Of a stretch of DNA of 64,000 nt, positions 1 to 64,000 are shown piece by piece. A program made the position numbers and the translations under genes. The notes beneath the pieces were generated by a model. It was not told the DNA's origin. It saw only the letters and a list, made by a program, of their open reading frames with translations, and did not search any database. Source of the DNA: Flavivirga sp. 57AJ16 (GTDB lineage Bacteria > Bacteroidota > Bacteroidia > Flavobacteriales > Flavobacteriaceae); the NCBI RefSeq assembly GCF_028736925.1, contig NZ_JAQZAT010000022.1:1-64000 (forward strand). Reading direction: 5' to 3'. Position 1 is the first letter of the stretch. Each line of letters opens with the position of its first letter.

Positions 1-650
1 GCGAAGACAATACCGCCGATATAGAAGTCACCGCCCCACTGGGAAGCGCGTATGAATACAGTTTAGATGGTACCAATTTCCAGAGCGAAGTCGATTTTAC
101 AAATCTAGCTCCTGGTGATTATACCCTGACAGTGCGAAGTATAACTGATACCAGTTGTACATCCAGTACCGCTGTTAGTATAGCGGCTTCACCAGGTGCC
201 CCCGAAGTTCCGACCTTTATTATCCCACGCGCCGCAAGCTGCGAAGACAATACCGCCGATATAGAAGTCACCTCCCCACTGGGAAGCGAGTATGAATACA
301 GTTTAGATGGTACAAATTTCCAGAGCGAAGTCGATTTTATAAACCTGACTCCTGGCGATTATACCTTAGAAGTGAGACGTATTAGCGATATCAGTTGTGT
401 TTCCAGTACCGCTGTTAGTATAGCCGCTTCACCAGGCGCTCCCGAAGTTCCGACCTTTATTATTTCAAGAGCCGCAAGCTGCGAAGACAATACCGCCGAT
501 ATAGAAGTCACCGCCCCACTGGGAAGCGCGTATGAATACAGTTTAGATGGTACCAATTTCCAGAGCGAAGTCGATTTTACAAATCTAGCTCCTGGTGATT
601 ATACCCTAAAAGTGCGAAGCGTTAGCGATACCAGTTGTACTTCCAGTACG
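1..650 (+). repeat. 240-bp in-frame tandem repeat in adhesin gene
   Basis: The string GCGAAGACAATACCGCCGAT recurs at bases 1, 241 and 481, so the unit is 240 bp (80 codons). At least two full units and most of a third are present, with only scattered substitutions between them. Units 1 and 3 are nearly identical over long stretches. More copies probably lie upstream of the window. Confidence 0.95.
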
Positions 651-1478
651 GTTTTTAGCCTTGAAGACAGTGCTTTTGAATTAAAAATTAAGTGTCCGTC
701 TGATATAGAGCTAGAATTTAGTGATGTTATTGATGGACTCGATTTAGGAGCTCCAGAGGTTATAGCAAGTTGTGGGGAGGTAACGTTCTCTTTTGTAGAT
801 AGTGAATTAGTAGGGGGGTGTACTGCTAATACAGGAAGTTTTATAAGAACATTTAAAGGGGTAGATAGCGCAGGTCATACTTCTACCTGTAAACAAACCA
901 TTACTATAGTAGATACTTCACCGCCTTATATTGAAGCAGATGTGCCAGAAGCGTTTTTTATAGATTGTGAAGATGAAATACCAGAGGATATTGCCCCTGT
1001 TTTTATAGATAATGGTGATCGTGATGTGAGCGTTGCGTTTTCAGAAAATGAAATAACAGATAGTACATGTTCTCTTAATAAAACACTAGAACGCATTTGG
1101 ATCGCTACAGATAGTTGTGGTAATGAATCTTCATTTGTACAAACAATTTATTATACCTGTTCATTACGAATATATAATGCTGTATCTCCTAATAATAATG
1201 GATTGAATGATATCTTCTTAATAGAAGGTATAGAATGTTATCCGGATAATAATGTTAAAATATTTAACCGATGGGGATATTTATTATATGAAACTAATAA
1301 TTATGACAATAAAAATAATGTTTTTAAAGGCGTTTCTGAAGATAGGTTTACCATATCTAAAAGAAAATACTTAGCTGATGGAGATTATTTTTATATGGTT
1401 ACTTATAAAAAGCCTGTAGGTAATGGGGGTAAAAGCAGTGTAGTAAGGCTAACAGGAAATCTTTATGTTAGTAATTAA
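1..1478 (+). CDS. T9SS type B sorting-domain surface adhesin, partial (5' end outside window)
   Basis: Open at the left edge; the frame runs from base 3, giving about 490 visible residues. From left to right there are three 80-residue SprB-like repeats (about bases 1-650), a Cys-containing HYR-like beta-sandwich segment, and a C-terminal domain starting at NAVSPNNNGLND (base 1176) with the NRWG and NYDN motifs of the type B (CHU_C, gliding-motility-associated) sorting domain. In this family the domain directs export through the type IX secretion system, usually with a PorP/SprF partner, and such a gene follows 80 bp downstream. Probable role is a cell-surface adhesin; the ligand is unknown. 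Family is confident, exact function is inferred. Confidence 0.85.
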   Translation, partial: EDNTADIEVTAPLGSAYEYSLDGTNFQSEVDFTNLAPGDYTLTVRSITDTSCTSSTAVSIAASPGAPEVPTFIIPRAASCEDNTADIEVTSPLGSEYEYSLDGTNFQSEVDFINLTPGDYTLEVRRISDISCVSSTAVSIAASPGAPEVPTFIISRAASCEDNTADIEVTAPLGSAYEYSLDGTNFQSEVDFTNLAPGDYTLKVRSVSDTSCTSSTVFSLEDSAFELKIKCPSDIELEFSDVIDGLDLGAPEVIASCGEVTFSFVDSELVGGCTANTGSFIRTFKGVDSAGHTSTCKQTITIVDTSPPYIEADVPEAFFIDCEDEIPEDIAPVFIDNGDRDVSVAFSENEITDSTCSLNKTLERIWIATDSCGNESSFVQTIYYTCSLRIYNAVSPNNNGLNDIFLIEGIECYPDNNVKIFNRWGYLLYETNNYDNKNNVFKGVSEDRFTISKRKYLADGDYFYMVTYKKPVGNGGKSSVVRLTGNLYVSN

Positions 1479-1558
1479 TGGACTTAAAAAGGGATACAAG
1501 AATTTTAAAATTAAACGGGAAGTTCTTAAAAAAAACAATTTACAAGTTTTAATATAAT

Positions 1559-2530
1559 ATGAGACAGAATAAAAGAATTATTGTGGGAATATTTATTGTG
1601 TTGGTTATGCAAGTTTTTGAAGCACAGCAAGATGCTCAGTATACCCAATATATGTTTAATACTTCCAGCATTAATCCCGCTTATATAGGTAGTAAAGAGA
1701 ATTTTAGTATTGTAGGTCTTCATCGTAGCCAGTGGGTAGGTTTTGAAGGCGCTCCTAAAACACAGACCTTGTCTTTAAATAGTCCTCTTGGTTACTTAAA
1801 GCGCACTGGGCTGGGTTTTTCTATTATAAACGATGTTATAGGTATATCTAAAGAGACCTATCTTAATATTGATTTTTCATATAAGATACCGTTTGAAGAA
1901 TCTACATTAAGTTTTGGACTAAAAGTAGTTGGGCATTTTTTAGATGTTGATTTTCAAAAGCTTTCTGTTTTTGATGTTAATGAATCTAATTTTCAAGGTT
2001 CAATAAATAATGAATTCAGTCCAAATGTAGGTGCTGGTGTTTATTTTAATACTGGTAACTTTTATTTAGGGTTAAGTGTTCCTAATTTAATACAAACAAC
2101 CGTTTTTAATAAAGGTTTTGATGAAGAAGATTTGGTTGGTTCATCAGCGCTTAGAATTGAACGTACACATTTTTATTTTATTGGAGGTTATGTATTTGAT
2201 TTAAGTTCTTATGTGCGATTTAAGCCTACCATATTAACAAAAGTTGTATTAGGGTCTCCAATTCAGATGGATGTTTCTGGTAATTTTCTTTTTTACAATA
2301 GCGTATCGTTAGGCTTAGCCTATCGTTTTAATGCGTCATTAAGTGCTATGACAGGATTTAGAATATCTAAACCCTTTATGGTTGGTTTTGCATACGATAT
2401 AGAAACTACTGCTTTGGGAAATGTAGAATTTAATGATGGCAGTTTTGAAGTTATTTTAAGATATCATTTGCCAGAGAGGTGTTGTGGCTATAAACGAGGT
2501 AATCGCCGTTTAACACCCCGTTTTTTTTAA
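1559..2530 (+). CDS. PorP/SprF family type IX secretion membrane protein
   Basis: A 323-residue protein with an N-terminal signal peptide ending near EAQQD, followed by the family hallmark QDAQYTQYMFN and INPAYIGSK, then HRSQWVGFEGAPKTQ. Outer-membrane beta-barrel proteins of this family (SprF in Flavobacterium, PorP in Porphyromonas) are needed for export of partner adhesins with type B sorting domains. It starts 80 bp after the partial adhesin, the usual substrate-then-SprF order, so it is probably the dedicated partner of that gene. It resembles the second PorP/SprF protein at 6082-7038 throughout and ends in the same way (PRFF). Confidence 0.9.
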   Translation: MRQNKRIIVGIFIVLVMQVFEAQQDAQYTQYMFNTSSINPAYIGSKENFSIVGLHRSQWVGFEGAPKTQTLSLNSPLGYLKRTGLGFSIINDVIGISKETYLNIDFSYKIPFEESTLSFGLKVVGHFLDVDFQKLSVFDVNESNFQGSINNEFSPNVGAGVYFNTGNFYLGLSVPNLIQTTVFNKGFDEEDLVGSSALRIERTHFYFIGGYVFDLSSYVRFKPTILTKVVLGSPIQMDVSGNFLFYNSVSLGLAYRFNASLSAMTGFRISKPFMVGFAYDIETTALGNVEFNDGSFEVILRYHLPERCCGYKRGNRRLTPRFF

Positions 2531-2804
2531 ACTTATATCGGGAAATACACTTTTTATAATGTATTATCTAAATACTAGAGTTATGCCAATTTTATGAATA
2601 GCATTGGTGTTATTCTTTAAAAGAAAAATTTAGGGCCTCTTAACACATTGTTTTAATGTTGTTGAATATCAGTTGTTTTTGTTTTTTTTGTAGACTTTTT
2701 GTTCACTCCTTTTGTTTTAAAAGCGTCTTTTTGTTTACTGACATTTTGTGTTTTTTTTTAATGAAGGCATAAGTTTGTTGTTATTAATTTTTTAAAAATA
2801 TTTT

Positions 2805-2939
2805 ATGAAACGTCCTGAAAAACAAAGCTCAAAAGTCTTTATATTCTTTTTACAATCATTGGTGTTCTTTTTAAGTTGTGTTTTAATACTTACTATGATA
2901 TTGGTTCTATTTTCAATGCTGAGACCGCTCATTCAATAA
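2805..2939 (+). CDS. Possible small membrane peptide (44 aa)
   Basis: ATG at 2805 opens 44 codons encoding a basic N-terminus (MKRPEKQSSK) followed by about 28 strongly hydrophobic residues and a short RPLIQ tail, ending at TAA 2937-2939. The layout fits a single-pass membrane peptide. No family is recognised and no clear ribosome-binding site is seen; in AT-rich DNA a chance ORF of this length is quite possible. Confidence 0.25.
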   Translation: MKRPEKQSSKVFIFFLQSLVFFLSCVLILTMILVLFSMLRPLIQ

Positions 2940-3058
2940 TATAAAAACGCATTATAGATAGACAAAATACTACCGAAAGCTTATATATGTAGATGAAAGC
3001 CCGGTTCTTCTCTGGCGACAGCATGAGAAGAAATACCTCCCGAAAGGGCGTCTTTTCT

Positions 3059-3604
3059 CCTGCCTGCCGGCAGCTACGGTGTACCCACAAATAACACAAA
3101 TAATCACACTAAGTTAATTAGTAGCTATTTTGCATCAAAGGCTTGTTCGAGACGGGTTCCTCCCTTTTTAACAAAAAAGGGAGGTGGCTGTATGTGGTAA
3201 CATACAGACGGAGGGTTTGTTTTTTAAGTGTTCTTTACATGTTTAATTTGTCAAACGCCCCTTACTTTTCCTCCTGACGTCGAAAAATTCATCTCCTCTT
3301 TCAGTTGAAGCGGGAGGTGGTTCCATTATACGGCATTACTGTATAATAACACCTGTCTGTCGTGAAAGCTATTGGCATATCCATTTAACTGCGGACAAAA
3401 TAGTTCCTTAAAAGATGTGGGTACACCGTAGCTGCCGGCAGGCAGGTTTGTTACTTTTCTTTGGACGAGCAAAGAAATCGAAGATTCACGAACACCTATT
3501 TATCAAATTAGATCTGTGAGCTAAAAGTAAGTAAAAAAGGAAATAAGCTTTTGTTCTTTATATTGAAAAAAGATGTGGGTACACCGTAGCTGCCGACAGA
3601 CAGG
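3059..3604. repeat. 31-bp intergenic repeat, three copies, two of them inverted
   Basis: A 31-bp element beginning TGTGGGTACACCGTAGCTGC lies on the plus strand at 3416-3446, as an exact reverse complement at 3059-3089, and as a diverged plus-strand copy at 3574-3604. Its end contains the small palindrome CTGCCGGCAG. The two perfect copies form inverted repeats around a 326-bp spacer. It looks like a dispersed intergenic repeat rather than a gene part. Confidence 0.8.
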
Positions 3605-3859
3605 CAAGGGAGTTTTTAACAATAAATTCTCTAATAAAGCGATTTGTCGCCTTGAGCCTTTCGTCTTCCTGCCCGTCCGGCAGGCGGGCGCTCAAGATAA
3701 ACTAAAGTCGAAAGGTCATTAAAACCAGCTATTTAAATGGGTTTCGACAGAGCCTGTGCTGAGTTTACCGAAGTACTCAACCTGATAACCAAGATTAAAT
3801 TACTGATAGTCAGATCAATAATATTATGCTTACATCGAACTCACGTTAATAATAAACTA

Positions 3860-4057
3860 ATGTGTATTCCCAAAGAAATACAGAATCTTACTAGTTTAGC
3901 GGAGTTGTATTTGTACGATAACCAATTAGTAACGATTCCAAAAGAGATAGGAACGCTTTACAGTTTGCAGCATTTATATTTATATGAAAATCCATTAATA
4001 AATATTTCCAGAGGAGTATATGGGTTAAAAAGTAACAAGGCAACACTTGTATTGTAA
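3860..4057 (+). pseudogene. Leucine-rich-repeat protein remnant
   Basis: From ATG 3860 the sequence reads two leucine-rich repeats (IPKEIQNLTSLAELYLYDNQL, then IPKEIGTLYSLQHLYLYENPL) and stops after 65 residues. Frame is open further upstream, but that part (3737-3859) translates an intergenic repeat containing GTTTCGACAGAGCCTGTGCT and is not LRR-like. With no signal peptide and only two repeats, this is best read as the leftover of a larger LRR surface protein. Confidence 0.5.
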
Positions 4058-4391
4058 AAGGGTTATTCTGTAGTAAGTTTTTATGTTATTTTACATAAAT
4101 TAACCAAACTGTTTTTTACATTTTCAAAGGATTTCAGTAATCCAAAATCCTTAAAAATTATCCTGGATCGTACAGGAAATTTTACTAAAATTTTCTCCTT
4201 AAAGTAATTTACAGTGTTTTTATTCTTAAAATACGTCACAGAACAATAGCCGCGGGTTAGCACCAGGGTATCAATAGGTGTGCTATTATTGTGCTTTTTG
4301 CAAAGTACTATCTATTATATAATAGATCCCCATGGCTTTGTTCTGGAGTATTTTAAGTGGTTTTGTATTGCAATTCAATAATCTATTCTTT
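4058..4391. other. Intergenic stretch with an 18-bp perfect palindrome
   Basis: No credible gene. The one notable element is the perfect palindrome ATCTATTATATAATAGAT at 4310-4327, which lies 64 bp past the stop codon of the minus-strand regulator at 4392. It could be part of that gene's 3' end or a protein-binding site. Confidence 0.5.
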
Positions 4392-5267
4392 TTACAATTC
4401 TAATGAAATTAAATAATCAAGGATGTTTTCCCCGGCAGGCAAATCTAATTTTTTTCTAAGACGATATCTTGAAGTTTTTAAACTCCCCGGAGATATTCCA
4501 AGAACTTGTGCGGTTTCTTTAATAGTTAGATTTAACCTAATTACAGAACAAAGTTTAAGGTCATTAGCTTTTAAATTTGGGTGTTTACTAAGTATTTTAG
4601 CATGAAAGCCATGTTGCGTTTCCTCAAAGAAACTTCTAAAACATTCCCAGTTTTTATCTGCTATTAAATTTTCTTTAGCTACAACTTTTAATTCTTTAAC
4701 ATATTTGATTTTGTCGAAGTTAGTTTTAGAGTTTTCAATCTTTTTGACTATTTCTTGTAAACTTTCAATAATTCTATTTTTTTGTTCATAACTAAAAGCA
4801 TAAGAAGTGAGCTGCTTATTTTTAAATTCAAGTTCATCTTTCATTTGATTTTTTTTGAACTTTTCTTTTTCAATATATTGTTCTGCTAATGAAATTTGTA
4901 GTTTCATAGTGGCATGTTTCTTTTTTATTTCATTATGTCTCTTTTCTTTGAGCAGTAAAAATATTATTACGAAAAGTAATATCATCATTAAAATAATATT
5001 GGGTTCTTCTATACCTCTAATTGTTGTGTCTACATTTGTGAATTTTCTTTGTTCTGGAATAAATACATCTAGATTTTTTGCTGCAAATTTTGGGGAAATA
5101 GGTCTTTTTAATTTGTATAAAAATTCAAAAATAGTATGTTCTTGGGCAAATGGTCTAAAGACTAAAAAAGAAAAAAGATTACATTTTTTAGTGAGGTAAA
5201 ATTTAAGATTTGTTTTTGATTTTAAAGAACGTAATCTGCTATTATAGATATGCGTTTTTTTTCTCAT
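4392..5267 (-). CDS. Membrane-anchored LuxR-like HTH regulator (short form)
   Basis: About 291 residues from ATG 5267 (the frame is open 31 codons further but that part looks unnatural). It has one hydrophobic segment (about residues 90-106, NIILMMILLFVIIFLLL), a charged coiled-coil region, and a C-terminal helix-turn-helix with LKLCSVIRLNLTIKETAQVL followed by SPGSLKTSRYRLRKKL. The same C-terminal half occurs in the 565-residue protein at 12387-14084, but that one has an N-terminal TPR sensor which this one lacks, so it may be a truncated paralogue. Probably a transcription regulator of nearby surface genes; targets are inferred only. Confidence 0.7.
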   Translation of the reverse strand: MRKKTHIYNSRLRSLKSKTNLKFYLTKKCNLFSFLVFRPFAQEHTIFEFLYKLKRPISPKFAAKNLDVFIPEQRKFTNVDTTIRGIEEPNIILMMILLFVIIFLLLKEKRHNEIKKKHATMKLQISLAEQYIEKEKFKKNQMKDELEFKNKQLTSYAFSYEQKNRIIESLQEIVKKIENSKTNFDKIKYVKELKVVAKENLIADKNWECFRSFFEETQHGFHAKILSKHPNLKANDLKLCSVIRLNLTIKETAQVLGISPGSLKTSRYRLRKKLDLPAGENILDYLISLEL

Positions 5268-6081
5268 AATTATTAAATGTAAATAGTTTTTTTGTGTTTT
5301 AATTCGTAATAGTTTTTGTGCTTTTTTTTGTAATAGAAATCGTGAAAAACGACATTGCAAATCTACCTTTTGTTACTTTTTTATGCAGAAAAACAAAGGG
5401 TACAAAAAGATGACACAGCTTTTTTTTGAGTAGACAATAAGGGTACATTAATAAGTTTGCTTAAATACAATAGCGTATAAAGCTTGAGAAGTTAAAATGC
5501 TTATATTTAAACAGGTAGGTCTTATTGGCGGAGTTTAAACGTGTTTAATTTGTTGGTGTTTAATATTATAAAACATCGTTAAAAACGCAGTTAAAGCATG
5601 AAATATAGTTACAGTGATATAATCTATTTATTTATTATTGGTAGTCGCTATTGTGTCTTCGTGATGTTTACGATCTGAGCAAATATTTAAAGAAAAACAA
5701 TCCCGATTTTGGTTTATTCTTTATTACATGACAAGAATTAAATTTTAAATAAAAAATAGATTTGCTAGCCAGGGTGTGTTTAATAAAATTCAAGTCATTT
5801 AGAATACCCTTTACTTCTTAATACTAGATTTTCATCAAATTTATTTCACCCTTTTTTATGAAATAGAAAAGTTAATGTGGGCTTTATTAATATTCATGTT
5901 TTTGTGTTATAACATGCCATTTTTATAAACTCAAAAGATTAATTTTCTGTAATTAATTGTTTTATACATATACGCTTACAGTTTAAGGTAACTTTTTGAT
6001 AAGGCTATGTGACTTACTGTACACTGCTTTAGGCGGTATCTTTTTTGCATTCCCGGTATTTTTGCTAAAAAAGTTGGTTCT
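5268..6081. other. Divergent intergenic region with shared regulatory-type motif
   Basis: About 810 bp between the minus-strand regulator and the plus-strand PorP/SprF gene. No credible ORF. It carries the motif GTAACTTTTTGATAAGG at 5988-6004 on the plus strand, 94 bp before the next gene, and a related minus-strand string CTTTTTGTACCC near 5398-5409 upstream of the regulator. Confidence 0.5.
5988..6004 (+). promoter_or_regulatory. GTAACTTTTTG motif, copy 1
   Basis: GTAACTTTTTGATAAGG, 94 bp upstream of the PorP/SprF gene at 6082. Closely similar strings occur before the sulfatase (14292), before the FG-GAP gene (19404) and at 20483. Recurrence at 70-150 bp before genes suggests a shared regulatory site. 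Confidence 0.4.
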
Positions 6082-7038
6082 ATGTATAAAATTTCAATTT
6101 GTATTTTTTATGTAGTGTTATTTGTTGTTGAGATAAGTCATAGTCAACAGGACGCTCAATATACACAATACATGTATAATACGGTAACTATTAACCCTGC
6201 ATATGCTGGTAGTAGAGGTACTTTATCTTTTGTAGGGCTGCATAGAAGTCAATGGATTAGGATTGAAGGAGCGCCTTTAACACAAACATTTTCGGTAAAC
6301 TTGCCTTTAGGAAGTTTACGTTTTATGGAAGATGCTCCGGGTTTAGGACTTTCTGTTGTTAATGATAATATTGGTCCATTACAAGAAACACATCTAAATA
6401 TAGACTATTCTTATCCCATAGCGATTTCTGATGAAGGCATATTACGCTTCGGTCTAAAACTTTCGGGACAATTTTTAAGCTTGGACTTAAATAAATTAAA
6501 TGCGTTTAATGTAGCAGATCCCGTTTTTTTTAACTCTGATAATAATGACTTTATACCAAATGTAGGGGTGGGCTTATATTATTATGACACTCATTTTTAT
6601 GCAGGTTTAAGTACCCCTGGTCTGTTAAGCAGAAATTATTTTAAAACAGATGATGATGCCTTGTTAATATCAAAAGAGCGGATGCATTACTACTTTATTA
6701 CAGGTTATGTGTTTAATATGAGTCGGCGATTAAAGTTTAAACCAGCACTATTGAGTAAAATGGTGTTTGGAAGTCCTTTACAGGCAGATGTCTCCGCAAG
6801 TTTTAAATATGACGAAAAATTGATATTAGGTTTGGCTTATCGTTGGAGTGCTGCAGTAAGTGCATTAGCAGGATTTCAGGTTTCTAAATCCGTAATGATT
6901 GGTTTTTCCTATGATATGGAAACAACTGCTATAGGTAATGGTAATGAATTTAATCATGGGAGTTATGAACTGCTTTTAAGATTCGAGCTTGCCAAAAAAG
7001 GAAATTTGAGACGACAGTGGAATCCTCGTTTCTTTTAA
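6082..7038 (+). CDS. PorP/SprF family type IX secretion membrane protein
   Basis: A 318-residue beta-barrel protein with a signal peptide (cleavage near SHSQQ) and the family motifs QDAQYTQYMYN, INPAYAGSRG and HRSQWIRIEGAPLTQTF. It is the first gene of a compact set: an OmpA/TPR protein starts 20 bp later and a type B sorting-domain adhesin overlaps the end of that. By analogy with SprF/PorP it should sit in the outer membrane and serve export or anchoring of that adhesin. It is a paralogue of the protein at 1559-2530. Confidence 0.9.
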   Translation: MYKISICIFYVVLFVVEISHSQQDAQYTQYMYNTVTINPAYAGSRGTLSFVGLHRSQWIRIEGAPLTQTFSVNLPLGSLRFMEDAPGLGLSVVNDNIGPLQETHLNIDYSYPIAISDEGILRFGLKLSGQFLSLDLNKLNAFNVADPVFFNSDNNDFIPNVGVGLYYYDTHFYAGLSTPGLLSRNYFKTDDDALLISKERMHYYFITGYVFNMSRRLKFKPALLSKMVFGSPLQADVSASFKYDEKLILGLAYRWSAAVSALAGFQVSKSVMIGFSYDMETTAIGNGNEFNHGSYELLLRFELAKKGNLRRQWNPRFF

Positions 7039-7058
7039 TCTAAATCTAACTAACTAAT

Positions 7059-8747
7059 ATGAAACTATCTTTAAAATCATTCTTGTTGATTTTCATTTGT
7101 TTATTGTTTAATTACATGGTATTTCCTCAAAAGCGTTTGATGAAAGAAGCCAAAAAGCAATATACAATGTATGAATATAAAAATGCACAGGAGACCTATC
7201 TGAAAGTTGCAGAAAAAGGCTATAAAAGTTTAGAGCTTTTTAAGAATTTGGGAAATAGTTATTATTTTAATGCACAGTTTGTAGAGGCTTCAAAATGGTA
7301 TAAGGAGTTAATGACGCATTATGAAAATGAAATAGATGCTGAGTATTATTACAGATATGCCCAAACTTTAAAATCTAAGGGGAATTATGAATTAGCAGAT
7401 TATTATATGGATAAGTTTGTAGAAGCAAGTCCTAATGATAAAAGAGCTCAATTATTTATCGAGGGAAGAGATTATTTAAAAACTATTGAAAAACACTCTG
7501 GGAAATATCAAATTAAAAACATAGATATAAATACATCATATACAGACTTTGGTACAGCGTTTTATGGAGATTCTTTGGTTTTTAGTTCATCAAGAAAAGA
7601 TAACTCTTCACAAAAAATAGATGAATGGAATAAAGAGGCTTATTTAGATTTTTTTATCACATCATATAATAGTACAAACAACGCACTTGGAGAAGTAGAG
7701 AAATGGAACCCGGTTTTTAATACTAAGTTTCATGAGTCCACCCCGGTTTTTACTAAAGACAAACAAACGGTTTATTTTACAAGAAGTAATACAAACTATG
7801 GGCATTTAGAAAATGCGAACGATTATAAGGTAAGAACAAATAAGCTAAAAGTATATCGAAGTATAAGGGATGAAGAAGGGAAATGGAGCGCGCCCGAAGA
7901 GTTGCCTTTTAATAATGATAACTATTCTGTTGCTCACCCTGCTTTAAATGTATCAGAGGATAAACTCTATTTTTCTTCAGATATGGAAGGCGGTGTTGGA
8001 GACTCGGATTTATATGAGGTAACAATAAATGAAGATGGCAGTTTTGGTACTCCTCAAAATTTAGGAAATGCTATCAATACCAAAGGGAGAGAAACATTTC
8101 CTTTTATTTGTAAGGACAATAATTTATACTTCGCATCCGATGGACATTTAGGTTTGGGAGGTTTAGATATCTATGTTTTTAAACTTAAGGAAGCTAGTGA
8201 TTCTGAATACGAGGTTTCTAATTTAGGAAAACCTATAAATAGTCCTTCCGATGATTTTGCATTTATTATAAATACTACAACTAAAAGGGGCTTTTTTTCA
8301 TCCAATCGTCCAGAAGGAAAAGGGAAGGACGATATATATGCCTTTGTAGATGAAAGTATGCTTTTAAAAGTAGGAAACGATTTAGCCAATATATTGAATT
8401 TAAAGTCTATTTATTTTGATTTAGATAAATCTTTTATTAGACAAGATGCTGAAATAGAGCTTGATAAAGTGATTGAAATTATGAAAACCCATCCGAACAT
8501 TAAAATAGATATTCGCTCGCATACAGATAGTAGAGCATCATTTAAATACAATATTAAACTAAGTGAACGCAGGGCGGAAAGCACATTAAACTATATCGTT
8601 AAAAAAGGCGGAATTAGTAGAAGTCGTCTTTTAAGTAGCGGTTACGGAGAAATACAATTATTGAATAAATGTGCCGATGGTGTTGCATGTAGTGAAGCAG
8701 CCCATCAGTTAAATAGAAGAAGTGAGTTTATTATAATAGAACAATGA
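7059..8747 (+). CDS. PorE-like OmpA family protein with TPR and PD40 propeller
   Basis: 562 residues. A signal peptide (to about VFPQ) is followed by TPR-like helices (about 25-140), a PD40/WD40-like propeller with [32 protein letters not shown] and [16 protein letters not shown] blocks (about 160-435), and a C-terminal OmpA domain (about 450-562). The OmpA part has [20 protein letters not shown], whose Asp and Arg are the peptidoglycan-binding residues in the family. The domain order matches PorE-type proteins that tie T9SS parts to peptidoglycan. It follows PorP/SprF by 20 bp and its stop overlaps the next start (ATGA). Confidence 0.88.
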
Positions 8748-11700
8748 ATAAGCAATACAAAAAAAAGAATTTAAAATTATTAAGTGTATCATTACTAAGC
8801 CTATTGCTATGCGTGTTTAGTTATATGTCTGTATTAGATAACAACCTAATCCCATTAAAAAGCCTTGATAGTTATACAGATAACTTTCATGCTTTTTCAG
8901 CAAGACCTTACTCGCAAAACGCAAAAGTTAATAATTTTCAAAAACACGATACAGAATATATAGAAACACCTGCGACATTTTCTATGGATGTAAGTACATG
9001 TTTAGAAGACTATATCTCTCCAAAAGGAGTGGAAGCCGTATGGAGTTTCGATAATACCTTGGATGATGAAGTAGGTTTGCATAATGCTACAATAGAATCT
9101 GGTTATTCCTTTGCAACAGATCAAGATTCACCAACGGGAACACCTGTCTTATATTTAGAAGGAACAGGAGGCATAGCATATAGTAATGAAACGACAGGTT
9201 TTTTAAATAACAGTTTCGAAGCACTCACTATCGGATTTTGGATGAAACCCGAAAATCAAAGTCCAAACGAAGATCAGGTGATTTTTGAACAAGGGGATAA
9301 AGAAACGGGATTAACCATTGTACTTACGTCTCAAGGGCGTTTGGCTTTCTCATTGGGAGAAAAAAGGAAGATCTATGATTTTGAATTTCCTTTTCCCGAT
9401 AGTTCTTGGCATCATGTAAGTTTTAGTTTTAATGGGTCTCAAGATGGACTAATGGTTGCATATCTGGATGGAGAGGTTGCTGACTTATTGCTTACTGGAG
9501 AATCGAATATTTCTAAGCATGAAAATGCCGGAGGATTTGGTCAGGTTTTTGGAGGAGAGTCTATAAAAGAAGGAGATCCCTTTAAAGGGTATTTGGACGA
9601 AGTGTTTTTTAGTGATACACCCATTTCTGGAGGTGCTCTTCTACAATATAATCAATGTATTACCGAAGATGTATTTGTATCTACTAATAATTGTGAGAAT
9701 TGGGCTTTTCAAAGTATAAAAGGAGGATGGTATACCGTCGATTTAGCAACAGGAATATCCGAACAAGGCTTTGTTTCTCCTGTTGTAGATCCTTCAGAGC
9801 CAAATATTGGTGAAATATTAAATGGAGGAGGTTATAATGATAATAACGGATTAATATATTCCATGAGTCGGCTTACAAATGGTGTTTTAATAATAACAGA
9901 AGTTGAAGATACCAGCGGTACACAAGAAGGGAAATATACTTTTACAAATCACAGAGTGGGACCTATTTTAGGGATTGAAACAACAAATATTAATAGTGGA
10001 GATGTTTATAATAATAGGCATTATATAAAGAATTTTACGACTGATGAAATTTATGTGATCAATTTAGATAGAACGTCTCCAGACTATTTAACACTTGAGA
10101 AAAGAATAGAAATAAAAGGCTATAACGACAAAGCATCTGATTTTACCATGAAAGAAGATGATCTTGGGGTGCCTTATATATACATGGTATCAAATGCCTC
10201 ATCAGAAAATCCAAAACTTTATGTGATTGATTTGGAGGGGAATATTATATCTTCAGAAACAATAATAAGTGAAGATGAGTTAACTAAATTTGGAGGTCAG
10301 TTTATAGATGAAGATAATATCTTTTATGGTATAGATAATGATAAAGGCAAAATTTATAAAATCGATATAACCTCTTCGCCTCCAGAAGCAATATACTTTT
10401 CAGAAACAATAGCAGGAATACCAAATGATGCTTCACGTTGTCATTCTATTAAAAGGGTATTACCATTAGACTTTGGAGACGCTCCCTCATCTTACAGAAC
10501 GGTGTTAGAGCATGATGGAGCCAGACATTTTGTAGAAAATTATAACAGTAGTGACCATACGTCTAATTTAATGATAGGAAGTCATATTGACACAGAAACA
10601 GATGGTAATGTAATATCTTCAGGAAGAGGTGACGATGAATTAGAAATAGATGATGAAGATGGCTTAGCAACAGAATCGTTAATAATAAAGGAAACAGAGA
10701 ATTCGCAATACAGTATAGATGTATCTGTTACTAACACAAAAGGCACAGCAACACTTTATGCCTGGATAGATTTCGACCATACCGGAAATTTTGAGGAAGA
10801 AGAATATACATTTGTAACTGTACCAGTCTCATCAGGATTACAAGAAGTCACTTTAACATGGACGTTACCAGAAGATATTGAAATAGGGTTAACGTATTTA
10901 CGTTTAAGACTTACTACCGAAGATTTAGATAATAGTGCTGCTAATAACAATTTAGATTTAAGAGCCTATGGTCTTGCTAATGATGGTGAAGTAGAAGATT
11001 ATGGGGTGCTTATAGATGGGGTGAATATAGGATGTGTAGCAGGAGTAGAAGCCCCGTCGCTATCAGACAGATCACTTCGTTTATGCAACGGCGCAACAAC
11101 AGTAGATTTAACCATGCTATCGGTAGATAATTTTCCTGAAACCGAAGACGCTTCAGGGGTTGAGTTATCCTGGCATACGGCGGTTCCGGTAAGTAGTGAA
11201 AATCAGGTTTCAGATCCGACAGCCGTAGGGGCAGGTGTTTATTATGCCGCTTTTATCGATAATGACTCAAATTGTTTTAGTACTAATGCTACCGAAGTCA
11301 CTGTTAGTAATGGCCTTTCGTTACCAGAAGTGAGTTTGGAAGATGTAAGTTGCGACTCAGGTGGTTCTATTACGATAACAGCACCTTTGGGAGATGGGTT
11401 AGAATATAGCATAGATGGTACAAACTATCAAACAGACGTCACATTCCATGATCTTGCAGCAGGGACTTATACTGTGTCTGTACGTGAAGCTACAGATCCC
11501 GATTGCGTTTCAGAAGTATTGGAAAATGTAACCATAAATAGTACATTATCAGAAACGCTCTCGTTTACAGAGCCCCTTCCTGTTAATTTGTTTGTTTCTT
11601 GTGAAGAAGAAATTCCTGAAACAGTTGACCTTACGGCTACGGATGCGTTAGGTAATACTATAGAAGTGGTTTTTAGTGAAATTCAAAAGCCATTTGAAGA

Positions 11701-12115
11701 TGAAACATGTGCTACCGGCTATATAATAGAAAGAGAATGGAGCGCCAGTAATTGTATTGGGAATGAAATTAGTCATAAACAATTACTTTATGTTATTTGC
11801 CCTGTAAAAGTATATAATGCAGTTTCACCAAATAATGATGGTTTCAATGATACTGTAATCATGGAAGGAATTACATGTTACCCGGATAATAATGTGAAAA
11901 TATTCGATCGTTGGGGCGTATTAGTGTTTGAAAGAGATAATTATGATAATAATAATGCTTTTAGGGGCATTTCGGAAGGACGCGTGACTGTAAAAAAAGC
12001 ATCTAAATTACCAACAGGGACCTATTATTATGTGATTAAATATAAATTTTCATTACAGAATACAACCTCACAGGAGTTTAAGCAAATAGGATATATTTTT
12101 ATAAAAAATAATTAA
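8744..12115 (+). CDS. Large LamG/GEVED adhesin with T9SS type B sorting domain
   Basis: 1123 residues, starting in a 4-bp overlap with the preceding gene. After an N-terminal membrane segment there is a LamG/concanavalin-like domain (about 95-310), a middle region resembling a propeller (about 320-575), a GEVED domain (about 580-750, ending [11 protein letters not shown]), one SprB-like repeat (about 860-930) related to those in the first gene, and a type B sorting domain from [12 protein letters not shown] with DRWG and NYDN motifs. Probably a secreted surface adhesin or carbohydrate-binding protein, and the likely substrate of the adjoining PorP/SprF and PorE-like proteins. Confidence 0.88.
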
Positions 12116-12179
12116 GCTATACTGAATTTACTCATGTTAATTTTTTGTTTTAACCAAAAATAGTTGATTTCTAGACCTC

Positions 12180-12206
12180 CCACCCAGGTTTTTAAAACCT
12201 GGGTGG
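12180..12206. repeat. 27-bp perfect hairpin repeat
   Basis: CCACCCAGGTTTT and AAAACCTGGGTGG are separated by one base, making a 13-bp perfect stem. There is no T-tract after it, so it is not a classical terminator. It lies 65 bp after the adhesin stop and may be a dispersed palindromic repeat that also stops or protects the transcript. Confidence 0.6.
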
Positions 12207-12386
12207 TCTCTACTCAAAATTCCTTTATGACTGAAAGCGGACAATCAGATTTTGTTTTAACAAAAAATGAGGTAAAACCTAATGAGATGCGTTTTTTCTA
12301 TTGCATGCATATTGCCAATACCATTAAAATATCAAATAAGATTGTTTATTGTTTTTGATGCGCCCTAATGAAGCGTTTACTATACT

Positions 12387-14084
12387 ATGAAACAACAAAG
12401 GCTATACAAAAAAATTATAGGTTGTATTGTTATTGGGGGTATTTTTAATTGCACTTATGCACAACATTCTAAGAAAGTTGATAGTATACAGCAGTTGTTG
12501 CAATTACATAAAAAGAATGATAAGATAAAAGTTAACCTCTTAAATACTGCAGGTTATGAATATTGGATTATAGATCCCAATAAGTCCATTAATTTTGGCA
12601 AAGAGGCGTTACAATTATCAAAAAAAATAGCTTACGTTAAAGGTTGTGCAAAAGCGAATCGTATTATTGGAGTTGCTTATTGGGCAGAAGGCGATTTGGT
12701 TAAAGCTTTAGAGTATCTAAATGCTTCTCATGAAACTTACGAAAAAATAAGAGACAAAATTGGGATCGCCAACACAAAACTTAATATTGGAATGATATAT
12801 GCCGATTTAAAGGAATACGACAAGGCACTGGGGTATTATGATCAAGCAATACATAATTTTACAACACTTGGGTTAACGTCCAGAATAGCGACCACCTTTA
12901 CAAAATCAGGAACAGTTTTTATTGCACAGCATAAGTATGATAAAGCATTTCAATACCTAACAAGTGCGCTAAAAATGCATAGTAAAAACAATTTTACTTA
13001 TGGAATAGCAGAGGCGCATAATAGACTAGGCATATTATATCTTAATAAAAATGAAATTGAACTGGCCAAGTACCATATAAAGCAATCCATGCTATTGGGT
13101 AGTAAAATAAATGATATTCATGGATTGGCAAATAACCATATTGTTTATGGGAAAATTTTAAGACTTTCCAAACATTTTGATAAAGCAGCAACAGAATTAA
13201 ACAAAGGATTAAAACTGGCTAAAAAAAGTAATTTAAAAAAATATGAATTATTAGGATATGAAGAATTGAAAAAACTAAACAAAGCGCAATACAAATTAGA
13301 GGAAGCCCTGTTCTTTTACGAAAAGTATAACTTACTAAAAGATTCTCTTTTTAATTCGGAAAAAACAAAACAAATCGCTTATTTAGAGTTTAAGAATAAC
13401 TTAAAAATAAAAGATAAAGAACTACTAGCACTTAAAACTCAGGAAAAGCAAAATAGTTTTATCAATTTCATTTTAACATTAAGTGCTACTATTATATTTA
13501 TTTGTGGTATTATAATATCTATTATATTAAGACAACGCCATAAAAAGCATAAAGAACTTTTACAATCACAATACAACCTTTCTATAAAGGATTTAGAAAA
13601 TTCAAAATTAAAGCAGCAGCAACTAAAAAAGCAATTAGACTTCAAGAATAAAGAGCTTATGTCCTATGCTTTGAACTTTAGAAAAAAACGAGAAATCGTA
13701 AATCAATTACAAAAAATAATACATGAAATCGAAGAAGGATCATGTATTGAAAAAAGTAAATTAATTGATGATCTGAATAAGCTGGTACAGAAAAACTTTA
13801 GAATTGAAAGAGATTGGGATGATTTTAGTAAGTTCTTAGATGATGCCAATCAAGGGTTCTACTCAAAGATAAAATCAATACATAATGATTTAAGCGCGAA
13901 CGATCTCAAAATTTGTTCCATGATTCGACTCAATTTAAGTATTAAAGAAACCGCCAATATTCTTAAAATATCTCCGGAGAGTGTAAAAACGGCAAGGTAC
14001 CGTCTCCGCAAAAAATTAGGATTAAGTCTTCACCAAAAAACGTTTTGCTATTTAATAAATCTGGAGCAGGAGTTCAATTCTTAA
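12387..14084 (+). CDS. TPR-sensor, membrane-anchored LuxR-like HTH regulator
   Basis: 565 residues: a signal peptide or N-anchor (to about TYAQH), several tetratricopeptide repeats (about 50-320, e.g. KALEYLNASHETYEKI and KALGYYDQAIHNF), one transmembrane helix (about 357-380), a coiled coil, and a C-terminal helix-turn-helix (LKICSMIRLNLSIKETANIL, then SPESVKTARYRLRKKL). This arrangement of periplasmic TPR sensor plus cytoplasmic HTH is common in Bacteroidota. Its C-terminal half is closely related to the protein at 4392-5267. Position between adhesin and sulfatase genes suggests control of surface genes; the signal is unknown. Confidence 0.8.
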   Translation: MKQQRLYKKIIGCIVIGGIFNCTYAQHSKKVDSIQQLLQLHKKNDKIKVNLLNTAGYEYWIIDPNKSINFGKEALQLSKKIAYVKGCAKANRIIGVAYWAEGDLVKALEYLNASHETYEKIRDKIGIANTKLNIGMIYADLKEYDKALGYYDQAIHNFTTLGLTSRIATTFTKSGTVFIAQHKYDKAFQYLTSALKMHSKNNFTYGIAEAHNRLGILYLNKNEIELAKYHIKQSMLLGSKINDIHGLANNHIVYGKILRLSKHFDKAATELNKGLKLAKKSNLKKYELLGYEELKKLNKAQYKLEEALFFYEKYNLLKDSLFNSEKTKQIAYLEFKNNLKIKDKELLALKTQEKQNSFINFILTLSATIIFICGIIISIILRQRHKKHKELLQSQYNLSIKDLENSKLKQQQLKKQLDFKNKELMSYALNFRKKREIVNQLQKIIHEIEEGSCIEKSKLIDDLNKLVQKNFRIERDWDDFSKFLDDANQGFYSKIKSIHNDLSANDLKICSMIRLNLSIKETANILKISPESVKTARYRLRKKLGLSLHQKTFCYLINLEQEFNS

Positions 14085-14503
14085 GATAACCGATTGGGCT
14101 ATAAAGAATTGCTTTTTGTAACCTTAAAATATTTATCTATTAGATTTCACGATTTTTAGATAAATAACAGCGATATAATAACATGAAGTTGCAGATAAAA
14201 GGATGAGCTTATAGAACTTCACAAATAATGCGGCTATATAACTTTTTCTAATTCATAAATATCCTTCTTTTTTATCCATAAAAGTAAACACGTAACTTTT
14301 TGTAACCCTTTATGCGGAGGTAGGCTATTACTAAAATTCCTAGATTTCGCTCTTTAAACACCAGGCAATCAAATAATCAATATGAATAGCCGATGACTTA
14401 GATGAAAGCTTATCGTTTAGTTTTAGAGGTGCCTATTCTGTTTAAAAAGAGAATGTTTTCAATAAATAAGTTTTCCAAAATTAAAATTATTAACGCAAGT
14501 AAA
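14085..14503. other. Intergenic region before sulfatase
   Basis: About 420 bp. It contains two strings of the recurring motif: GCTTTTTGTAACCTT at 14111-14125 and the fullest copy GTAACTTTTTGTAACCC at 14292-14308. No terminator hairpin was recognised after the regulator. Confidence 0.45.
14292..14308 (+). promoter_or_regulatory. GTAACTTTTTG motif, copy 2 (direct repeat of GTAAC)
   Basis: GTAACTTTTTGTAACCC; the two GTAAC halves are spaced by one helical turn (10-11 bp), as in sites bound by tandem regulator monomers. It sits about 200 bp before the preferred sulfatase start at 14504. Confidence 0.4.
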
Positions 14504-15907
14504 ATGAAAAAATTAAGAATTATTAGTGTGGTTATTTTGGGCTATATTATTAGTGTGGCTATGATTACCAAAAACGAAGCATCTGTTTCCAACATCGAAG
14601 CTCCCGATCACCCCAACATTATTATGATAAGTGTAGATGATTTAGGATATTCGGACGTTGGGTATATGAATTATAAAGCTGGTATTTTAACGCCTAATAT
14701 TGATGAAATTGCAGAAAGCGGTATGCAATTTACAGATGCCTATGCAGTTGCCCCTGTATGCTCTCCAACCAGAGCCAGTATAATGACTGGTAAATACCCG
14801 GCTAGTTTAAAACTTACTTGTCATATTCCAGGTAATGGAATAGAAAATTATTTAGAAGCAAAAAACGATGGGACTAAGCTAAAAGAAGCTTATTTTGAGA
14901 ATCATTTGCCCCTAAATGAGATTACTATTGCAGAAGTTTTAAAAACGAAGGGCTATGCGACAGGGTATATTGGTAAATGGCATTTGGCAGGCGATGGGGC
15001 TGTACATACAAGCGATGGCATTGTGAATGCTAATTACCATCCTGAAAATCAAGGATTTGATGTTAATATAGGAGGTTGTGCATACGGAAAACCAGAGAGC
15101 TATTTTTCTCCTTATAGCAATGGGACAGTTACAGACGGACCCCAAGGCGAATATCTTACCAATCGCCTTGGAGATGAAGCCATAAAATTTATAGAGCAAA
15201 ATAAAGCACAACCATTTTTTTTAAGCTTTGCTCCTTATACCGTTCATAAACCATTACAAGCACCTGCTAGTGATATAGAAAATAATAATGGGAACGTATA
15301 TTTTGCAATGATTGATAATCTTGATCAAAATATTGGAAAGATTATGGACAAACTTGATGAGTTGAATTTACTCGAAAGTACCATTGTGATATTTTATTCG
15401 GATAATGGCGGATTATTTGAAAACCCACCTTTAAAAGGCATAAAAGGCACACTAAATGAAGGTGGAATAAGAGTGCCTTTATTAGTGAGCTGGCCTAATA
15501 ATATTAAAGTAGGAAGCACCTCTTGTACGCCTATTACCAGCGTAGACTTTTTTCCTACCATACTTGATTTGGTAGGTGTTAATCCCAATACCTATAATCA
15601 ATTAGAAGGCATTAGCTTTTTACCATTGTTAAAAGGAGAGTTATCGATTTCAGAAAGACCTATCTATTGGCATTTTCCCCATCATAGAAATGAAGGGCTT
15701 TCTATGGGAGCCGCTATTAGAAAAGGGAAATGGAAGTATATCTATGAATTTGAAAAAGAAGAAGAATACTTATACAACCTGGAAGAAGATATTGCAGAAC
15801 AAAATAATTTGGTGGTAACAAATCCATTAAAAGCAGAAGAATTATCTATACAATTACAACAATGGCTAAAAGAAGTTGATGCCGAAATGCCAGAATTAAA
15901 TGACTAA
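14504..15907 (+). CDS. Arylsulfatase-type sulfatase, exported
   Basis: 467 residues from ATG 14504, which begins a good signal peptide (MKKLRIISVVILGYIISVAM); the frame is open to 14402 but those residues spoil the signal. Signature 1 is CSPTRAS, whose Cys is the residue converted to formylglycine in this family, and signature 2 is GYIGKWHLAG. Early metal-binding residues are in SVDDLGYSDVG and the late one in FYSDNGG. Probably removes sulfate esters from algal or host polysaccharides in the periplasm or at the surface. A maturase is not in this window. The stop overlaps the longest frame of the next gene. Confidence 0.88.
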   Translation: MKKLRIISVVILGYIISVAMITKNEASVSNIEAPDHPNIIMISVDDLGYSDVGYMNYKAGILTPNIDEIAESGMQFTDAYAVAPVCSPTRASIMTGKYPASLKLTCHIPGNGIENYLEAKNDGTKLKEAYFENHLPLNEITIAEVLKTKGYATGYIGKWHLAGDGAVHTSDGIVNANYHPENQGFDVNIGGCAYGKPESYFSPYSNGTVTDGPQGEYLTNRLGDEAIKFIEQNKAQPFFLSFAPYTVHKPLQAPASDIENNNGNVYFAMIDNLDQNIGKIMDKLDELNLLESTIVIFYSDNGGLFENPPLKGIKGTLNEGGIRVPLLVSWPNNIKVGSTSCTPITSVDFFPTILDLVGVNPNTYNQLEGISFLPLLKGELSISERPIYWHFPHHRNEGLSMGAAIRKGKWKYIYEFEKEEEYLYNLEEDIAEQNNLVVTNPLKAEELSIQLQQWLKEVDAEMPELND

Positions 15908-15947
15908 TATGGGAATTATGGAAAGTATTAAGCTTTTAAAAAAAAGT

Positions 15948-18485
15948 ATGAGAAAAATAGGGCTAATCATTTTTAGCATAATTAGTTTATCCGGGTATGC
16001 TCAATTTCAAATAGGAGAGGGAATTGATGGAGAAGCAACATTTGAATTAGCAGGAAAAGCGATTAGTTTGTCCGAAGATGGAAGCATTGTCGCTATTGGT
16101 GCATATTTAAATGATGAAAATGGGGACAGGTCCGGACAGGTGCGTGTTTATCAAGATATTAATAGTGTTTGGACACAAGTTGGAACCGATATTAATGGAG
16201 AAGCCAGCGATGACCAATCAGGAATGGCTTTAAGTTTATCTGGAGATGGACGTATCCTTGCTATTGGAGCTCCCGGAAATGATGGTGATCACGTAGATTT
16301 AAAAGATGATGTTTTATGTAGTAATGATATTGGAGATTCCGGGCATGTACGTATTTATGAAAATATAGGAGGCAATTGGACTCAAATTGGAGACGATATT
16401 GATGGAGAGGCCATAGGGGACCGGTCGGGCGTTGCTGTGAGTTTATCCAATAACGGAACTATCGTAGCAATAGGAGCCACTTCGAATAGCGATAATGGCG
16501 AAGGTGCAGGGCATGTTCGTATTTATAAGAATGTAGCAGATAATTGGATTCAAATAGGGAGCGACATAGATGGGCAAGCAGCACAAGATATGTCAGGTTA
16601 TGCCGTAAGTTTATCAAAGGATGGTGATGTAGTAGCGATTGGTGCTATTGGAAATGATAGTAATGGACGTGATTCTGGACATGTACGTATTTATGAAAAT
16701 ATAAATGGCAACTGGACGCAGTTGGGGTATAATATTGATGGTGATGCAGCAGGGGATAGGTCTGGATTTTCTGTAAGTTTATCTGGTGATGGTAATATAG
16801 TAGCGATTGGCGCTATTGGAAATGATAGTAATGGTCCGGATACTGGACAGGTACGTGTTTATGAGAATATAAATAATGTATGGACTAAGATAGGATCTGG
16901 TATTCAAGGAGAAACTGCTGGCGATAAATTAGGAACCTCAGTAAGTTTATCGGGTGCTGGAGATATTGTTGCAGTTGGCGCTGTTAGAAATAATAAAAAG
17001 GGGTATATCTGTATATATCAAAAAATTGCTGGAGACTGGTTTAAACTTCACAATAACACTATTTTAGGAGAACAAGCAAATGATGGTTTTGGAGACGCTG
17101 TAAGTTTATCGCACGACGGTAATATTGCTGCTGTAGGGGCCATGTATAACACGAGTAATGGTATAGATGCCGGTCATGTGAGTGTGTACAGTTTGAGCGA
17201 TTTAATAGCCAACCCGCCTAACATTGAAGATGGTGAAAACGGTTGTGATTATTCCGTTTTAAATGAAGAGGGGTTTGAATCTGGCTGGGGAATTTGGAAT
17301 GATGGTGGTTCCGATTCACAAAGAAATTCAAATAAAAATTACGCTGCGAGAGGAAGTTATAGTATGAGGCTTCGCGATAATACATCTTCATCTGTGGGAA
17401 CAACCAATAATTTAGATCTTATGAATTATAAGGAAGTCACCATCGAGTTTTCATATTACTGTCGAAGTATGGATAATAGTAACGAAGATTTCTGGTTACA
17501 AGTCTCTACAGATGGCGGTGATAACTTTACTACAGTTGAAAAGTGGAATAAAGGTGATGATTTTGAAAATAATCAACATTATGATGATCGTGTTGTGATT
17601 TCAGGTCCATTTTCGTCTGAAACAAAATTTAGATTTAGAGCAGATGCCTCTAATAATAGCGATTATGTTTATATTGACGATATTGTTATTTATGCCTGTA
17701 ATATAGAACGTTGCGTTTTAGCTGCCGAAGATTTTGAATCGGGTTGGGGTATTTGGAATGATGGTGGTTCCGATTCCTATAGAGATTCAAATAAAACATA
17801 CGCCAGAACAGGACGTTATAGTATGAGACTACGCGATAATACATCTACTTCTGTAGGAACAACCGATGAAATGAATCTTTCAGATTATCAGGAAGTCACC
17901 CTGGATTTTTCATATTATTGCCGAAGCATGGATAATAGTAACGAAGATTTCTGGTTACAAGTATCTACTAATGGCGGTGATAGCTTTACGACAGTTGAAA
18001 AGTGGAATAAAGGTGATGATTTTGAAAATGACGAGCATTACGATGATAGCGTTGTAATTTCGGGACCATTTTCGTCTGAAACAAAATTTAGGTTTAGAGC
18101 AGATGCATCTAATAATGGCGATTATGTTTATATCGACAATATTATTATTAGTACGGCTAATTGTATCAATTCTAATGTATTAATCTCTAAAAAATCAAAT
18201 GATAAAAATGATTTGAATAATAAGACAACTCATACTATTCCAGAAATAATAACAACTGTATTATATCCCAACCCCTTTCATAAAAACATTAATATTAAAG
18301 TTAAAGGATCTTACGAAACAGCCGAAATCGAGATCCTAAATATTTTAGGGCAATCATGCTTTAAGAAAAGATTTAATAATCAGGAAACGATTGAAATTCC
18401 AACTCTAAATCTTAAAAATGGCCAGTATATCATAAGAATGAAAGTAGATAATCAAACAATCTATAAAAAAGGCATAAAAAAATAA
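15948..18485 (+). CDS. FG-GAP-type propeller protein with duplicated beta-sandwich and T9SS type A sorting domain
   Basis: 845 residues from ATG 15948, chosen because it starts a clean signal peptide ending GYAQF; an earlier in-frame ATG at 15900 would overlap the sulfatase. Residues about 20-415 are seven-odd repeats of the form GDGNIVAIGA...GHVRIYEN...WTQIG, an FG-GAP-like beta-propeller. Two near-identical domains of about 145 residues follow (about 440-585 and 596-740; FESGWGIWNDGGSDS ... YVYIDDI), then a type A sorting domain (YPNPFHKNINIKV to the end). Likely a secreted, surface-bound protein, probably co-transcribed with the sulfatase. Ligand unknown. Confidence 0.82.
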   Translation: MRKIGLIIFSIISLSGYAQFQIGEGIDGEATFELAGKAISLSEDGSIVAIGAYLNDENGDRSGQVRVYQDINSVWTQVGTDINGEASDDQSGMALSLSGDGRILAIGAPGNDGDHVDLKDDVLCSNDIGDSGHVRIYENIGGNWTQIGDDIDGEAIGDRSGVAVSLSNNGTIVAIGATSNSDNGEGAGHVRIYKNVADNWIQIGSDIDGQAAQDMSGYAVSLSKDGDVVAIGAIGNDSNGRDSGHVRIYENINGNWTQLGYNIDGDAAGDRSGFSVSLSGDGNIVAIGAIGNDSNGPDTGQVRVYENINNVWTKIGSGIQGETAGDKLGTSVSLSGAGDIVAVGAVRNNKKGYICIYQKIAGDWFKLHNNTILGEQANDGFGDAVSLSHDGNIAAVGAMYNTSNGIDAGHVSVYSLSDLIANPPNIEDGENGCDYSVLNEEGFESGWGIWNDGGSDSQRNSNKNYAARGSYSMRLRDNTSSSVGTTNNLDLMNYKEVTIEFSYYCRSMDNSNEDFWLQVSTDGGDNFTTVEKWNKGDDFENNQHYDDRVVISGPFSSETKFRFRADASNNSDYVYIDDIVIYACNIERCVLAAEDFESGWGIWNDGGSDSYRDSNKTYARTGRYSMRLRDNTSTSVGTTDEMNLSDYQEVTLDFSYYCRSMDNSNEDFWLQVSTNGGDSFTTVEKWNKGDDFENDEHYDDSVVISGPFSSETKFRFRADASNNGDYVYIDNIIISTANCINSNVLISKKSNDKNDLNNKTTHTIPEIITTVLYPNPFHKNINIKVKGSYETAEIEILNILGQSCFKKRFNNQETIEIPTLNLKNGQYIIRMKVDNQTIYKKGIKK

Positions 18486-18554
18486 TTCAAAATTATTAGA
18501 AAAGACATATTCAAGTTAACCAATTCAAGCGATTTGGTTCCTTTATTTAAGTTT

Positions 18555-18594
18555 AAAAAAAGACCGTCTAAAAAAGTTTTAGGCGGTCTTTTTT
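18555..18594 (+). terminator. Rho-independent terminator
   Basis: AAAAAAAGACCGTCTAAAA pairs with TTTTAGGCGGTCTTTTTT across a 3-base loop, with one G-T wobble and a run of T at the end. It lies 70 bp after the FG-GAP protein gene and should end that transcript; the A-rich 5' arm makes it likely to act in both directions. Confidence 0.85.
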
Positions 18595-18892
18595 ACTTTT
18601 TTAGCATTGTCTACTTATTGTATTTGTTGGGGTTTATTTAGTATTAACTGTTTTAATCTAAAGACATAGATAAGATTCTAAATATAGCCTCTTAAGGTGT
18701 TAAAAAAGCCAAATAGATACTTCTTAAAGCAGCTATATATTTAACATTGCCACAAGCCTGGATTAATGGCTTTTATTTTAAAATTCTACCAGTTTAATAG
18801 TCATCCAATTTTGTTATAAAATACGCAGTAAATAGTTAGGGCTAGCAAAAAATAAACGAATTAATTATATGCTGTTTGTCATAGATGTATAA

Positions 18893-19053
18893 TACCAATT
18901 ATGAATTAAAATACGCTATTCAAACTCATTCATTAATTCGTTTTATCACTTTACTCATCATTCCCATAGCTTAGGCTATGCAAATAACTCGCAGCAGGCT
19001 AAAACAAATAAGCAATGTCGTTTTCTGTAGCTCATTTCAATTAATAATTGGTA
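18893..19053. mobile_element. 161-bp MITE, copy A
   Basis: Bounded by terminal inverted repeats of about 21 bp: left TACCAATTATGAATTAAAAT, right the near-reverse complement ending TAATTGGTA. TAA flanks both sides as a probable 3-bp target duplication. A small internal hairpin CATAGC-TTAG-GCTATG is present. Its length equals copy B at 40397-40557 and the two differ at about a dozen positions. It has no coding capacity and would need a transposase in trans. Confidence 0.85.
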
Positions 19054-19128
19054 TAAATGGACTTATTGTCTATACATAATAGTAAAGGTGAAGTGCTAAA
19101 GACGTATTTCTATAAAAAATACAATAAA

Positions 19129-19158
19129 AAAAGAGACTGTCTTTCAGACAGCCTCTTT
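19129..19158 (-). repeat. Inverted repeat resembling an IS1182-type terminal end
   Basis: Read on the minus strand this is AAAGAGGCTGTCTGAAAGAC followed by AGTCTCTTT, a perfect-arm hairpin sharing GAGGCTGTCTGAAA with the left end of the IS1182-type element at 20590. It may be a solitary end left by an earlier element, or simply a terminator. Confidence 0.5.
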
Positions 19159-19403
19159 GCCCCAAATCGAACTACAGACACCTACTGAATCTATAGCTAG
19201 ACCGCTAAAGTAATCTTATAATTAAAAAGAAATTAAAAAGCGAGGTATTCAAAAGGTTACTCGGGTTTTTGTTTTATAAATATTTAGGCTTAATTATTTG
19301 TCATTCAGTTGATAGGCAAAAGATTTTTTTATGTCATATTTTTTATAAAAACGAAACAGTGGTAAGTTGTCCATTTTGAAGTGTTTTGTTAAATATGAAA
19401 TTC

Positions 19404-19420
19404 GTAACTTTTTGTATAAC
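19404..19420 (+). promoter_or_regulatory. GTAACTTTTTG motif, copy 3
   Basis: GTAACTTTTTGTATAAC, 72 bp before the start of the FG-GAP/type A protein at 19476. Same core as at 5988, 14292 and 20483. Confidence 0.4.
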
Positions 19421-19475
19421 TACAATTCTTTTTTAGGTAAATGTCTGCACCTATATTGTGTTATAAAATACGTAT

Positions 19476-20213
19476 ATGAATTCGGATTTAAAATTATATA
19501 ATAAGGTGCTGGATAGTATCTTATGGGAAAGTGTCGTTTTATCAGGAAATGGCAGTGTAGTTGCCTTTAAAACATATAAAAATCATGAAAATAAAGTACC
19601 ATTAAGTTGCATCATTATATGTCAGTACTATAAGTGCAAGAATGAATGGTTTCAGTTAGGAGAAGCCATAGAATTATTAGACATTCAATCAGATTGTAGA
19701 ATATACTTATCTAATGATGGATATACGATTACTATTCGTAATAATAATGCCAATGGTACGGAAGATGTCATGTTTTATCGACTTGAAAATGATGATTGGA
19801 CTTTATTGGATTGTAATATAAATAATAAAGTAAAGTATAATTTATTGGACTTAGAATTGTACGTATCAAATAATAACAGGAATACCGTTGTTATAGGTTC
19901 TCCTTATAATGATGGTATTGGAAATTATTCAGGTCATGCACGTATTTATAAGTTTAGTAACGAAAATTTGCCTTCTAATTATAATGAAACGCATCATATC
20001 GATTTGAGTCCAACTTCTGAAGCAAATCAAGTTCATATAAAGTTAGAAAACAACTTAGAATTTAAACAGCTCAAAGTTTATAATATATTAGGACAGTTAT
20101 TAAAAACGCAGGCTAGTTCTTTATTAGATTTATTTATTTTAGTTAAAGGCCTTTATCGTATTGAAATACTAACTAACAGAGGCAAAATATCTAAAAAACT
20201 GCAAATTGAATAG
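19476..20213 (+). CDS. Short FG-GAP-like protein with type A sorting domain, probably degenerate
   Basis: 245 residues. The first 170 resemble decayed propeller repeats of the protein at 15948-18485 (LSGNGSVVAFKTY, VVIGSPYNDGIGNYSGHARIYKF), and the last 75 form a type A sorting domain (IKLENNLEFKQLKVYNILGQLLKTQ). There is no signal peptide, so as it stands it could not reach the secretion system; it is probably an N-terminally truncated paralogue. It lies between two oppositely oriented GAGGCTGTCTGAAA ends (19131-19158 and 20590). Confidence 0.6.
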   Translation: MNSDLKLYNKVLDSILWESVVLSGNGSVVAFKTYKNHENKVPLSCIIICQYYKCKNEWFQLGEAIELLDIQSDCRIYLSNDGYTITIRNNNANGTEDVMFYRLENDDWTLLDCNINNKVKYNLLDLELYVSNNNRNTVVIGSPYNDGIGNYSGHARIYKFSNENLPSNYNETHHIDLSPTSEANQVHIKLENNLEFKQLKVYNILGQLLKTQASSLLDLFILVKGLYRIEILTNRGKISKKLQIE

Positions 20214-20589
20214 ATTTTATTGTATTACCTTTACAAAAGAAAACAGTTTGTAAATAACTCATTTTGAAGATGGTTATGGGATTTATCTCGTTTAAAAATG
20301 AATGATGTTCATTTGGCAAATCTTTTTTAAAAACTTTAATAGTAATAACTCCGTTTTTGTAAAATCCATTTTGACTTTTTGTTTTTAACCAAAAAAAGGG
20401 AGACGTTTGATTAGATAAGAGCTTTTTTGACAGCTATAGCATGGTGCTGTACGTCTGGAAGAAATAGTAAAATATACAACATGTAACTTTTTGTAAACCC
20501 CATATTATAATAGGCTCATACATAATTGTAGTATTTTTATAAAAGATTAAGTTTTTATATTTATTCGTTTAGTTTAAGTTTTAAAAAGA
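20214..20589. other. Intergenic region with GTAAC motif
   Basis: About 375 bp with no gene. It contains GTAACTTTTTGTAAACCC at 20483-20500, the fourth copy of the recurring motif, here facing the IS1182-type element, so this copy may have lost its original gene. Confidence 0.4.
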
Positions 20590-21172
20590 GGCTGTCTGAA
20601 AAGGCAGTCTTTTTTTTTGTGAATTACGGAGTTAGTTGTTAACTTTAGTTATGAGCAAAAAAGTAGTATTCAAGACCTATCACCAGAACCAATTAAGTTT
20701 ACTTCCCCCGAGTTATGATGATTTAGTACCAGCGCACCACCCAGTACGAGTTGTCAATACCATTATAGACCATTTGGACCTCACCGTATTAGAAAAGAGT
20801 TACAAAGGCGGCGGCACATCAAGTTACCACCCGCGCATGCTGCTCAAAGTGATCATTTATGCTTACTTGCGCAACTTATATTCCTCACGTAAAATAGAAC
20901 AAGCCCTTAGCGAAAACATTCACTTTATATGGCTTAGTGGGCAAAGCAAACCAGACCACAATACCATCAACGATTTTAGAGGCAAGCGCCTTCAAGGTCA
21001 TTTAAAGAAAATCTTTCATCAGGTGGTTTTACTTTTGGTAGAACAAGGCGTTATTAGTTTAAAAGATATTTTTATAGATGGCACCAAGATAGAAGCCAAT
21101 GCTAATCGTTATACTTTTGTATGGGGTAAGAGTATCAACACTAGTAAAGAGCGCATCAAGAAACAACTTAAA
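20590..21172 (+). mobile_element. Truncated IS1182-type element (left end only)
   Basis: Begins with the terminal sequence GAGGCTGTCTGAAAAGGCAG typical of this group and contains the first third of a transposase. It is cut at 21172/21173 by the end of an IS982-type element, and the remaining two thirds are nowhere in the window. Confidence 0.75.
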
Positions 21173-21178
21173 ATCTGA
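20651..21178 (+). pseudogene. IS1182 family transposase, N-terminal fragment
   Basis: From ATG 20651 about 175 residues read YHQNQLSLLPPSYDDLVPAHHPVR, LRNLYSSRKIEQAL, WLSGQSKPDHNTINDFR and DIFIDGTKIEANANRYTFVWGK, the standard N-terminal domain of IS1182 transposases (usually near 450-500 residues). It ends within the IS982-type inverted repeat and lacks most of the catalytic domain. Confidence 0.85.
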
Positions 21179-22179
21179 GTTCGATTAAAAAACAGCCAAC
21201 TGATTCGTATGGCTAGTTTGATATTTTATTGAAGGTTTTTTAGGCAAGAAGCTGTATACTATAAGACCTGCTACAATATTTGAGATAAAGTTTGAGAAGC
21301 ACCTGTGTCTAGAATGCTCAATTAGGCAAATATTTTTAAGTTCATCATTAACGGTTTCTATTACTGAGCGTTTTCTAAGCAGTATTTTATCACTCATAGA
21401 CATTAAAGAGTTCTTCATATTGTTTTTATACTAGTGATTAAATGTACACCCTCCACGAAAAGCATTTGCATGAGTTCTTTTCCAATATAACCTTTATCAG
21501 CAAAAAGTTTTCCAAATATTTTATTAAGAAAACTTTTCTTTTTCAATGGTGTTCTATCATCAACATTTGCTTGTGTGATTGTAAAATTTAAGATTTCTCC
21601 TTTATCATTTATAACAATGTGAAGCTTAAAACGATGAAACCATCCCATTGTTGATTTTCCAGTAGTAGCAATACCTTTAAAGACTTTGTTGTTGGCTATT
21701 CGTTTAGACTTACAGACCCTAATTGGAGTAGAATCTACAAAGGAAATACCTGTACAATCTCCTAGCAACATGTTTTTAAAAACAAGGTCATTGGTATTAA
21801 GGTTTGCTGCATAAGCTCGGTAAATCTGTTATAAGAAACGGTATCTGGAAAATCATCCTTCATATGCTTTTGAACATAAAAAAGGTAGAAATGCTTGAAG
21901 GTTCTAAAACCACTTAATTGAAATAAAATGGTAATAGTAATTACTTCACTTGTACTCATAACTGAAGGGCGTTTTGCAGGATTGCCCAACATATGGTTTT
22001 CAACCAATTGGCTATATTCTTTACAGAACTCATCAACAATACAAAATATTTCAGTAATTTTAGAGTAGATTATCATAGATAGATTTTTAGATTAATAAAT
22101 TGAAATTCACTACTTTAATTTACTAAAAATCTATCTTTTTTACTACTTAAATCTTATCTAATATTAATCGAACTCAGGT
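21173..22179 (-). mobile_element. IS982 family insertion sequence, complete ends
   Basis: About 1007 bp bounded by inverted repeats CTGAGTTCGATTAA (21175-21188) and TTAATCGAACTCAG (22164-22177), with one mismatch when extended two bases outward. The transposase lies on the minus strand. No matching direct repeats flank the ends (CAACTTAAA left, TATACAGGT right), so the two sides did not come from one simple insertion. Confidence 0.85.
21185..22076 (-). pseudogene. IS982 family transposase, frameshifted twice
   Basis: Three consecutive frames together give a normal-length IS982 transposase (about 295 residues). Frame 1, 22076-21762, has FCKEYSQLVENHM and the N-terminal helices. Frame 2, 21771-21415, has GDCTGISFVDSTPIRVCKSKR and FADKGYIGKEL. 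Frame 3, 21418-21185, has RKRSVIETVNDELKNICLIEHSRHR. Both breaks need a -1 shift and both fall at A5 runs (TTTTTAAAAAC and ATAAAAACA on the coding strand). Inactivation by indels is the simplest reading; homopolymer sequencing error or programmed slippage at T-TTA-AAA are alternatives. Confidence 0.85.
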
Positions 22180-22665
22180 TATACAGGTTTATCTTATATG
22201 GATGTCATGAACCTCAACGAAGATAATATCGCTTTCGGTATTGATGGTGGCAAATGGATAATTATCAATAGACAAAAAACACATAACAAAGTAAAAATTC
22301 CGTTACTTCCAATTGCTGAAGAATTAATTGAGAAATATAAAGGCCATATTAAAACCAAGAGAACGAAAACCTTATTTCCAAATATTTCAAATCAGAAACT
22401 CAACTCATATTTAAAAGACGTAGCTTTTGTCTGCGGTATTAAAAAGAATCTTACATTTCACATGGCACGTCATACATTAGCAACAACAATAACCTTAAGT
22501 AATGGTGTACCAATAGAAACTGTATCAAAATTACTTGGACACTCAAAAATAGTTACTACTCAAATTTATGCCAAAGTAATTGAAAGAAAAGTAAGTGAAG
22601 ATATGAGGGTATTGGAAAATAAGTTACAAACTAACAATTCAAATAAATTAAAAATTAAAATTTAA
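22180..22665 (+). pseudogene. Tyrosine integrase, C-terminal part (relic A)
   Basis: Open frame from 22180, directly against the IS982 end, reading YTGLSYMDVMNL, then the catalytic HMARHT (His-x-x-Arg), LGHSKIVTTQIYAKV with the conserved LGH and the nucleophilic Tyr, ending about residue 160. This is the catalytic half of the integrases carried by Bacteroidota integrative elements. The N-terminal DNA-binding domain has been removed by the IS982 rearrangement. The first ATG in frame is 22198. Two shorter relics of the same 3' end occur at 31.7 and 35.4 kb. Confidence 0.85.
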
Positions 22666-22759
22666 AACCCTAGAATAAAATTAATTTTTCGATTAAAATA
22701 AATTTGGACTTTTCAACAAAGTTTGTTGAGAAATTTATGAAGAATTTTGTTCCATAAAA

Positions 22760-23980
22760 ATGAAAACAATGGAAGATAATTCAAAAAAAAAGAAATTAAA
22801 AACCAAGCCTAAAAAATCCATATTAAGAAGATTGATAAGGGGCTTAGCTTTAATAACAATCATTTTTCTTTTGCTTATCATTGGCTCTGCAGCCTATATA
22901 GCAATGAATGATAAAGCAGCAAAATCACCACTTTACACAGGACTTATTATTTCTGATGAATTTCAAATGCCTATAGACAATAAGTTTAACCATCATACAG
23001 AAGCTATGGATGTTGTAGAAGAACTAGACTTGAAAGGGAAAATAATTGTAATGACAGGCGGTCATAGTGGAACTGGCAGGGAAGCAACAAAAGCATTAAC
23101 AATTAGAGGAGCAACAGTAATTGCTTTAGCAAGGGATGTAGAATGGGCTAAAAGTAACTTGAAAGGACTACCAAATATTGAAATAGAATATTTGGATTTG
23201 TTAAAACCAAAATCCATAGAAGCATTCACCCAAAAGTTTTTAAAATCAAATCGTCCAATTCATGCGCTTATCAATAGTGCAGGAATATATAATATTCCAT
23301 TGACTAGAGACGAAAGAGGTTATGAGTTACAGTTTGCAACTAATGTTCTCGGACATTATGAATTAACAATGAAATTACTTCCAGCTTTGAAAAAAGCAAA
23401 CGGAGCTCGTATTGTCAATTTATCGTCTCGTGGGCATCGTTTAAGTAATGTTATAATTGATGATGTAAATTTTGAAAATGCAGAGTATGATGGAATGATA
23501 TCTTATGCGCAAAGCAAAACAGCATTAATTCTTTTATCTATCAAATTAGATAAACTTTTAAAGGATTCAAACATTAGAAGTTTTGCAGTACACCCTGGTC
23601 CAATCCCTTCATCAGATCTTTTTACTTCATCTCAAGTAGGTATTGCTTCCAATACTAAAGTTCAGTTCATGAAAGCTTCTGCAAAATTATCGAGGGCAAT
23701 CAACTATACATGGTTATTAAACTTTTTTAGAAATCCGGAAAATGTTGGAGATATATACAAAACAGTAAAAGAAGGCGGTGCTACAACAGCATGGGCAGCA
23801 GTCAGTCCTGAATTAAATGGAAAAGGAGGATTGTATTTAGAAGATTGTAATATAGCAAAGCTAGTTCCTAATGATAGTAATGCGCCTTTCGGTGTAAGAC
23901 AGTACGCCGTAGATATTGAATCTGCTAATAAGGTATTGGAGATTTGCGAAAAAATGACAGGTATAAAGTTTGAAAATTAA
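22760..23980 (+). CDS. Membrane-anchored SDR family NAD(P)-dependent oxidoreductase
   Basis: 406 residues. A lysine-rich start and one transmembrane helix (about 27-48) precede a classical short-chain dehydrogenase fold: TGGHSGTG cofactor loop (about 99-106), NSAG (about 172-175), and a YAQSK active-site Tyr/Lys. It is longer than typical SDRs (about 250) because of the N-terminal extension, and resembles retinol-dehydrogenase-like members. Substrate is unknown. It starts 95 bp after the integrase relic and is followed 3 bp later by a second NAD-dependent reductase, so the two are probably co-transcribed. Confidence 0.82.
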   Translation: MKTMEDNSKKKKLKTKPKKSILRRLIRGLALITIIFLLLIIGSAAYIAMNDKAAKSPLYTGLIISDEFQMPIDNKFNHHTEAMDVVEELDLKGKIIVMTGGHSGTGREATKALTIRGATVIALARDVEWAKSNLKGLPNIEIEYLDLLKPKSIEAFTQKFLKSNRPIHALINSAGIYNIPLTRDERGYELQFATNVLGHYELTMKLLPALKKANGARIVNLSSRGHRLSNVIIDDVNFENAEYDGMISYAQSKTALILLSIKLDKLLKDSNIRSFAVHPGPIPSSDLFTSSQVGIASNTKVQFMKASAKLSRAINYTWLLNFFRNPENVGDIYKTVKEGGATTAWAAVSPELNGKGGLYLEDCNIAKLVPNDSNAPFGVRQYAVDIESANKVLEICEKMTGIKFEN

Positions 23981-23983
23981 AAG

Positions 23984-25012
23984 ATGCAAAATATAGAAAC
24001 AGTTTTAGTAACTGGAGGAACAGGTTTTTTAGGAACTCATACAATTGTTCAGTTATTACAAAAGGGATATAATGTAAAAACGACAGTTCGTTCCTTAAAG
24101 AGAAAAAACGATGTGTTTGAAATGCTAAAAAATGGAGGGATAACATCATTTGATAATCTCGAATTCATTGAAGCCGATTTAACTAAAGATAAAAATTGGG
24201 ACGAGGCAGTAAAAGATTGTAAATATGTATTACACCTTGCTTCACCTTTTCCTTCTGGAGAACCAAAGGATGAAGACGAATTAATTATTCCTGCTAAAGA
24301 AGGAACGCTTCGAGCGCTAAAAGCTGCCCAAAAAGCAGGTGTAAAGCGTGTTGTAATGACCTCTTCTTTTGCTGCAATAGGCTACAGTATTAACCCTGAA
24401 AACCATATTTTTTCTGAACAAGATTGGACAGACCCTAATACAAATATTGGCGCATATATCAAATCAAAAACACTAGCAGAACAAGCTGCTTGGAATTTCA
24501 TTAAAACGGAAGCAAACCCGTTAGAATTAACCGTAATTAATCCAGTTGGAATATTTGGCCCAGTTTTAGGTAAAGACTTTGCAAGTTCAGTAGAACTGAT
24601 AGAGCAACTCATGAGTGGAAAAATATCTGCAACGCCAAAAGTTTATTTTGGTATTGTAGATGTTCGCGATGTCGCCAATATTCATATCAAAGCTATGATA
24701 AGTAAAGAGGCTAAAAATCAACGTTTTTTAGCATCTTCTGATGATACTACATCTTTGCCAGAAATTGCAAAAATTCTGCGTAAACAGCAAAATGAATATG
24801 CGAAAAAGATTACTAACAAAGTGCTTCCTAATTGGTTAGTGAAAATATTATCACATTTTAAACCTGAATTAAAATCTGTAGCTTCTCAAGTAGGGATTAT
24901 AAAAACTATTTCTAACGAAAAAGCAAAAACTATTTTAGGTTGGAAACCTCGAAATAAAGAAGTAATTATAGCAGATACTGCAGATAGTTTAATTAAATTT
25001 AGTGTTATATAA
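23984..25012 (+). CDS. NAD-dependent epimerase / dihydroflavonol reductase-like protein
   Basis: 342 residues of the extended SDR type. TGGTGFLGTHT near the N-terminus is the Rossmann cofactor loop, RVVMTSSFAAIGY follows, and YIKSKTLAEQAAW carries the catalytic Tyr-x-x-x-Lys. This is the pattern of aldehyde reductases related to dihydroflavonol 4-reductase. Starts 3 bp after the upstream SDR stop and ends 7 bp before an AraC regulator, so the three form one transcription unit. Confidence 0.85.
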   Translation: MQNIETVLVTGGTGFLGTHTIVQLLQKGYNVKTTVRSLKRKNDVFEMLKNGGITSFDNLEFIEADLTKDKNWDEAVKDCKYVLHLASPFPSGEPKDEDELIIPAKEGTLRALKAAQKAGVKRVVMTSSFAAIGYSINPENHIFSEQDWTDPNTNIGAYIKSKTLAEQAAWNFIKTEANPLELTVINPVGIFGPVLGKDFASSVELIEQLMSGKISATPKVYFGIVDVRDVANIHIKAMISKEAKNQRFLASSDDTTSLPEIAKILRKQQNEYAKKITNKVLPNWLVKILSHFKPELKSVASQVGIIKTISNEKAKTILGWKPRNKEVIIADTADSLIKFSVI

Positions 25013-25019
25013 ATAAACT

Positions 25020-25796
25020 ATGGATATAAAATCATGTTACATAGGACCTGAAATTTCACCTGAACAATTTATACCAGAACATTTGTTTTTGTTTTTAGCA
25101 AAAGGAATTTTAAATGGTTATGATGGCAGTAATTATATTACGATGAAGTCTGGCGATTATTGTATTGTTCGTAAAAACCATTTAGCGAGATATAACAAGC
25201 ATAAAGAGAACGATGAATTTGAAAAGGTAGTCGTGATTTTTGATGAAATATTTCTTAAACAATTTCTAGAAAAATACCAATTCAAAAAAGAAAAACATAA
25301 ACCTAAAGAAGCATTTATTTACTTAGATAAAAATGAACAAATACCAAGTTTTATAAACTCATTAATGCCCTATTATAATGGTATGGGGAAAATTGAAAAA
25401 GAAATTCAAGATACCAAGCGAGAAGAACTCTTACTTATCTTGTTAAAAAAGCAGCCAGAATTATATGAAGTGCTTTTTGATTTTGGAAAGCCCGAAAAAA
25501 TAAACTTGGAAGAATTCATGAACCAAAATTATAAATTCAATGTAGCTATTGAACGTTTTGCATATCTTACAGGTAGAAGTCTTTCGGCATTCAAAAGAGA
25601 TTTTAAACAAATATTTAACGATACACCTAATCGTTGGTTAATTCAAAAAAGGTTACAAGAAGCCCATTTCCTCATTGATAAAAAGAAACAAAAGCCATCC
25701 GAAATATATATTGATTTAGGTTTTGAAGATTTATCTCATTTTTCATTTGCTTTTAAAAAACAATTTGGAATGAGCCCAAAGAACTTATTACAATGA
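25020..25796 (+). CDS. AraC family transcriptional regulator
   Basis: 258 residues. An N-terminal cupin-like sensing part (GDYCIVRKNHLARYNKH) leads to a C-terminal AraC DNA-binding domain with two HTHs: AYLTGRSLSAFKRDFKQIF and the closing DLGFEDLSHFSFAFKKQFGMSPKNL. Seven bp after the epimerase-like gene, so it probably controls the oxidoreductase pair it is transcribed with. Inducer unknown. Confidence 0.85.
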   Translation: MDIKSCYIGPEISPEQFIPEHLFLFLAKGILNGYDGSNYITMKSGDYCIVRKNHLARYNKHKENDEFEKVVVIFDEIFLKQFLEKYQFKKEKHKPKEAFIYLDKNEQIPSFINSLMPYYNGMGKIEKEIQDTKREELLLILLKKQPELYEVLFDFGKPEKINLEEFMNQNYKFNVAIERFAYLTGRSLSAFKRDFKQIFNDTPNRWLIQKRLQEAHFLIDKKKQKPSEIYIDLGFEDLSHFSFAFKKQFGMSPKNLLQ

Positions 25797-25861
25797 ATAT
25801 TTAAACTTAATTTTTATTTGGTTAACTTTACTTGGGTGATATACCAAAGCATTTAATTTCA

Positions 25862-26452
25862 ATGAATTCAAAGAAAATACTATCTCAATACATTCAAAAT
25901 TTTGTTGATTTAAATGAAGACGAAGTGAATCAATTCGTCAGTTGTTTTGAGGAGATAAAAGTAAAAAAAAGACAATTGATTGTACAGCCTAATTTTATTG
26001 CTCATCATGTACATTTTGTGGTTAAAGGAGCTTTCAGATCGTATGTTGTTACAGACGAAGGTAACGACCATACTACTTCTTTTGCCATTGAAAATTGGTG
26101 GATTACCGATTATAATAGTTTTATATACCAACAACCAGCCACATCATTTGTAATTGCTCTTGAAGATAGTGTAATACTGCGCGTACATTACGAAAAGCAA
26201 AAGGAACTAAAACAAGTAAATCATAAGTTTGAAACTTTTTTTAGAATTATTGCAGAAAGAGGGTTGGCATTTTTTCAACGAAGAATTACAAATAACATAA
26301 CATTATCTGCAGAAAGGCGTTACGACCAATTTATGGGTAAATATTCTCATGTGGCTCGGCGGTTACCTCAATACGCTTTAGCATCCTTTTTAGGGATGAC
26401 ACCAGAGTTCTTATCCAAGATAAGAAACAACAAGGTTCAAAAGAAATCTTGA
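25862..26452 (+). CDS. Crp/Fnr family transcriptional regulator
   Basis: 196 residues from ATG 25862 (a TTG 30 bp earlier is less likely). An N-terminal cyclic-nucleotide-binding-like barrel (VVKGAFRSYVVTDEGNDHTTSF) is followed by a long helix and a C-terminal winged HTH (RRLPQYALASFLGMTPEFLSKIRNN). It lacks clustered cysteines and so is not an iron-sulfur Fnr. A 14-bp palindrome TTGAACTACTTCAA overlaps its stop, and a YceI gene follows 104 bp downstream. Confidence 0.82.
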   Translation: MNSKKILSQYIQNFVDLNEDEVNQFVSCFEEIKVKKRQLIVQPNFIAHHVHFVVKGAFRSYVVTDEGNDHTTSFAIENWWITDYNSFIYQQPATSFVIALEDSVILRVHYEKQKELKQVNHKFETFFRIIAERGLAFFQRRITNNITLSAERRYDQFMGKYSHVARRLPQYALASFLGMTPEFLSKIRNNKVQKKS

Positions 26453-26462
26453 ACTACTTCAA
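26449..26462. promoter_or_regulatory. Candidate Crp/Fnr site TTGAA-N4-TTCAA
   Basis: TTGAACTACTTCAA has the geometry of Crp/Fnr boxes (5-bp arms, 4-bp spacer). It overlaps the stop codon of a Crp/Fnr gene and lies about 95 bp before yceI. A second palindrome, GTCAATATTGAC at 26521-26532, is 25 bp before yceI. Confidence 0.45.
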
Positions 26463-26556
26463 CTATTTTTCCTAATCTACTTCATTGGAACTAGGGAACT
26501 ATTCATTGCACTTTTGTAAGGTCAATATTGACGTATAAAAATAAAACAAAAGTAAA

Positions 26557-27081
26557 ATGAAAACAGCAGTAAAAACAAAATGGAATTTAGATGTAGCACA
26601 TTCAGAAATAAGCTTTAAAGTTAAGCATATGATGATTTCTACAGTAACAGGACACTTCGAAGACTTCAGCGCAACGGCTGAAACAGAAAACGAAAATTTC
26701 GTAAATGCAGATTTTAAATTTGTAGCAAATGTTGATTCTATCAATACTAAAAATAGTGATAGAGATGCACACTTAAAATCAGATGACTTTTTCAATGCAG
26801 AAGAATATCCAGAATTGACTTTTAAATCAAAATCTTTTGATGGAGATAAATTAGTTGGAGATTTAACAATTAGAGATAAAACCAAAGAAATTGTATTAGA
26901 TGTAGATTTTAATGGATTAGCTGTAGACCCTTATGGCCAAACCAAAGCAGGTTTTGAAATCACTGGAAAAGTGAATAGAAAAGATTTCGATTTAACGTGG
27001 AGTGCGGTAACAGAAGCAGGAAGTATAGTGGTAAGTGATACTATTAAGCTTGTTGTTGACTTACAATTTGTTAAAGAATAG
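26557..27081 (+). CDS. YceI family protein
   Basis: 174 residues covering the whole YceI lipocalin-like fold: WNLDVAHSEISFKVKHMMISTVTGHFEDF at the start, SDRDAHLKSDDFFNAEEYPELTFKS in the middle and GFEITGKVNRKDFDLTW near the end. Family members bind isoprenoid-like lipids; no signal peptide is seen here, so this copy is probably cytoplasmic. It follows a Crp/Fnr gene with palindromic sites between and ends at a strong terminator. Confidence 0.9.
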   Translation: MKTAVKTKWNLDVAHSEISFKVKHMMISTVTGHFEDFSATAETENENFVNADFKFVANVDSINTKNSDRDAHLKSDDFFNAEEYPELTFKSKSFDGDKLVGDLTIRDKTKEIVLDVDFNGLAVDPYGQTKAGFEITGKVNRKDFDLTWSAVTEAGSIVVSDTIKLVVDLQFVKE

Positions 27082-27099
27082 TTTTGGCTAGTAATATTT

Positions 27100-27135
27100 A
27101 TTGAGGCTGATAAAATTGTTTCAGCCTCAATTTTC
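27100..27135 (+). terminator. Rho-independent terminator after yceI
   Basis: ATTGAGGCTGA and TCAGCCTCAAT form a perfect 11-bp stem with a 10-base loop, followed by TTTTC. It lies 19 bp after the YceI stop. Confidence 0.85.
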
Positions 27136-27178
27136 GGCAAAGTAAATAAGAACATAGAACATTGTAAAAAATAATGAA

Positions 27179-27643
27179 ATGAAAAATCAAACAAAATTAA
27201 AAGGCGGTTTAAACACGCTAGCATTATATAATGTTGCTTTTGTAGTTTCTAATATTGAAGAATCAATAAAATGGTATAATAATATATTAGGGTTTAAATT
27301 ATTAATGAAACAAACTATTCCTGTAGAAAAAGGTGAGTTACAAATGGCTTTTATGCAAGGATCAGGTATGAAAATTGAAATGCTTCAAAATTCAGAAGGC
27401 CAATTAATTGAAGCAATTATTAATGATTCAAAAACAGACGCCCCACCATCAGTAATAGGTGGTAAAGCTTTAGTATTTCAAGTAGAAGATTTAAAAGTAG
27501 CTACTAAAGAACTTGAAAATAAAGGTGTGGAGTTTTTATGGAAAGAAAGATATTTAGCAGGAGATGTGCTATTTTGTTCTATGGTATTAGACCCTGATGG
27601 GAATCGTATAAATATTTTTCAATCAAATACAGTAGCTCAATAA
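27179..27643 (+). CDS. VOC family protein (glyoxalase/dioxygenase fold)
   Basis: 154 residues with the paired beta-alpha-beta modules of the VOC superfamily: YNVAFVVSNIEESIKWYNNILGFKL, then a second half ending VLDPDGNRINIFQ. Expected metal ligands are partly present (the C-terminal Glu position is Asn in NRINIF), so catalytic ability is uncertain. Stands alone between two terminators. Confidence 0.8.
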   Translation: MKNQTKLKGGLNTLALYNVAFVVSNIEESIKWYNNILGFKLLMKQTIPVEKGELQMAFMQGSGMKIEMLQNSEGQLIEAIINDSKTDAPPSVIGGKALVFQVEDLKVATKELENKGVEFLWKERYLAGDVLFCSMVLDPDGNRINIFQSNTVAQ

Positions 27644-27720
27644 TAGAAGATAACACTTTATTGGACAATTCATTTAACATCTAGTTTCTGTTAAATGATT
27701 TATCAAAAATAAGAATTGTA

Positions 27721-27778
27721 GTCAATTGAAAATTGAAGTCATAATGATGATTTCATATTCAATTGGCTTTGTTTTTTT
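27721..27778 (+). terminator. Long-stem terminator
   Basis: GTCAATTGAA...GAAGTCAT pairs with ATGATTTC...TTCAATTGGC around an AATG loop, with a GTTTTTTT tract after it. It closes the VOC gene transcript 80 bp after its stop. Confidence 0.7.
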
Positions 27779-27854
27779 ATGAATATCTCATAAAAAATAC
27801 TATAACCATTTATACTAAAATACATTATAACATATTTTATCATAGTTAAATTTT

Positions 27855-27862
27855 TAACTTTG
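27855..27862 (+). promoter_or_regulatory. Bacteroidota -7 element TAACTTTG
   Basis: Matches the TAnnTTTG consensus and ends 7 bp before the ATG at 27870, so the transcript probably has little or no leader. The -33 element is not obvious. Confidence 0.5.
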
Positions 27863-27869
27863 TAGTATC

Positions 27870-28448
27870 ATGTTAGAAGTTTTCAAGAAATATATAAATG
27901 ATAAAACATCCTTGCCAGAGGAAGACTTAAATGAGATACTTTCTTATGCTATCATTAAAAAACTGCGTAGAAGACAATTTCTTTTACAAGAAGGTGATAT
28001 TTGGCGTTATAATGCTTTTATCTGTAGTGGTTTTGTTAGAACATATTCTGTAGATGACAAAGGAACAGAACACATCATGAATTTTTCACCTGAAAACTAT
28101 TGGACAGGAGATAGAGAAAGTCTTACCAATGAAACACCTTCAAAGTTTAATATAGAAGCTCTTGAAAACACCGAAGTATTGCTTATTAAAAAGCAAGATT
28201 TTGAAATGCTTTGCAAAAAAATACCTCTATTTAATAATTTAATTAATAATATATTACACAAGAGCTTTCTCACTTCACAAAGTAGGATCCATTCTAGCAT
28301 AAGCCAATCATCTGAAGACAAATACAACAATTTTGTTTTAAAATTTCCAACAATAGCTAATCGTGTACCTCAGCACATGATAGCTTCTTACATAGGGATT
28401 TCTCCCGAAACCTTAAGCCGTATAAGATCTCAAGCAACTAAAAAGTAA
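27870..28448 (+). CDS. Crp/Fnr family transcriptional regulator
   Basis: 192 residues: cyclic-nucleotide-binding-like barrel (LRRRQFLLQEGDIWRYNAFICSGFVRTYSVDDKGTEH) and a C-terminal HTH (RVPQHMIASYIGISPETLSRIRSQ). Paralogous to the protein at 25862-26452. An almost leaderless transcript is predicted. Ten nucleotides after its ORF comes the palindrome TTGACATTTGTCAA and then an SDR gene 100 bp on, so the SDR is the likely target. Confidence 0.85.
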   Translation: MLEVFKKYINDKTSLPEEDLNEILSYAIIKKLRRRQFLLQEGDIWRYNAFICSGFVRTYSVDDKGTEHIMNFSPENYWTGDRESLTNETPSKFNIEALENTEVLLIKKQDFEMLCKKIPLFNNLINNILHKSFLTSQSRIHSSISQSSEDKYNNFVLKFPTIANRVPQHMIASYIGISPETLSRIRSQATKK

Positions 28449-28453
28449 AAACG

Positions 28454-28467
28454 TTGACATTTGTCAA
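28454..28467. promoter_or_regulatory. Candidate Crp/Fnr site TTGAC-N4-GTCAA
   Basis: TTGACATTTGTCAA is a perfect 14-bp palindrome with the 5-4-5 layout of Fnr/Crp boxes (Fnr consensus TTGAT-N4-ATCAA). It lies 6 bp after the regulator stop and 83 bp before the SDR gene, with further GTCAA and TTGAC half sites at about 28486 and 28504. Confidence 0.55.
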
Positions 28468-28549
28468 GAGTTTTTTGCTTTAAATGTCAATGGAAAAAAG
28501 ACCTTGACGGTGGCATCTTTGTATCATTAATAATTTAAAAATTTATAAA

Positions 28550-29407
28550 ATGAGCAAAGTAATTTTTATCACAGGAACAAGTTCAGGTTTTGGTAAATTA
28601 ACAACCATCACCTTATCAAAAGCAGGTCATACCATAATCGCAGGTATGAGAGGAACAACAGGCAAAAACAAAGATGTTGCCGAAGAACTATCTGCATTAC
28701 ACAATGTAGAGGTAGTTGAAATTGACGTAACCAACGACAATTCAGTATCAAATGCATTTCAACAAACACTTTCTAAATACGGAAAAATTGATGTATTGGT
28801 TAACAATGCAGGGGTTTCAGGCTTTGGACTATTAGAAGCCACTTCTCTAGAACAAATACGTAAAATGTTTGAGGTCAATTTTTATGGGGTTATCAGAGGG
28901 TATCAAGCCGTTTTACCAAGTATGCGTAAAGAAAAAAGTGGTCTGATAATTAATTTGACATCAGGAGCAAGTGGGCACACCCTACCTTTTATGATTCCTT
29001 ATTTGGCTTCAAAATTTGGTGTGGAAACTATTACTGAAGGTTTACAAGCAGAGTTGGCACAATTCAATATTGAAAATGTCACCATTCAGCCCGGGGTTTA
29101 TCCAACTGAAATGAACAATGGTAGTAAAACAGGAATTAATGCAGATAAACCAGAAGTAGCAACAGATTACGATCCAGTAGCAACAGATATGTTTAATGCT
29201 ATAGGTGGTGGATTGTTTGGTAAAATGAAAGAATTCGACATGAATCCACAAACGATTGCTGATGGAATTTTAAACTTGGTAAGCATGCAAAATGGAACTA
29301 GACCGTTGCGTTTTCCCCTGGATGCTATTGCACAAGGCACAGACATTGAATTTATCAATGCTAGGGCAGAGATAAAAGAAAAGTGGTTGGCTAAATATAG
29401 CGGATAA
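28550..29407 (+). CDS. SDR family oxidoreductase
   Basis: 285 residues of classical short-chain dehydrogenase: TGTSSGFGK cofactor loop, NNAGVSGFG, and catalytic Tyr-x-x-x-Lys in PYLASKFG. Downstream of a Crp/Fnr regulator with a palindromic site between them. Physiological substrate unknown. A hairpin (ACGCTTAT/ATAAGCGT, 29420-29447) separates it from the nitroreductase gene. Confidence 0.88.
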   Translation: MSKVIFITGTSSGFGKLTTITLSKAGHTIIAGMRGTTGKNKDVAEELSALHNVEVVEIDVTNDNSVSNAFQQTLSKYGKIDVLVNNAGVSGFGLLEATSLEQIRKMFEVNFYGVIRGYQAVLPSMRKEKSGLIINLTSGASGHTLPFMIPYLASKFGVETITEGLQAELAQFNIENVTIQPGVYPTEMNNGSKTGINADKPEVATDYDPVATDMFNAIGGGLFGKMKEFDMNPQTIADGILNLVSMQNGTRPLRFPLDAIAQGTDIEFINARAEIKEKWLAKYSG

Positions 29408-29419
29408 GTTTAATCTAAT

Positions 29420-29447
29420 ACGCTTATTCTAACCCTAGGATAAGCGT
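29420..29447 (+). terminator. Hairpin between SDR and nitroreductase genes
   Basis: ACGCTTAT and ATAAGCGT form an 8-bp perfect stem around a 12-base loop, with no clear T-tract. It may reduce rather than stop transcription into the next gene, which starts 18 bp later. Confidence 0.45.
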
Positions 29448-29464
29448 TAAAATCCTTAACGAAA

Positions 29465-30097
29465 ATGGAAACTATAGATGCAATGAAGTGGCGTTATGCT
29501 GCTAAAAGAATGTCTGGTAAGAAAATACCAGAACATAAAATCAATAAAATAATTGAGGCCATGCACTTGGCACCATCAGGAATAGGCTTACAACCCTATG
29601 AGCTTATTATCATTACTAATAATGAGTTGAAAAATAAAATACAGCCCATAGCATTTAATCAGATGCAAATTGTTGAATGTTCGCATCTAATTGTTTTTGC
29701 AGCTTGGGATACCTATTCTAATAAAAGAATAGATAAGGTTTTTGACCATTTAGCAAAAGAGCGTAATCTGCCTTTAGAAAAAACTTCAAGTCAACGTAAT
29801 TTTTCGAAAAGTTTTTTTGGTGCAATGAGTGAAGAAAATAACTTTCACCATGCTGCTAAACAAGCGCATATAGCATTAGGTATTGCAACACTTACAGCTG
29901 CACTTGAAGGCATAGATGCTACCCCTATGGAAGGTTTTGACCCAATAGCTTTAGATGCTTTACTTGGACTCAAAGAAAAAGGATTAAAAAGCTCTATGCT
30001 TTTAGCTTTAGGATATAGAAATGATAGCAACGATTGGAATTTAAACCTTAAAAAAGTGAGAAAACCGATGTCGGAATTTATAACCGAAATAAAATAA
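29465..30097 (+). CDS. Nitroreductase family NAD(P)H-dependent oxidoreductase
   Basis: 210 residues with the nitroreductase fold: MKWRYAAKRMSGKKIPEHKI at the start, MHLAPSGIGLQPYELIII (FMN contact region), and a C-terminal EKGLKSSMLLALGYR. Such flavoproteins reduce nitro compounds, quinones or other electrophiles using FMN. The stop is 6 bp before the VOC-NTF2 gene, so they are probably co-transcribed. Confidence 0.87.
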   Translation: METIDAMKWRYAAKRMSGKKIPEHKINKIIEAMHLAPSGIGLQPYELIIITNNELKNKIQPIAFNQMQIVECSHLIVFAAWDTYSNKRIDKVFDHLAKERNLPLEKTSSQRNFSKSFFGAMSEENNFHHAAKQAHIALGIATLTAALEGIDATPMEGFDPIALDALLGLKEKGLKSSMLLALGYRNDSNDWNLNLKKVRKPMSEFITEIK

Positions 30098-30103
30098 GCA
30101 ATT

Positions 30104-31030
30104 ATGCAAACAAAAATAGTAATTATAGCCATTTGGATGGTTACAGCGTTCAACTTCCAATCATTTGCACAAAGTCTTAACGTGGTAGGAATGGATCATA
30201 TAGGTGTAAATGTTCCAAATATAGACGAAGCATTAGTCTTTTTTGAAGTATTGGGTTTTAAAAAAGTGTCAGAACTTGACCTAATAGAGTTAGATGACAA
30301 TTGGAAACAACGCTATAAAATCCGAAGAGATGCTACAATTGAGAGAATCGTAACACTTCGAGCAAGTAACGGAAGCAAAATTGAATTGTTCCAATACAAA
30401 TCTGCAGAAAGTAATGAGGAAATGCCTTTTGGTGATGATCTTGCATGGTATCATATAGCATTTTATACGGATGATATTGATAAAAGCGTAGCTACCCTAA
30501 AATCGAAAGGAATAACGTTTCTGGATGACCCAATTTTAAATAGTAGTGGTGAAACATGGGCATATTTTAAAGCACCATGGGGATTACAACTGGAATTGAT
30601 TTCTTATCCCAATGAAAAAGGAAATCCTAAAGAAGAAAGTTTAACACTAAAAAAACAAACAAAAATGAGTAAAATAGAAATAGAAGCTTTGGCAAAAAAG
30701 CATTTGGATATATGGACAGAAAAAAATGCGAAAAAGCGAAATAAGTACATTAAAGAAGTATACACTGAAGGTGTGGAAATAGTTGACCCGTTTTTTGTAA
30801 TAAATGGCCATTCAAAATTGAATGATTTCATTGAAGGCTTACAAAAAAAGCATCCTGGTTTTGATTTTAGTTTAGCCCAACCAATCGAGAGCCATAACAA
30901 TATAGCTAGGTTATTCTGGCAGTTTGGTACAACATCTAAGCCAGATGAAATAACAGGGCAGGACATATTTGTCATTGAAAACGGAAAAATAAAGTCACTT
31001 TATATTTTCATTGATGGATTAAAAAATTAA
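30104..31030 (+). CDS. Exported VOC domain fused to an NTF2/SnoaL-like domain
   Basis: 308 residues in three parts: a signal peptide (ends SFAQS, about residue 24), a VOC domain (about 25-170; GMDHIGVNVPNIDEALVFFEVLGF ... FKAPWGLQLELISYP), and an NTF2-like domain (about 187-308; EALAKKHLDIWTEKNAKKRNKYIKEVYTEGVEIVDPFF). The second part begins with MSKIEIEALAKKH and would look like a complete start of an independent gene, so a recent fusion of two genes is likely. Function unknown; the context is detoxification-type oxidoreductases. Confidence 0.75.
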   Translation: MQTKIVIIAIWMVTAFNFQSFAQSLNVVGMDHIGVNVPNIDEALVFFEVLGFKKVSELDLIELDDNWKQRYKIRRDATIERIVTLRASNGSKIELFQYKSAESNEEMPFGDDLAWYHIAFYTDDIDKSVATLKSKGITFLDDPILNSSGETWAYFKAPWGLQLELISYPNEKGNPKEESLTLKKQTKMSKIEIEALAKKHLDIWTEKNAKKRNKYIKEVYTEGVEIVDPFFVINGHSKLNDFIEGLQKKHPGFDFSLAQPIESHNNIARLFWQFGTTSKPDEITGQDIFVIENGKIKSLYIFIDGLKN

Positions 31031-31062
31031 AATCAAATTATAAATAATAAAAAAATAAAATC

Positions 31063-31593
31063 ATGAAAACAATTTCAATAATTTCAAATCTTCTTTTTGG
31101 AGAGCGCAAAAGCAATAATTTTGCATCAATAGGTTTATTAATAATACGTTTAATTGCAGGTTTTGGTTTAGTATTGCACGGATTGCCAAAACTTATGACA
31201 CCAATGAGTTTTGCGGGAGATGCCTTCCCTGGAGTTCTTCAGCTATTGGCAGTCATCAGCGAAGTAGGTGGTGGTATCGCATTAATACTTGGCATTTTTG
31301 TTCCATTAGCATCATTGGGATCATCTATAACTATGCTTGTAGGGATACTTCTGTTCCACGTGCCTTTTAAAGATCCCATTTATCGAATTACCGTAAAACT
31401 TTCATCTGAAGGTGATGGTGATCCATTTTTTGGTTTCCCATTGTGGTTCGCCAAAGCAGATGGGCATAGTATTGGGGGATCTGGTTCGGCAGAACTTGCA
31501 TTGCTTTACTTTATTATAGCATTGTGTTTGTTCTTTACAGGAGGAGGTCATTATTCCCTAGATCATAAATTAAGGCAAGAAAAAAGTAAATAA
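31063..31593 (+). CDS. DoxX family membrane protein
   Basis: 176 residues with four predicted membrane segments; RLIAGFGLVLHGLPKLM at the start and VISEVGGGIALILGIFVPLASLGSSITM mark the DoxX family. These small membrane proteins are often found with oxidoreductases and stress genes; the reaction is not settled. Follows the VOC-NTF2 gene by 32 bp and ends at a hairpin. Confidence 0.87.
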   Translation: MKTISIISNLLFGERKSNNFASIGLLIIRLIAGFGLVLHGLPKLMTPMSFAGDAFPGVLQLLAVISEVGGGIALILGIFVPLASLGSSITMLVGILLFHVPFKDPIYRITVKLSSEGDGDPFFGFPLWFAKADGHSIGGSGSAELALLYFIIALCLFFTGGGHYSLDHKLRQEKSK

Positions 31594-31605
31594 ATTTTAT
31601 ATAGT

Positions 31606-31629
31606 AAGGCAACGGGTTTTCGTTGTCTT
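31606..31629 (+). terminator. Terminator-like hairpin after doxX
   Basis: AAGGCAACG and CGTTGTCTT pair (with one G-T wobble) around GGTTTT, 13 bp after the DoxX stop, followed by GCTTTTAT. Confidence 0.6.
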
Positions 31630-31684
31630 GCTTTTATAATCCTTTAATAAATCTACTATCATATCGTTTTCATGAAAGAGCTTT

Positions 31685-31849
31685 TCCATTAAAAGCAGTA
31701 TCAAAACTGCTTCGTCATAGTAAGATAATAATCACTCAAATTTATGCTAAAGTATAGAGGGAAAAATAAGTGAAGATATTAGTAAACTTAAAGCAAAATT
31801 AGAATCAGATAAATTACAAAGCACGCAAAATGCAAGTTTAACTAGTTAG
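31685..31849 (+). pseudogene. Tyrosine integrase 3'-end relic B
   Basis: Translating in pieces gives AVSKLLRHSKIIITQIYAKV, a stop/frameshift, then KISEDISKLKAKLES to a TAG at 31849. This matches the last 60-odd residues of relic A (ETVSKLLGHSKIVTTQIYAKV...KVSEDMRVLENKL), with the LGH motif altered to LRH and a 1-2 base indel after the Tyr region. No start and no catalytic Arg remain. Confidence 0.75.
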
Positions 31850-32030
31850 ATAAATCAAATTCTATAAATTTGACAACCCTAAATATTTCATACTAAACTA
31901 AATTGAAGAGGACTAAAAAGTCATTTTAGAAAAAAAGTATTTATTCATGTAGTATTAGGTTTTTATCAATCTTAATAGACGAAAAATCTAGTATAATATA
32001 TAAATTAAAACATTATTTTGGTAGTTCAAT

Positions 32031-32954
32031 ATGACTTCAAAAAGCATAATAGTAAAAGATCTTGCCGAATTGTATGAATCAATTGGTTTACCATCAGATG
32101 CGGTAGACTCTTCTTCTGGCTTTACAATTCACTATTTACAAGATACGTTTAAAAAATTTCCATATAAATCCATACCATTTAGACCCAATTATTTTAGTTT
32201 TTTATTTGTAAAAAACGCCTATGGTAAATATACGATTGATGATAAAGGTTTTGATATAAACCCAAGAACAGTCTATTTTACAAATCCTGGGAATTATAGA
32301 GTTTTTGAATGGCAAAAAATAACAAATACCTGCTTAATTACGTTCAATGAATCCTATCTAAAAGAACATGTGCATGCCGATACTTATAATCATTTTTCAT
32401 TTCTTTTAACAGAAACAGTAGAACCAAGAACATTATCTATTGAACAGTTTGAAGATATAGAAAATTTGTATAAGTTAATACATAAAGAATATTTATCAAA
32501 TACACCTTTTAAAAACGAAGTGATTGGGAATTTAATGGTTGTTTTATTGTTGAAAATAAAAGAATACTTTTTTCAAAATTACAATCCTATTTATGAAGGT
32601 AACAGAAGTTCTCAAATTGTAAAAACGTTTAAACGAAACCTAGAAGATCATTTTAGAAATTTGGTGAAAGGAACAGAAGAAAAACAATTAAGAGTTCAAG
32701 ATTATGCAAATCTGCAATTTCTTCATGTTAATTATTTATCAACTGTAATTAGCAGTAAAACAGGAAAATCAATAAGTACTTGGATTTCTGAAAAAACAAT
32801 CACAGAAGCAAAAGTAATGCTTCTAAATCAGAAATTATCAATAAAAGAAATTGCCAATAAACTCGGCTTTTTAGAGTCTTCACATTTCAGTAATTATTTC
32901 AAAAAACACACTTCTGAAAGTCCTGCAAAATACCGAAAAACCTATTTCAATTAG
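32031..32954 (+). CDS. AraC family transcriptional regulator
   Basis: 307 residues: an N-terminal cupin-like domain (KYTIDDKGFDINPRTVYFTNPGNYRVFEW) and a C-terminal AraC HTH pair (VNYLSTVISSKTGKSISTWI, then IANKLGFLESSHFSNYFKKHTSESPAKYRK). It precedes an SDR gene by about 100 bp on the same strand, so that SDR and the genes after it are likely targets. Confidence 0.87.
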   Translation: MTSKSIIVKDLAELYESIGLPSDAVDSSSGFTIHYLQDTFKKFPYKSIPFRPNYFSFLFVKNAYGKYTIDDKGFDINPRTVYFTNPGNYRVFEWQKITNTCLITFNESYLKEHVHADTYNHFSFLLTETVEPRTLSIEQFEDIENLYKLIHKEYLSNTPFKNEVIGNLMVVLLLKIKEYFFQNYNPIYEGNRSSQIVKTFKRNLEDHFRNLVKGTEEKQLRVQDYANLQFLHVNYLSTVISSKTGKSISTWISEKTITEAKVMLLNQKLSIKEIANKLGFLESSHFSNYFKKHTSESPAKYRKTYFN

Positions 32955-33051
32955 ATAATATTAGAAATTTACATCTTTTACTGTTATACGTGTACGCTTC
33001 TTAAACCCCTCTTATAAGACATTTGTATTATTAATTTAAAGCAAAGAATTT

Positions 33052-33792
33052 ATGAGTAATTCAAATCAAAAAGTAGCCTTAATAACAGGTTCATCAAGAG
33101 GAATAGGTGCAGAAATTGCACAACAATTTGCAAAATCAGGTACTAAAGTAGTAGTAAACTACAGTGGGAGTAAAGATAGTGCAGACAAAGTAGTTCAATC
33201 TATTATTACTAATGGAGGAGAAGCGATTGGAATACAAGCAGATGTAAGTAAAACAACAGATGTAAGTCGTTTGTTTGACGAAGCCATAGCACATTTTGGT
33301 AGAATTGATATTCTAGTAAACAATGCAGGCTTAATGCTTAATTCTTTCATTAAGGATGCCACAGACGATTTATTTGAGAAACAAATGAACGTTAATGTAA
33401 AAGGTGTGTTTAATACACTTCGAGAAGCATCGACCAAATTAGCAGATAACGGAAGTATTATCAACTTTTCATCTACCGTTACACGTACCATTTTCCCAAC
33501 GTATGGTATTTATTCGGCTACCAAAGCCGCAGTAGAGCAAATGAGTAAAGTATTTGCCAAAGAAGTAGGAGACAGAGGTATTAACGTAAACTGTGTATTA
33601 CCTGGGCCAACAAGTACAGATTTGTTTTTAAAAGGGAAATCTGAAGAATTAATCGCTCAAATAGCAAGTACAAACGCATTCAAACGCTTGGGAACACCAG
33701 AAGATATTGCAAGAATAGTTACTTTTTTAGCAAGTGATGATGCAAAATGGATTTCTGCCCAAAGTATTGGTGCAAATGGTGGTATGGCATAA
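33052..33792 (+). CDS. SDR family oxidoreductase
   Basis: 246 residues, standard length for the family. TGSSRGIG cofactor loop, NNAGLM, catalytic YSATKAA, and a C-terminal SIGANGGMA typical of FabG-like enzymes. First of a tight set with the DUF1097 gene (16 bp) and a second SDR (overlap 4 bp), behind an AraC regulator. Confidence 0.9.
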   Translation: MSNSNQKVALITGSSRGIGAEIAQQFAKSGTKVVVNYSGSKDSADKVVQSIITNGGEAIGIQADVSKTTDVSRLFDEAIAHFGRIDILVNNAGLMLNSFIKDATDDLFEKQMNVNVKGVFNTLREASTKLADNGSIINFSSTVTRTIFPTYGIYSATKAAVEQMSKVFAKEVGDRGINVNCVLPGPTSTDLFLKGKSEELIAQIASTNAFKRLGTPEDIARIVTFLASDDAKWISAQSIGANGGMA

Positions 33793-33808
33793 CTAAAGAC
33801 AAATCATT

Positions 33809-34285
33809 ATGAAAGAATTTTTAAAAGCAATAACAATGGGTGCTTGCGGTGCACTCGCAGTTTTGATTTCGTTTTCATTGCATTGGCCAACTTGGGTGCT
33901 TTTTATAGCATGGTTAAGTTATTACATATTTGGAAAATCATTAAAAACTGCAATCTATTCATTAATACCTATTACAACAGGCATAATTATGGGTATTATC
34001 ATACAAACATTAGGTGGCACTTTAATTAGTTACCTTGGAGCAATTGGTTTTCCTTTAGCAGTATTTTTATTGATTAGTTCGTTAACGTATCTGTCAAAAA
34101 TAAAATTGTTAAGCAATATTCCAGCATGGTTTGTAGGGTTAATCATTTTCTTTGGTGTTCATCCAGCATTAGAATTCAAACCAGTATTAAGTCTATTTAT
34201 TCCAATAATTGCTGGACTCTTCTTTGCCTTTACAAATGACGCCATATCAGGTATAATTTCAAAAAATAAAAAAAACAAAAAATGA
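33809..34285 (+). CDS. DUF1097 family membrane protein
   Basis: 158 residues, almost entirely hydrophobic, with four to five membrane segments; the start (ITMGACGALAVLISFSLHWPTWVLFIAW) and FGVHPALEFKP fit the DUF1097 family. Function of the family is not established. Its stop overlaps the start of the next SDR (ATGA), so the three genes are one operon. Confidence 0.72.
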   Translation: MKEFLKAITMGACGALAVLISFSLHWPTWVLFIAWLSYYIFGKSLKTAIYSLIPITTGIIMGIIIQTLGGTLISYLGAIGFPLAVFLLISSLTYLSKIKLLSNIPAWFVGLIIFFGVHPALEFKPVLSLFIPIIAGLFFAFTNDAISGIISKNKKNKK

Positions 34286-35034
34286 ATAGTTTAAAAAATA
34301 AAGTAGCAATAATAACAGGTTCTAGTAGAGGGCTGGGAAAAGCAATTGCAGAAAGGTATGCAGCTTTAGGTGCAGATATAGTACTAAATTATTCTAGTAA
34401 TAAAACAGCTGCAGAAGAGGTAGAAGGAACTATAAAAGCGATGGGAGCTCAAGTTATTTCTGTACAAGCAGATGTAAGTAAAGTAGCAGATATTGAACGC
34501 CTTTTTAGTGAAGCAAAACGGAAATTTGGCAAAGTAGATATAGTTGTTGCTAATGCAGGAATTGAAATGGTTGAAACCCCAGTAGTCGATTTTACCGAAG
34601 AGCAATTTGATAAATTATTTTCAATCAATACCAAAGGCGCATATTTTACAATGCAACAAGCCGCTAAACATATAGAAGACAATGGTCGCATAATTTACAT
34701 CGCATCTAGCACAACTGTTTTTCCTGTTCCAGGAATGGCTGTATATGGAGGAAGCAAATCCACACCAAGATATATGGTAGATGTACTTTCAAAAGAAATC
34801 GGTTATAGAGGAGTTACTGTTAATTCAATTATTCCTTTTGCGGTAGACCATTCAGGTATTTTTACCGAAGAAGATAGTTATCCAGAATTGCGAAAATCAT
34901 TAATAGATAGTTGCCCTATGCAAAGGCTTGCAGAAATTGAAGATGTGGCAAATGTTGCAGAGTTTTTTGCAAGTGATATGTCTTCTTTTGTAAACGGACA
35001 ACATTTGTTACTCAACGGTGGAGCTACACAATAA
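34282..35034 (+). CDS. SDR family oxidoreductase
   Basis: 250 residues: TGSSRGLGK loop, VVANAGIEM (in place of the usual NNAG), catalytic YGGSKST, and QHLLLNGGATQ at the end. Related to the SDR at 33052-33792 and in the same operon. Followed by a truncated NTF2-like gene 6 bp later. Substrate unknown. Confidence 0.9.
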   Translation: MNSLKNKVAIITGSSRGLGKAIAERYAALGADIVLNYSSNKTAAEEVEGTIKAMGAQVISVQADVSKVADIERLFSEAKRKFGKVDIVVANAGIEMVETPVVDFTEEQFDKLFSINTKGAYFTMQQAAKHIEDNGRIIYIASSTTVFPVPGMAVYGGSKSTPRYMVDVLSKEIGYRGVTVNSIIPFAVDHSGIFTEEDSYPELRKSLIDSCPMQRLAEIEDVANVAEFFASDMSSFVNGQHLLLNGGATQ

Positions 35035-35040
35035 ATCGTT

Positions 35041-35346
35041 ATGAAAATAAACAATTTAATAATCCTAATAATGTTCGCATGCATGAATACTGCATGCGGA
35101 CAAATAGGAAATCACGAACATAAAGAGATGAAAAACATCAACTATGATAAAATTATCAATGCTGTTGTAAAGTATGCAATAGAAACTTGGCAAAAAGGAG
35201 ATTCTGAAAAATGGCTTTCTCTATTTACAAAGGATGTTGCTTTATATGATGATGGAAGTTCTAGAGATTTTCTAAAATTTAGCACACAAGCAATTGAAAA
35301 CGATTTTTTTACAAGCATTGATAAAATTGAAGATATTACATACTGA
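35041..35346 (+). pseudogene. NTF2/SnoaL-like exported protein, truncated
   Basis: 101 residues: a lipoprotein-type signal (MFACMNTACGQ) and the first half of an NTF2-like fold (VVKYAIETWQKGDSEKWLSLFTKDVALYDDGSSRDF ... FFTSIDKIEDI). Family members are normally 140-160 residues long. The frame ends immediately at the start of an integrase relic, so recombination removed the rest. Confidence 0.7.
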
Positions 35347-35348
35347 AG

Positions 35349-35565
35349 GCGTTTTTAATAATGGCACTGTATATTTAAAAGATGTTGCTTTTGTATGTGT
35401 GGCATTAAAAAGAACCTCACATTCCATATGGCGCGACATACTTTTGCAACCACTCAAATTTACGCAAGAGTAATTGAACGTAAAGTTAGTGATGATATGA
35501 AAGCTTTAAAACTTGTACTAAAAAAAGAAAGCAGTAAATCAGAAAAGAATATAATCAATCATTAG
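35349..35565 (+). pseudogene. Tyrosine integrase 3'-end relic C
   Basis: Reads YLKDVAFVC, a one-base frameshift, then GIKKNLTFHMARHTFATTQIYARVIERKVSDDM to TAG at 35563-35565. Compared with relic A (22180-22665) about 26 codons between the ATT of HTLATT and TTQIYAKV are missing, including the LGH motif, probably by slippage between ACA/ACT-rich repeats. Non-functional. Confidence 0.82.
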
Positions 35566-35698
35566 GACTGCTCTTTTTTTAAATGCTATTTTAAATATTA
35601 ACCAAATAAAAAAAAACTGAAGCAACAGGGTATATTCTTAAAAAACTATCTTCTAAAAGTGAAAGTCATATATTTAATTCATAAAAATAGTTAAAAAG

Positions 35699-35725
35699 TG
35701 TCACGTTTTTGTTTTGCTATTTATC
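35699..35725 (+). promoter_or_regulatory. ECF41-type promoter (TGTCACG-N16-TATC)
   Basis: TGTCACG at 35699-35705 and TATC at 35722-35725 with exactly 16 bp between, close to the published ECF41 target TGTCACA-N16-CGTC. It lies just before the ECF41 gene, as expected for autoregulation. The same element with the same spacing is at 36591. Confidence 0.7.
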
Positions 35726-35752
35726 ATTCATACACTATTAAAAAATGAAATT

Positions 35753-36583
35753 TTGAAAGATTACCAAAACAAACTATTTCCCTATGCCTATAATATTTTA
35801 GGGAGTTCTGATGATGCAAAAGATGCCATACAAGATGTATTGGTGAGATACCATGCTGCTCAAAATTTACAAATTGAAAACGTAATAGGCTATTTAATTA
35901 AGTCTGTAATAAACCAATCTATTAACCTGAAAAAAAGGAAGCAAAAAATAACACACGAAAAAATATGGCTTCCTGAACCTCTTGCTACAGAAAAGGCAGA
36001 TGACACTATAAACAGTAAGGAAATAATTTCCTATTCTATGTTAGTACTCCTAGAAAAATTAACTCCAAAAGAAAGAGCTGTATTTATTTTAAAACAAGCT
36101 TTTGAATATTCCCATAAAGATATTGCTGAAGTTATCGATTCCACAATCGAGAACTCTAGAAAGCTTTTAAGTAGGGCTAATACAAAGTTGGCTATTTCCA
36201 ATAATAGCATTACTCAAAAAAACAGCCATACTCCCAATGCATATATGAAGCAATATATTGACGTTATTAAAAATGGTGATGTAAAACGTTTAGAAAAAAT
36301 GCTCTCAAAAGATATTTTGCTTATGGCTGATGGTGGCGGAAAAATAAGTGTTGTAAGGGAATTGACAATAGGTAAATCTGCAACCCTAAAATTACTTTTT
36401 TATGTATTTCAAACGTATCAAGAATTACAGACTATTAAAATAACAGAAATAAACCATCAACCAGCTTTATTGTTTTTCCAAGATAATAAACTAGTAAACT
36501 GCCAGGTTTTTGAATTCGAAGAAAACCAGATTAGGCAAATATTCTCTATACTAGTTCCTAACAAACTTAAATCAATAATTTAA
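35753..36583 (+). CDS. ECF41-group RNA polymerase sigma factor with SnoaL-like C-terminal extension
   Basis: About 276 residues. Sigma-2 region QDVLVRYHAA, linker WLPEPL, sigma-4 region LTPKERAVFILKQAFEYSHKDIAEV, then an NTF2/SnoaL-like C-terminal extension with DGGGK. The WLPEP linker and DGGGK motif are hallmarks of ECF41, which has no separate anti-sigma and is controlled by its own C-terminal domain. The start is uncertain: the frame is open to TTG 35714, but that lies inside the predicted promoter, so TTG 35753 is preferred; the nearby ATG 35745 is out of frame. Known ECF41 targets are neighbouring oxidoreductase-type genes. Confidence 0.85.
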   Translation: MKDYQNKLFPYAYNILGSSDDAKDAIQDVLVRYHAAQNLQIENVIGYLIKSVINQSINLKKRKQKITHEKIWLPEPLATEKADDTINSKEIISYSMLVLLEKLTPKERAVFILKQAFEYSHKDIAEVIDSTIENSRKLLSRANTKLAISNNSITQKNSHTPNAYMKQYIDVIKNGDVKRLEKMLSKDILLMADGGGKISVVRELTIGKSATLKLLFYVFQTYQELQTIKITEINHQPALLFFQDNKLVNCQVFEFEENQIRQIFSILVPNKLKSII

Positions 36584-36590
36584 AAAAAAA

Positions 36591-36617
36591 TGTCACGTTT
36601 TTTTCTTCTGATTTGTC
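36591..36617 (+). promoter_or_regulatory. ECF41-type promoter (TGTCACG-N16-TGTC)
   Basis: TGTCACG at 36591-36597, 16 bp, then TGTC at 36614-36617, the same layout as at 35699. It is 56 bp before the azoreductase fragment, which is therefore the probable ECF41 target gene. A palindrome TTATCTAGTAAGATAA follows directly. Confidence 0.7.
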
Positions 36618-36646
36618 TTATCTAGTAAGATAATAAATTAGAAAAC

Positions 36647-36838
36647 ATGAAAAAACTATTATGCATAGATTGTAGCCCAAGAATCAAAGGCTCACATTCT
36701 AGGTCAATTGCCAATTACTTTGAAAGTTGTTGGAAAAGTTCAAACCCTAATGGCAATATAATCTATAGAGATTTAGCTATTAATCCAATTCCTCATATAA
36801 AAAATGAAACTGTTAAGGCATATTGTGCCACATCATAA
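36647..36838 (+). pseudogene. FMN-dependent NADH-azoreductase-like protein, N-terminal fragment
   Basis: 63 residues: KLLCIDCSPRIKGSHSRSIANYFESCW and IIYRDLAINPIPHIKNETVKAY match the first third of flavodoxin-fold azoreductases (about 200 residues). It breaks off at about 36820, where a DnaC-like sequence begins in another frame. Preceded by an ECF41-type promoter. Confidence 0.75.
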
Positions 36839-37196
36839 ACCGTATGATGTTATTCCAGCTCGTAATATCACATTTTCATTCAATAATATTGGTTATAAAA
36901 CCATAGAAGAGTATGGCAATAGTAATTTTTATTGCTTTGATGATTTAGGAGTAGAAACAACCGGGAGGCATTTCGGAAAAGACTGCAACGTCATGGGAGA
37001 AATCCTGTTATCACGTTACGATTTATTTATAAGAACTTGTCACCCCGAGCGCAGTCGAGGGGTCAAAACCCACGCCACCACCAACCTCAATGCCCAGGAA
37101 TTAGAAGAAAGATATGGTAATCGTGTACGTTCAAGAATGCGTCAACTATTCAATTTGATTGCTTTTGATAAAGAAAGTGTGGATAAACGAAGTTAA
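36820..37196 (+). pseudogene. DnaC/IstB-like ATPase, C-terminal relic with repeat insertion
   Basis: Reads HHKPYDVIPARNITFSFNNIG, then Walker B FYCFDDLGVE, and THATTNLNAQELEERYGNRVRSRMRQLFNLIAFDKESVDKR to the stop. This is the back half of the DnaC-like loaders of Bacteroidota mobile elements; Walker A is gone. Between RYDLFIR and KTHATT lies TCHPERSRGV, which is the translation of a dispersed repeat (CACCCCGAGCGCAGTCGAGG at about 37040) inserted without breaking the frame. Confidence 0.75.
37158..37181 (+). repeat. 24-bp direct repeat, copy 1
   Basis: ATTGCTTTTGATAAAGAAAG followed by TGTG, inside the 3' end of the DnaC-like relic. An identical copy is at 37753-37776, bracketing the gene at 37238-37747. 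Confidence 0.85.
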
Positions 37197-37237
37197 TTTA
37201 ATTAATTTTAACGGTATCAATCATTTTATAAAGCGTT

Positions 37238-37747
37238 ATGAAAGAGTTTGCTTATTTTGTTTATTTAAGCGAAATAGTTTTTCAGATAAAAATTGCCCAA
37301 CGAGCAGCAAATCGTCTACCTGTAGATCCTGGTAATTTTGACCACATAGAAGTTTGGTGTTCAATTCAATCTATTCTTGTGGCAACGGGAAATGTTTCTA
37401 AAATACTATGGCCTATATCAAAAAAAAGTAAAGAACGAGGTGAGAAGTTGCGAGAAATGCTTTGTATAGATGAAAACAATATTATTGCTGATAGGAATCT
37501 TCGAAATCACTTTGAACATTATGATGAACGCATTGAAACGTTATTCGAAAATCAATCAAGTGTTAGTTATATTGATCTTGCTTTCAACCCTTTTAAACCA
37601 GAAAAGTGGGAAATTCCAAAATATTATCAAAGAGCATATAATCAAGTTGATAGAATATTGACATTTCGAAATGAAACGCTTGATTTAAAAGAAGTTCTTA
37701 TTGCTCTTGAAAGCATTAAAATAAAATGTAGAGCTTATGTCCTGTAA
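37238..37747 (+). CDS. Hypothetical protein (169 aa) between 24-bp direct repeats
   Basis: No family recognised. 169 residues, mostly helical and without signal or membrane segments; AQRAANRLPVDPGNFDHIEVWCSIQSILVATGNVSKILWP and NLRNHFEHYDERIE stand out. The RNHFEHYDE string recalls HEPN-like or other small helical nucleotide-related proteins, but this is weak. Start ATG 37238 and stop 37745-37747. It sits between two copies of a 24-bp sequence taken from the end of the DnaC-like relic, so it appears to be an inserted single-gene cargo. Confidence 0.6.
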   Translation: MKEFAYFVYLSEIVFQIKIAQRAANRLPVDPGNFDHIEVWCSIQSILVATGNVSKILWPISKKSKERGEKLREMLCIDENNIIADRNLRNHFEHYDERIETLFENQSSVSYIDLAFNPFKPEKWEIPKYYQRAYNQVDRILTFRNETLDLKEVLIALESIKIKCRAYVL

Positions 37748-37752
37748 AGTTT

Positions 37753-37776
37753 ATTGCTTTTGATAAAGAAAGTGTG
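37753..37776 (+). repeat. 24-bp direct repeat, copy 2
   Basis: Exact copy of 37158-37181, six bases after the stop of the 169-residue gene. Only this short piece of the DnaC-like gene is duplicated. Confidence 0.85.
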
Positions 37777-37795
37777 TGATTTCAAACAATTAAAT

Positions 37796-37837
37796 AACCA
37801 TTATATTGGTTTTTAAAGACAAAAAACACTATATTTG
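37796..37837 (+). promoter_or_regulatory. hipBA promoter with candidate operator
   Basis: TTGG at 37806 and TATATTTG at 37830-37837 (20 bp apart) fit the Bacteroidota -33/-7 promoter. The -33 box is overlapped by the inverted repeat AACCATTATATTGGTT (37796-37811), a plausible HipB binding site for autorepression. The ATG follows 20 bp after the -7 element. Confidence 0.6.
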
Positions 37838-37857
37838 ACTGTTTTAATGGTTTTTTT

Positions 37858-38121
37858 ATGTTAGATATAGTTACAATAAAAGATGTAAAGGTAAAGTTAG
37901 GAGAAATTTGTAAACAACAACGTAAAATTCACGAATTATCACGTGAAGATTTAGCTGATGCATTGGATGTTTCTCGAACAACTATTCAAAATTTTGAAAA
38001 TGGTAATAATACAACATTAGATACCGTATTGAAAATTGCAAATCATTTTGACTTGTTAGAAAGCTTGTATAAATCATTAAAGGATTTAGAAGATGCTAAT
38101 AATTTAAATTCATTGTATTAG
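37858..38121 (+). CDS. hipB: HipB-like antitoxin, XRE-type HTH
   Basis: 87 residues with a Cro/C1-type helix-turn-helix (ELSREDLADALDVSRTTIQNFENGNNTTLDTVLKIANHF). Directly upstream (1 bp gap) of a full-length HipA-like kinase, so this is the DNA-binding antitoxin of a type II toxin-antitoxin pair. A palindrome overlaps its promoter. Confidence 0.87.
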   Translation: MLDIVTIKDVKVKLGEICKQQRKIHELSREDLADALDVSRTTIQNFENGNNTTLDTVLKIANHFDLLESLYKSLKDLEDANNLNSLY

Positions 38122-38122
38122 T

Positions 38123-39394
38123 ATGTCTGAAAATAATATAATAGAAGTCATATTATTTGGTCAAGAGATAGGGAAACTGGGCTATGATGTAGACAAAAGG
38201 GCATCCTATTTTCAATACAATCCTGATTTTTTAGAATCCAATCAATACACGAACATTTTCCCCTATGTATTTAAGCGAATAAAACAAGTACAAGTATTTA
38301 ATAAATTTGAAGGGGAAACCTTTAGAGGCTTGCCACCAATGATTGCCGATTCTTTACCGGATATGTTTGGAAACATCATTTTCAAGGAATGGTTTGAAGC
38401 TAAAAATAAAGAATTCAAAAAAATAGCACCATTAGAGCAGTTAACCTATGTGTCTAATCGTGGTATGGGAGCATTGGAATATCACCCTACGGCGGAAATC
38501 CCAAAATCATCAACAATTAATATTGATGAAATTGTTGAAGTATTGAATAAAGTGTTGGATTTAAAAAATGAAACGGCGGCAGAAGCATTGAACGATGCGG
38601 CACTGTTAAATATATTCAAAATAGGAACTTCTGCAGGAGGCGCACGTCCTAAAATTTTAATCTCTGAACATAAAGGGACAGGCAAAATCATTCCTGGAGA
38701 CATTGAATATAGTGAGGGCTATAATCATTATTTGGTCAAATTAAGTATAAATGAAGAATGGGGCTATAACAAAGAAAAGGTAGAATATGCATACTATCTA
38801 TTGGCCCAAGAGGTAGGAATCCAAATGATGCCTTCCAAATTAATTGATAGCAAACATTTCGCTACCCTACGTTACGATAGGCAAAACGGAGAAAAGCAAC
38901 ATGTACTCACAGCAACTGGGTTGACGGGTTGGGATTTCAAAAAAACAGATGATGCTAGTTATGAAAATGTATTCAAATTAGCGTTAGACCTTAAAGTGCC
39001 CTACAAGGATATCCAAGAATTGTTCAAACGGATGGTGTTTAATCTTGTTTTTGCGAACACCGACGACCACTTAAAGAATCACAGCTTTATATACGATAAA
39101 GAAACCAATGCTTGGGGTTTGGCACCGGCGTATGATATCACCTATCCTCTAAATATTAATGCTGCTTACTTGAGGATAGCTCGAGTTTTATCCATAAATG
39201 GTAAAAGAACTGATATTGGATTGGAAGATGTAATGACAATAGCTGAAACCTTTGCAATTAAAAATCCCAAAGGAATTATTAAGGAAGTACAAGAGGTAAT
39301 AAATAGTTGGGATAGTATCACCAAAGAATTGAATATACCAGAAAAGGTGAAAGATGGAATTAAAAAGGAATTTTTAACATTGTTTAAGGAATAG
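38123..39394 (+). CDS. hipA: HipA-like serine/threonine kinase toxin (full length)
   Basis: 423 residues. The N-terminal HipA domain (about 1-110) is followed by the kinase domain: glycine-rich loop FKIGTSAGGARPKI (about 172-185), catalytic NTDDHLKNHSF and metal-binding APAYDITYP. In the family the kinase phosphorylates a tRNA synthetase and stops growth. All key residues are present, so the pair may be active. It is followed 3 bp later by a GHKL ATPase fragment. Confidence 0.88.
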   Translation: MSENNIIEVILFGQEIGKLGYDVDKRASYFQYNPDFLESNQYTNIFPYVFKRIKQVQVFNKFEGETFRGLPPMIADSLPDMFGNIIFKEWFEAKNKEFKKIAPLEQLTYVSNRGMGALEYHPTAEIPKSSTINIDEIVEVLNKVLDLKNETAAEALNDAALLNIFKIGTSAGGARPKILISEHKGTGKIIPGDIEYSEGYNHYLVKLSINEEWGYNKEKVEYAYYLLAQEVGIQMMPSKLIDSKHFATLRYDRQNGEKQHVLTATGLTGWDFKKTDDASYENVFKLALDLKVPYKDIQELFKRMVFNLVFANTDDHLKNHSFIYDKETNAWGLAPAYDITYPLNINAAYLRIARVLSINGKRTDIGLEDVMTIAETFAIKNPKGIIKEVQEVINSWDSITKELNIPEKVKDGIKKEFLTLFKE

Positions 39395-39397
39395 ATT

Positions 39398-39814
39398 ATG
39401 GATGAAAATAAAATAAGAAATGAATTGGCTAAAGTATTGGCTGATGATCCCAATAACTACTCTAAAATTCTAGAATTATCTTCAAAATTAGTAAGTTTTG
39501 ATGAAGATAATGTGCGTTTTTCTGTTGATGCAGGTGTCATTGATAGACTTGGAACTGAATTAGTAGCTAGGCAGGAAACCGCAGTGTCTGAATTAGTGAA
39601 AAATTCTTATGATGCCGATGCCATAAAAGTTATTTTAAAATTTGAAGACTCTGATTCTGTCGGAGGTATACTATTTATTGATGATGATGGTTTAGGAATG
39701 ACAAAAGATCAACTTATAAATGGTTTTATGAGAATCTCTTCGACTGACAAACTCCGAAATCCATTTTCTGAAAGGTATAAAAGAAAACGAGCTGGACAAA
39801 AAGGAATTTATTGA
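39398..39814 (+). pseudogene. GHKL/HSP90-like ATPase, N-terminal fragment
   Basis: About 135 residues: ELVKNSYDADAIKVILKFED (N box with catalytic Glu/Asn) and LFIDDDGLGMTKDQLINGFMRI (G1 box), then SERYKRKRAGQKGI, where intact MORC-type proteins continue GRFA. Here the frame jumps to Tyr-stop: the sequence after AAAAAGGAATT belongs to a methyltransferase in another frame. Such ATPases are common in defence islands. Only the nucleotide-binding core's first half remains. Confidence 0.75.
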
Positions 39815-40849
39815 TTTTGATTATTCAAATTTGAATGATTTTGATGGTTGGCAATTAGACGATGCAAAAATGCAGCTAAATGTAGACAGAATTGAAAATA
39901 CGGGCAAAAAGCTTGGGGATTTATTTAATATCAGGAATGGCTTTGCAACACTACGTAATAAAATATATCTATTCAAGCCAATAGATGAAGATGATGATTT
40001 CTATTATTTTGAAAAGGATTCAGTAAAGTTTAGAGTAGAAAGGTCTATTTGTAGAGATGCAATTAAACCTAACATTATAAAAGACGAATCAGATTTGGAA
40101 GTATTTAATGAAAAACTCATTTTTCCTTATCAAGTCATAGACCAAGCAAATAATGATTTATTTCAGGAACAATCTAATCGACTGATTCGTGTACTAGATT
40201 CTGATATTTTTGAACGTAATTTTTCAAATGCATATAATTACCTAAATATTTACAGAGAAGAGTTAGCTAAAAGGGACAAAGGTCAAAGAGATTATGAAAC
40301 ATGGTTTGCTTATGGAAGAAGTCAAGCTTTGAATATTCGTGGTTTTAAATTACTTTTTCCATATATTTCAGACCAACCTTATTTTGTTTATACTAATACC
40401 AATTATGAATTAAAATACGCAATTCAAACACATTCATTAATTCGTTTTATCACTTTACTCCTCATTTCCATAGCTTAGGCTATGCAAATAACACGTAGCA
40501 GGCAAAAACAAAAAAGCAATATCGTTTTCTGTAGCTCATTTTAATTCATAATTGGTATAATAATGAAGACTTATTATTCTATAATGGTTATGCAATAGTA
40601 TCTGATTCTGAAGAAGATTTAAAGTTTATTCAAAAAGTGTTAAAAACTGATGTTTTTTGGTATTATATAAAACATACGAGCAAACCATACTCAAGTAATC
40701 ATTATGCTTTAGCAAAAAATTACATTAAACACTTCAGCATTCCGGAATTTTCGATTTCTGAAAAAGTATATTTTATGAAATTAAAAAGAAAAAGCTCAAT
40801 CAACAAGTTTTTGCTGAATAAATACAATATCACAGAGATTGAGTTATAA
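39795..40849 (+). pseudogene. Restriction-type N6-adenine DNA methyltransferase, C-terminal part, interrupted by MITE
   Basis: Frame 1 (to 40396) reads KKEFIDFDYSNLNDFDGWQL, LGDLFNIRNGFATLRNKIYLF, DAIKPNIIK and ETWFAYGRSQALNIRGFKLLFPYIS, the target-recognition half of Eco57I/TaqI-like enzymes. A 161-bp MITE then interrupts it, and the gene resumes at 40558 (NNEDLLFYNGYAIVSDSEEDLKF) and ends FFLLNKYNITEIEL-like at 40849. The catalytic half (NPPY) is absent because of the deletion that fused this piece to the GHKL fragment. Removing 164 bp (MITE plus TAA) restores one frame. Confidence 0.78.
40397..40557. mobile_element. 161-bp MITE, copy B, inserted in methyltransferase gene
   Basis: Starts TACCAATTATGAATTAAAAT and ends with its reverse complement ATTTTAATTCATAATTGGTA; TAA flanks both sides. 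Same length and order as copy A at 18893-19053, with about a dozen differences. The terminal repeats are better matched here than in copy A, so this copy is probably younger. Confidence 0.88.
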
Positions 40850-40859
40850 TAATGATCGT

Positions 40860-41405
40860 ATGCTTCAAGATATTACTTATAAAACTATTAAAAAAAATGA
40901 AATTCAAAATGAATATAGAACTATAGTTGGAGATTTTTTAAAAAAGCAAAATAAAGTAATTGGTGATCTATATATAAAAGCTGATAGATGTAAATTAATA
41001 TGTATTGCTTATTCTGAAGAACAACCAGTAGCAATGGGAGCTATTAAACCAAAAATAGCTTCAGATTTTTCAAAACAAAAAGCAAATCTTCTTGATAAAG
41101 CAAGTGAATTTGATTGGGAGCTAGGCTACATATATACCGATGATAAATTTACAAAAAGAGGAATAACAAGAAAGATCACATACATATTGCTAAAAGAATA
41201 TGGAAGTGATAATCTTATGGCATCCACAGAAATCAATGATAATCCCGGAATGGTAAAAATCCTAATAGAGAATGGTTTTAAGCATTATGGTTCTTTATGG
41301 AAAAGTCATATTCACAAAAATGATTTAGGCTTGCCCTGGCTTGCTTGTCGAAAGCTCAAAACCCTCTGTCTTTTGGTTTGTTCCGCTCTCCAAACGCTCT
41401 TGTAG
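40860..41405 (+). CDS. GNAT-type acetyltransferase, altered C-terminus
   Basis: About 181 residues from ATG 40860, 10 bp after the methyltransferase stop. The GNAT core is visible (ICIAYSEEQPVAMGAIKPK, WELGYIYTDDKFTKRGITRKITYILL, ASTEINDNPGMVKILIENGFKHYGSLWKS). The last 23 residues (PWLACRKLKTLC...) do not look like the family and coincide with a change in base composition near 41330, so the true 3' end was probably replaced. GNAT genes of this type often accompany restriction-methylation genes. Confidence 0.65.
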   Translation: MLQDITYKTIKKNEIQNEYRTIVGDFLKKQNKVIGDLYIKADRCKLICIAYSEEQPVAMGAIKPKIASDFSKQKANLLDKASEFDWELGYIYTDDKFTKRGITRKITYILLKEYGSDNLMASTEINDNPGMVKILIENGFKHYGSLWKSHIHKNDLGLPWLACRKLKTLCLLVCSALQTLL

Positions 41406-42089
41406 TTTTTGGCTGCCAACCCTCAAACAGCACATTGCTTATTTTGTTTAATTGTTTATTTTAAAAAGAAATACAACAAAAAAGACAAATGAGTAGCATT
41501 CACGAACAGCTTAATTTAAAATAGAAATGAGGTGAGTAAAGAGCTGTTCCCAACGCTCACGTCAAAAACTACCCAAAGCTATGTTTACATAACGGGTAGT
41601 TATAGTAGCATTCATTCACTTTCTGTACTTATAACGCCATTATGTAAAATATCGGCTTGCCTTTGCCCTCAAATAGGAACTAAAATTCAACAGCCGATAT
41701 TCATGAGCACCTCTAAAACAATAGAAATGTGGCGAACTAAATATCCGACATTCCCCACGCTCAATTCAGAACTGATATTGATATTTAGAACATCCAAGAT
41801 TGCCACTTTTCCCCGGACCGAGCTTTAAAAAAGCATTCAGTGGATGCTTTTAGCGAAGGGGCCAGCTGGCGCGATGAAAACGGTGTAGGTTACAGCAATT
41901 ATTAATGTTCGCCTTGTGTCTGCGGTAGGATGCATTACATTCGCTCAATCCCTTGTCAGGGAATCGTTCTTTTCATTTACCCACCTCAACACCGCTCATA
42001 AAAAAAGAGCATTTAAAAAAAATGCCCTTTATTTATCTTTCCAACCGCTTAACATCAATAATCACTTCCACCTACGACACTTTGCCCCG
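41406..42089. other. Hairpin-rich non-coding region
   Basis: About 680 bp with no convincing gene. Perfect inverted repeats follow one another: GAACAGCT/AGCTGTTC (41504-41549), ACTACCC/GGGTAGT (41568-41600), AATATCGGCT/AGCCGATATT (41648-41701) and AAAGCAT/ATGCTTT (41830-41850). A 25-codon open tail ending ASWRDENGVGYSNY at about 41905 may be the end of a lost gene. A terminator for the minus-strand kinase lies at 42001. Confidence 0.55.
42001..42031 (-). terminator. Rho-independent terminator of the hipBST-type operon
   Basis: On the minus strand AAAGGGCATTT and AAATGCTCTTT pair with one mismatch, followed by a run of T. It is about 60 bp after the HipT-like stop codon. Confidence 0.75.
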
Positions 42090-43028
42090 TTAAGTGAGTC
42101 GTTCATATCTTGTTTCCAAAATATCTTTGTAAGTGGTTTTCATATCATCCGATAAAAAGGAATTATCAATCCATTTAATGGCTTTAGGTTTATTTTTGAA
42201 CATACGCTTAAAAACACCTTGTATTTGTCTATCGGTTAACCCAAGTGCTTGTCCCAAATGCTCAAAATGTACTTTTTTAAGTTTTCGTTTTTTCCCTTCA
42301 AGGGTAAGTGCCAATTCTTCGGTATCTTCAGGAAGAACAATACACACGTTTAACAAATCGTAAGCAGGAGCCAATATCCAACCCGAAGGACTTTCTATCA
42401 TGGAAAAGTTTTTCAAGTGCATGTCATTGTTTCCTGTTAGAAAACTAAAGATGGCCATTTCAAAATAGAAGATTTTATCCAACAAAGTATTATTAGAATA
42501 ACTGTCCAAGGCTTTACCAACTTTTTCCATAGAGCTTTTATACTTATCAAAAGCTTCTGTTATTTGAAACATATCCAACATATGGATTTTCTTTCCTTTT
42601 TCAGTTCTATCGATACGTTTGGTAACATAAGACAATTCACCAGAAGCCAATTTTATCAAACTTGACGGCACGACCCGTATGCCAAAAGCTTCCGCAATCC
42701 GCATAGTCAAATGTTCGTTCTCTGGCATTTCCGGAAATTGATGGGATGGTGGTTTAAATATATACTGACCACCAAGTGCACCTACAACGGTTAAACGTGT
42801 ATCGGCTTGTTCTTGTGTTTCTTTTACTAAAGACATTGATAATTTAGGTTGCACACCAGGTACAGCAACACTACGCTCAACAACACTCTTTGCCAATTCT
42901 GCCATTTGGTCTATAGTGTAGGGGATTATTGGAGGTGTGGTAGTGCCAAAGAATTCCATAGAACATTTTTCATGAAAATCAGTGCCATTTTCAAGTGGCT
43001 CATAACAATATAAACATCTACGCTTCAT
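42090..43028 (-). CDS. HipT-like kinase (HipA C-terminal domain, split type)
   Basis: 312 residues. A short Cys-containing start (CLYCYEPLENGTDFHEKC) precedes a HipA-type kinase domain: loop VAVPGVQPKLSMSL, catalytic LTGNNDMHLKNFSM and APAYDLLNV. It lacks the HipA N-terminal domain, which is a separate gene just upstream, the arrangement of HipBST. From memory the E. coli HipT loop has two autophosphorylated serines (SIS before G-x-QPK); here the aligned residues read A-V-P, so regulation may differ. Probably phosphorylates a translation factor such as a tRNA synthetase; the target is not shown. Confidence 0.82.
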   Translation of the reverse strand: MKRRCLYCYEPLENGTDFHEKCSMEFFGTTTPPIIPYTIDQMAELAKSVVERSVAVPGVQPKLSMSLVKETQEQADTRLTVVGALGGQYIFKPPSHQFPEMPENEHLTMRIAEAFGIRVVPSSLIKLASGELSYVTKRIDRTEKGKKIHMLDMFQITEAFDKYKSSMEKVGKALDSYSNNTLLDKIFYFEMAIFSFLTGNNDMHLKNFSMIESPSGWILAPAYDLLNVCIVLPEDTEELALTLEGKKRKLKKVHFEHLGQALGLTDRQIQGVFKRMFKNKPKAIKWIDNSFLSDDMKTTYKDILETRYERLT

Positions 43029-43107
43029 CTATTTAAAATTTCGTTAGCCACATGGTCAATATTTAATTATTTCGAAAGCTAATAACTAGCTCATAGTTTA
43101 ATGCCCA

Positions 43108-43446
43108 TTATGGGCTTTCATCGTCATTAGTTTTAGGTACAACGCTTACCCCCCCAATACAATTCTGGCAACAGGCTAATAATAACCCCATGCGGTCATT
43201 TCGGTTTATTTTCCAGTTTTTTGATGCAATATCCAGTAACCAACCTTCAGGTATTAATCCTTCAAAAAAGGGAAATAATTTATTATCAGTATAAGCTTCA
43301 TTCCTAACAGGCATGGTAAACGTTATAAATTCAGAAGGATGAGCTTCTATATAAGTTGCATCATACTGAAAAACATAATCACCTTCATCAGTTTCAATAA
43401 TAGTTCCTGCTAAATAATCTTTATAATATACATTACCTTGTCTCAT
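43108..43446 (-). CDS. HipS-like protein (HipA N-terminal subdomain as separate gene)
   Basis: 112 residues equal to the first subdomain of HipA: YYKDYLAGTIIETDEGDYVFQYD, FITFTMPVRNEAY, LFPFFEGLIPEGWLLDIASKNWKI and DRMGLLLACCQNCIGGVSVVP. In the three-gene HipBST system this small protein is the antitoxin that blocks the kinase. Its start overlaps the HTH gene by 14 bp and its stop is 79 bp before the kinase gene. Confidence 0.82.
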   Translation of the reverse strand: MRQGNVYYKDYLAGTIIETDEGDYVFQYDATYIEAHPSEFITFTMPVRNEAYTDNKLFPFFEGLIPEGWLLDIASKNWKINRNDRMGLLLACCQNCIGGVSVVPKTNDDESP

Positions 43447-43651
43447 CGTTCAATGCTTTACTATTTACAGGAGCTAGCTCATGTCCAAACATAGCAAGGA
43501 CAAGATTAACCTTTTCCATGTTAAGCTTGGTTTTACCTTGTTCTATTTTTCGTACTACTGTTAAAGCAACACCAGCTCTGTCGGCAAACTCTTCTTGTGT
43601 AAGCCCAACTTCTTTTCTTCGCTCTTTAACAAATTCTGCTAATGGTTTCAT
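43433..43651 (-). CDS. HipB-like XRE-type HTH protein of the HipBST-like operon
   Basis: 72 residues with a compact helix-turn-helix (VGLTQEEFADRAGVALTVVRKIEQGKTKLNMEKVNLVLAMFG). First gene of the minus-strand hipB-hipS-hipT type operon. Three regularly spaced 22-bp palindromes lie directly upstream of its start and are probably its autoregulatory operators. Confidence 0.87.
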   Translation of the reverse strand: MKPLAEFVKERRKEVGLTQEEFADRAGVALTVVRKIEQGKTKLNMEKVNLVLAMFGHELAPVNSKALNDETR

Positions 43652-43668
43652 CTTATATTTATATTATA

Positions 43669-43771
43669 ATTATATGCTTTTACATATAATTTTAAACAAA
43701 TATACACAATTATATGCTTTTACATATAATTTCAGTTAAAAAAGATATAATTATATGCTTTTGCATATAAA
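43669..43771. promoter_or_regulatory. Three 22-bp operator palindromes upstream of hipB-like gene
   Basis: ATTATATG-N6-CATATAAT occurs at 43669-43690 and 43709-43730, and with one end mismatch at 43750-43771. The N6 is CTTTTA, CTTTTA and CTTTTG. Centres are 40 and 41 bp apart, about four helical turns, so bound proteins would line up on one DNA face. The nearest site is 18 bp from the start codon. Confidence 0.8.
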
Positions 43772-43814
43772 AGTGAAGTGTAGATTTTATAATTAATTAA
43801 AAAGATTGGAGATA

Positions 43815-43842
43815 AAAAAGCCCAGAAAGATCTTGGGTTTAT
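43815..43842 (-). terminator. Terminator of the small phage-like cluster
   Basis: On the minus strand AAACCCA...TGGGCTT forms a stem followed by TTTTTTA. It is just after the stop of the small membrane ORF at 43845. Confidence 0.65.
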
Positions 43843-43844
43843 AT

Positions 43845-43992
43845 TTACATTTTGAGTTTCTTGATAAACTTAATAATAGATTTGAATAACATAGAGGCAA
43901 TAAAACTGACCAAAGTCCCTACAAATGCCAAAACAATAGTGGTAACCAAGTCCTCAACACCAATAAATGACAGATTTGGTGTTATAGTCCAT
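43845..43992 (-). pseudogene. Small membrane protein, probably frameshifted at its start
   Basis: The frame reads TPNLSFIGVEDLVTTIVLAFVGTLVSFIASMLFKSIIKF and ends KKLKM; one membrane segment, about 48 residues. The only suitable ATG (43992, overlapping the upstream gene's end) is out of frame by one base, so either a base was lost or another start is used. No family recognised. Confidence 0.45.
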
Positions 43993-44227
43993 TGTCAATC
44001 TCATCAGTTCCTGTGTTTTTATCATCAGTGACAACCGCTTGACTTGCTGCGGTGGCCACAGTTCCAGCAACGGTCATATAAGTGGCAATGGTTACGACTA
44101 TAGCAGGCATAGAAATAGGCGCAGCTATGATAGCACCACCTGCAGTAGCCAATGCAATACCAATATTCCGTAAAGTCTTGAAAAATTTGGGTGTTGGTTT
44201 TTTATAACGTTCTACAATGTTCTTAAT
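43982..44227 (-). CDS. Small Gly/Ala-rich membrane protein, start codon unclear
   Basis: About 81 residues: KNIVERYKKPTPKFFKTLRNIGIALATAGGAIIAAP, a hydrophobic middle, and an acidic tail ending DEIDNGL. No ATG, GTG or TTG start is available; ATT at 44227 is the first codon that gives the full conserved-looking start, and an intergenic repeat lies just upstream, so the original start may have been damaged. Holin-like in shape; function unknown. It belongs to the minus-strand set with the DUF5675 gene. Confidence 0.5.
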   Translation of the reverse strand: MKNIVERYKKPTPKFFKTLRNIGIALATAGGAIIAAPISMPAIVVTIATYMTVAGTVATAASQAVVTDDKNTGTDEIDNGL

Positions 44228-44251
44228 TAAAAAAGGTTTTTTTAAGCCCTT

Positions 44252-44671
44252 TTAAATTCCCCCTTCGGGGGTTAGGGGGCTTTTAATAGTTAATAAAATG
44301 ATTTCTTTTCGGTCTTTAGCTTGATACAACAAAGCCAACAGTTTTTGCATAGCATTTTTAGAGTAAACACCTTTTCCAATTCCACTCAAATAAGTTACTG
44401 GAGCGATACATCCTTGAAGCTCTTTTAAGGCATCATTCGCAGGATGAAACAGGATAAAGCTTCTGTCTTTTGCATCCTTCAAAATCAAATGATGCTTAAA
44501 ACGTTTAGAAAATCGTGGTTCAATTTCATAAACACCTTCAGGAATACAGGAGATATTTCGCTTGTTATCATTCCAGGGCAATTCGATGGTATGACAAAGG
44601 AGCTTACCAGAATAAAAGAGAGCACCATTGGTGCCCTCTTCAAAATAGGCTCTATGCAGTACTAATTCCAT
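44252..44671 (-). CDS. DUF5675 family protein
   Basis: 139 residues: RAYFEEGTNGALFYSGKLLCHTIELPWNDNKRNISCIPEGVYEI and ILFHPANDALKELQGCIAPV, then KNAMQKLLALL, fit DUF5675, a family frequent in phage-like gene sets. The last residues KSPLTPEGGI are the translation of a repeat (CCCCCTTCGGGGG hairpin near 44262-44275), so the natural end was probably extended by repeat insertion. Two bp after the upstream gene. Confidence 0.75.
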   Translation of the reverse strand: MELVLHRAYFEEGTNGALFYSGKLLCHTIELPWNDNKRNISCIPEGVYEIEPRFSKRFKHHLILKDAKDRSFILFHPANDALKELQGCIAPVTYLSGIGKGVYSKNAMQKLLALLYQAKDRKEIILLTIKSPLTPEGGI

Positions 44672-44673
44672 GC

Positions 44674-45288
44674 TTACGGAGTATCTACAATAACAATCGC
44701 TAAAGCGTTGTAAGCACCGTTCTTAAGCCCGTACATTTGTCCGTTTACCTCTTGGTAAAACTCAATACCAAGCGCTTGAACAACAGGCAAAGTTGAGTTA
44801 GCCGTCAAAGAAGCTGTCAAGACAATAGCTGCAGTATCAGCAGCAGTGTAAGGTAGAATTGCAGTCTCATCATTTTCAAATGTTGAGGTTTCATTCTCAA
44901 AATCCAACTCAGAAGCACCCATGACCACCTTAAAATGGGTTGTTCCGGTAGGAGCTGCGATTCTAACTGTTGGAGAAAACGCATCAAGATTAGCAGTAGC
45001 ATCTCCAGAAACACGGTCAAAGGCTTTCGTAAACGGAGCAAAAAGCATAGTACCTAACTTTCCGTTCAAATTGAATTCAAAGCTTTCTAACAAGCTCATA
45101 TCACCATCTTGAATGGTTCGTAAACCTCTTTCGTTTGTGGTGTCGGTTTTGGTAACTGCAACCAAAATTTTTGTCAAACGGGAAACCACACGTTTGTCCT
45201 TTGCATTTTGCAAAAGAATACGAATCGCATTTCGTAATAGTTTACCACCTTTACCAGCTCGTCCAATGGATTTAGGCCCTGACAACAA
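44674..45288 (-). CDS. Hypothetical protein of the phage-like set, 5' end altered
   Basis: About 204 residues: SGPKSIGRAGKGGKLLRNAIRILLQNAKDKRVVSRLTKI at the start, then Ala/Thr-rich segments with TVRIAAPTGTTHFKVV and YQEVNGQMYGLKNGAYNALAIVIV. I do not recognise a function. There is no ATG; TTG 45288 is the nominal start, and the preceding sequence belongs to a different gene on the other strand, so the first few codons were probably lost at a breakpoint near 45285. Confidence 0.6.
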   Translation of the reverse strand: MLSGPKSIGRAGKGGKLLRNAIRILLQNAKDKRVVSRLTKILVAVTKTDTTNERGLRTIQDGDMSLLESFEFNLNGKLGTMLFAPFTKAFDRVSGDATANLDAFSPTVRIAAPTGTTHFKVVMGASELDFENETSTFENDETAILPYTAADTAAIVLTASLTANSTLPVVQALGIEFYQEVNGQMYGLKNGAYNALAIVIVDTP

Positions 45289-45289
45289 T

Positions 45290-45781
45290 AAAATTGTATT
45301 AGGGTTTGAATATACGGTTTCCTATACTAATTTTCTGGGACTTGGAACAGATTATACCGCTTTTTCCGCAAGTGAAAAGGTTAAGATAGATGGTGAAAAG
45401 AAAAAAAAGCTTAGAGAATTAAATGAGTTTCTAAAGAAATAGTTTTATAAATACTTCTACATTCATAAGATGTCTTTTGAATATGGCAAAGCAACCGAAG
45501 CAGTTAACGAAAAAAACTTTATTGACTCAAAAGATGAAACTATTAGTATTAAGGATGTTATTAGTTTTAAGTACATCAGTGCAAGACGAGATGTAACCAA
45601 TAAAGAAAAGGAAAACACACTCTCCAAACAAACATCCAGCCTTTATAAAAAGAAAGAAGATAATAGCGACAAAAATCAAGCTACTGAAAATTTCAAAGAC
45701 CAACTTTCAGAAACCGATAGTACATTGAGCGATACATATAAAGACCTGTTTTTTGGAACACATCATGCAGCGCTTTTTTAA
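45290..45781 (+). pseudogene. OLD-type ATP-dependent nuclease fragment with in-frame stop
   Basis: One frame reads NNKIVLGFEYTVSYTNFLGLG and KVKIDGEKKKKLRELNEFLKK, meets TAG at 45440-45442, and continues in the same frame with MSFEYGKATEAVNEKNFID, IKDVISFKYISARRDVTNKEK and ETDSTLSDTYKDLF. The ISARRDV segment and spacing recall the middle of OLD-family AAA nucleases, but the Walker motifs are not in the fragment, so the call is tentative. Both ends are cut. Confidence 0.45.
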
Positions 45782-45908
45782 AAGATATTATTTGATCAAC
45801 TTATTTATATTTTTTAATAGAACGTTATTAAATTATTATAATAATTATAACAATTATAACAATTGTTTATTTTTACAGTGTAATCAGGTTCCCTAACTTC
45901 CCACATTA

Positions 45909-46475
45909 ATGACTAATAAGGACAATGAAATATTTGACCGTCTTAAAAATGACGACAAAAAAGCTCTTACGGAACTTTATAATAGTTATTGGAAGCCCTT
46001 ATTTATTTCGGCTTATAATTTATTAAAAGACAAAGAAGTTTGTGAAGAAATCATTCAAGATGTATTTATAGACTTATGGAACAGCAGAAAGAGGTTACAA
46101 ATAAATATTTCATTTCAATCTTATTTATATGCATGTACTCGGTATAAGGTATTCTCACAATTTAGAAAAAAGAAAATAATAAAAGTTGAGCTATTTGAAG
46201 ACTTAAAAAGGAGGTTTCAATTAACGACACCGGAAACTGAAATTATGCACAAAGAACTAGTTTCTCAAATCGATGACATTATAAATACGCTTCCTAAAAA
46301 ATGTAGGATAGTATATAAACTAAGTAGGCAAAAACAAATGACTCATAAGGAAATTGCTCAAAAATTGAATATTTCCAGCAAAACGGTTGAAAATCATATA
46401 ACCAATGCACTTAGAACTTTAAAAGCAGCTTTAGGCTACACATTTAGTATTGTAATAATCCTCAGCGATTTTTAA
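45909..46475 (+). CDS. FecI-like ECF RNA polymerase sigma factor
   Basis: 188 residues: region 2 (ALTELYNSYWKPLFISAYNLL, EEIIQDVFIDLWNSRKRL) and region 4 (NTLPKKCRIVYKLSRQKQMTHKEIAQKLNISSKTVENHITNALRTL). Followed by FecR, SusC with STN domain and SusD on the same strand, the standard cell-surface signalling order in Bacteroidota. It should direct transcription of the uptake genes when the outer-membrane receptor binds its ligand. Confidence 0.92.
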   Translation: MTNKDNEIFDRLKNDDKKALTELYNSYWKPLFISAYNLLKDKEVCEEIIQDVFIDLWNSRKRLQINISFQSYLYACTRYKVFSQFRKKKIIKVELFEDLKRRFQLTTPETEIMHKELVSQIDDIINTLPKKCRIVYKLSRQKQMTHKEIAQKLNISSKTVENHITNALRTLKAALGYTFSIVIILSDF

Positions 46476-46586
46476 AGGTTTTTTACTTTATACTAGTACT
46501 ACATATTTCTACTTTAAATAAAAGAAAATAAATTATTTTTTTGGGGGATACTTAAAAAAAAAGACACTTACTTAATAACTACGATA

Positions 46587-47771
46587 ATGACAAATTTAGA
46601 TTTGATGAGCAACGATTATATAGATAAGAAAGATTTCCAAACTCTTATTGAAAAATATTTAGACGGTAAAATTGATTTAGAGGAAGTGAAATTACTGGTA
46701 AACTACTATGAAAGCTTCCAAAAAAACCATGATTGGGTTGAGGCTTTAGGCTCAGAAAATACGATTAAGCAAAAAATGCTAATAAACATTCTTGAAGCAC
46801 TTCAAGAAGATGACGTTAAAGTAATACCATTATATAAACGAAATATATTTAAATATGGCGTTGCGGCATCTTTAATTCTTTTTATAGCATTCAATTTTGT
46901 TTTTAATAAAAACAATAAATTAATTACAAATTCTGAAAGCCAACCTACTATTGTTAACAACAACATTAAAATAGGCACAGATAAAGCCACCTTAACTTTA
47001 GAAGATGGCACTAATGTTATTTTAGAAAAAGGGCAAAACTATACAGCGAATAATATAGAAAGTAATGGCGAAGACATTATTTATAAATCCACCAATGCTC
47101 CAAAATCTAAAATAGCCTACAACTATTTAACTATTCCTAGAGGTGGGCAATATCATATTGTTCTAGCTGACGGTACAGAAGTTTGGTTAAATTCTGAATC
47201 TAAATTAAAATATCCTGCTTCTTTTGTTGATGGAAAAACCAGACGGGTAGAACTCGTATATGGCGAAGCTTATTTTGATGTGTCTCCAAGTACAAACCAT
47301 AATGGTTCTAAATTTAAAGTGCTTTCTGGTATTCAAGAAGTAGAAGTGCTTGGGACTGAGTTTAACATCAAGGCCTATAAAGATGAAAACCTAATCTATA
47401 CCACTTTGGTCGAAGGAAAAGTTTCTGTAGATAATACGAATGGTACGGAGCTGTTAAAACCTAATGAACAATCTGTTTTAAATAAAGAAAACAAAGATAT
47501 TCTTATTACAGAAGTAGATGTACAGTCAGAAGTAGCTTGGAAAAAAGGACTGTTTAGTTTTAAGAACAAATCTTTAAAAGATATTATGAAGGTTTTGTCA
47601 AGATGGTATGATGTAGATGTGGTTTTTGTCGATAAAACACTTGAGGATGTACAATTTAAAGGTGTGTTAAGCAAAAATCAAAATATTGAAGAAATTTTAA
47701 TACTAATTAAAAACACAAACTTTATTAATGCCTATGAGATAAACAATAACACAATAACAATAAGACACTAA
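46587..47771 (+). CDS. FecR family anti-sigma factor
   Basis: 394 residues: cytoplasmic N-terminus (about 1-88), one transmembrane helix (about 90-107), and a periplasmic FecR domain (LTIPRGGQYHIVLADGTEVWLNSESKLKYP ... VEVLGTEFNIKAYKDE ... TTLVEGKVSV), then the DUF4974-type C-terminal part (FKNKSLKDIMKVLSRWYDVDVVF). A second ATG at 46605 is possible. Partner of the sigma factor 111 bp upstream. Confidence 0.92.
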   Translation: MTNLDLMSNDYIDKKDFQTLIEKYLDGKIDLEEVKLLVNYYESFQKNHDWVEALGSENTIKQKMLINILEALQEDDVKVIPLYKRNIFKYGVAASLILFIAFNFVFNKNNKLITNSESQPTIVNNNIKIGTDKATLTLEDGTNVILEKGQNYTANNIESNGEDIIYKSTNAPKSKIAYNYLTIPRGGQYHIVLADGTEVWLNSESKLKYPASFVDGKTRRVELVYGEAYFDVSPSTNHNGSKFKVLSGIQEVEVLGTEFNIKAYKDENLIYTTLVEGKVSVDNTNGTELLKPNEQSVLNKENKDILITEVDVQSEVAWKKGLFSFKNKSLKDIMKVLSRWYDVDVVFVDKTLEDVQFKGVLSKNQNIEEILILIKNTNFINAYEINNNTITIRH

Positions 47772-47875
47772 AAACAAAGGGAACAAAGTTTCACCGTCCA
47801 AAGTAAAACACTTTATCCCCCTTTTATGTATTACTAATTAATTAAATGTTTAACTAACTAATAACATGCAAATTT

Positions 47876-50800
47876 ATGGAAATTAAATTAACCAATGTTC
47901 TTTTCTTCCCGATAGCTATCGGGATTAGAAAAAAACTAATAACAAGCATTATGAGAACATTTCTATTCTTATTATGTACAACGGCTTTTGGCTTTACATC
48001 TAGTAATGTTTTATCACAGAATGCTAAAATTAATATTGAGGCAAATAAAACGGTTACTGTTGACGAAGTTTTCGATATAATAATGAGCCAGACCGACTAC
48101 ACCTTTATTTATCAAATAGACATGTTTAAAGACTTCCCTAAAGTAAAACTTGAAAAAGGAGTTATTAGGGCCAATAAGCTATTGCAAAAAAGCTTGTCAA
48201 GAGGGAGTTTCAATTTCAATTTTACAACTAACAATACTATTGTTATTAATGAGTCTGCTCCAGTTACATTGCAAGAAACAACAATTTCAGGACAAGTAGT
48301 TGGTGAAAACGGTATGCCTTTAGCAGGTATAACAGTTTATGTAACTAATCAAAAACTAGCAGGAGAACGCATAAACCAAGACTTTTTAGTACGCGGAGTA
48401 GCCACCGATTTTGATGGTAATTTTTCTTTGTTAGCAGAAGTAGGCTACTATTTAGTTGCTTCAGGGTTAGGGTACGAGTTTTATACCGAACAAATTACCG
48501 CAGATAAAAAAGTTTATAATATCAGTTTAAAAGAAAAAGCCAGTGCTTTAGATGAAGTGCTTGTTGTAGGTTATGGTACAATCGAAAGGAAAGACCTAAC
48601 AGGTTCTGTAGGTTCGGTTAAATCTGAAGATATTCAACAAACAAAAGCCCAAACGATTGATCAAACTTTGGGTGGTAGAATAGCGGGAGTACACGTATCT
48701 GGGCAGACTGGAGGACCTGGAAGTGGAGCTATTGTACATATTAGAGGCCTTAGCCAATTACGTGGTGATAACCAACCCCTTTATGTAGTTGATGGAGTTC
48801 CTATTGTGATAAACCCACAATTTTCTGACATTGGAAGTATTGGGGTTTTTGGTGATAGAGAAAACCCTTTGTTAAGTATTAATCCCGCCGATATAGAACG
48901 TGTCGATGTGCTTAAGGATGCTTCTTCGGCAGCTATTTACGGTTCTAGGGCCGCTAACGGAGTGATTCTAATTACCACCAAAAGAGGGAAACGAAATCAA
49001 GCGCCAAGATTTAATTTCTCATATAATACAACCATTCAAAATCCAACAAATACCTATGATATGCTTAACGCCAGTCAGTTTAAGGATTTCATTACAGAAC
49101 AAGGTATGGATGGTGCTATAACATTTGGTAATGCAAATACCGATTGGCAAGAGGAGATAACTAATAACAATGCCATTTGGAATCAATATGATTTAGGCGT
49201 TTCTGGAGGGACAGAACATATTAATTATTTAGTATCTGCAAGGGTTTCTGACCAAGAAGGACTTATGTTGGGCACTAAATTTACCAGATATAACTTTACA
49301 AGTAGTTTAGACGCAACGCTTTCTGAAAGAATTAGAGTAGGTACTAACATTACCTATAACCACTCGACAAATAAGCGGTCTGGTTTAGGCAGTTTGGCTT
49401 CTGGTGCATTTTTTAGACCAGACCTCCCTGTATTTAACGACGATGGTTCCTATTCTACAGCACCTGGTTCTTTTGGACTAATTCTTAGAAATCCAGTTGG
49501 AGATGTCGGTAAGGAAAGTGATAAGGCAATTTCTCAAAATATTCTGGGATCTGTTTATGGAGAGTATAAAATAATAGATGGTTTAAGGTTCAGATCGCAA
49601 TTAAGTGTGAATCTTAATAATGACAGAAGTTCTCAATTTAGTCCGTCGTTTACGTTATCTGCTTTATATGGAGCGTTCCTTGGAACAGAAGGTGCCTTGT
49701 TGGATGTACAACATACCTCTGGTATAAGCACTTCATTTGCCAATACTTTAAATTATAATAGAACTTTTGGAGACCATACTATTGATGTTGTAGGTGGTGT
49801 ATCGTGGGATCATTCCAGATTAGATTTAGAGTCTCAAAGTTATGCGGGCTTTCCCGATGATGAAATATTGACCAATATTAATTCGGCCAATGATTTCGTT
49901 AGCGCTTCGAGTGATGCTACTGAAACGGCTTTAAACTCAATATTTGGAAGAGTAAACTACAATTATAAAGGCCGTTATCTTGCAACTTTTACAGCAAGGT
50001 CTGACGGCTCTATAAAATTTGGGCCTGATAACCAACGCGGATTTTTCCCTTCTGGAGCTTTAGCTTGGAATATGCATAATGAAGCCTTTTTAAAAGATAA
50101 TGACATTATAAGTCAATTAAAACTACGTGCGAGTATGGGAAGAACAGGATCTGATAATTTACCAGCGTTTTCATTTCTTGCAACGTATAAATCTTTAGGT
50201 AATGGCGATTCATTTTATGATGGTCAAAACGGAATTGCCGTTGAGGGCGTTCCAAATTCGGCGATTAGATGGGAAGAAACCGACCAACTGGATTTTGGTC
50301 TGGAGTTTGGCTTATTTAATGGCAGATTAAATGGTGAAATCTCATATTTTGAAAAAAACACAAACGATATTATTTTATTGGTGCCCATACCTGGGCAAAC
50401 TGGAGCCTCAGAATGGAATGCTAATATTGCCGATGTAAGTAACACAGGTTGGGAAATTGCCGTTGGAGGCGATGTGGTTAGAAACAAAAATTTTATTTGG
50501 AACTCGTCTTTTAATATCTCTTTTGTTAAAAACAATGTGGATGCCCTAAAAGGAGGGCAAGCAACGTCTTTTGGAAACACAGGTATTATTGAAGGCGAAC
50601 CTATTGGTGTTATTAGCGGTTGGGATGTCGTTTCCATTGCACAAACACAAGCCGAAGTTGACGCTTTAAATAATGGGGCTCCAGATGGGAATTATTATAG
50701 CGGACTCACACAACCCGGTGATTATATTTATAGAGATGTAGATGGCGACGGTGAAATAACAAATGACGATAGAACCGTTTTAGGCGATATTAATCCAGAA

Positions 50801-51304
50801 TATTTTGGTGGTTGGAACAATACTATAACTTATAAGGACTTTGATTTCACTTTTAATTTCCAATTTGTTCAAGGCAACGAGAAAGATTGGCAACGAGGAG
50901 CAAACGAGTTTTCTGGTGTCAACCCCAATAATAATGTAACAACAGCGGTATTCGATACATGGACACCAGATAACACAGATGCTAATTATGCACGTATAGG
51001 ATCCGGGACACATAGCTCATTTCCTTCTACAAGCAAAAATGTTTTAGACGGCTCTTATATTAAATTGCGTTCGGCGTCTTTAGGCTATAATTTTCCAAAA
51101 GAATGGCTAAAGAATACAGGTGTAGATAATGTAAAACTAACACTTAGTGGTAACAATTTGTTTACAATTACCAATTATCCAGGGATAGATCCGGAAAGTG
51201 TTGATTCACAACAGGGGGGTGCGACTGTTGGCTTATTAAGAGATGGTGGCTTCTCGTATCCTCAAGCAAGAACCTTTACTATTGGGTTTAATTTAAGCTT
51301 CTAA
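47876..51304 (+). CDS. SusC/RagA family TonB-dependent receptor with STN domain
   Basis: 1142 residues. The signal peptide lies after an N-terminal stretch (MRTFLFLLCTTAFGFTSSNVLSQ), then an STN domain (about 50-125), a carboxypeptidase-like domain (about 138-220), the plug (VVGYGTIERKDLTGSVGSV, IHIRGLSQL, PADIERVDVLKDASSAAIYGSRAANGVILITTKRG) and a large barrel ending FTIGFNLSF. The STN domain links it to FecR. Codons 12-17 are encoded by an 18-bp perfect palindrome, likely a repeat insertion. Outer-membrane importer acting with the SusD protein 20 bp downstream; substrate unknown. Confidence 0.93.
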   Translation: MEIKLTNVLFFPIAIGIRKKLITSIMRTFLFLLCTTAFGFTSSNVLSQNAKINIEANKTVTVDEVFDIIMSQTDYTFIYQIDMFKDFPKVKLEKGVIRANKLLQKSLSRGSFNFNFTTNNTIVINESAPVTLQETTISGQVVGENGMPLAGITVYVTNQKLAGERINQDFLVRGVATDFDGNFSLLAEVGYYLVASGLGYEFYTEQITADKKVYNISLKEKASALDEVLVVGYGTIERKDLTGSVGSVKSEDIQQTKAQTIDQTLGGRIAGVHVSGQTGGPGSGAIVHIRGLSQLRGDNQPLYVVDGVPIVINPQFSDIGSIGVFGDRENPLLSINPADIERVDVLKDASSAAIYGSRAANGVILITTKRGKRNQAPRFNFSYNTTIQNPTNTYDMLNASQFKDFITEQGMDGAITFGNANTDWQEEITNNNAIWNQYDLGVSGGTEHINYLVSARVSDQEGLMLGTKFTRYNFTSSLDATLSERIRVGTNITYNHSTNKRSGLGSLASGAFFRPDLPVFNDDGSYSTAPGSFGLILRNPVGDVGKESDKAISQNILGSVYGEYKIIDGLRFRSQLSVNLNNDRSSQFSPSFTLSALYGAFLGTEGALLDVQHTSGISTSFANTLNYNRTFGDHTIDVVGGVSWDHSRLDLESQSYAGFPDDEILTNINSANDFVSASSDATETALNSIFGRVNYNYKGRYLATFTARSDGSIKFGPDNQRGFFPSGALAWNMHNEAFLKDNDIISQLKLRASMGRTGSDNLPAFSFLATYKSLGNGDSFYDGQNGIAVEGVPNSAIRWEETDQLDFGLEFGLFNGRLNGEISYFEKNTNDIILLVPIPGQTGASEWNANIADVSNTGWEIAVGGDVVRNKNFIWNSSFNISFVKNNVDALKGGQATSFGNTGIIEGEPIGVISGWDVVSIAQTQAEVDALNNGAPDGNYYSGLTQPGDYIYRDVDGDGEITNDDRTVLGDINPEYFGGWNNTITYKDFDFTFNFQFVQGNEKDWQRGANEFSGVNPNNNVTTAVFDTWTPDNTDANYARIGSGTHSSFPSTSKNVLDGSYIKLRSASLGYNFPKEWLKNTGVDNVKLTLSGNNLFTITNYPGIDPESVDSQQGGATVGLLRDGGFSYPQARTFTIGFNLSF
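47907..47924. repeat. 18-bp palindrome TCCCGATAGCTATCGGGA inside SusC start
   Basis: Perfect palindrome encoding FPIAIG in the pre-signal segment of the SusC gene. This string is of the kind seen as a dispersed intergenic repeat in flavobacteria; here it lies inside a coding region without breaking it. Confidence 0.75.
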
Positions 51305-51324
51305 TAACTTTTAATACTTAAGAC

Positions 51325-52803
51325 ATGAAAAAACAATATATATACAGAGTAATCTTAAGCATAACAATAATATGCTTTTCATCTTGCCAGTTAGCAGAAG
51401 ATTTAGACGATTTTGAACCTTTATTTGCACTTGAAGCAGAAACCGCCATTAATAATGAAGCTACAGCAGATTTGGCATTAGCTGGTGCTTATGCAGGATT
51501 CCGCCAGCGAAGTGGTGGGTCTGGAAATCCAGAAATGTATTTAATCCCTTCAATTATGAGTGGGGTAGCATCCCCTCATCCTATTTTTAATAACGGAGCA
51601 GAAGCAACAGGGTATGCAGATAACAATCCAATTACTGTAGGAGCTAGCTCTGGATTAGGAGCCTATACACGCATGTACGATTTGATAAATAGATGTAATT
51701 GGCTTATAGAAAAAGTAACCGAGTTGTCAAGTGATGTATTCGAGACCCCTGAGAGGCAGACAGAAATTCTTGCCGAGGCTAAAGCATTAAGAGCAACCGC
51801 TAACTTTTATTTGTTAAGGCTATTTGGTCAATTTTACGATACCGGCTCTGTATATGGTATAACGCTTAGATCTGAGCCTGCAAGAAATGCCGACGCATTC
51901 CCAAGAAATTCTGTAGCCGATGTATATGCGGCGATTATTGCAGATTTAGACGATGCCATTGCTGGAACACCAGATTTAAGAACTAAATATTATGTGAATA
52001 AAACCTATGCTAAAGGCTTAAAAGCAAAAGTTTTGCTATATCAAGGCGATTATGCTGCAGCGGCAACTTTAGCTAAAGATGTGATTGATAACTCTGGTCC
52101 TAATTTCGCACTGGCAACAGCCTATGGCGACATATTTTTAGATCATACAACGCCAGCATTATTTGATAGCCCCGAAGTTTTGTTTGGTTCAAAAGGACAA
52201 CCCCAAGAAGGTTTGGGTATTGGTAATTATACGGGCTTTTGGGCAAGTGCCACACAAGCATTCGTTGATTTTGCAGCAGCATCTACAACCGTTGGCGCTC
52301 AAAATATTGTACATGATGGTACACGTATAGCCACTACAATTTTTGATGCTGGATTTTATGGTTTGGATACGTTTAAGTTTAATAATGCACCTACAGACCA
52401 ATATGAGATGATTTATCATTTACGAATGGCAGAAATTTACCTAATTTTAGCCGAGGCAGATGCCCGTGCTAATAGTACAGTAACAACAAACGCCTTAGAT
52501 GCCTTAAACGCCATCCGCATAAGAGCGGGCGCAACCACTACAGGGGGCGACGGTTTTGAAACCTACCCAGCAACTATCACTCTAACTGAGTTTTTGGAAG
52601 CCGTACGTATTGAAAAATATGTTGAATTAGGCCTTGAGTCTGGCGAAGAATGGTTCGATTTGGTACGCTATCATTTTGTAGATGGTTTTGACGTTTCATC
52701 CGTAAAAGCATCAGCTACCAATCCAGACAAATTTATTTTGCCAATTGATGGAATCACTATCGATGCAGGTGGTGGTGTAGTAGAGCAAAACCCAAGTTAC
52801 TAA
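51325..52803 (+). CDS. SusD/RagB family nutrient-binding lipoprotein
   Basis: 492 residues with a lipoprotein signal (ICFSSCQ), the TPR-like SusD core (AEAKALRATANFYLLRLFGQFY), and the C-terminal RagB part (YHLRMAEIYLILAEADARAN, ALNAIRIRAG, VRIEKYVELGLESGEEWFDLVRY, FILPIDGITID). Surface lid of the SusC channel 20 bp upstream. A terminator-like hairpin follows 10 bp after the stop. Confidence 0.92.
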   Translation: MKKQYIYRVILSITIICFSSCQLAEDLDDFEPLFALEAETAINNEATADLALAGAYAGFRQRSGGSGNPEMYLIPSIMSGVASPHPIFNNGAEATGYADNNPITVGASSGLGAYTRMYDLINRCNWLIEKVTELSSDVFETPERQTEILAEAKALRATANFYLLRLFGQFYDTGSVYGITLRSEPARNADAFPRNSVADVYAAIIADLDDAIAGTPDLRTKYYVNKTYAKGLKAKVLLYQGDYAAAATLAKDVIDNSGPNFALATAYGDIFLDHTTPALFDSPEVLFGSKGQPQEGLGIGNYTGFWASATQAFVDFAAASTTVGAQNIVHDGTRIATTIFDAGFYGLDTFKFNNAPTDQYEMIYHLRMAEIYLILAEADARANSTVTTNALDALNAIRIRAGATTTGGDGFETYPATITLTEFLEAVRIEKYVELGLESGEEWFDLVRYHFVDGFDVSSVKASATNPDKFILPIDGITIDAGGGVVEQNPSY

Positions 52804-52813
52804 CAACTCAACT

Positions 52814-52848
52814 ACCAGCCTTTTACTAACATCAAGAGGCTGGTTTTT
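52814..52848 (+). terminator. Hairpin terminator after SusD gene
   Basis: ACCAGCCT and AGGCTGGT form an 8-bp stem with a 15-base loop, followed by TTTTTAT. It may separate SusCD expression from the MORN/TlpA genes. Confidence 0.75.
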
Positions 52849-52881
52849 ATGCTTTTTAATCGCATTAGGTTTTTATTATAA

Positions 52882-53550
52882 ATGAAACAAATAGCTATCT
52901 CAATATTGTTAATGTTGTGCTTTAATAGTCTACAAGCACAAAACTGCAAAGTACTGCTTCATACTATTAATGAATCTTACTCTGGGGATTGTAAAAAAGG
53001 TAAAGCCCATGGTCAAGGTATAGCAAAGGGAACAGATACCTATAATGGGCAGTTTAAAAAAGGCCTTCCCAATGGTTTTGGAACTTATACTTGGAGTAAT
53101 GGAAATGTTTATGAAGGCGCCTTTAAAAAAGGTAAAAAAGAAGGTCAAGGCAAACTCACTTTTAAAAACGATAGTATAATTACAGGTTTTTGGAAAAAAG
53201 ATGTTTATCTCGGACTATTTGAAAAACCTTATACGAAAATAGATAAGTCGCAAAATGTATCGGCGTTTAATCTGGTTAAGGTTCAAGACGATATGAATAG
53301 CTTACGATTCTATGTTAAAATAAATCAAAAATATGAAAAGTCCCCACATATGAATATTGTAGTGCATTCTGGACAATACCAATCGCAATTAAACAACAAT
53401 GATTTTGTCGAGCTTACCAATGTCATTTTCCCTATAAAATTAAAAGCCTATTACAAACAAGATTTTATTGAAATAGAAATATTTCAACCTGGTCTTTGGG
53501 AAATCAGAACAGATATAACGCTCATGAAGGGATTAAATACACAAAATTAA
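52882..53550 (+). CDS. MORN-repeat exported protein
   Basis: 222 residues: signal peptide ending LQAQN, then four MORN-type repeats (ESYSGDCKKGKAHGQGIAKG, TYNGQFKKGLPNGFGTYTW, VYEGAFKKGKKEGQGKLTF, IITGFWKKDVYLGLFE) and a beta-rich C-terminal domain of about 110 residues with no recognised family. Thirteen bp before the first TlpA-like gene, so probably in its operon. Role unknown; MORN repeats often bind lipids or proteins at membranes. Confidence 0.8.
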   Translation: MKQIAISILLMLCFNSLQAQNCKVLLHTINESYSGDCKKGKAHGQGIAKGTDTYNGQFKKGLPNGFGTYTWSNGNVYEGAFKKGKKEGQGKLTFKNDSIITGFWKKDVYLGLFEKPYTKIDKSQNVSAFNLVKVQDDMNSLRFYVKINQKYEKSPHMNIVVHSGQYQSQLNNNDFVELTNVIFPIKLKAYYKQDFIEIEIFQPGLWEIRTDITLMKGLNTQN

Positions 53551-53563
53551 ATCAAACAAAAAA

Positions 53564-54772
53564 ATGAAAAAAATAATCATAATCACTTTAGTATCATTAT
53601 TTATTATAAGCTGTAAAACCGAAAAACCATTGGAAGACGGAAAGTGTCGCATTAAAGGGACTATAACAGGATTAACTAATGGAGAAATTTATGTATTCAT
53701 CAATTCTCCTAAAGTAGATACCATTAAAGTGGTCAATGGAAAATTTCAATTCGAAAATGAAATAAAAGAATCTGTTTCGCGTATTTATCTGACCAAAGAT
53801 GCTAATGCCAAAGGTATGGACCCAAAAACAGGAGTAGGCTTGTATATAGAACCAACCATTATGAACCTGAGTGTAGATTACGAGAATTTTTCAAAATCTA
53901 AATTAGCAGGTTGCAAAACCCAAGATGATAATTACCGTCTTGATGCCATAAGAAAAGACATTGCTTCTAAGTACCAAAAAGAGCAGGAGATTTTTGATGC
54001 CGTAAGGGAAAAATATAATAAAGCAAGTGCAGCCAATGCAAGTGCCGATGAATTGGAAGCTATTAAATATGAAGATGATGAAGCTAGAGGCAAATTGGCG
54101 CCAATGTGGGAAGAGCAAAGTGAGGCAACCCTTAAATTTATTGAGGACAACCCAAAATCTTATGTAAGCGTGAACAGCCTTTTATTTCTATTGGGTAATA
54201 TGAAATATGATAAGGCAAGAGCACTGTACGATAGTTTCAACCCACTTTACACCAATACCGAATCTGGAAAACACTTGTTAACCGAGATTGAAAATATGAA
54301 AAAAGGCATTCCAGGCGCTTTGGCTGGAAACTTTGATACCATTGATATTAATGGCAACCCTTTAAGATTAGCCGATTTTAAAGGGCAATATTTCCTTATT
54401 GATTTTTGGGCGTCTTGGTGTGTGCCCTGTAGAAAAGGAAATCCTCACTTGCTAGATCTATATGCTAAATACAATCCTAAAGGATTTGAAATATTGGGGG
54501 TTTCTGACGACGATCGTAATCATGATGCATGGAGAAAAGCTGTCGATAAAGATAAAATTGGTGTTTGGCGTCATGTGTTAAGAGGCCTAAAAATGAAGAA
54601 TGGCAGACCAGATTTTAATGATAAATCTACTGATATCAGTGAAGGTTACAACATTAGCTCCTTACCAACTAAAATTTTAGTAGATCCAGAAGGTGTTATC
54701 ATTGGCCGTTACGGTGGTGGTGGCGAAGATGATGCCGCTATGGACAAAAAATTAGTTGAAATTTTTAATTAA
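53564..54772 (+). CDS. TlpA-like thioredoxin lipoprotein with DUF4369-type domain
   Basis: 402 residues. Lipoprotein signal (LFIISCKTE), an N-terminal DUF4369-like beta domain (GTITGLTNGEIYVFINSPKVDTIKVVNGKFQFE), a helical middle and a C-terminal thioredoxin domain with DFWASWCVPCRKGNPHLLDLY. The CxxC is intact, so it should act as a periplasmic or surface disulfide reductase. First of three in a row. Confidence 0.88.
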   Translation: MKKIIIITLVSLFIISCKTEKPLEDGKCRIKGTITGLTNGEIYVFINSPKVDTIKVVNGKFQFENEIKESVSRIYLTKDANAKGMDPKTGVGLYIEPTIMNLSVDYENFSKSKLAGCKTQDDNYRLDAIRKDIASKYQKEQEIFDAVREKYNKASAANASADELEAIKYEDDEARGKLAPMWEEQSEATLKFIEDNPKSYVSVNSLLFLLGNMKYDKARALYDSFNPLYTNTESGKHLLTEIENMKKGIPGALAGNFDTIDINGNPLRLADFKGQYFLIDFWASWCVPCRKGNPHLLDLYAKYNPKGFEILGVSDDDRNHDAWRKAVDKDKIGVWRHVLRGLKMKNGRPDFNDKSTDISEGYNISSLPTKILVDPEGVIIGRYGGGGEDDAAMDKKLVEIFN

Positions 54773-54791
54773 ACACCATGAAAATTTGGCA

Positions 54792-55868
54792 ATGAAAACA
54801 TTAAAATTAAGCTTATATCTAATTACGATTTTCTCCTCTGTGAATTTTGGTTTTGCACAAAATGTAATTGTAAAAGGAGATTTAACAGGTAGTGAAGATA
54901 AGAAGTTTGTTATATCTTATTTAAAAGAAGGAGAATATACAAAAGATACCATTCAACCTATAGAAGGCAAGTTTACTTGGAGAACAAAAATGGATGAGCC
55001 TCAAAAAGTAAATTTGTACTTTAAGATGAGTTACTTTGATTTTTTTGTGGAACCTGGAACAATGACTTTAACAGGAACTGTGGGAGATTACGAATCTTAT
55101 AAAGTTACAGGGTCTTCAATTCAGGATGAAGCAGAAGCTTATTACAAATCAATAAGTGATATTACACAACCCTTAAATGAGGCATATCAAGAACTGCATA
55201 GTGTTGCGGAAGAAAACAAACTTACAGTAGAAAAGAAAATTGAAGATTTAAGGGCGTTGCGTGACCAAAAGGCTAAAAAATATATAGCCAAAAACCCTGA
55301 AAGTATGTTTAGCTTGAATTTGGTAAGCGATAAAACTATTGTAAATGATTATGAAGATGTTGTAATATTATATGATTTACTTGATGCAAAAGTGTTAAAA
55401 ACAAATGCGGGTAAAAAATTAACAGAGAGGATGAAGATCCTTAAGCGAAGTGCTATTGGAGCAAGCATTCCAAATTTCGTTCAAAAAAATGTGAAAGGCA
55501 CTCCTGTTAATTTAAGCAGCTATAAAGGAAAATATCTTTTTATAGATTTTTGGGCAAGTTGGTGTGGTCCTTGCCGTGCAGAAAATCCAAATGTGTTAAA
55601 AGCGTATAATAACTACAAGGACAAAAATTTTACGGTACTTGGTGTGTCACTCGATAATAAAGAGGATAAATGGAAACAGGCCATTGAAAAAGACAATTTG
55701 CCATGGGTTCAAATTTCAGACCTGAAAGGCTTTGAAAATGAAATTTCAACTTATTTTGGCATTAGGGCCATTCCTCAAACATTATTAATTAGTCCGGAAG
55801 GTAGCATAATTGCTAAAAATCTCAGGGGAGCAATGTTGCATGAAAAGCTAGCTGAAATATTAGATTAA
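54792..55868 (+). CDS. TlpA-like thioredoxin protein with DUF4369-type domain
   Basis: 358 residues from ATG 54792, which starts a good signal peptide (LITIFSSVNFGFAQ); an earlier in-frame ATG at 54756 would overlap the previous gene by 17 bp. DUF4369-like N-terminal half (LTGSEDKKFVISYLKEGEYTKDTIQPIEGKFTW) and thioredoxin half with DFWASWCGPCRAENPNVLKAY. Not a lipoprotein, unlike its two neighbours. Confidence 0.88.
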   Translation: MKTLKLSLYLITIFSSVNFGFAQNVIVKGDLTGSEDKKFVISYLKEGEYTKDTIQPIEGKFTWRTKMDEPQKVNLYFKMSYFDFFVEPGTMTLTGTVGDYESYKVTGSSIQDEAEAYYKSISDITQPLNEAYQELHSVAEENKLTVEKKIEDLRALRDQKAKKYIAKNPESMFSLNLVSDKTIVNDYEDVVILYDLLDAKVLKTNAGKKLTERMKILKRSAIGASIPNFVQKNVKGTPVNLSSYKGKYLFIDFWASWCGPCRAENPNVLKAYNNYKDKNFTVLGVSLDNKEDKWKQAIEKDNLPWVQISDLKGFENEISTYFGIRAIPQTLLISPEGSIIAKNLRGAMLHEKLAEILD

Positions 55869-55899
55869 AAGAATTAAATATTTTAATAAATAAATTATA

Positions 55900-57096
55900 A
55901 TGAAAATACGTGCGACATTTATTGTGGTTATGTCATTGTTGTTGTTATCGAGTTGTAATTCTGCAAGAAATAACAATGTTTCCAACACAACAAAAGAATA
56001 TAAAATAAAGGGAGCCATAAAAGGGCTTAATGACGGATTTTTTGTAACAGGAAAAATTATTGGAGTAGATAGCGGAACCATTATTATATATCAACAAGAT
56101 ACTATTACGTTAGAGAATAACACTTTTACTTATAAAGGGAAACTTGAAGGCGCAACAAACCAGTATTTTAGAGTTAATGATAAATACTATTTTAGCTTAT
56201 TGCTCGCTAACGAAACCTTTAAGGTTACCGTAGATGTTAGTAAAGCTGATGACAGAGGAAACATCAATGATATTGAAATTGTCGGTTCAGCAATTAACGA
56301 TGAATTTAAAAAGGTAAATGATGTTGTACGGAATACCCCAGAAGCAAAAAAGCTAAACAAACTTTTTGAAGTTGGTAAAACTTTAAAAAAAGGAACAGAT
56401 ACGTATAAGCTAAACTATGGAGCACTTTCAGATGCCAGGGAAGCTTCAAGAAAAGTACAGGCAGCCTATATAAAAAACTACGCTTTAAATAACCCTAATT
56501 CTGTGGTTGCAGCCTATTATATGCGTTTTCAAGCTAATGAAGTTGACCAAACCTTTGAAGAGTACAAAAAAATTGTTGAAGGTTTTAGCGATGCCGTAAA
56601 AAAATCAAGTTTTTATAAACCATTAAAGGATAAATTAGAAGGCCTTAAGAGAACGGCTATTGGAGAAATAGCCCCAGATTTTATGCTTAAAACAGATAAA
56701 GGAGAAGATTTCACCTTATCCTCTTTACGAGGCGAAAAAATTGTATTGGTCGATTTTTGGGCATCGTGGTGCTTACCTTGTAGAAAGTCGTACCCACACT
56801 TAAAAAAGGTTTATAAAAAATATAAAAACAAAGGTTTTGAAGTGGTTGCTGTGACCAACGATAGTAACCACGACCAGTGGAAAAAAGCCATTACGGAAGA
56901 TGGTTTGGAATGGATACAAGTAGCAGATGTTTTTCCTCCTCGTGGCAGTGAGGTTATGACTGCCAAGGTTATTACGGCTTATGCTGCACCATATTTACCG
57001 TCAACCTATCTTTTGGATAGGGAAGGGAAAACTTTGGCAAAACACTTGCAAGGTGAAGCATTAGACAGAAAGTTGGAAGAAATTTTTGGTTTTTAA
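55900..57096 (+). CDS. TlpA-like thioredoxin lipoprotein with DUF4369-type domain
   Basis: 398 residues: lipoprotein signal (LLLLSSCNSA), DUF4369-like domain (IIGVDSGTIIIYQQDTITLENNTFTYKG) and thioredoxin domain with DFWASWCLPCRKSYPHLKKVY. Third gene of the plus-strand TlpA run; convergent with the minus-strand TlpA gene, 176 bp away. Confidence 0.88.
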   Translation: MKIRATFIVVMSLLLLSSCNSARNNNVSNTTKEYKIKGAIKGLNDGFFVTGKIIGVDSGTIIIYQQDTITLENNTFTYKGKLEGATNQYFRVNDKYYFSLLLANETFKVTVDVSKADDRGNINDIEIVGSAINDEFKKVNDVVRNTPEAKKLNKLFEVGKTLKKGTDTYKLNYGALSDAREASRKVQAAYIKNYALNNPNSVVAAYYMRFQANEVDQTFEEYKKIVEGFSDAVKKSSFYKPLKDKLEGLKRTAIGEIAPDFMLKTDKGEDFTLSSLRGEKIVLVDFWASWCLPCRKSYPHLKKVYKKYKNKGFEVVAVTNDSNHDQWKKAITEDGLEWIQVADVFPPRGSEVMTAKVITAYAAPYLPSTYLLDREGKTLAKHLQGEALDRKLEEIFGF

Positions 57097-57272
57097 AACC
57101 AGACAATGTTATGCTAATTTAGTAAGTTGAGATAAAAACACTGAAACAAAACCTCCACTGAAAAGTAAATTCCCAGTGAACGTTTTATTCTATGTCATTA
57201 ATTATCTTGAAATTTATAAACCTATTTTATCATGTTTCTAAAAAACATATATTTCTTTTAGGCTAAAACTGT

Positions 57273-58463
57273 TTAAAAACCAAATATTGCCTTTAACTTA
57301 TTTCCTAGATCTTCACCTCTTACATTATCTGCAATCATTCTACCCTCTCCATCTATCAAATAGGTGGTAGGAACTGATGTTACTTTATATAGGCCAGCCA
57401 CATCATTATCATTAAAATTAGGCCATTTCATGTTTTCTTCTTTCAAAGCTTTCTGCCATGCTTTTGGATCTTTATCGATAGAAATACTAACAACATCAAA
57501 TCCACTATCAACATACTTTTCGTAGTTAGCTTTCACATTAGGTAATTCCTTTCTACAAGGCGCACACCAAGAAGCCCAAAAATCAATCAAAACAACTTTT
57601 TTGCCTTTAATTAAATCTTTAAGTGTATAAGTTTTCCCTGAATCATCTGTAGTAGTAAAATCTGGAATTTTTTCTCCAATACGGTTAGCCGGATACAGAA
57701 GTTCTTCTACCATTTTTCCATAATAACTTTCCTTGGCCTCTTTCGACATACCATCAAAAGCAGGTCTTGCTTCTGGTGTAAAGTATGAATAAAAATTCAT
57801 CATCATCAATGGTCCCCAAAATGATTGACTATTAGCCTCGAATACTTTTTGATAATTAGTTTCTATCATCTTAAAAAAATTACTTTCAGCCATAGACAAT
57901 TGCTTGTATTCTTCGAGTTTCATAACAGAATCTAATTGTTTCTTATCGTTTTTACTTCTGGCATCTCTTAGCAGGCCACTAACATAGGAATGCTCTTTTC
58001 CCATACGGGTATGAAGCTCATTCATTTCTTCTCTTACAGATATTTGACTTTTAAAATAATTATGATTTTCTGATCCAGTCACAGATACATCTTTATATTT
58101 GTATATTTTAGATTCTTTACTCTTGAATGCATGCTTCTCAACTTTACCCTCAACGGTAATAATGGCATTTTCAATCATTATTTTATAAAAATCCTCGTCA
58201 TCTCCTACTACTAAATAATACAATCGAGGTTCTGGCATGACCCCTTTAAAACTAAAGTTTTCTTTTTCAATTATAGTTTCTGCTTCTGGTTTCATTTTGT
58301 GCATGGCAAATGGCACTAAAGCCATTTTTGTTCCGTCTGTCGCTCCTTCTAAAGTCCCATTTAAAACATAACCTTTTGGTTTAGCATCATTGTTGCATGA
58401 CATCAGTACACTACCTAAAAGCAAATGAAGCGTGATAACTATTAAATAATTTTTATTTTTCAT
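57273..58463 (-). CDS. TlpA-like thioredoxin lipoprotein with DUF4369-type domain
   Basis: 396 residues on the minus strand: lipoprotein signal (SVLMSCNND), DUF4369-like half (GTLEGATDGTKMALVPFAMHKM) and thioredoxin domain with DFWASWCAPCRKELPNVKANY. Last gene of the minus-strand SusCD-linked series; 103 bp after the protease gene. Such thioredoxins often travel with RagAB, DUF4843 and PKD-like genes. Confidence 0.9.
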   Translation of the reverse strand: MKNKNYLIVITLHLLLGSVLMSCNNDAKPKGYVLNGTLEGATDGTKMALVPFAMHKMKPEAETIIEKENFSFKGVMPEPRLYYLVVGDDEDFYKIMIENAIITVEGKVEKHAFKSKESKIYKYKDVSVTGSENHNYFKSQISVREEMNELHTRMGKEHSYVSGLLRDARSKNDKKQLDSVMKLEEYKQLSMAESNFFKMIETNYQKVFEANSQSFWGPLMMMNFYSYFTPEARPAFDGMSKEAKESYYGKMVEELLYPANRIGEKIPDFTTTDDSGKTYTLKDLIKGKKVVLIDFWASWCAPCRKELPNVKANYEKYVDSGFDVVSISIDKDPKAWQKALKEENMKWPNFNDNDVAGLYKVTSVPTTYLIDGEGRMIADNVRGEDLGNKLKAIFGF

Positions 58464-58566
58464 AATTTTATTGATTTTTCGTTTTTAACTTATTTTTTTA
58501 ATGCTTTTTCAAGCGATTTTCTTATTTATTATAAAGAAATATACCTCTTATTTATAATCTTAATAA

Positions 58567-59427
58567 TTAGTCAAATTCTATTAATTGTTTTAATGCTATA
58601 ACAGGAATTGTATTTCTTAAAACCATTTGTGGATTGTTTTTTTCATTTGGGTTTGGATAAAGGGCTTTTGCAGTAGATACGGTTCCCACGATGTTTCCTT
58701 TATTATCAACAACAGGAGCACCACTGGCCCCAATTCCATAATCTGCTGTTATAGCCATATAGCATTGTTCTTTTTCCTTCAATACTTCGGGGTTTCTAAT
58801 AAAATTTTTGGCTACTATCCCTTCCGAAAAATAATAGGTAATATGAGAAGGATGACCTAAAACATAAACCCGATTACCTTCAGGTAAAAAAGAGCCTAAC
58901 GACAATGGGCTAAAAACTTTGCCTCGAGTATCTATTTTAACAATAGCTAAGTCGTTTTCTGGACTAGTAGCCAGAATATCTGTAACAAAGTAGGGCTCGT
59001 TATTATGGGTTAAGGCTATCAAACCATTTTTTTTCATGTTTGGGCTTGAATACATTTTAACCACATGATAATTAGTAACACATACACCATCGGAACTAAT
59101 AATATAACCACTGGCCCTAAGCGAATTCGTAACCAATACGACTGTAGAAGGCAATAGTTTTCTATAAACATCAGCGCCTTCAAGTTCTTTTTGGTTGATT
59201 TTGGTCTTCTTTAGTTTAATTTTTTTATTTTGTTTGGAAATTAATTTTTTAGAAGCTTCATCTTGTGTTAAAAAACCGCCGTTTTCAATCATATTTTTAA
59301 CCTTAGCAAAAGACGCTTTCATGCGTTCGTTATTAAGAACAAAATCTATAGATTGATATTGGTTTCCATTCTGACCGATTAGTTCAAGCGTGAAAAAAAA
59401 GGCAAAAACAACTAAGCGTAAATTCAT
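58567..59427 (-). CDS. Trypsin-like (S1C/HtrA-type) serine protease, exported
   Basis: 286 residues from ATG 59427, which begins the signal peptide (LRLVVFAFFFTLELIGQ). Catalytic triad: His in VCVTNYHVVK, Asp in PENDLAIVKID, Ser in YGIGASGAPVVDNKG (GASGAP where GNSGGP is usual). No PDZ domain, so shorter than HtrA/DegP. Located between the PKD-like lipoprotein and TlpA genes, suggesting a role in processing material taken up by this locus or in envelope upkeep. Confidence 0.87.
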   Translation of the reverse strand: MNLRLVVFAFFFTLELIGQNGNQYQSIDFVLNNERMKASFAKVKNMIENGGFLTQDEASKKLISKQNKKIKLKKTKINQKELEGADVYRKLLPSTVVLVTNSLRASGYIISSDGVCVTNYHVVKMYSSPNMKKNGLIALTHNNEPYFVTDILATSPENDLAIVKIDTRGKVFSPLSLGSFLPEGNRVYVLGHPSHITYYFSEGIVAKNFIRNPEVLKEKEQCYMAITADYGIGASGAPVVDNKGNIVGTVSTAKALYPNPNEKNNPQMVLRNTIPVIALKQLIEFD

Positions 59428-59579
59428 TGATTTATAATTGAAAATAAGTATTCGGAAGCATGAACCCTTAAGCACTGTTATCTTCCCTGTTTTTTTAGAA
59501 ATATACGTTGGGTATATTAAACCCTGTCCTGTAAAATTTAGAACAGGGCTATAATTTGAATTTATAATCTAAAAGTTAC

Positions 59580-61079
59580 TTAGTCTTTGTAATCCATATC
59601 AACAATCTGTCCGAAACCGTCGTATTGCTCACCAAGAGTCATCTCCCCTGTACCTGATAAATTTAGTTCATAGACATGCCCTTCATTACCATCCCAAGTT
59701 GCTACCATCATTACATTTGGGTCATTATCATCTATCTCCATTACGGTTATCGTTTCTCCCCCCGGAAAAGTGAATTTATCACCTATAATTAAACCCGAAG
59801 GAATATCGTATAAGTATATGCCGTCTCCTACACCGTAGTACATTCTCTGCAGTGTTTTTGAACTTTTAAAAGTCGTACTATTAACAACCTCTGGAGCAGT
59901 GGACATTAGTTGATATAATTGAGCTGGTTCTGTTGCATTTAACCTAACCTGGAGCATATAATACACATTACTTTCATCTTTCATAACGGCATTAATTAAA
60001 TTTTGCTCATTAGCCGTTTCCATATATATCATTTCCAAACCTACATTATTCATATCAAAAGGGGCTCCATTAGAAACTGGAGGAAACTGTTTTAATAAAG
60101 GAGATAAGCCACTAGATAGGTATAGAAAATACTGTCCTTGATTGTCATAAATTGCCGCAGGGTATGGCACACCGTATACATCTCCAGTGGCAACAAAAGG
60201 AGCTACAGAGTAATTATCCCCCACATCGTTAGGAAAAGCCATTGGGTCTCCATATTTTTTATCTCCAGGAAAACCACCTCGAACCTGTAAATGCACTTTA
60301 CCGCCATTAATAATAAATCCGTTAGAGGTTTCCTGCCAAACATGATATTCAGGGTGTAAAACTGATGGTGCATTCCAAAATAGCTCTTCTAAATTAGATA
60401 CATTCAGTAATTCATTATAATCCAATTGCACCCCACTATTTTCTGAAAGAATAGTAATTTCATCTGTACCATATGGAAAATTTGAAACGACCAGTTGACG
60501 TAACGGGATTTCCAAAGGCTTACTGGGGTTAATACTAGAATAAACCTTGTTAAATATATCTCCGTTTGGAAGAATAATAGATAAATCTCCTAGACCATTA
60601 GATTCTTCCAATACCAACCATCCTTCGGTAAACTGATTTTGTACTGCTACAAAAAAATGACCAACAGAGGTGACCCCGGTATTTTCATCTGTTACTCGAC
60701 ATACAAATTTCCAGTCCCCTGTAGTTAAACCAACCTTATACTCTAGGTTTCTCTCATTGGAAATAGTAACAACCTCTTCATCAATAGGGGCATTAATGTA
60801 CCTTTCATCAGTACGCAATGTCCATTCGTACGATAAATTTGTTTCATCTAACTCATGACTTTGGGATATTACTGGATTAATACGCAACGTATCAAACTGA
60901 AGCACCGTGGTTGGAGCTTCACTTTCCATCACATTTACAGTTATCTCATTGAAATCAGTCACATCATTAGCGTTATCTGAACTGGAATCACAACTATAAT
61001 ACAACACTGTAATTATTGCAACAAAGAAGTTTATTGCTAGTGATTTAATTTGTATATTTTTATTACTTATTGTTTTCAT
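59580..61079 (-). CDS. PKD-like family lipoprotein
   Basis: 499 residues with a lipoprotein signal (VLYYSCDSS), a PKD-like domain near the N-terminus (DTLRINPVISQSHELDETNLSYEWTL, GDWKFVCRVTDENTGV) and a long C-terminal propeller-like region (EGWLVLEESNGLGDLSIILPNGDIF). This family is typically encoded after SusC, SusD and DUF4843 genes. Probably a surface accessory of the uptake complex; 18 bp after the DUF4843 gene. Confidence 0.8.
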   Translation of the reverse strand: MKTISNKNIQIKSLAINFFVAIITVLYYSCDSSSDNANDVTDFNEITVNVMESEAPTTVLQFDTLRINPVISQSHELDETNLSYEWTLRTDERYINAPIDEEVVTISNERNLEYKVGLTTGDWKFVCRVTDENTGVTSVGHFFVAVQNQFTEGWLVLEESNGLGDLSIILPNGDIFNKVYSSINPSKPLEIPLRQLVVSNFPYGTDEITILSENSGVQLDYNELLNVSNLEELFWNAPSVLHPEYHVWQETSNGFIINGGKVHLQVRGGFPGDKKYGDPMAFPNDVGDNYSVAPFVATGDVYGVPYPAAIYDNQGQYFLYLSSGLSPLLKQFPPVSNGAPFDMNNVGLEMIYMETANEQNLINAVMKDESNVYYMLQVRLNATEPAQLYQLMSTAPEVVNSTTFKSSKTLQRMYYGVGDGIYLYDIPSGLIIGDKFTFPGGETITVMEIDDNDPNVMMVATWDGNEGHVYELNLSGTGEMTLGEQYDGFGQIVDMDYKD

Positions 61080-61097
61080 AATATTATATGTCTTAAA

Positions 61098-61832
61098 TTA
61101 ATTTGGAAATAGTACCTGATTTCCGTTTTCATCAATCATAGGTCCATTTTCAGCCTCGTATTTTGTCAAGGCTACTAACATTTGCTGTTGAAACGACATC
61201 ATTTGTGATATGGCTCCTCCAGTTCCCATCGTGATGCTGATCGTTCCAAGCGTTTGCACCATAAATTCATGCTTTCTTATCGAATAGGCCCCATAAAATA
61301 AATCTGTAAGACCTCCATACCAATCAGATGGTCGTGTCAATTTATCTGTTATGGTTATTATGTGTTGACTATTTCCTTGATAACCAACAATAAAATCTTC
61401 TGACTCCTTCAAGGAAAAATACAAACTCTTGATTTCTTCCTTTAAATCTTCAGTGCGATAAACATATAGAGGAACATACACTTCAAAGGCATTAGCAGGT
61501 AATATAATGGGGGTTGGCATATCATAATGCACCCCTTGAATTGCCGTTGAAGAGTCTTCAACTACTAAATTGACCTCGCGATCAAACGCCGCCGCTTGTC
61601 CCATTACTCGAATACGAAGTTCTTCGTCTAATGTATCTTTTACTACAGAGGCAGGAGAGACAACAAATGAGTATGCCAAGCTATCTATGTTTTCTTGACC
61701 TGCTAACTTATGGAAATAAACCCCTGGTTTTTCTAAATTAAACATCAATTCTTCACTATCAGAACATGATGTTAAAATTATACTACCTGCCATACAGGTA
61801 AACATTACTATAAAAAATATGATCTTATTCAT
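61098..61832 (-). CDS. DUF4843 domain lipoprotein
   Basis: 244 residues: lipoprotein signal (IILTSCSDS), and the DUF4843 fold with KPGVYFHKLAGQENIDSLAYSFVVSP, AIQGVHYDMPTPIILPANAFEVYVPLYVYRT and RPSDWYGGL. Family function is unknown but it is a regular member of RagAB-PKD-TlpA loci. 38 bp after the SusD stop. Confidence 0.85.
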   Translation of the reverse strand: MNKIIFFIVMFTCMAGSIILTSCSDSEELMFNLEKPGVYFHKLAGQENIDSLAYSFVVSPASVVKDTLDEELRIRVMGQAAAFDREVNLVVEDSSTAIQGVHYDMPTPIILPANAFEVYVPLYVYRTEDLKEEIKSLYFSLKESEDFIVGYQGNSQHIITITDKLTRPSDWYGGLTDLFYGAYSIRKHEFMVQTLGTISITMGTGGAISQMMSFQQQMLVALTKYEAENGPMIDENGNQVLFPN

Positions 61833-61870
61833 GTCGTAAATTATTATTACTAATTATTTTTTTCTTCTCA

Positions 61871-63352
61871 TTAATTATTTCCAAATTCAATTTCTCTTAA
61901 AGGAAGGGGGAAAACATACTCCTTATTCGTTATTGGATTTACTTGAGAATCTATTATATTTTGAGCATTTTTACGCTTGTAATAATAGAACAACTGGCCT
62001 TCGCTCATAAACTCTTTTCTATACTCCTTAAAAATTTCATCTTCAAGTACTGAAGCATCGATATCTGTTGGGAGTTCTGGAATAAGTCTAGCTTTGCGCA
62101 CTTCATTTAAATATGCTACCGCAGTCTCTGTATTGGGCTCACTTTCTGCTGCTATATAATACATCTCACTTAAGCGAAGTACTGGAATTAAGTTTGTAAT
62201 CAAATTAGACATGTTATCATCCTGCCAAAATTTAGCATGCATAAGAACCGATTGGCTATACTGCCATAATTTATTGTATCGAGGATCACTGCTATACCCC
62301 GAAGACACTTCAAAAATATTATCGACTTTGTCTTCTGCCACAATTAGTTTTCCACTTAATTCTGCATTTGTATTAGCACTTATTCTAAAATAATTATCTG
62401 AAGTAGATCGTAAGTCCACAGCATTAATGGAAAACACATGTTCATAACTAAAAGTTCTGTCATTAAATTCTCCTGTTTCATTCAGTTCTGCTTGTGTCAT
62501 GAACCTGAAATGACCACTTTCAATGACTTCTACTGCATAACCTAAGGCACTCTCTTTGTTGTCCATATACAGGTATAAACGAGCAAGTAAAGCTTTAGCG
62601 GCCCAATAATTCATTCTGTTTTGACGAAATGCGAGAAAGTTATCAATGCCACCTAACTCTCCTGCAGGATTCCTTATTTCATCCATTTCCTGATATTCTG
62701 AAAGTAATGTTTCAGATGCAAGCAAATCAATTTCACATGTCGTTAATATTCCCGAGACATTAAGTCTATCTCCATTATCAACAGTAAACGCTTCCATATA
62801 AGGTATAGCAGGTGTCCCGTCTGAAGTTACAGGAGACTGACCAAACATGCGTACTAAATCGAAATGTAATAAGGCTCTTAAAGCAAGTGCTTCTCCTTTA
62901 ACAACACTGTAAGTCACTTCTGAACCAAAAACACCTTTATTTGCATCTATATCTTTTAATATAAAGTTGATCTGTGCAATTGAAGTATACATGTTACTCC
63001 ATATGGCATCTATCCTAGTCTCAACATCAATATCGTCATATTGATATAAACCTGCTTCAAAAAATATATGGCCTCCTGCTCGAATATCATATTGCTGTGC
63101 TAAAACATCTAAAAAGCCTAGAGTAAGGTTTTCTCCATACAATGTATTTTCTGATATTTTTTGATACACCCCATATAAGGCATCTTTATAGCCTTGTTCA
63201 TTAGAAAAAAGATCCTCTTCTTTTATTTCTGAAGAAGGACTAACATCCAACCACTCTTCGCAAGAAGAGAATAGTAATAATCCTGAACATATTAATAGCA
63301 TGGCATGCTTATTAAATGTTATTGATTTGTATATAGTTATTATTGCATTCAT
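61871..63352 (-). CDS. SusD/RagB family nutrient-binding lipoprotein
   Basis: 493 residues; lipoprotein signal (LLLFSSCEEWLDVSPSSE) after a short N-terminal extension, so the functional start may be the ATG at about 63301. SusD core (GEALALRALLHFDLVRMFGQ) and RagB C-terminus (LIPVLRLSEMYYIAAESEPN, LNEVRKARLIPELP, YRKEFMSEGQLFYYYKRKN, VFPLPLREIEFGNN). Two bp after the SusC stop. Confidence 0.92.
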   Translation of the reverse strand: MNAIITIYKSITFNKHAMLLICSGLLLFSSCEEWLDVSPSSEIKEEDLFSNEQGYKDALYGVYQKISENTLYGENLTLGFLDVLAQQYDIRAGGHIFFEAGLYQYDDIDVETRIDAIWSNMYTSIAQINFILKDIDANKGVFGSEVTYSVVKGEALALRALLHFDLVRMFGQSPVTSDGTPAIPYMEAFTVDNGDRLNVSGILTTCEIDLLASETLLSEYQEMDEIRNPAGELGGIDNFLAFRQNRMNYWAAKALLARLYLYMDNKESALGYAVEVIESGHFRFMTQAELNETGEFNDRTFSYEHVFSINAVDLRSTSDNYFRISANTNAELSGKLIVAEDKVDNIFEVSSGYSSDPRYNKLWQYSQSVLMHAKFWQDDNMSNLITNLIPVLRLSEMYYIAAESEPNTETAVAYLNEVRKARLIPELPTDIDASVLEDEIFKEYRKEFMSEGQLFYYYKRKNAQNIIDSQVNPITNKEYVFPLPLREIEFGNN

Positions 63353-63354
63353 AA

Positions 63355-64000
63355 TTAAAAAGAAGTTTGAAATTGTAGTGTGAAAGAACGACTAAATGGA
63401 TAATCAAGACCACGCTCTTGTTTAACTGAAGAAAAGAAGAAACCATCTCCTGTTAACAGTGTGATCTTTGCGTTTTGTAGACCTAATGATTGATTTAATT
63501 TTTCTGAAAACCTATAATAAATAGAAGCATTGCTAAGTCTTAACCAATTGTAATCCTGAACAAACCTTGTACTTGCGTAAGTATTAGAAGTAATTGAATA
63601 ACCATCAGGATCAACCACCCCTTTAAAAAATGTTTCATCTCCAGGTACTCTCCAACGGTCATCATATACCCGCTTATCAACATTATAATTAAGGTCTGCT
63701 CCTTCTACTCGATCTACAAGTGTTTGATTATAGGTTTGTCCACCTATTCTATATCCGAAATACAGATTCACACCTACGCCTTTATACTCCATATTCGTTC
63801 CGAACGAACCTTCTATGTCTGAACGACTATCTCCTGCCACAATTTGATCAATTGGATTGTAAACGGTTGTATAATTTCCTTCTCGTGTTAAGTATATTTC
63901 ACGACCAGTTGAAGGATCGATTCCTAAGGAAGGTACTGCCCAAATGGCAGAAGTAGAGCGACCTTCAACATAACGAGGTAGGGGACTAGTTGAAAGTGAA
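63355..64000 (-). CDS. SusC/RagA family TonB-dependent receptor, C-terminal part (continues beyond window)
   Basis: Open at the right edge; about 214 residues of the C-terminal barrel are visible (RYVEGRSTSAIWAVPSLGIDPSTG, SFGTNMEYKGVGVNLYFGYRIGGQTYNQTLVDR, ASIYYRFSEKL, YPFSRSFTLQFQTSF). The internal GTG at 63840 is not the start. Its place directly before SusD and the closing aromatic residue identify the family. No information on an STN domain or regulator. Confidence 0.9.
   Translation of the reverse strand, partial: SLSTSPLPRYVEGRSTSAIWAVPSLGIDPSTGREIYLTREGNYTTVYNPIDQIVAGDSRSDIEGSFGTNMEYKGVGVNLYFGYRIGGQTYNQTLVDRVEGADLNYNVDKRVYDDRWRVPGDETFFKGVVDPDGYSITSNTYASTRFVQDYNWLRLSNASIYYRFSEKLNQSLGLQNAKITLLTGDGFFFSSVKQERGLDYPFSRSFTLQFQTSF

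Follow-up and report, generated by a model that had tools for sequence, protein, structure and literature searches.

PMC5704250 describes how elements integrate in tandem, decay to CIMEs and undergo accretion, and its references include islands evolving 'by deletion and tandem accretion', namely elements related to ICESt1 (Pavlovic et al. 2004). A flavobacterial island, the 10K genomic island of Riemerella anatipestifer, is described in PMC6764341: it lies beside an Arg-tRNA gene, with a tyrosine integrase downstream of the tRNA and direct repeats at both ends. We analyzed a whole stretch of 64,000 nucleotides, hereafter the window, and consider it highly probable that positions 22174-45266 form a decayed composite genomic island built by fusions of islands, wherever these fusions occurred. 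We claim no new mechanism for it, the locus being one instance of a known process in which islands are joined and partly deleted.

RteC is encoded by a gene of Bacteroides elements of the CTnDOT/NBU type. The islands studied here resemble these elements in carrying rteC and a small HTH gene behind their cargo, as in the related locus L068 (Pfam RteC, E 1e-74; HTH_17), but differ in that no conjugation gene was recognised when the open reading frames of the related Algibacter lectus island were judged by eye. The R. anatipestifer island resembles them in its described layout, and differs in being a single element with a tRNA-Arg and another repeat. With the ICESt1-related islands our locus has in common site-specific integration beside a resident element, decay and composite elements; its sutures, however, lack att sites and are marked by integrase 3' fragments that abut pieces of backbone or cargo genes. 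It also resembles a CIME, as a decayed element with no working integrase that takes part in accretion. Nevertheless, a CIME keeps attL and attR according to PMC5704250, whereas neither was found in the window, where the 17-bp att core defined below had no match with up to 3 mismatches allowed.

The features on which the analysis relies are the following.

20636..21178, plus strand: transposase fragment (DUF772; Pfam PF05598)
21415..22161, minus strand: IS remnant (DDE_Tnp_1_3), two open reading frames and the preceding stretch (PF13612 for 21415-21771)
22174..22665, plus strand: R1, relic of a tRNA-Pro-type tyrosine recombinase that retains the 3' part and lacks the initial 254 codons (Pfam PF00589)
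22760..27081, plus strand: block 1 cargo, with short-chain dehydrogenase, epimerase, AraC, Crp-type regulator and YceI (Pfam; 72-78% DNA identity to A. lectus)
27179..31593, plus strand: further cargo, with glyoxalase, Crp-type regulator, short-chain dehydrogenase, nitroreductase, glyoxalase-SnoaL and DoxX (Pfam)
31674..31864, plus strand: R2, integrase 3' relic with post-stop sequence also present in the C3 integrase (DNA and protein similarity)
31882..31972, plus strand: DUF4405 gene shred (92 nt at 80%, E 4e-16; 26 residues by tblastn, E 4e-6)
32031..35034, plus strand: block 2 cargo, with AraC, short-chain dehydrogenase, DUF1097 and short-chain dehydrogenase (Pfam; order as in genome G161)
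35041..35337, plus strand: 5' fragment of an NTF2/SnoaL-like gene, open frame (weak Pfam SnoaL_2, E 0.07, below cut-off)
35315..35391, plus strand: fragment of the backbone gene rteC (tblastn 35.4 bits; DNA E 4e-8; too short alone for Pfam RteC)
35381..35560, plus strand: R3, an internally deleted integrase 3' relic that adjoins rteC (DNA and protein similarity)
35714..36583, plus strand: ECF sigma factor gene (Pfam; the closest NCBIfam models, SigX4 and SigJ, both below cut-off)
36647..36820, plus strand: start of a Flavodoxin_2 cargo gene that continues into the ATPase (Pfam PF02525, E 1e-7)
36804..37196, plus strand: 3' part of a DnaC/DnaI-like backbone ATPase, first 97 codons missing (85% to the L068 ATPase, a protein whose NCBIfam matches are below their cut-offs)
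41355-41453, 41564-42148 and 43837-45266, strand not assigned: right part of the island including a DUF5675 gene (70-72% DNA identity to A. lectus; Pfam)

Three integrase 3' relics are thus present on the plus strand (22174-22665, about 31674-31849 and about 35381-35560), close to where the preliminary description had placed them, and DNA or protein homology was found at each. Homology of R1 begins at 22174, corresponding to residue 255 of the 421 residues of an intact integrase from genome G001 (78% identical), and its frame stays open to 22665. R2 is frameshifted and contains stops; its protein homology covers 31674-31808 (E 6.2e-6, in one genome), and its DNA matches an integrase that the window's own genome carries on contig C3 with E 5e-29. 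R3 consists of two pieces, 35392-35454 (protein E 1.1e-5) and 35446-35538 (protein E 3.2e-4), which match other integrases at the DNA level with E 5e-15 and 2e-17, and its internal deletion fuses ...HMARHTFATT to QIYARV... The string HMARHT had been assigned to all three relics; the relics do exist, but R2 begins after this box. The relics also start at different residues, about 255, 363-367 and 340. To the left of R1, the IS remnant is matched by pieces elsewhere in the genome at 21216-21951 and 22038-22161, and its border with R1 is approximate, the match ending at 22161 or, with looser scoring, at 22192.

R1, R2 and R3 all derive from a single family of tyrosine recombinases. Most intact genes of this family start some 200 bp behind a tRNA gene. 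Among the loci that we named, which are the best 80 of 243 stretches encoding relatives of R1, 65 have a tRNA gene on the same strand within 600 bp upstream, with a spacing of mostly 193-217 bp. Twenty loci are at least 74% identical to R1, and in 16 of them a tRNA-Pro(tgg) precedes the integrase by 195-208 bp; of the remaining four, L069 and L107 have the att core only, L070 is cut by a contig edge with the core present, and the integrase of L064 is truncated. The other 60 loci are associated with tRNA genes for Arg (25), Asp (11), Lys (8) and Ser (5), or have no tRNA call because none lies within 600 bp (9), the contig ends (1) or the integrase start is absent (1). A literature search returned no paper on this tRNA-Pro family, which is no proof of absence. 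The family membership of R1 holds by similarity, although its own 5' part, att site and tRNA are absent from the window. As for R3, integrases of the tRNA-Arg type match its integrase part at least as well as those of the tRNA-Pro type, the fragments compared being shorter than 120 nt, so that more than one integration site may have been in use among the donors.

The att core is the 3' end of the tRNA-Pro gene, 17 bp (AATCCTGCCACCCCGAC), and lies ahead of the integrase start. It also occurs away from the tRNA: on contig C3, a tRNA-Pro gene is followed by an integrase and, 10 kb further on, by another copy of the core at 55.3 kb, which precedes the 5' fragment of a second integrase by 204 bp. 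C3 thus shows the placement of an island integrase that targets a tRNA, together with a further island in tandem, and the accretion of gene blocks proposed in the preliminary description is thus visible at a tRNA-Pro of the organism itself. The last 11 bp of the core, GCCACCCCGAC, precede the integrase of A. lectus. A core together with a second integrase occurs both on C3 and in A. lectus, and no core is left in the window. No tRNA was found on the window's contig either, and these two absences speak against the composite-island reading.

This placement bears on the idea, also put forward initially, that gene blocks were repeatedly inserted next to an integrase 3' end acting as an attachment or cassette site. 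We find this hardly credible. It is true that three 3' ends on the same strand each have accessory genes behind them, and that C3, which holds more relics at 34.1, 33.4 and 28.2 kb and a broken full-length copy at 65.2 kb, likewise has 3' relics bracketing small accessory genes. Moreover, of the 10 integrase places in this genome, 5 have kept the 3' side alone, R1 and R3 included, as against 3 with the 5' side alone. On the other hand, the att core sits at the tRNA, before the integrase, the fragments begin at different residues, R3 begins within a join with rteC, and the A. lectus integrase scores 49 bits against a cut-off of 265 for the integron-integrase model and is not of the integron type. 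Across 12 genomes of the genus, 57 integrase places comprise 32 with both ends, 16 without the 3' end (in 12 the 5' side alone remains, in 4 some of the 3' half as well), 8 without the 5' end (7 with the 3' side only, 1 partial) and 1 internal piece. These are small numbers, in which C-terminal-half matches below 45% identity were dropped and N-terminal-half matches were left uncut, contig edges were included as found, R2 and the 33.4-kb fragment of C3 (below the search cut-off) were excluded, and the copy on C52 was counted as 3'-side only despite small 5' pieces. With 45% applied to both halves, by hand count, the places that keep the 5' side alone fall from 12 to 6, and 10 lack the 3' end against 8 that lack the 5' end. 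Fragments lacking the 3' end are thus no rarer than the others, and no rule of integrase 3' ends being kept was seen. On the differing start residues, the rteC join and this tally, we rejected a special role of the integrase 3' end in insertion.

An intact relative of the island is found in A. lectus. It measures 25.7 kb and is bounded by two copies of the core CACCCCGAC, at 38166 and 63872 in A. lectus coordinates (al), with the gene order integrase, dehydrogenase, epimerase, a 214-residue gene, AraC, Crp and YceI, then further on rteC, HTH and ATPase, and finally a DUF5675-like gene. Its intact 420-residue integrase is followed by a dehydrogenase (76%) and an epimerase (79%) in the same succession as behind R1 and, after one further gene, by AraC (79%), Crp-type (81%) and YceI (41%) genes, a second and more distant YceI being 78% identical. 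In this relative, then, block 1 has an undamaged integrase of the family as its neighbour, in support of the preliminary description. Comparison of the window with this island at the DNA level gave ten matching stretches, eight of them in the same order, rteC included; the two out of order are R2 and R3 against the A. lectus integrase. The first, 22178-25016, is 78% identical and runs unbroken over the border between integrase and dehydrogenase. It is followed by 24991-27080, 26542-27121, 35314-35388 (rteC), 36803-37196 and the stretches of the right part listed above, whose counterpart in A. lectus continues to an att core. These in-order matches indicate that the island spans R1 to about 45266, beyond the region of the preliminary description. 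That region thus belongs to a decayed composite island of greater extent, which contains foreign inserts and is without att sites. As judged from this alignment, 27122-36802 would be mostly extra or replaced relative to A. lectus. That species also carries a 5'-truncated integrase relic, which precedes the att core by about 12.5 kb.

The genes between the relics are mostly open and, as first described, encode oxidoreductases and regulators, Pfam assigning short-chain dehydrogenases, an epimerase, nitroreductase, glyoxalase, YceI and DoxX as well as AraC- and Crp-type regulators. The cargo at 27179..31593 has no DNA match in the A. lectus island. Block 2 is present in genome G161, with its four genes in the same order and 68-88% identity; a tRNA-Pro(TGG) lies about 19 kb ahead of it and an integrase remnant 1.9 kb ahead, which speaks for accretion. 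In G247, by contrast, where AraC and both dehydrogenases are present (DUF1097 match 60%), no family integrase was found in the 35 kb inspected, which counts against the composite-island reading. Two block genes are unmatched in the 11 other genomes of the genus (the block 1 dehydrogenase at E 1e-60 and the block 2 AraC at 1e-50), and for this reason the blocks look acquired. In a scan of 299 family genomes, own genome included and with at most 6 or 7 candidates scored per genome, the dehydrogenase was found in 2 (E 1e-70), AraC in 7 (1e-60) and the glyoxalase-SnoaL gene in 2 (E 1e-40). We also considered redox cargo as a trait of the integrase family and rejected it: a scan of 83 of the 97 open reading frames from 18 loci, two of them with near-identical cargo, gave matches to 104 Pfam families, none in more than 4 members. 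With the attC sites of a gene cassette array in mind, we looked for repeats between the cargo genes from 18 to 40 kb, where no repeat family of at least 30 nt recurs. A gene in the right flank, which we take to be FecR-like, has many paralogues.

The junctions themselves are of mixed origin. At R3, pieces of the NTF2-like gene, rteC and an integrase run together, and the last relic does not directly cut the NTF2-like gene, as had been thought, the rteC fragment (about 35315-35391) lying in between with the truncated NTF2-like gene as its upstream border. This fragment encodes LHTEGVFNNGTVYLKDVA, of which 26 residues align with the RteC protein of L068 at 69% (35.4 bits, as against a best score of 27.3 bits in 200 shuffled windows). 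The shortness of this piece, 26 residues, counts against our reading. At the join, 18 nt are identical to rteC of L068 and 12 nt to the integrase of R1, and 10 nt, ATTTAAAAGA, are common to all. In both L068 and A. lectus, rteC is placed behind the cargo. Further right, the start of the Flavodoxin_2 gene joins the ATPase at codon 98, and the ATPase part is 79% identical to A. lectus at the DNA level. At the second relic, R2 is followed by post-integrase sequence and the DUF4405 shred; a DUF4405 gene also stands behind the integrase of C3, where the order is integrase, Crp-type, Flavodoxin_2, DUF4405 and an rteC fragment. R2 is therefore not simply the head of block 2, since a shred from another cargo set intervenes. 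Integrase, rteC and ATPase fragments follow one another in the window in the order of the family, and the right end follows A. lectus; the HTH gene and the small backbone gene have no match in the window.

One could also imagine a single old acquisition, in which R2 and R3 would stem from internal duplication of the island's integrase end, with IS activity having carried the copies and some cargo to new places. The string LKDVAFVCGIKKN, which R1 and R3 have in common, and the transposase remnants beside R1 speak for it. However, the LKDVA part of R3 is equally rteC, R2 is closer to the C3 integrase (122 bits at the DNA level) than to R1 (77 bits) and carries downstream sequence of the C3 type, and no transposase was recognised near R2 or R3 among open reading frames of at least 80 residues. 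We thus regard internal duplication as very unlikely.

We propose instead that the composite island arose as follows. An intact island of the family reads tRNA/att, integrase, variable cargo, in some cases rteC, an HTH_17 gene, a small unassigned gene, the DnaC-like ATPase, further genes and att. Several such islands could have come into tandem through site-specific integration at a tRNA end. Deletions would then have brought an integrase up against the cargo or rteC of the island before it, or a cargo gene up against the ATPase, removing backbone, att sites and integrase 5' parts while the passenger genes stayed. A deletion starting in cargo, rteC or backbone and ending in the next integrase would leave an integrase 3' end beside the next cargo; such fragments would remain because the integrase is the first gene of each island, with the cargo directly behind it. 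The integrase family, its position at tRNA/att, the homologous intact island, the tandem states in this genome and in A. lectus, the mixed junctions and the absence of att sites are observations; we infer that tandem deletions made the sutures, that the events took place in this chromosome, and their order. An undeleted ancestor of the R2 or R3 junction was present in none of the genomes examined, which counts against this reading. In a variant of this explanation, which we hold to be possible but clearly the less probable course, separate islands recombined and fused in a different host or element, and the resulting composite reached this genome by import and decayed afterwards. The two block genes unmatched in the 11 genus mates and the mixed look of the donors would agree with it, but import alone does not explain the loss of att sites here, and the same data fit fusion in place equally well.

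Whatever the place of its assembly, the locus offers a base-level view of tandem islands becoming one composite block whose passenger genes are still open, within a large flavobacterial integrase family tied to particular tRNA genes at near-constant spacing. A truncated integrase joined to backbone fragments gives a simple marker for finding such fusions. A more speculative idea, to which we give rather little credence, would be that, in this widespread flavobacterial family, deletion fusion between the rteC or ATPase of one island and the integrase of its neighbour is a recurrent route to larger multi-cargo islands, still mobile through the first integrase and the last att. If this were true, integrase 3' fragments inside islands would be a readable count of fusion events.

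The ECF sigma gene of the decayed island is flanked on both sides by direct repeats of 33 nt (window 35693-35725 and 36585-36617, 79% identity), each containing TGTCACG. They appear similar to the motif in promoters that ECF41-type sigma factors recognise, so one of them may be the promoter of the ECF sigma gene itself and the other that of the truncated flavodoxin-like gene, a Flavodoxin_2 5' fragment.

A second repeat, of 30 nt and 93% identity, is one of the 3' region of the DnaC/DnaI-like backbone ATPase (window 37152-37181 and 37747-37776). Its two copies enclose an unassigned ORF of 169 residues (window 37238-37747), and a possible reading of this arrangement is an insertion slot behind the ATPase. 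Downstream of the 37747-37776 copy come a HipA gene and others; the island contains two HipA_C genes on opposite strands:

38123-39394, HipA_C gene
42090-43028, HipA_C gene, strand opposite to the former

On another contig of the same genome (G000 C3:28180-34352, locus L034), integrase 3' relics bracket a 6-kb block containing:

regulator genes of ArsR-, AraC- and MarR-like type, with SRPBCC and DoxX-like genes (assigned by eye)
RibD_C gene
gene for an Arr-like ADP-ribosyltransferase (E 3e-47 with the Pfam model Arr-ms)

By DNA comparison, the single YceI gene of the window (26542-27121) matches both YceI genes of the intact Algibacter lectus island. Between the latter lie:

pirin-, azoreductase-, isochorismatase- and amidohydrolase-like genes (named by eye)

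These intervening genes have no match in the window, and together with the single YceI gene this gives a pattern such as recombination between the two YceI genes would leave.
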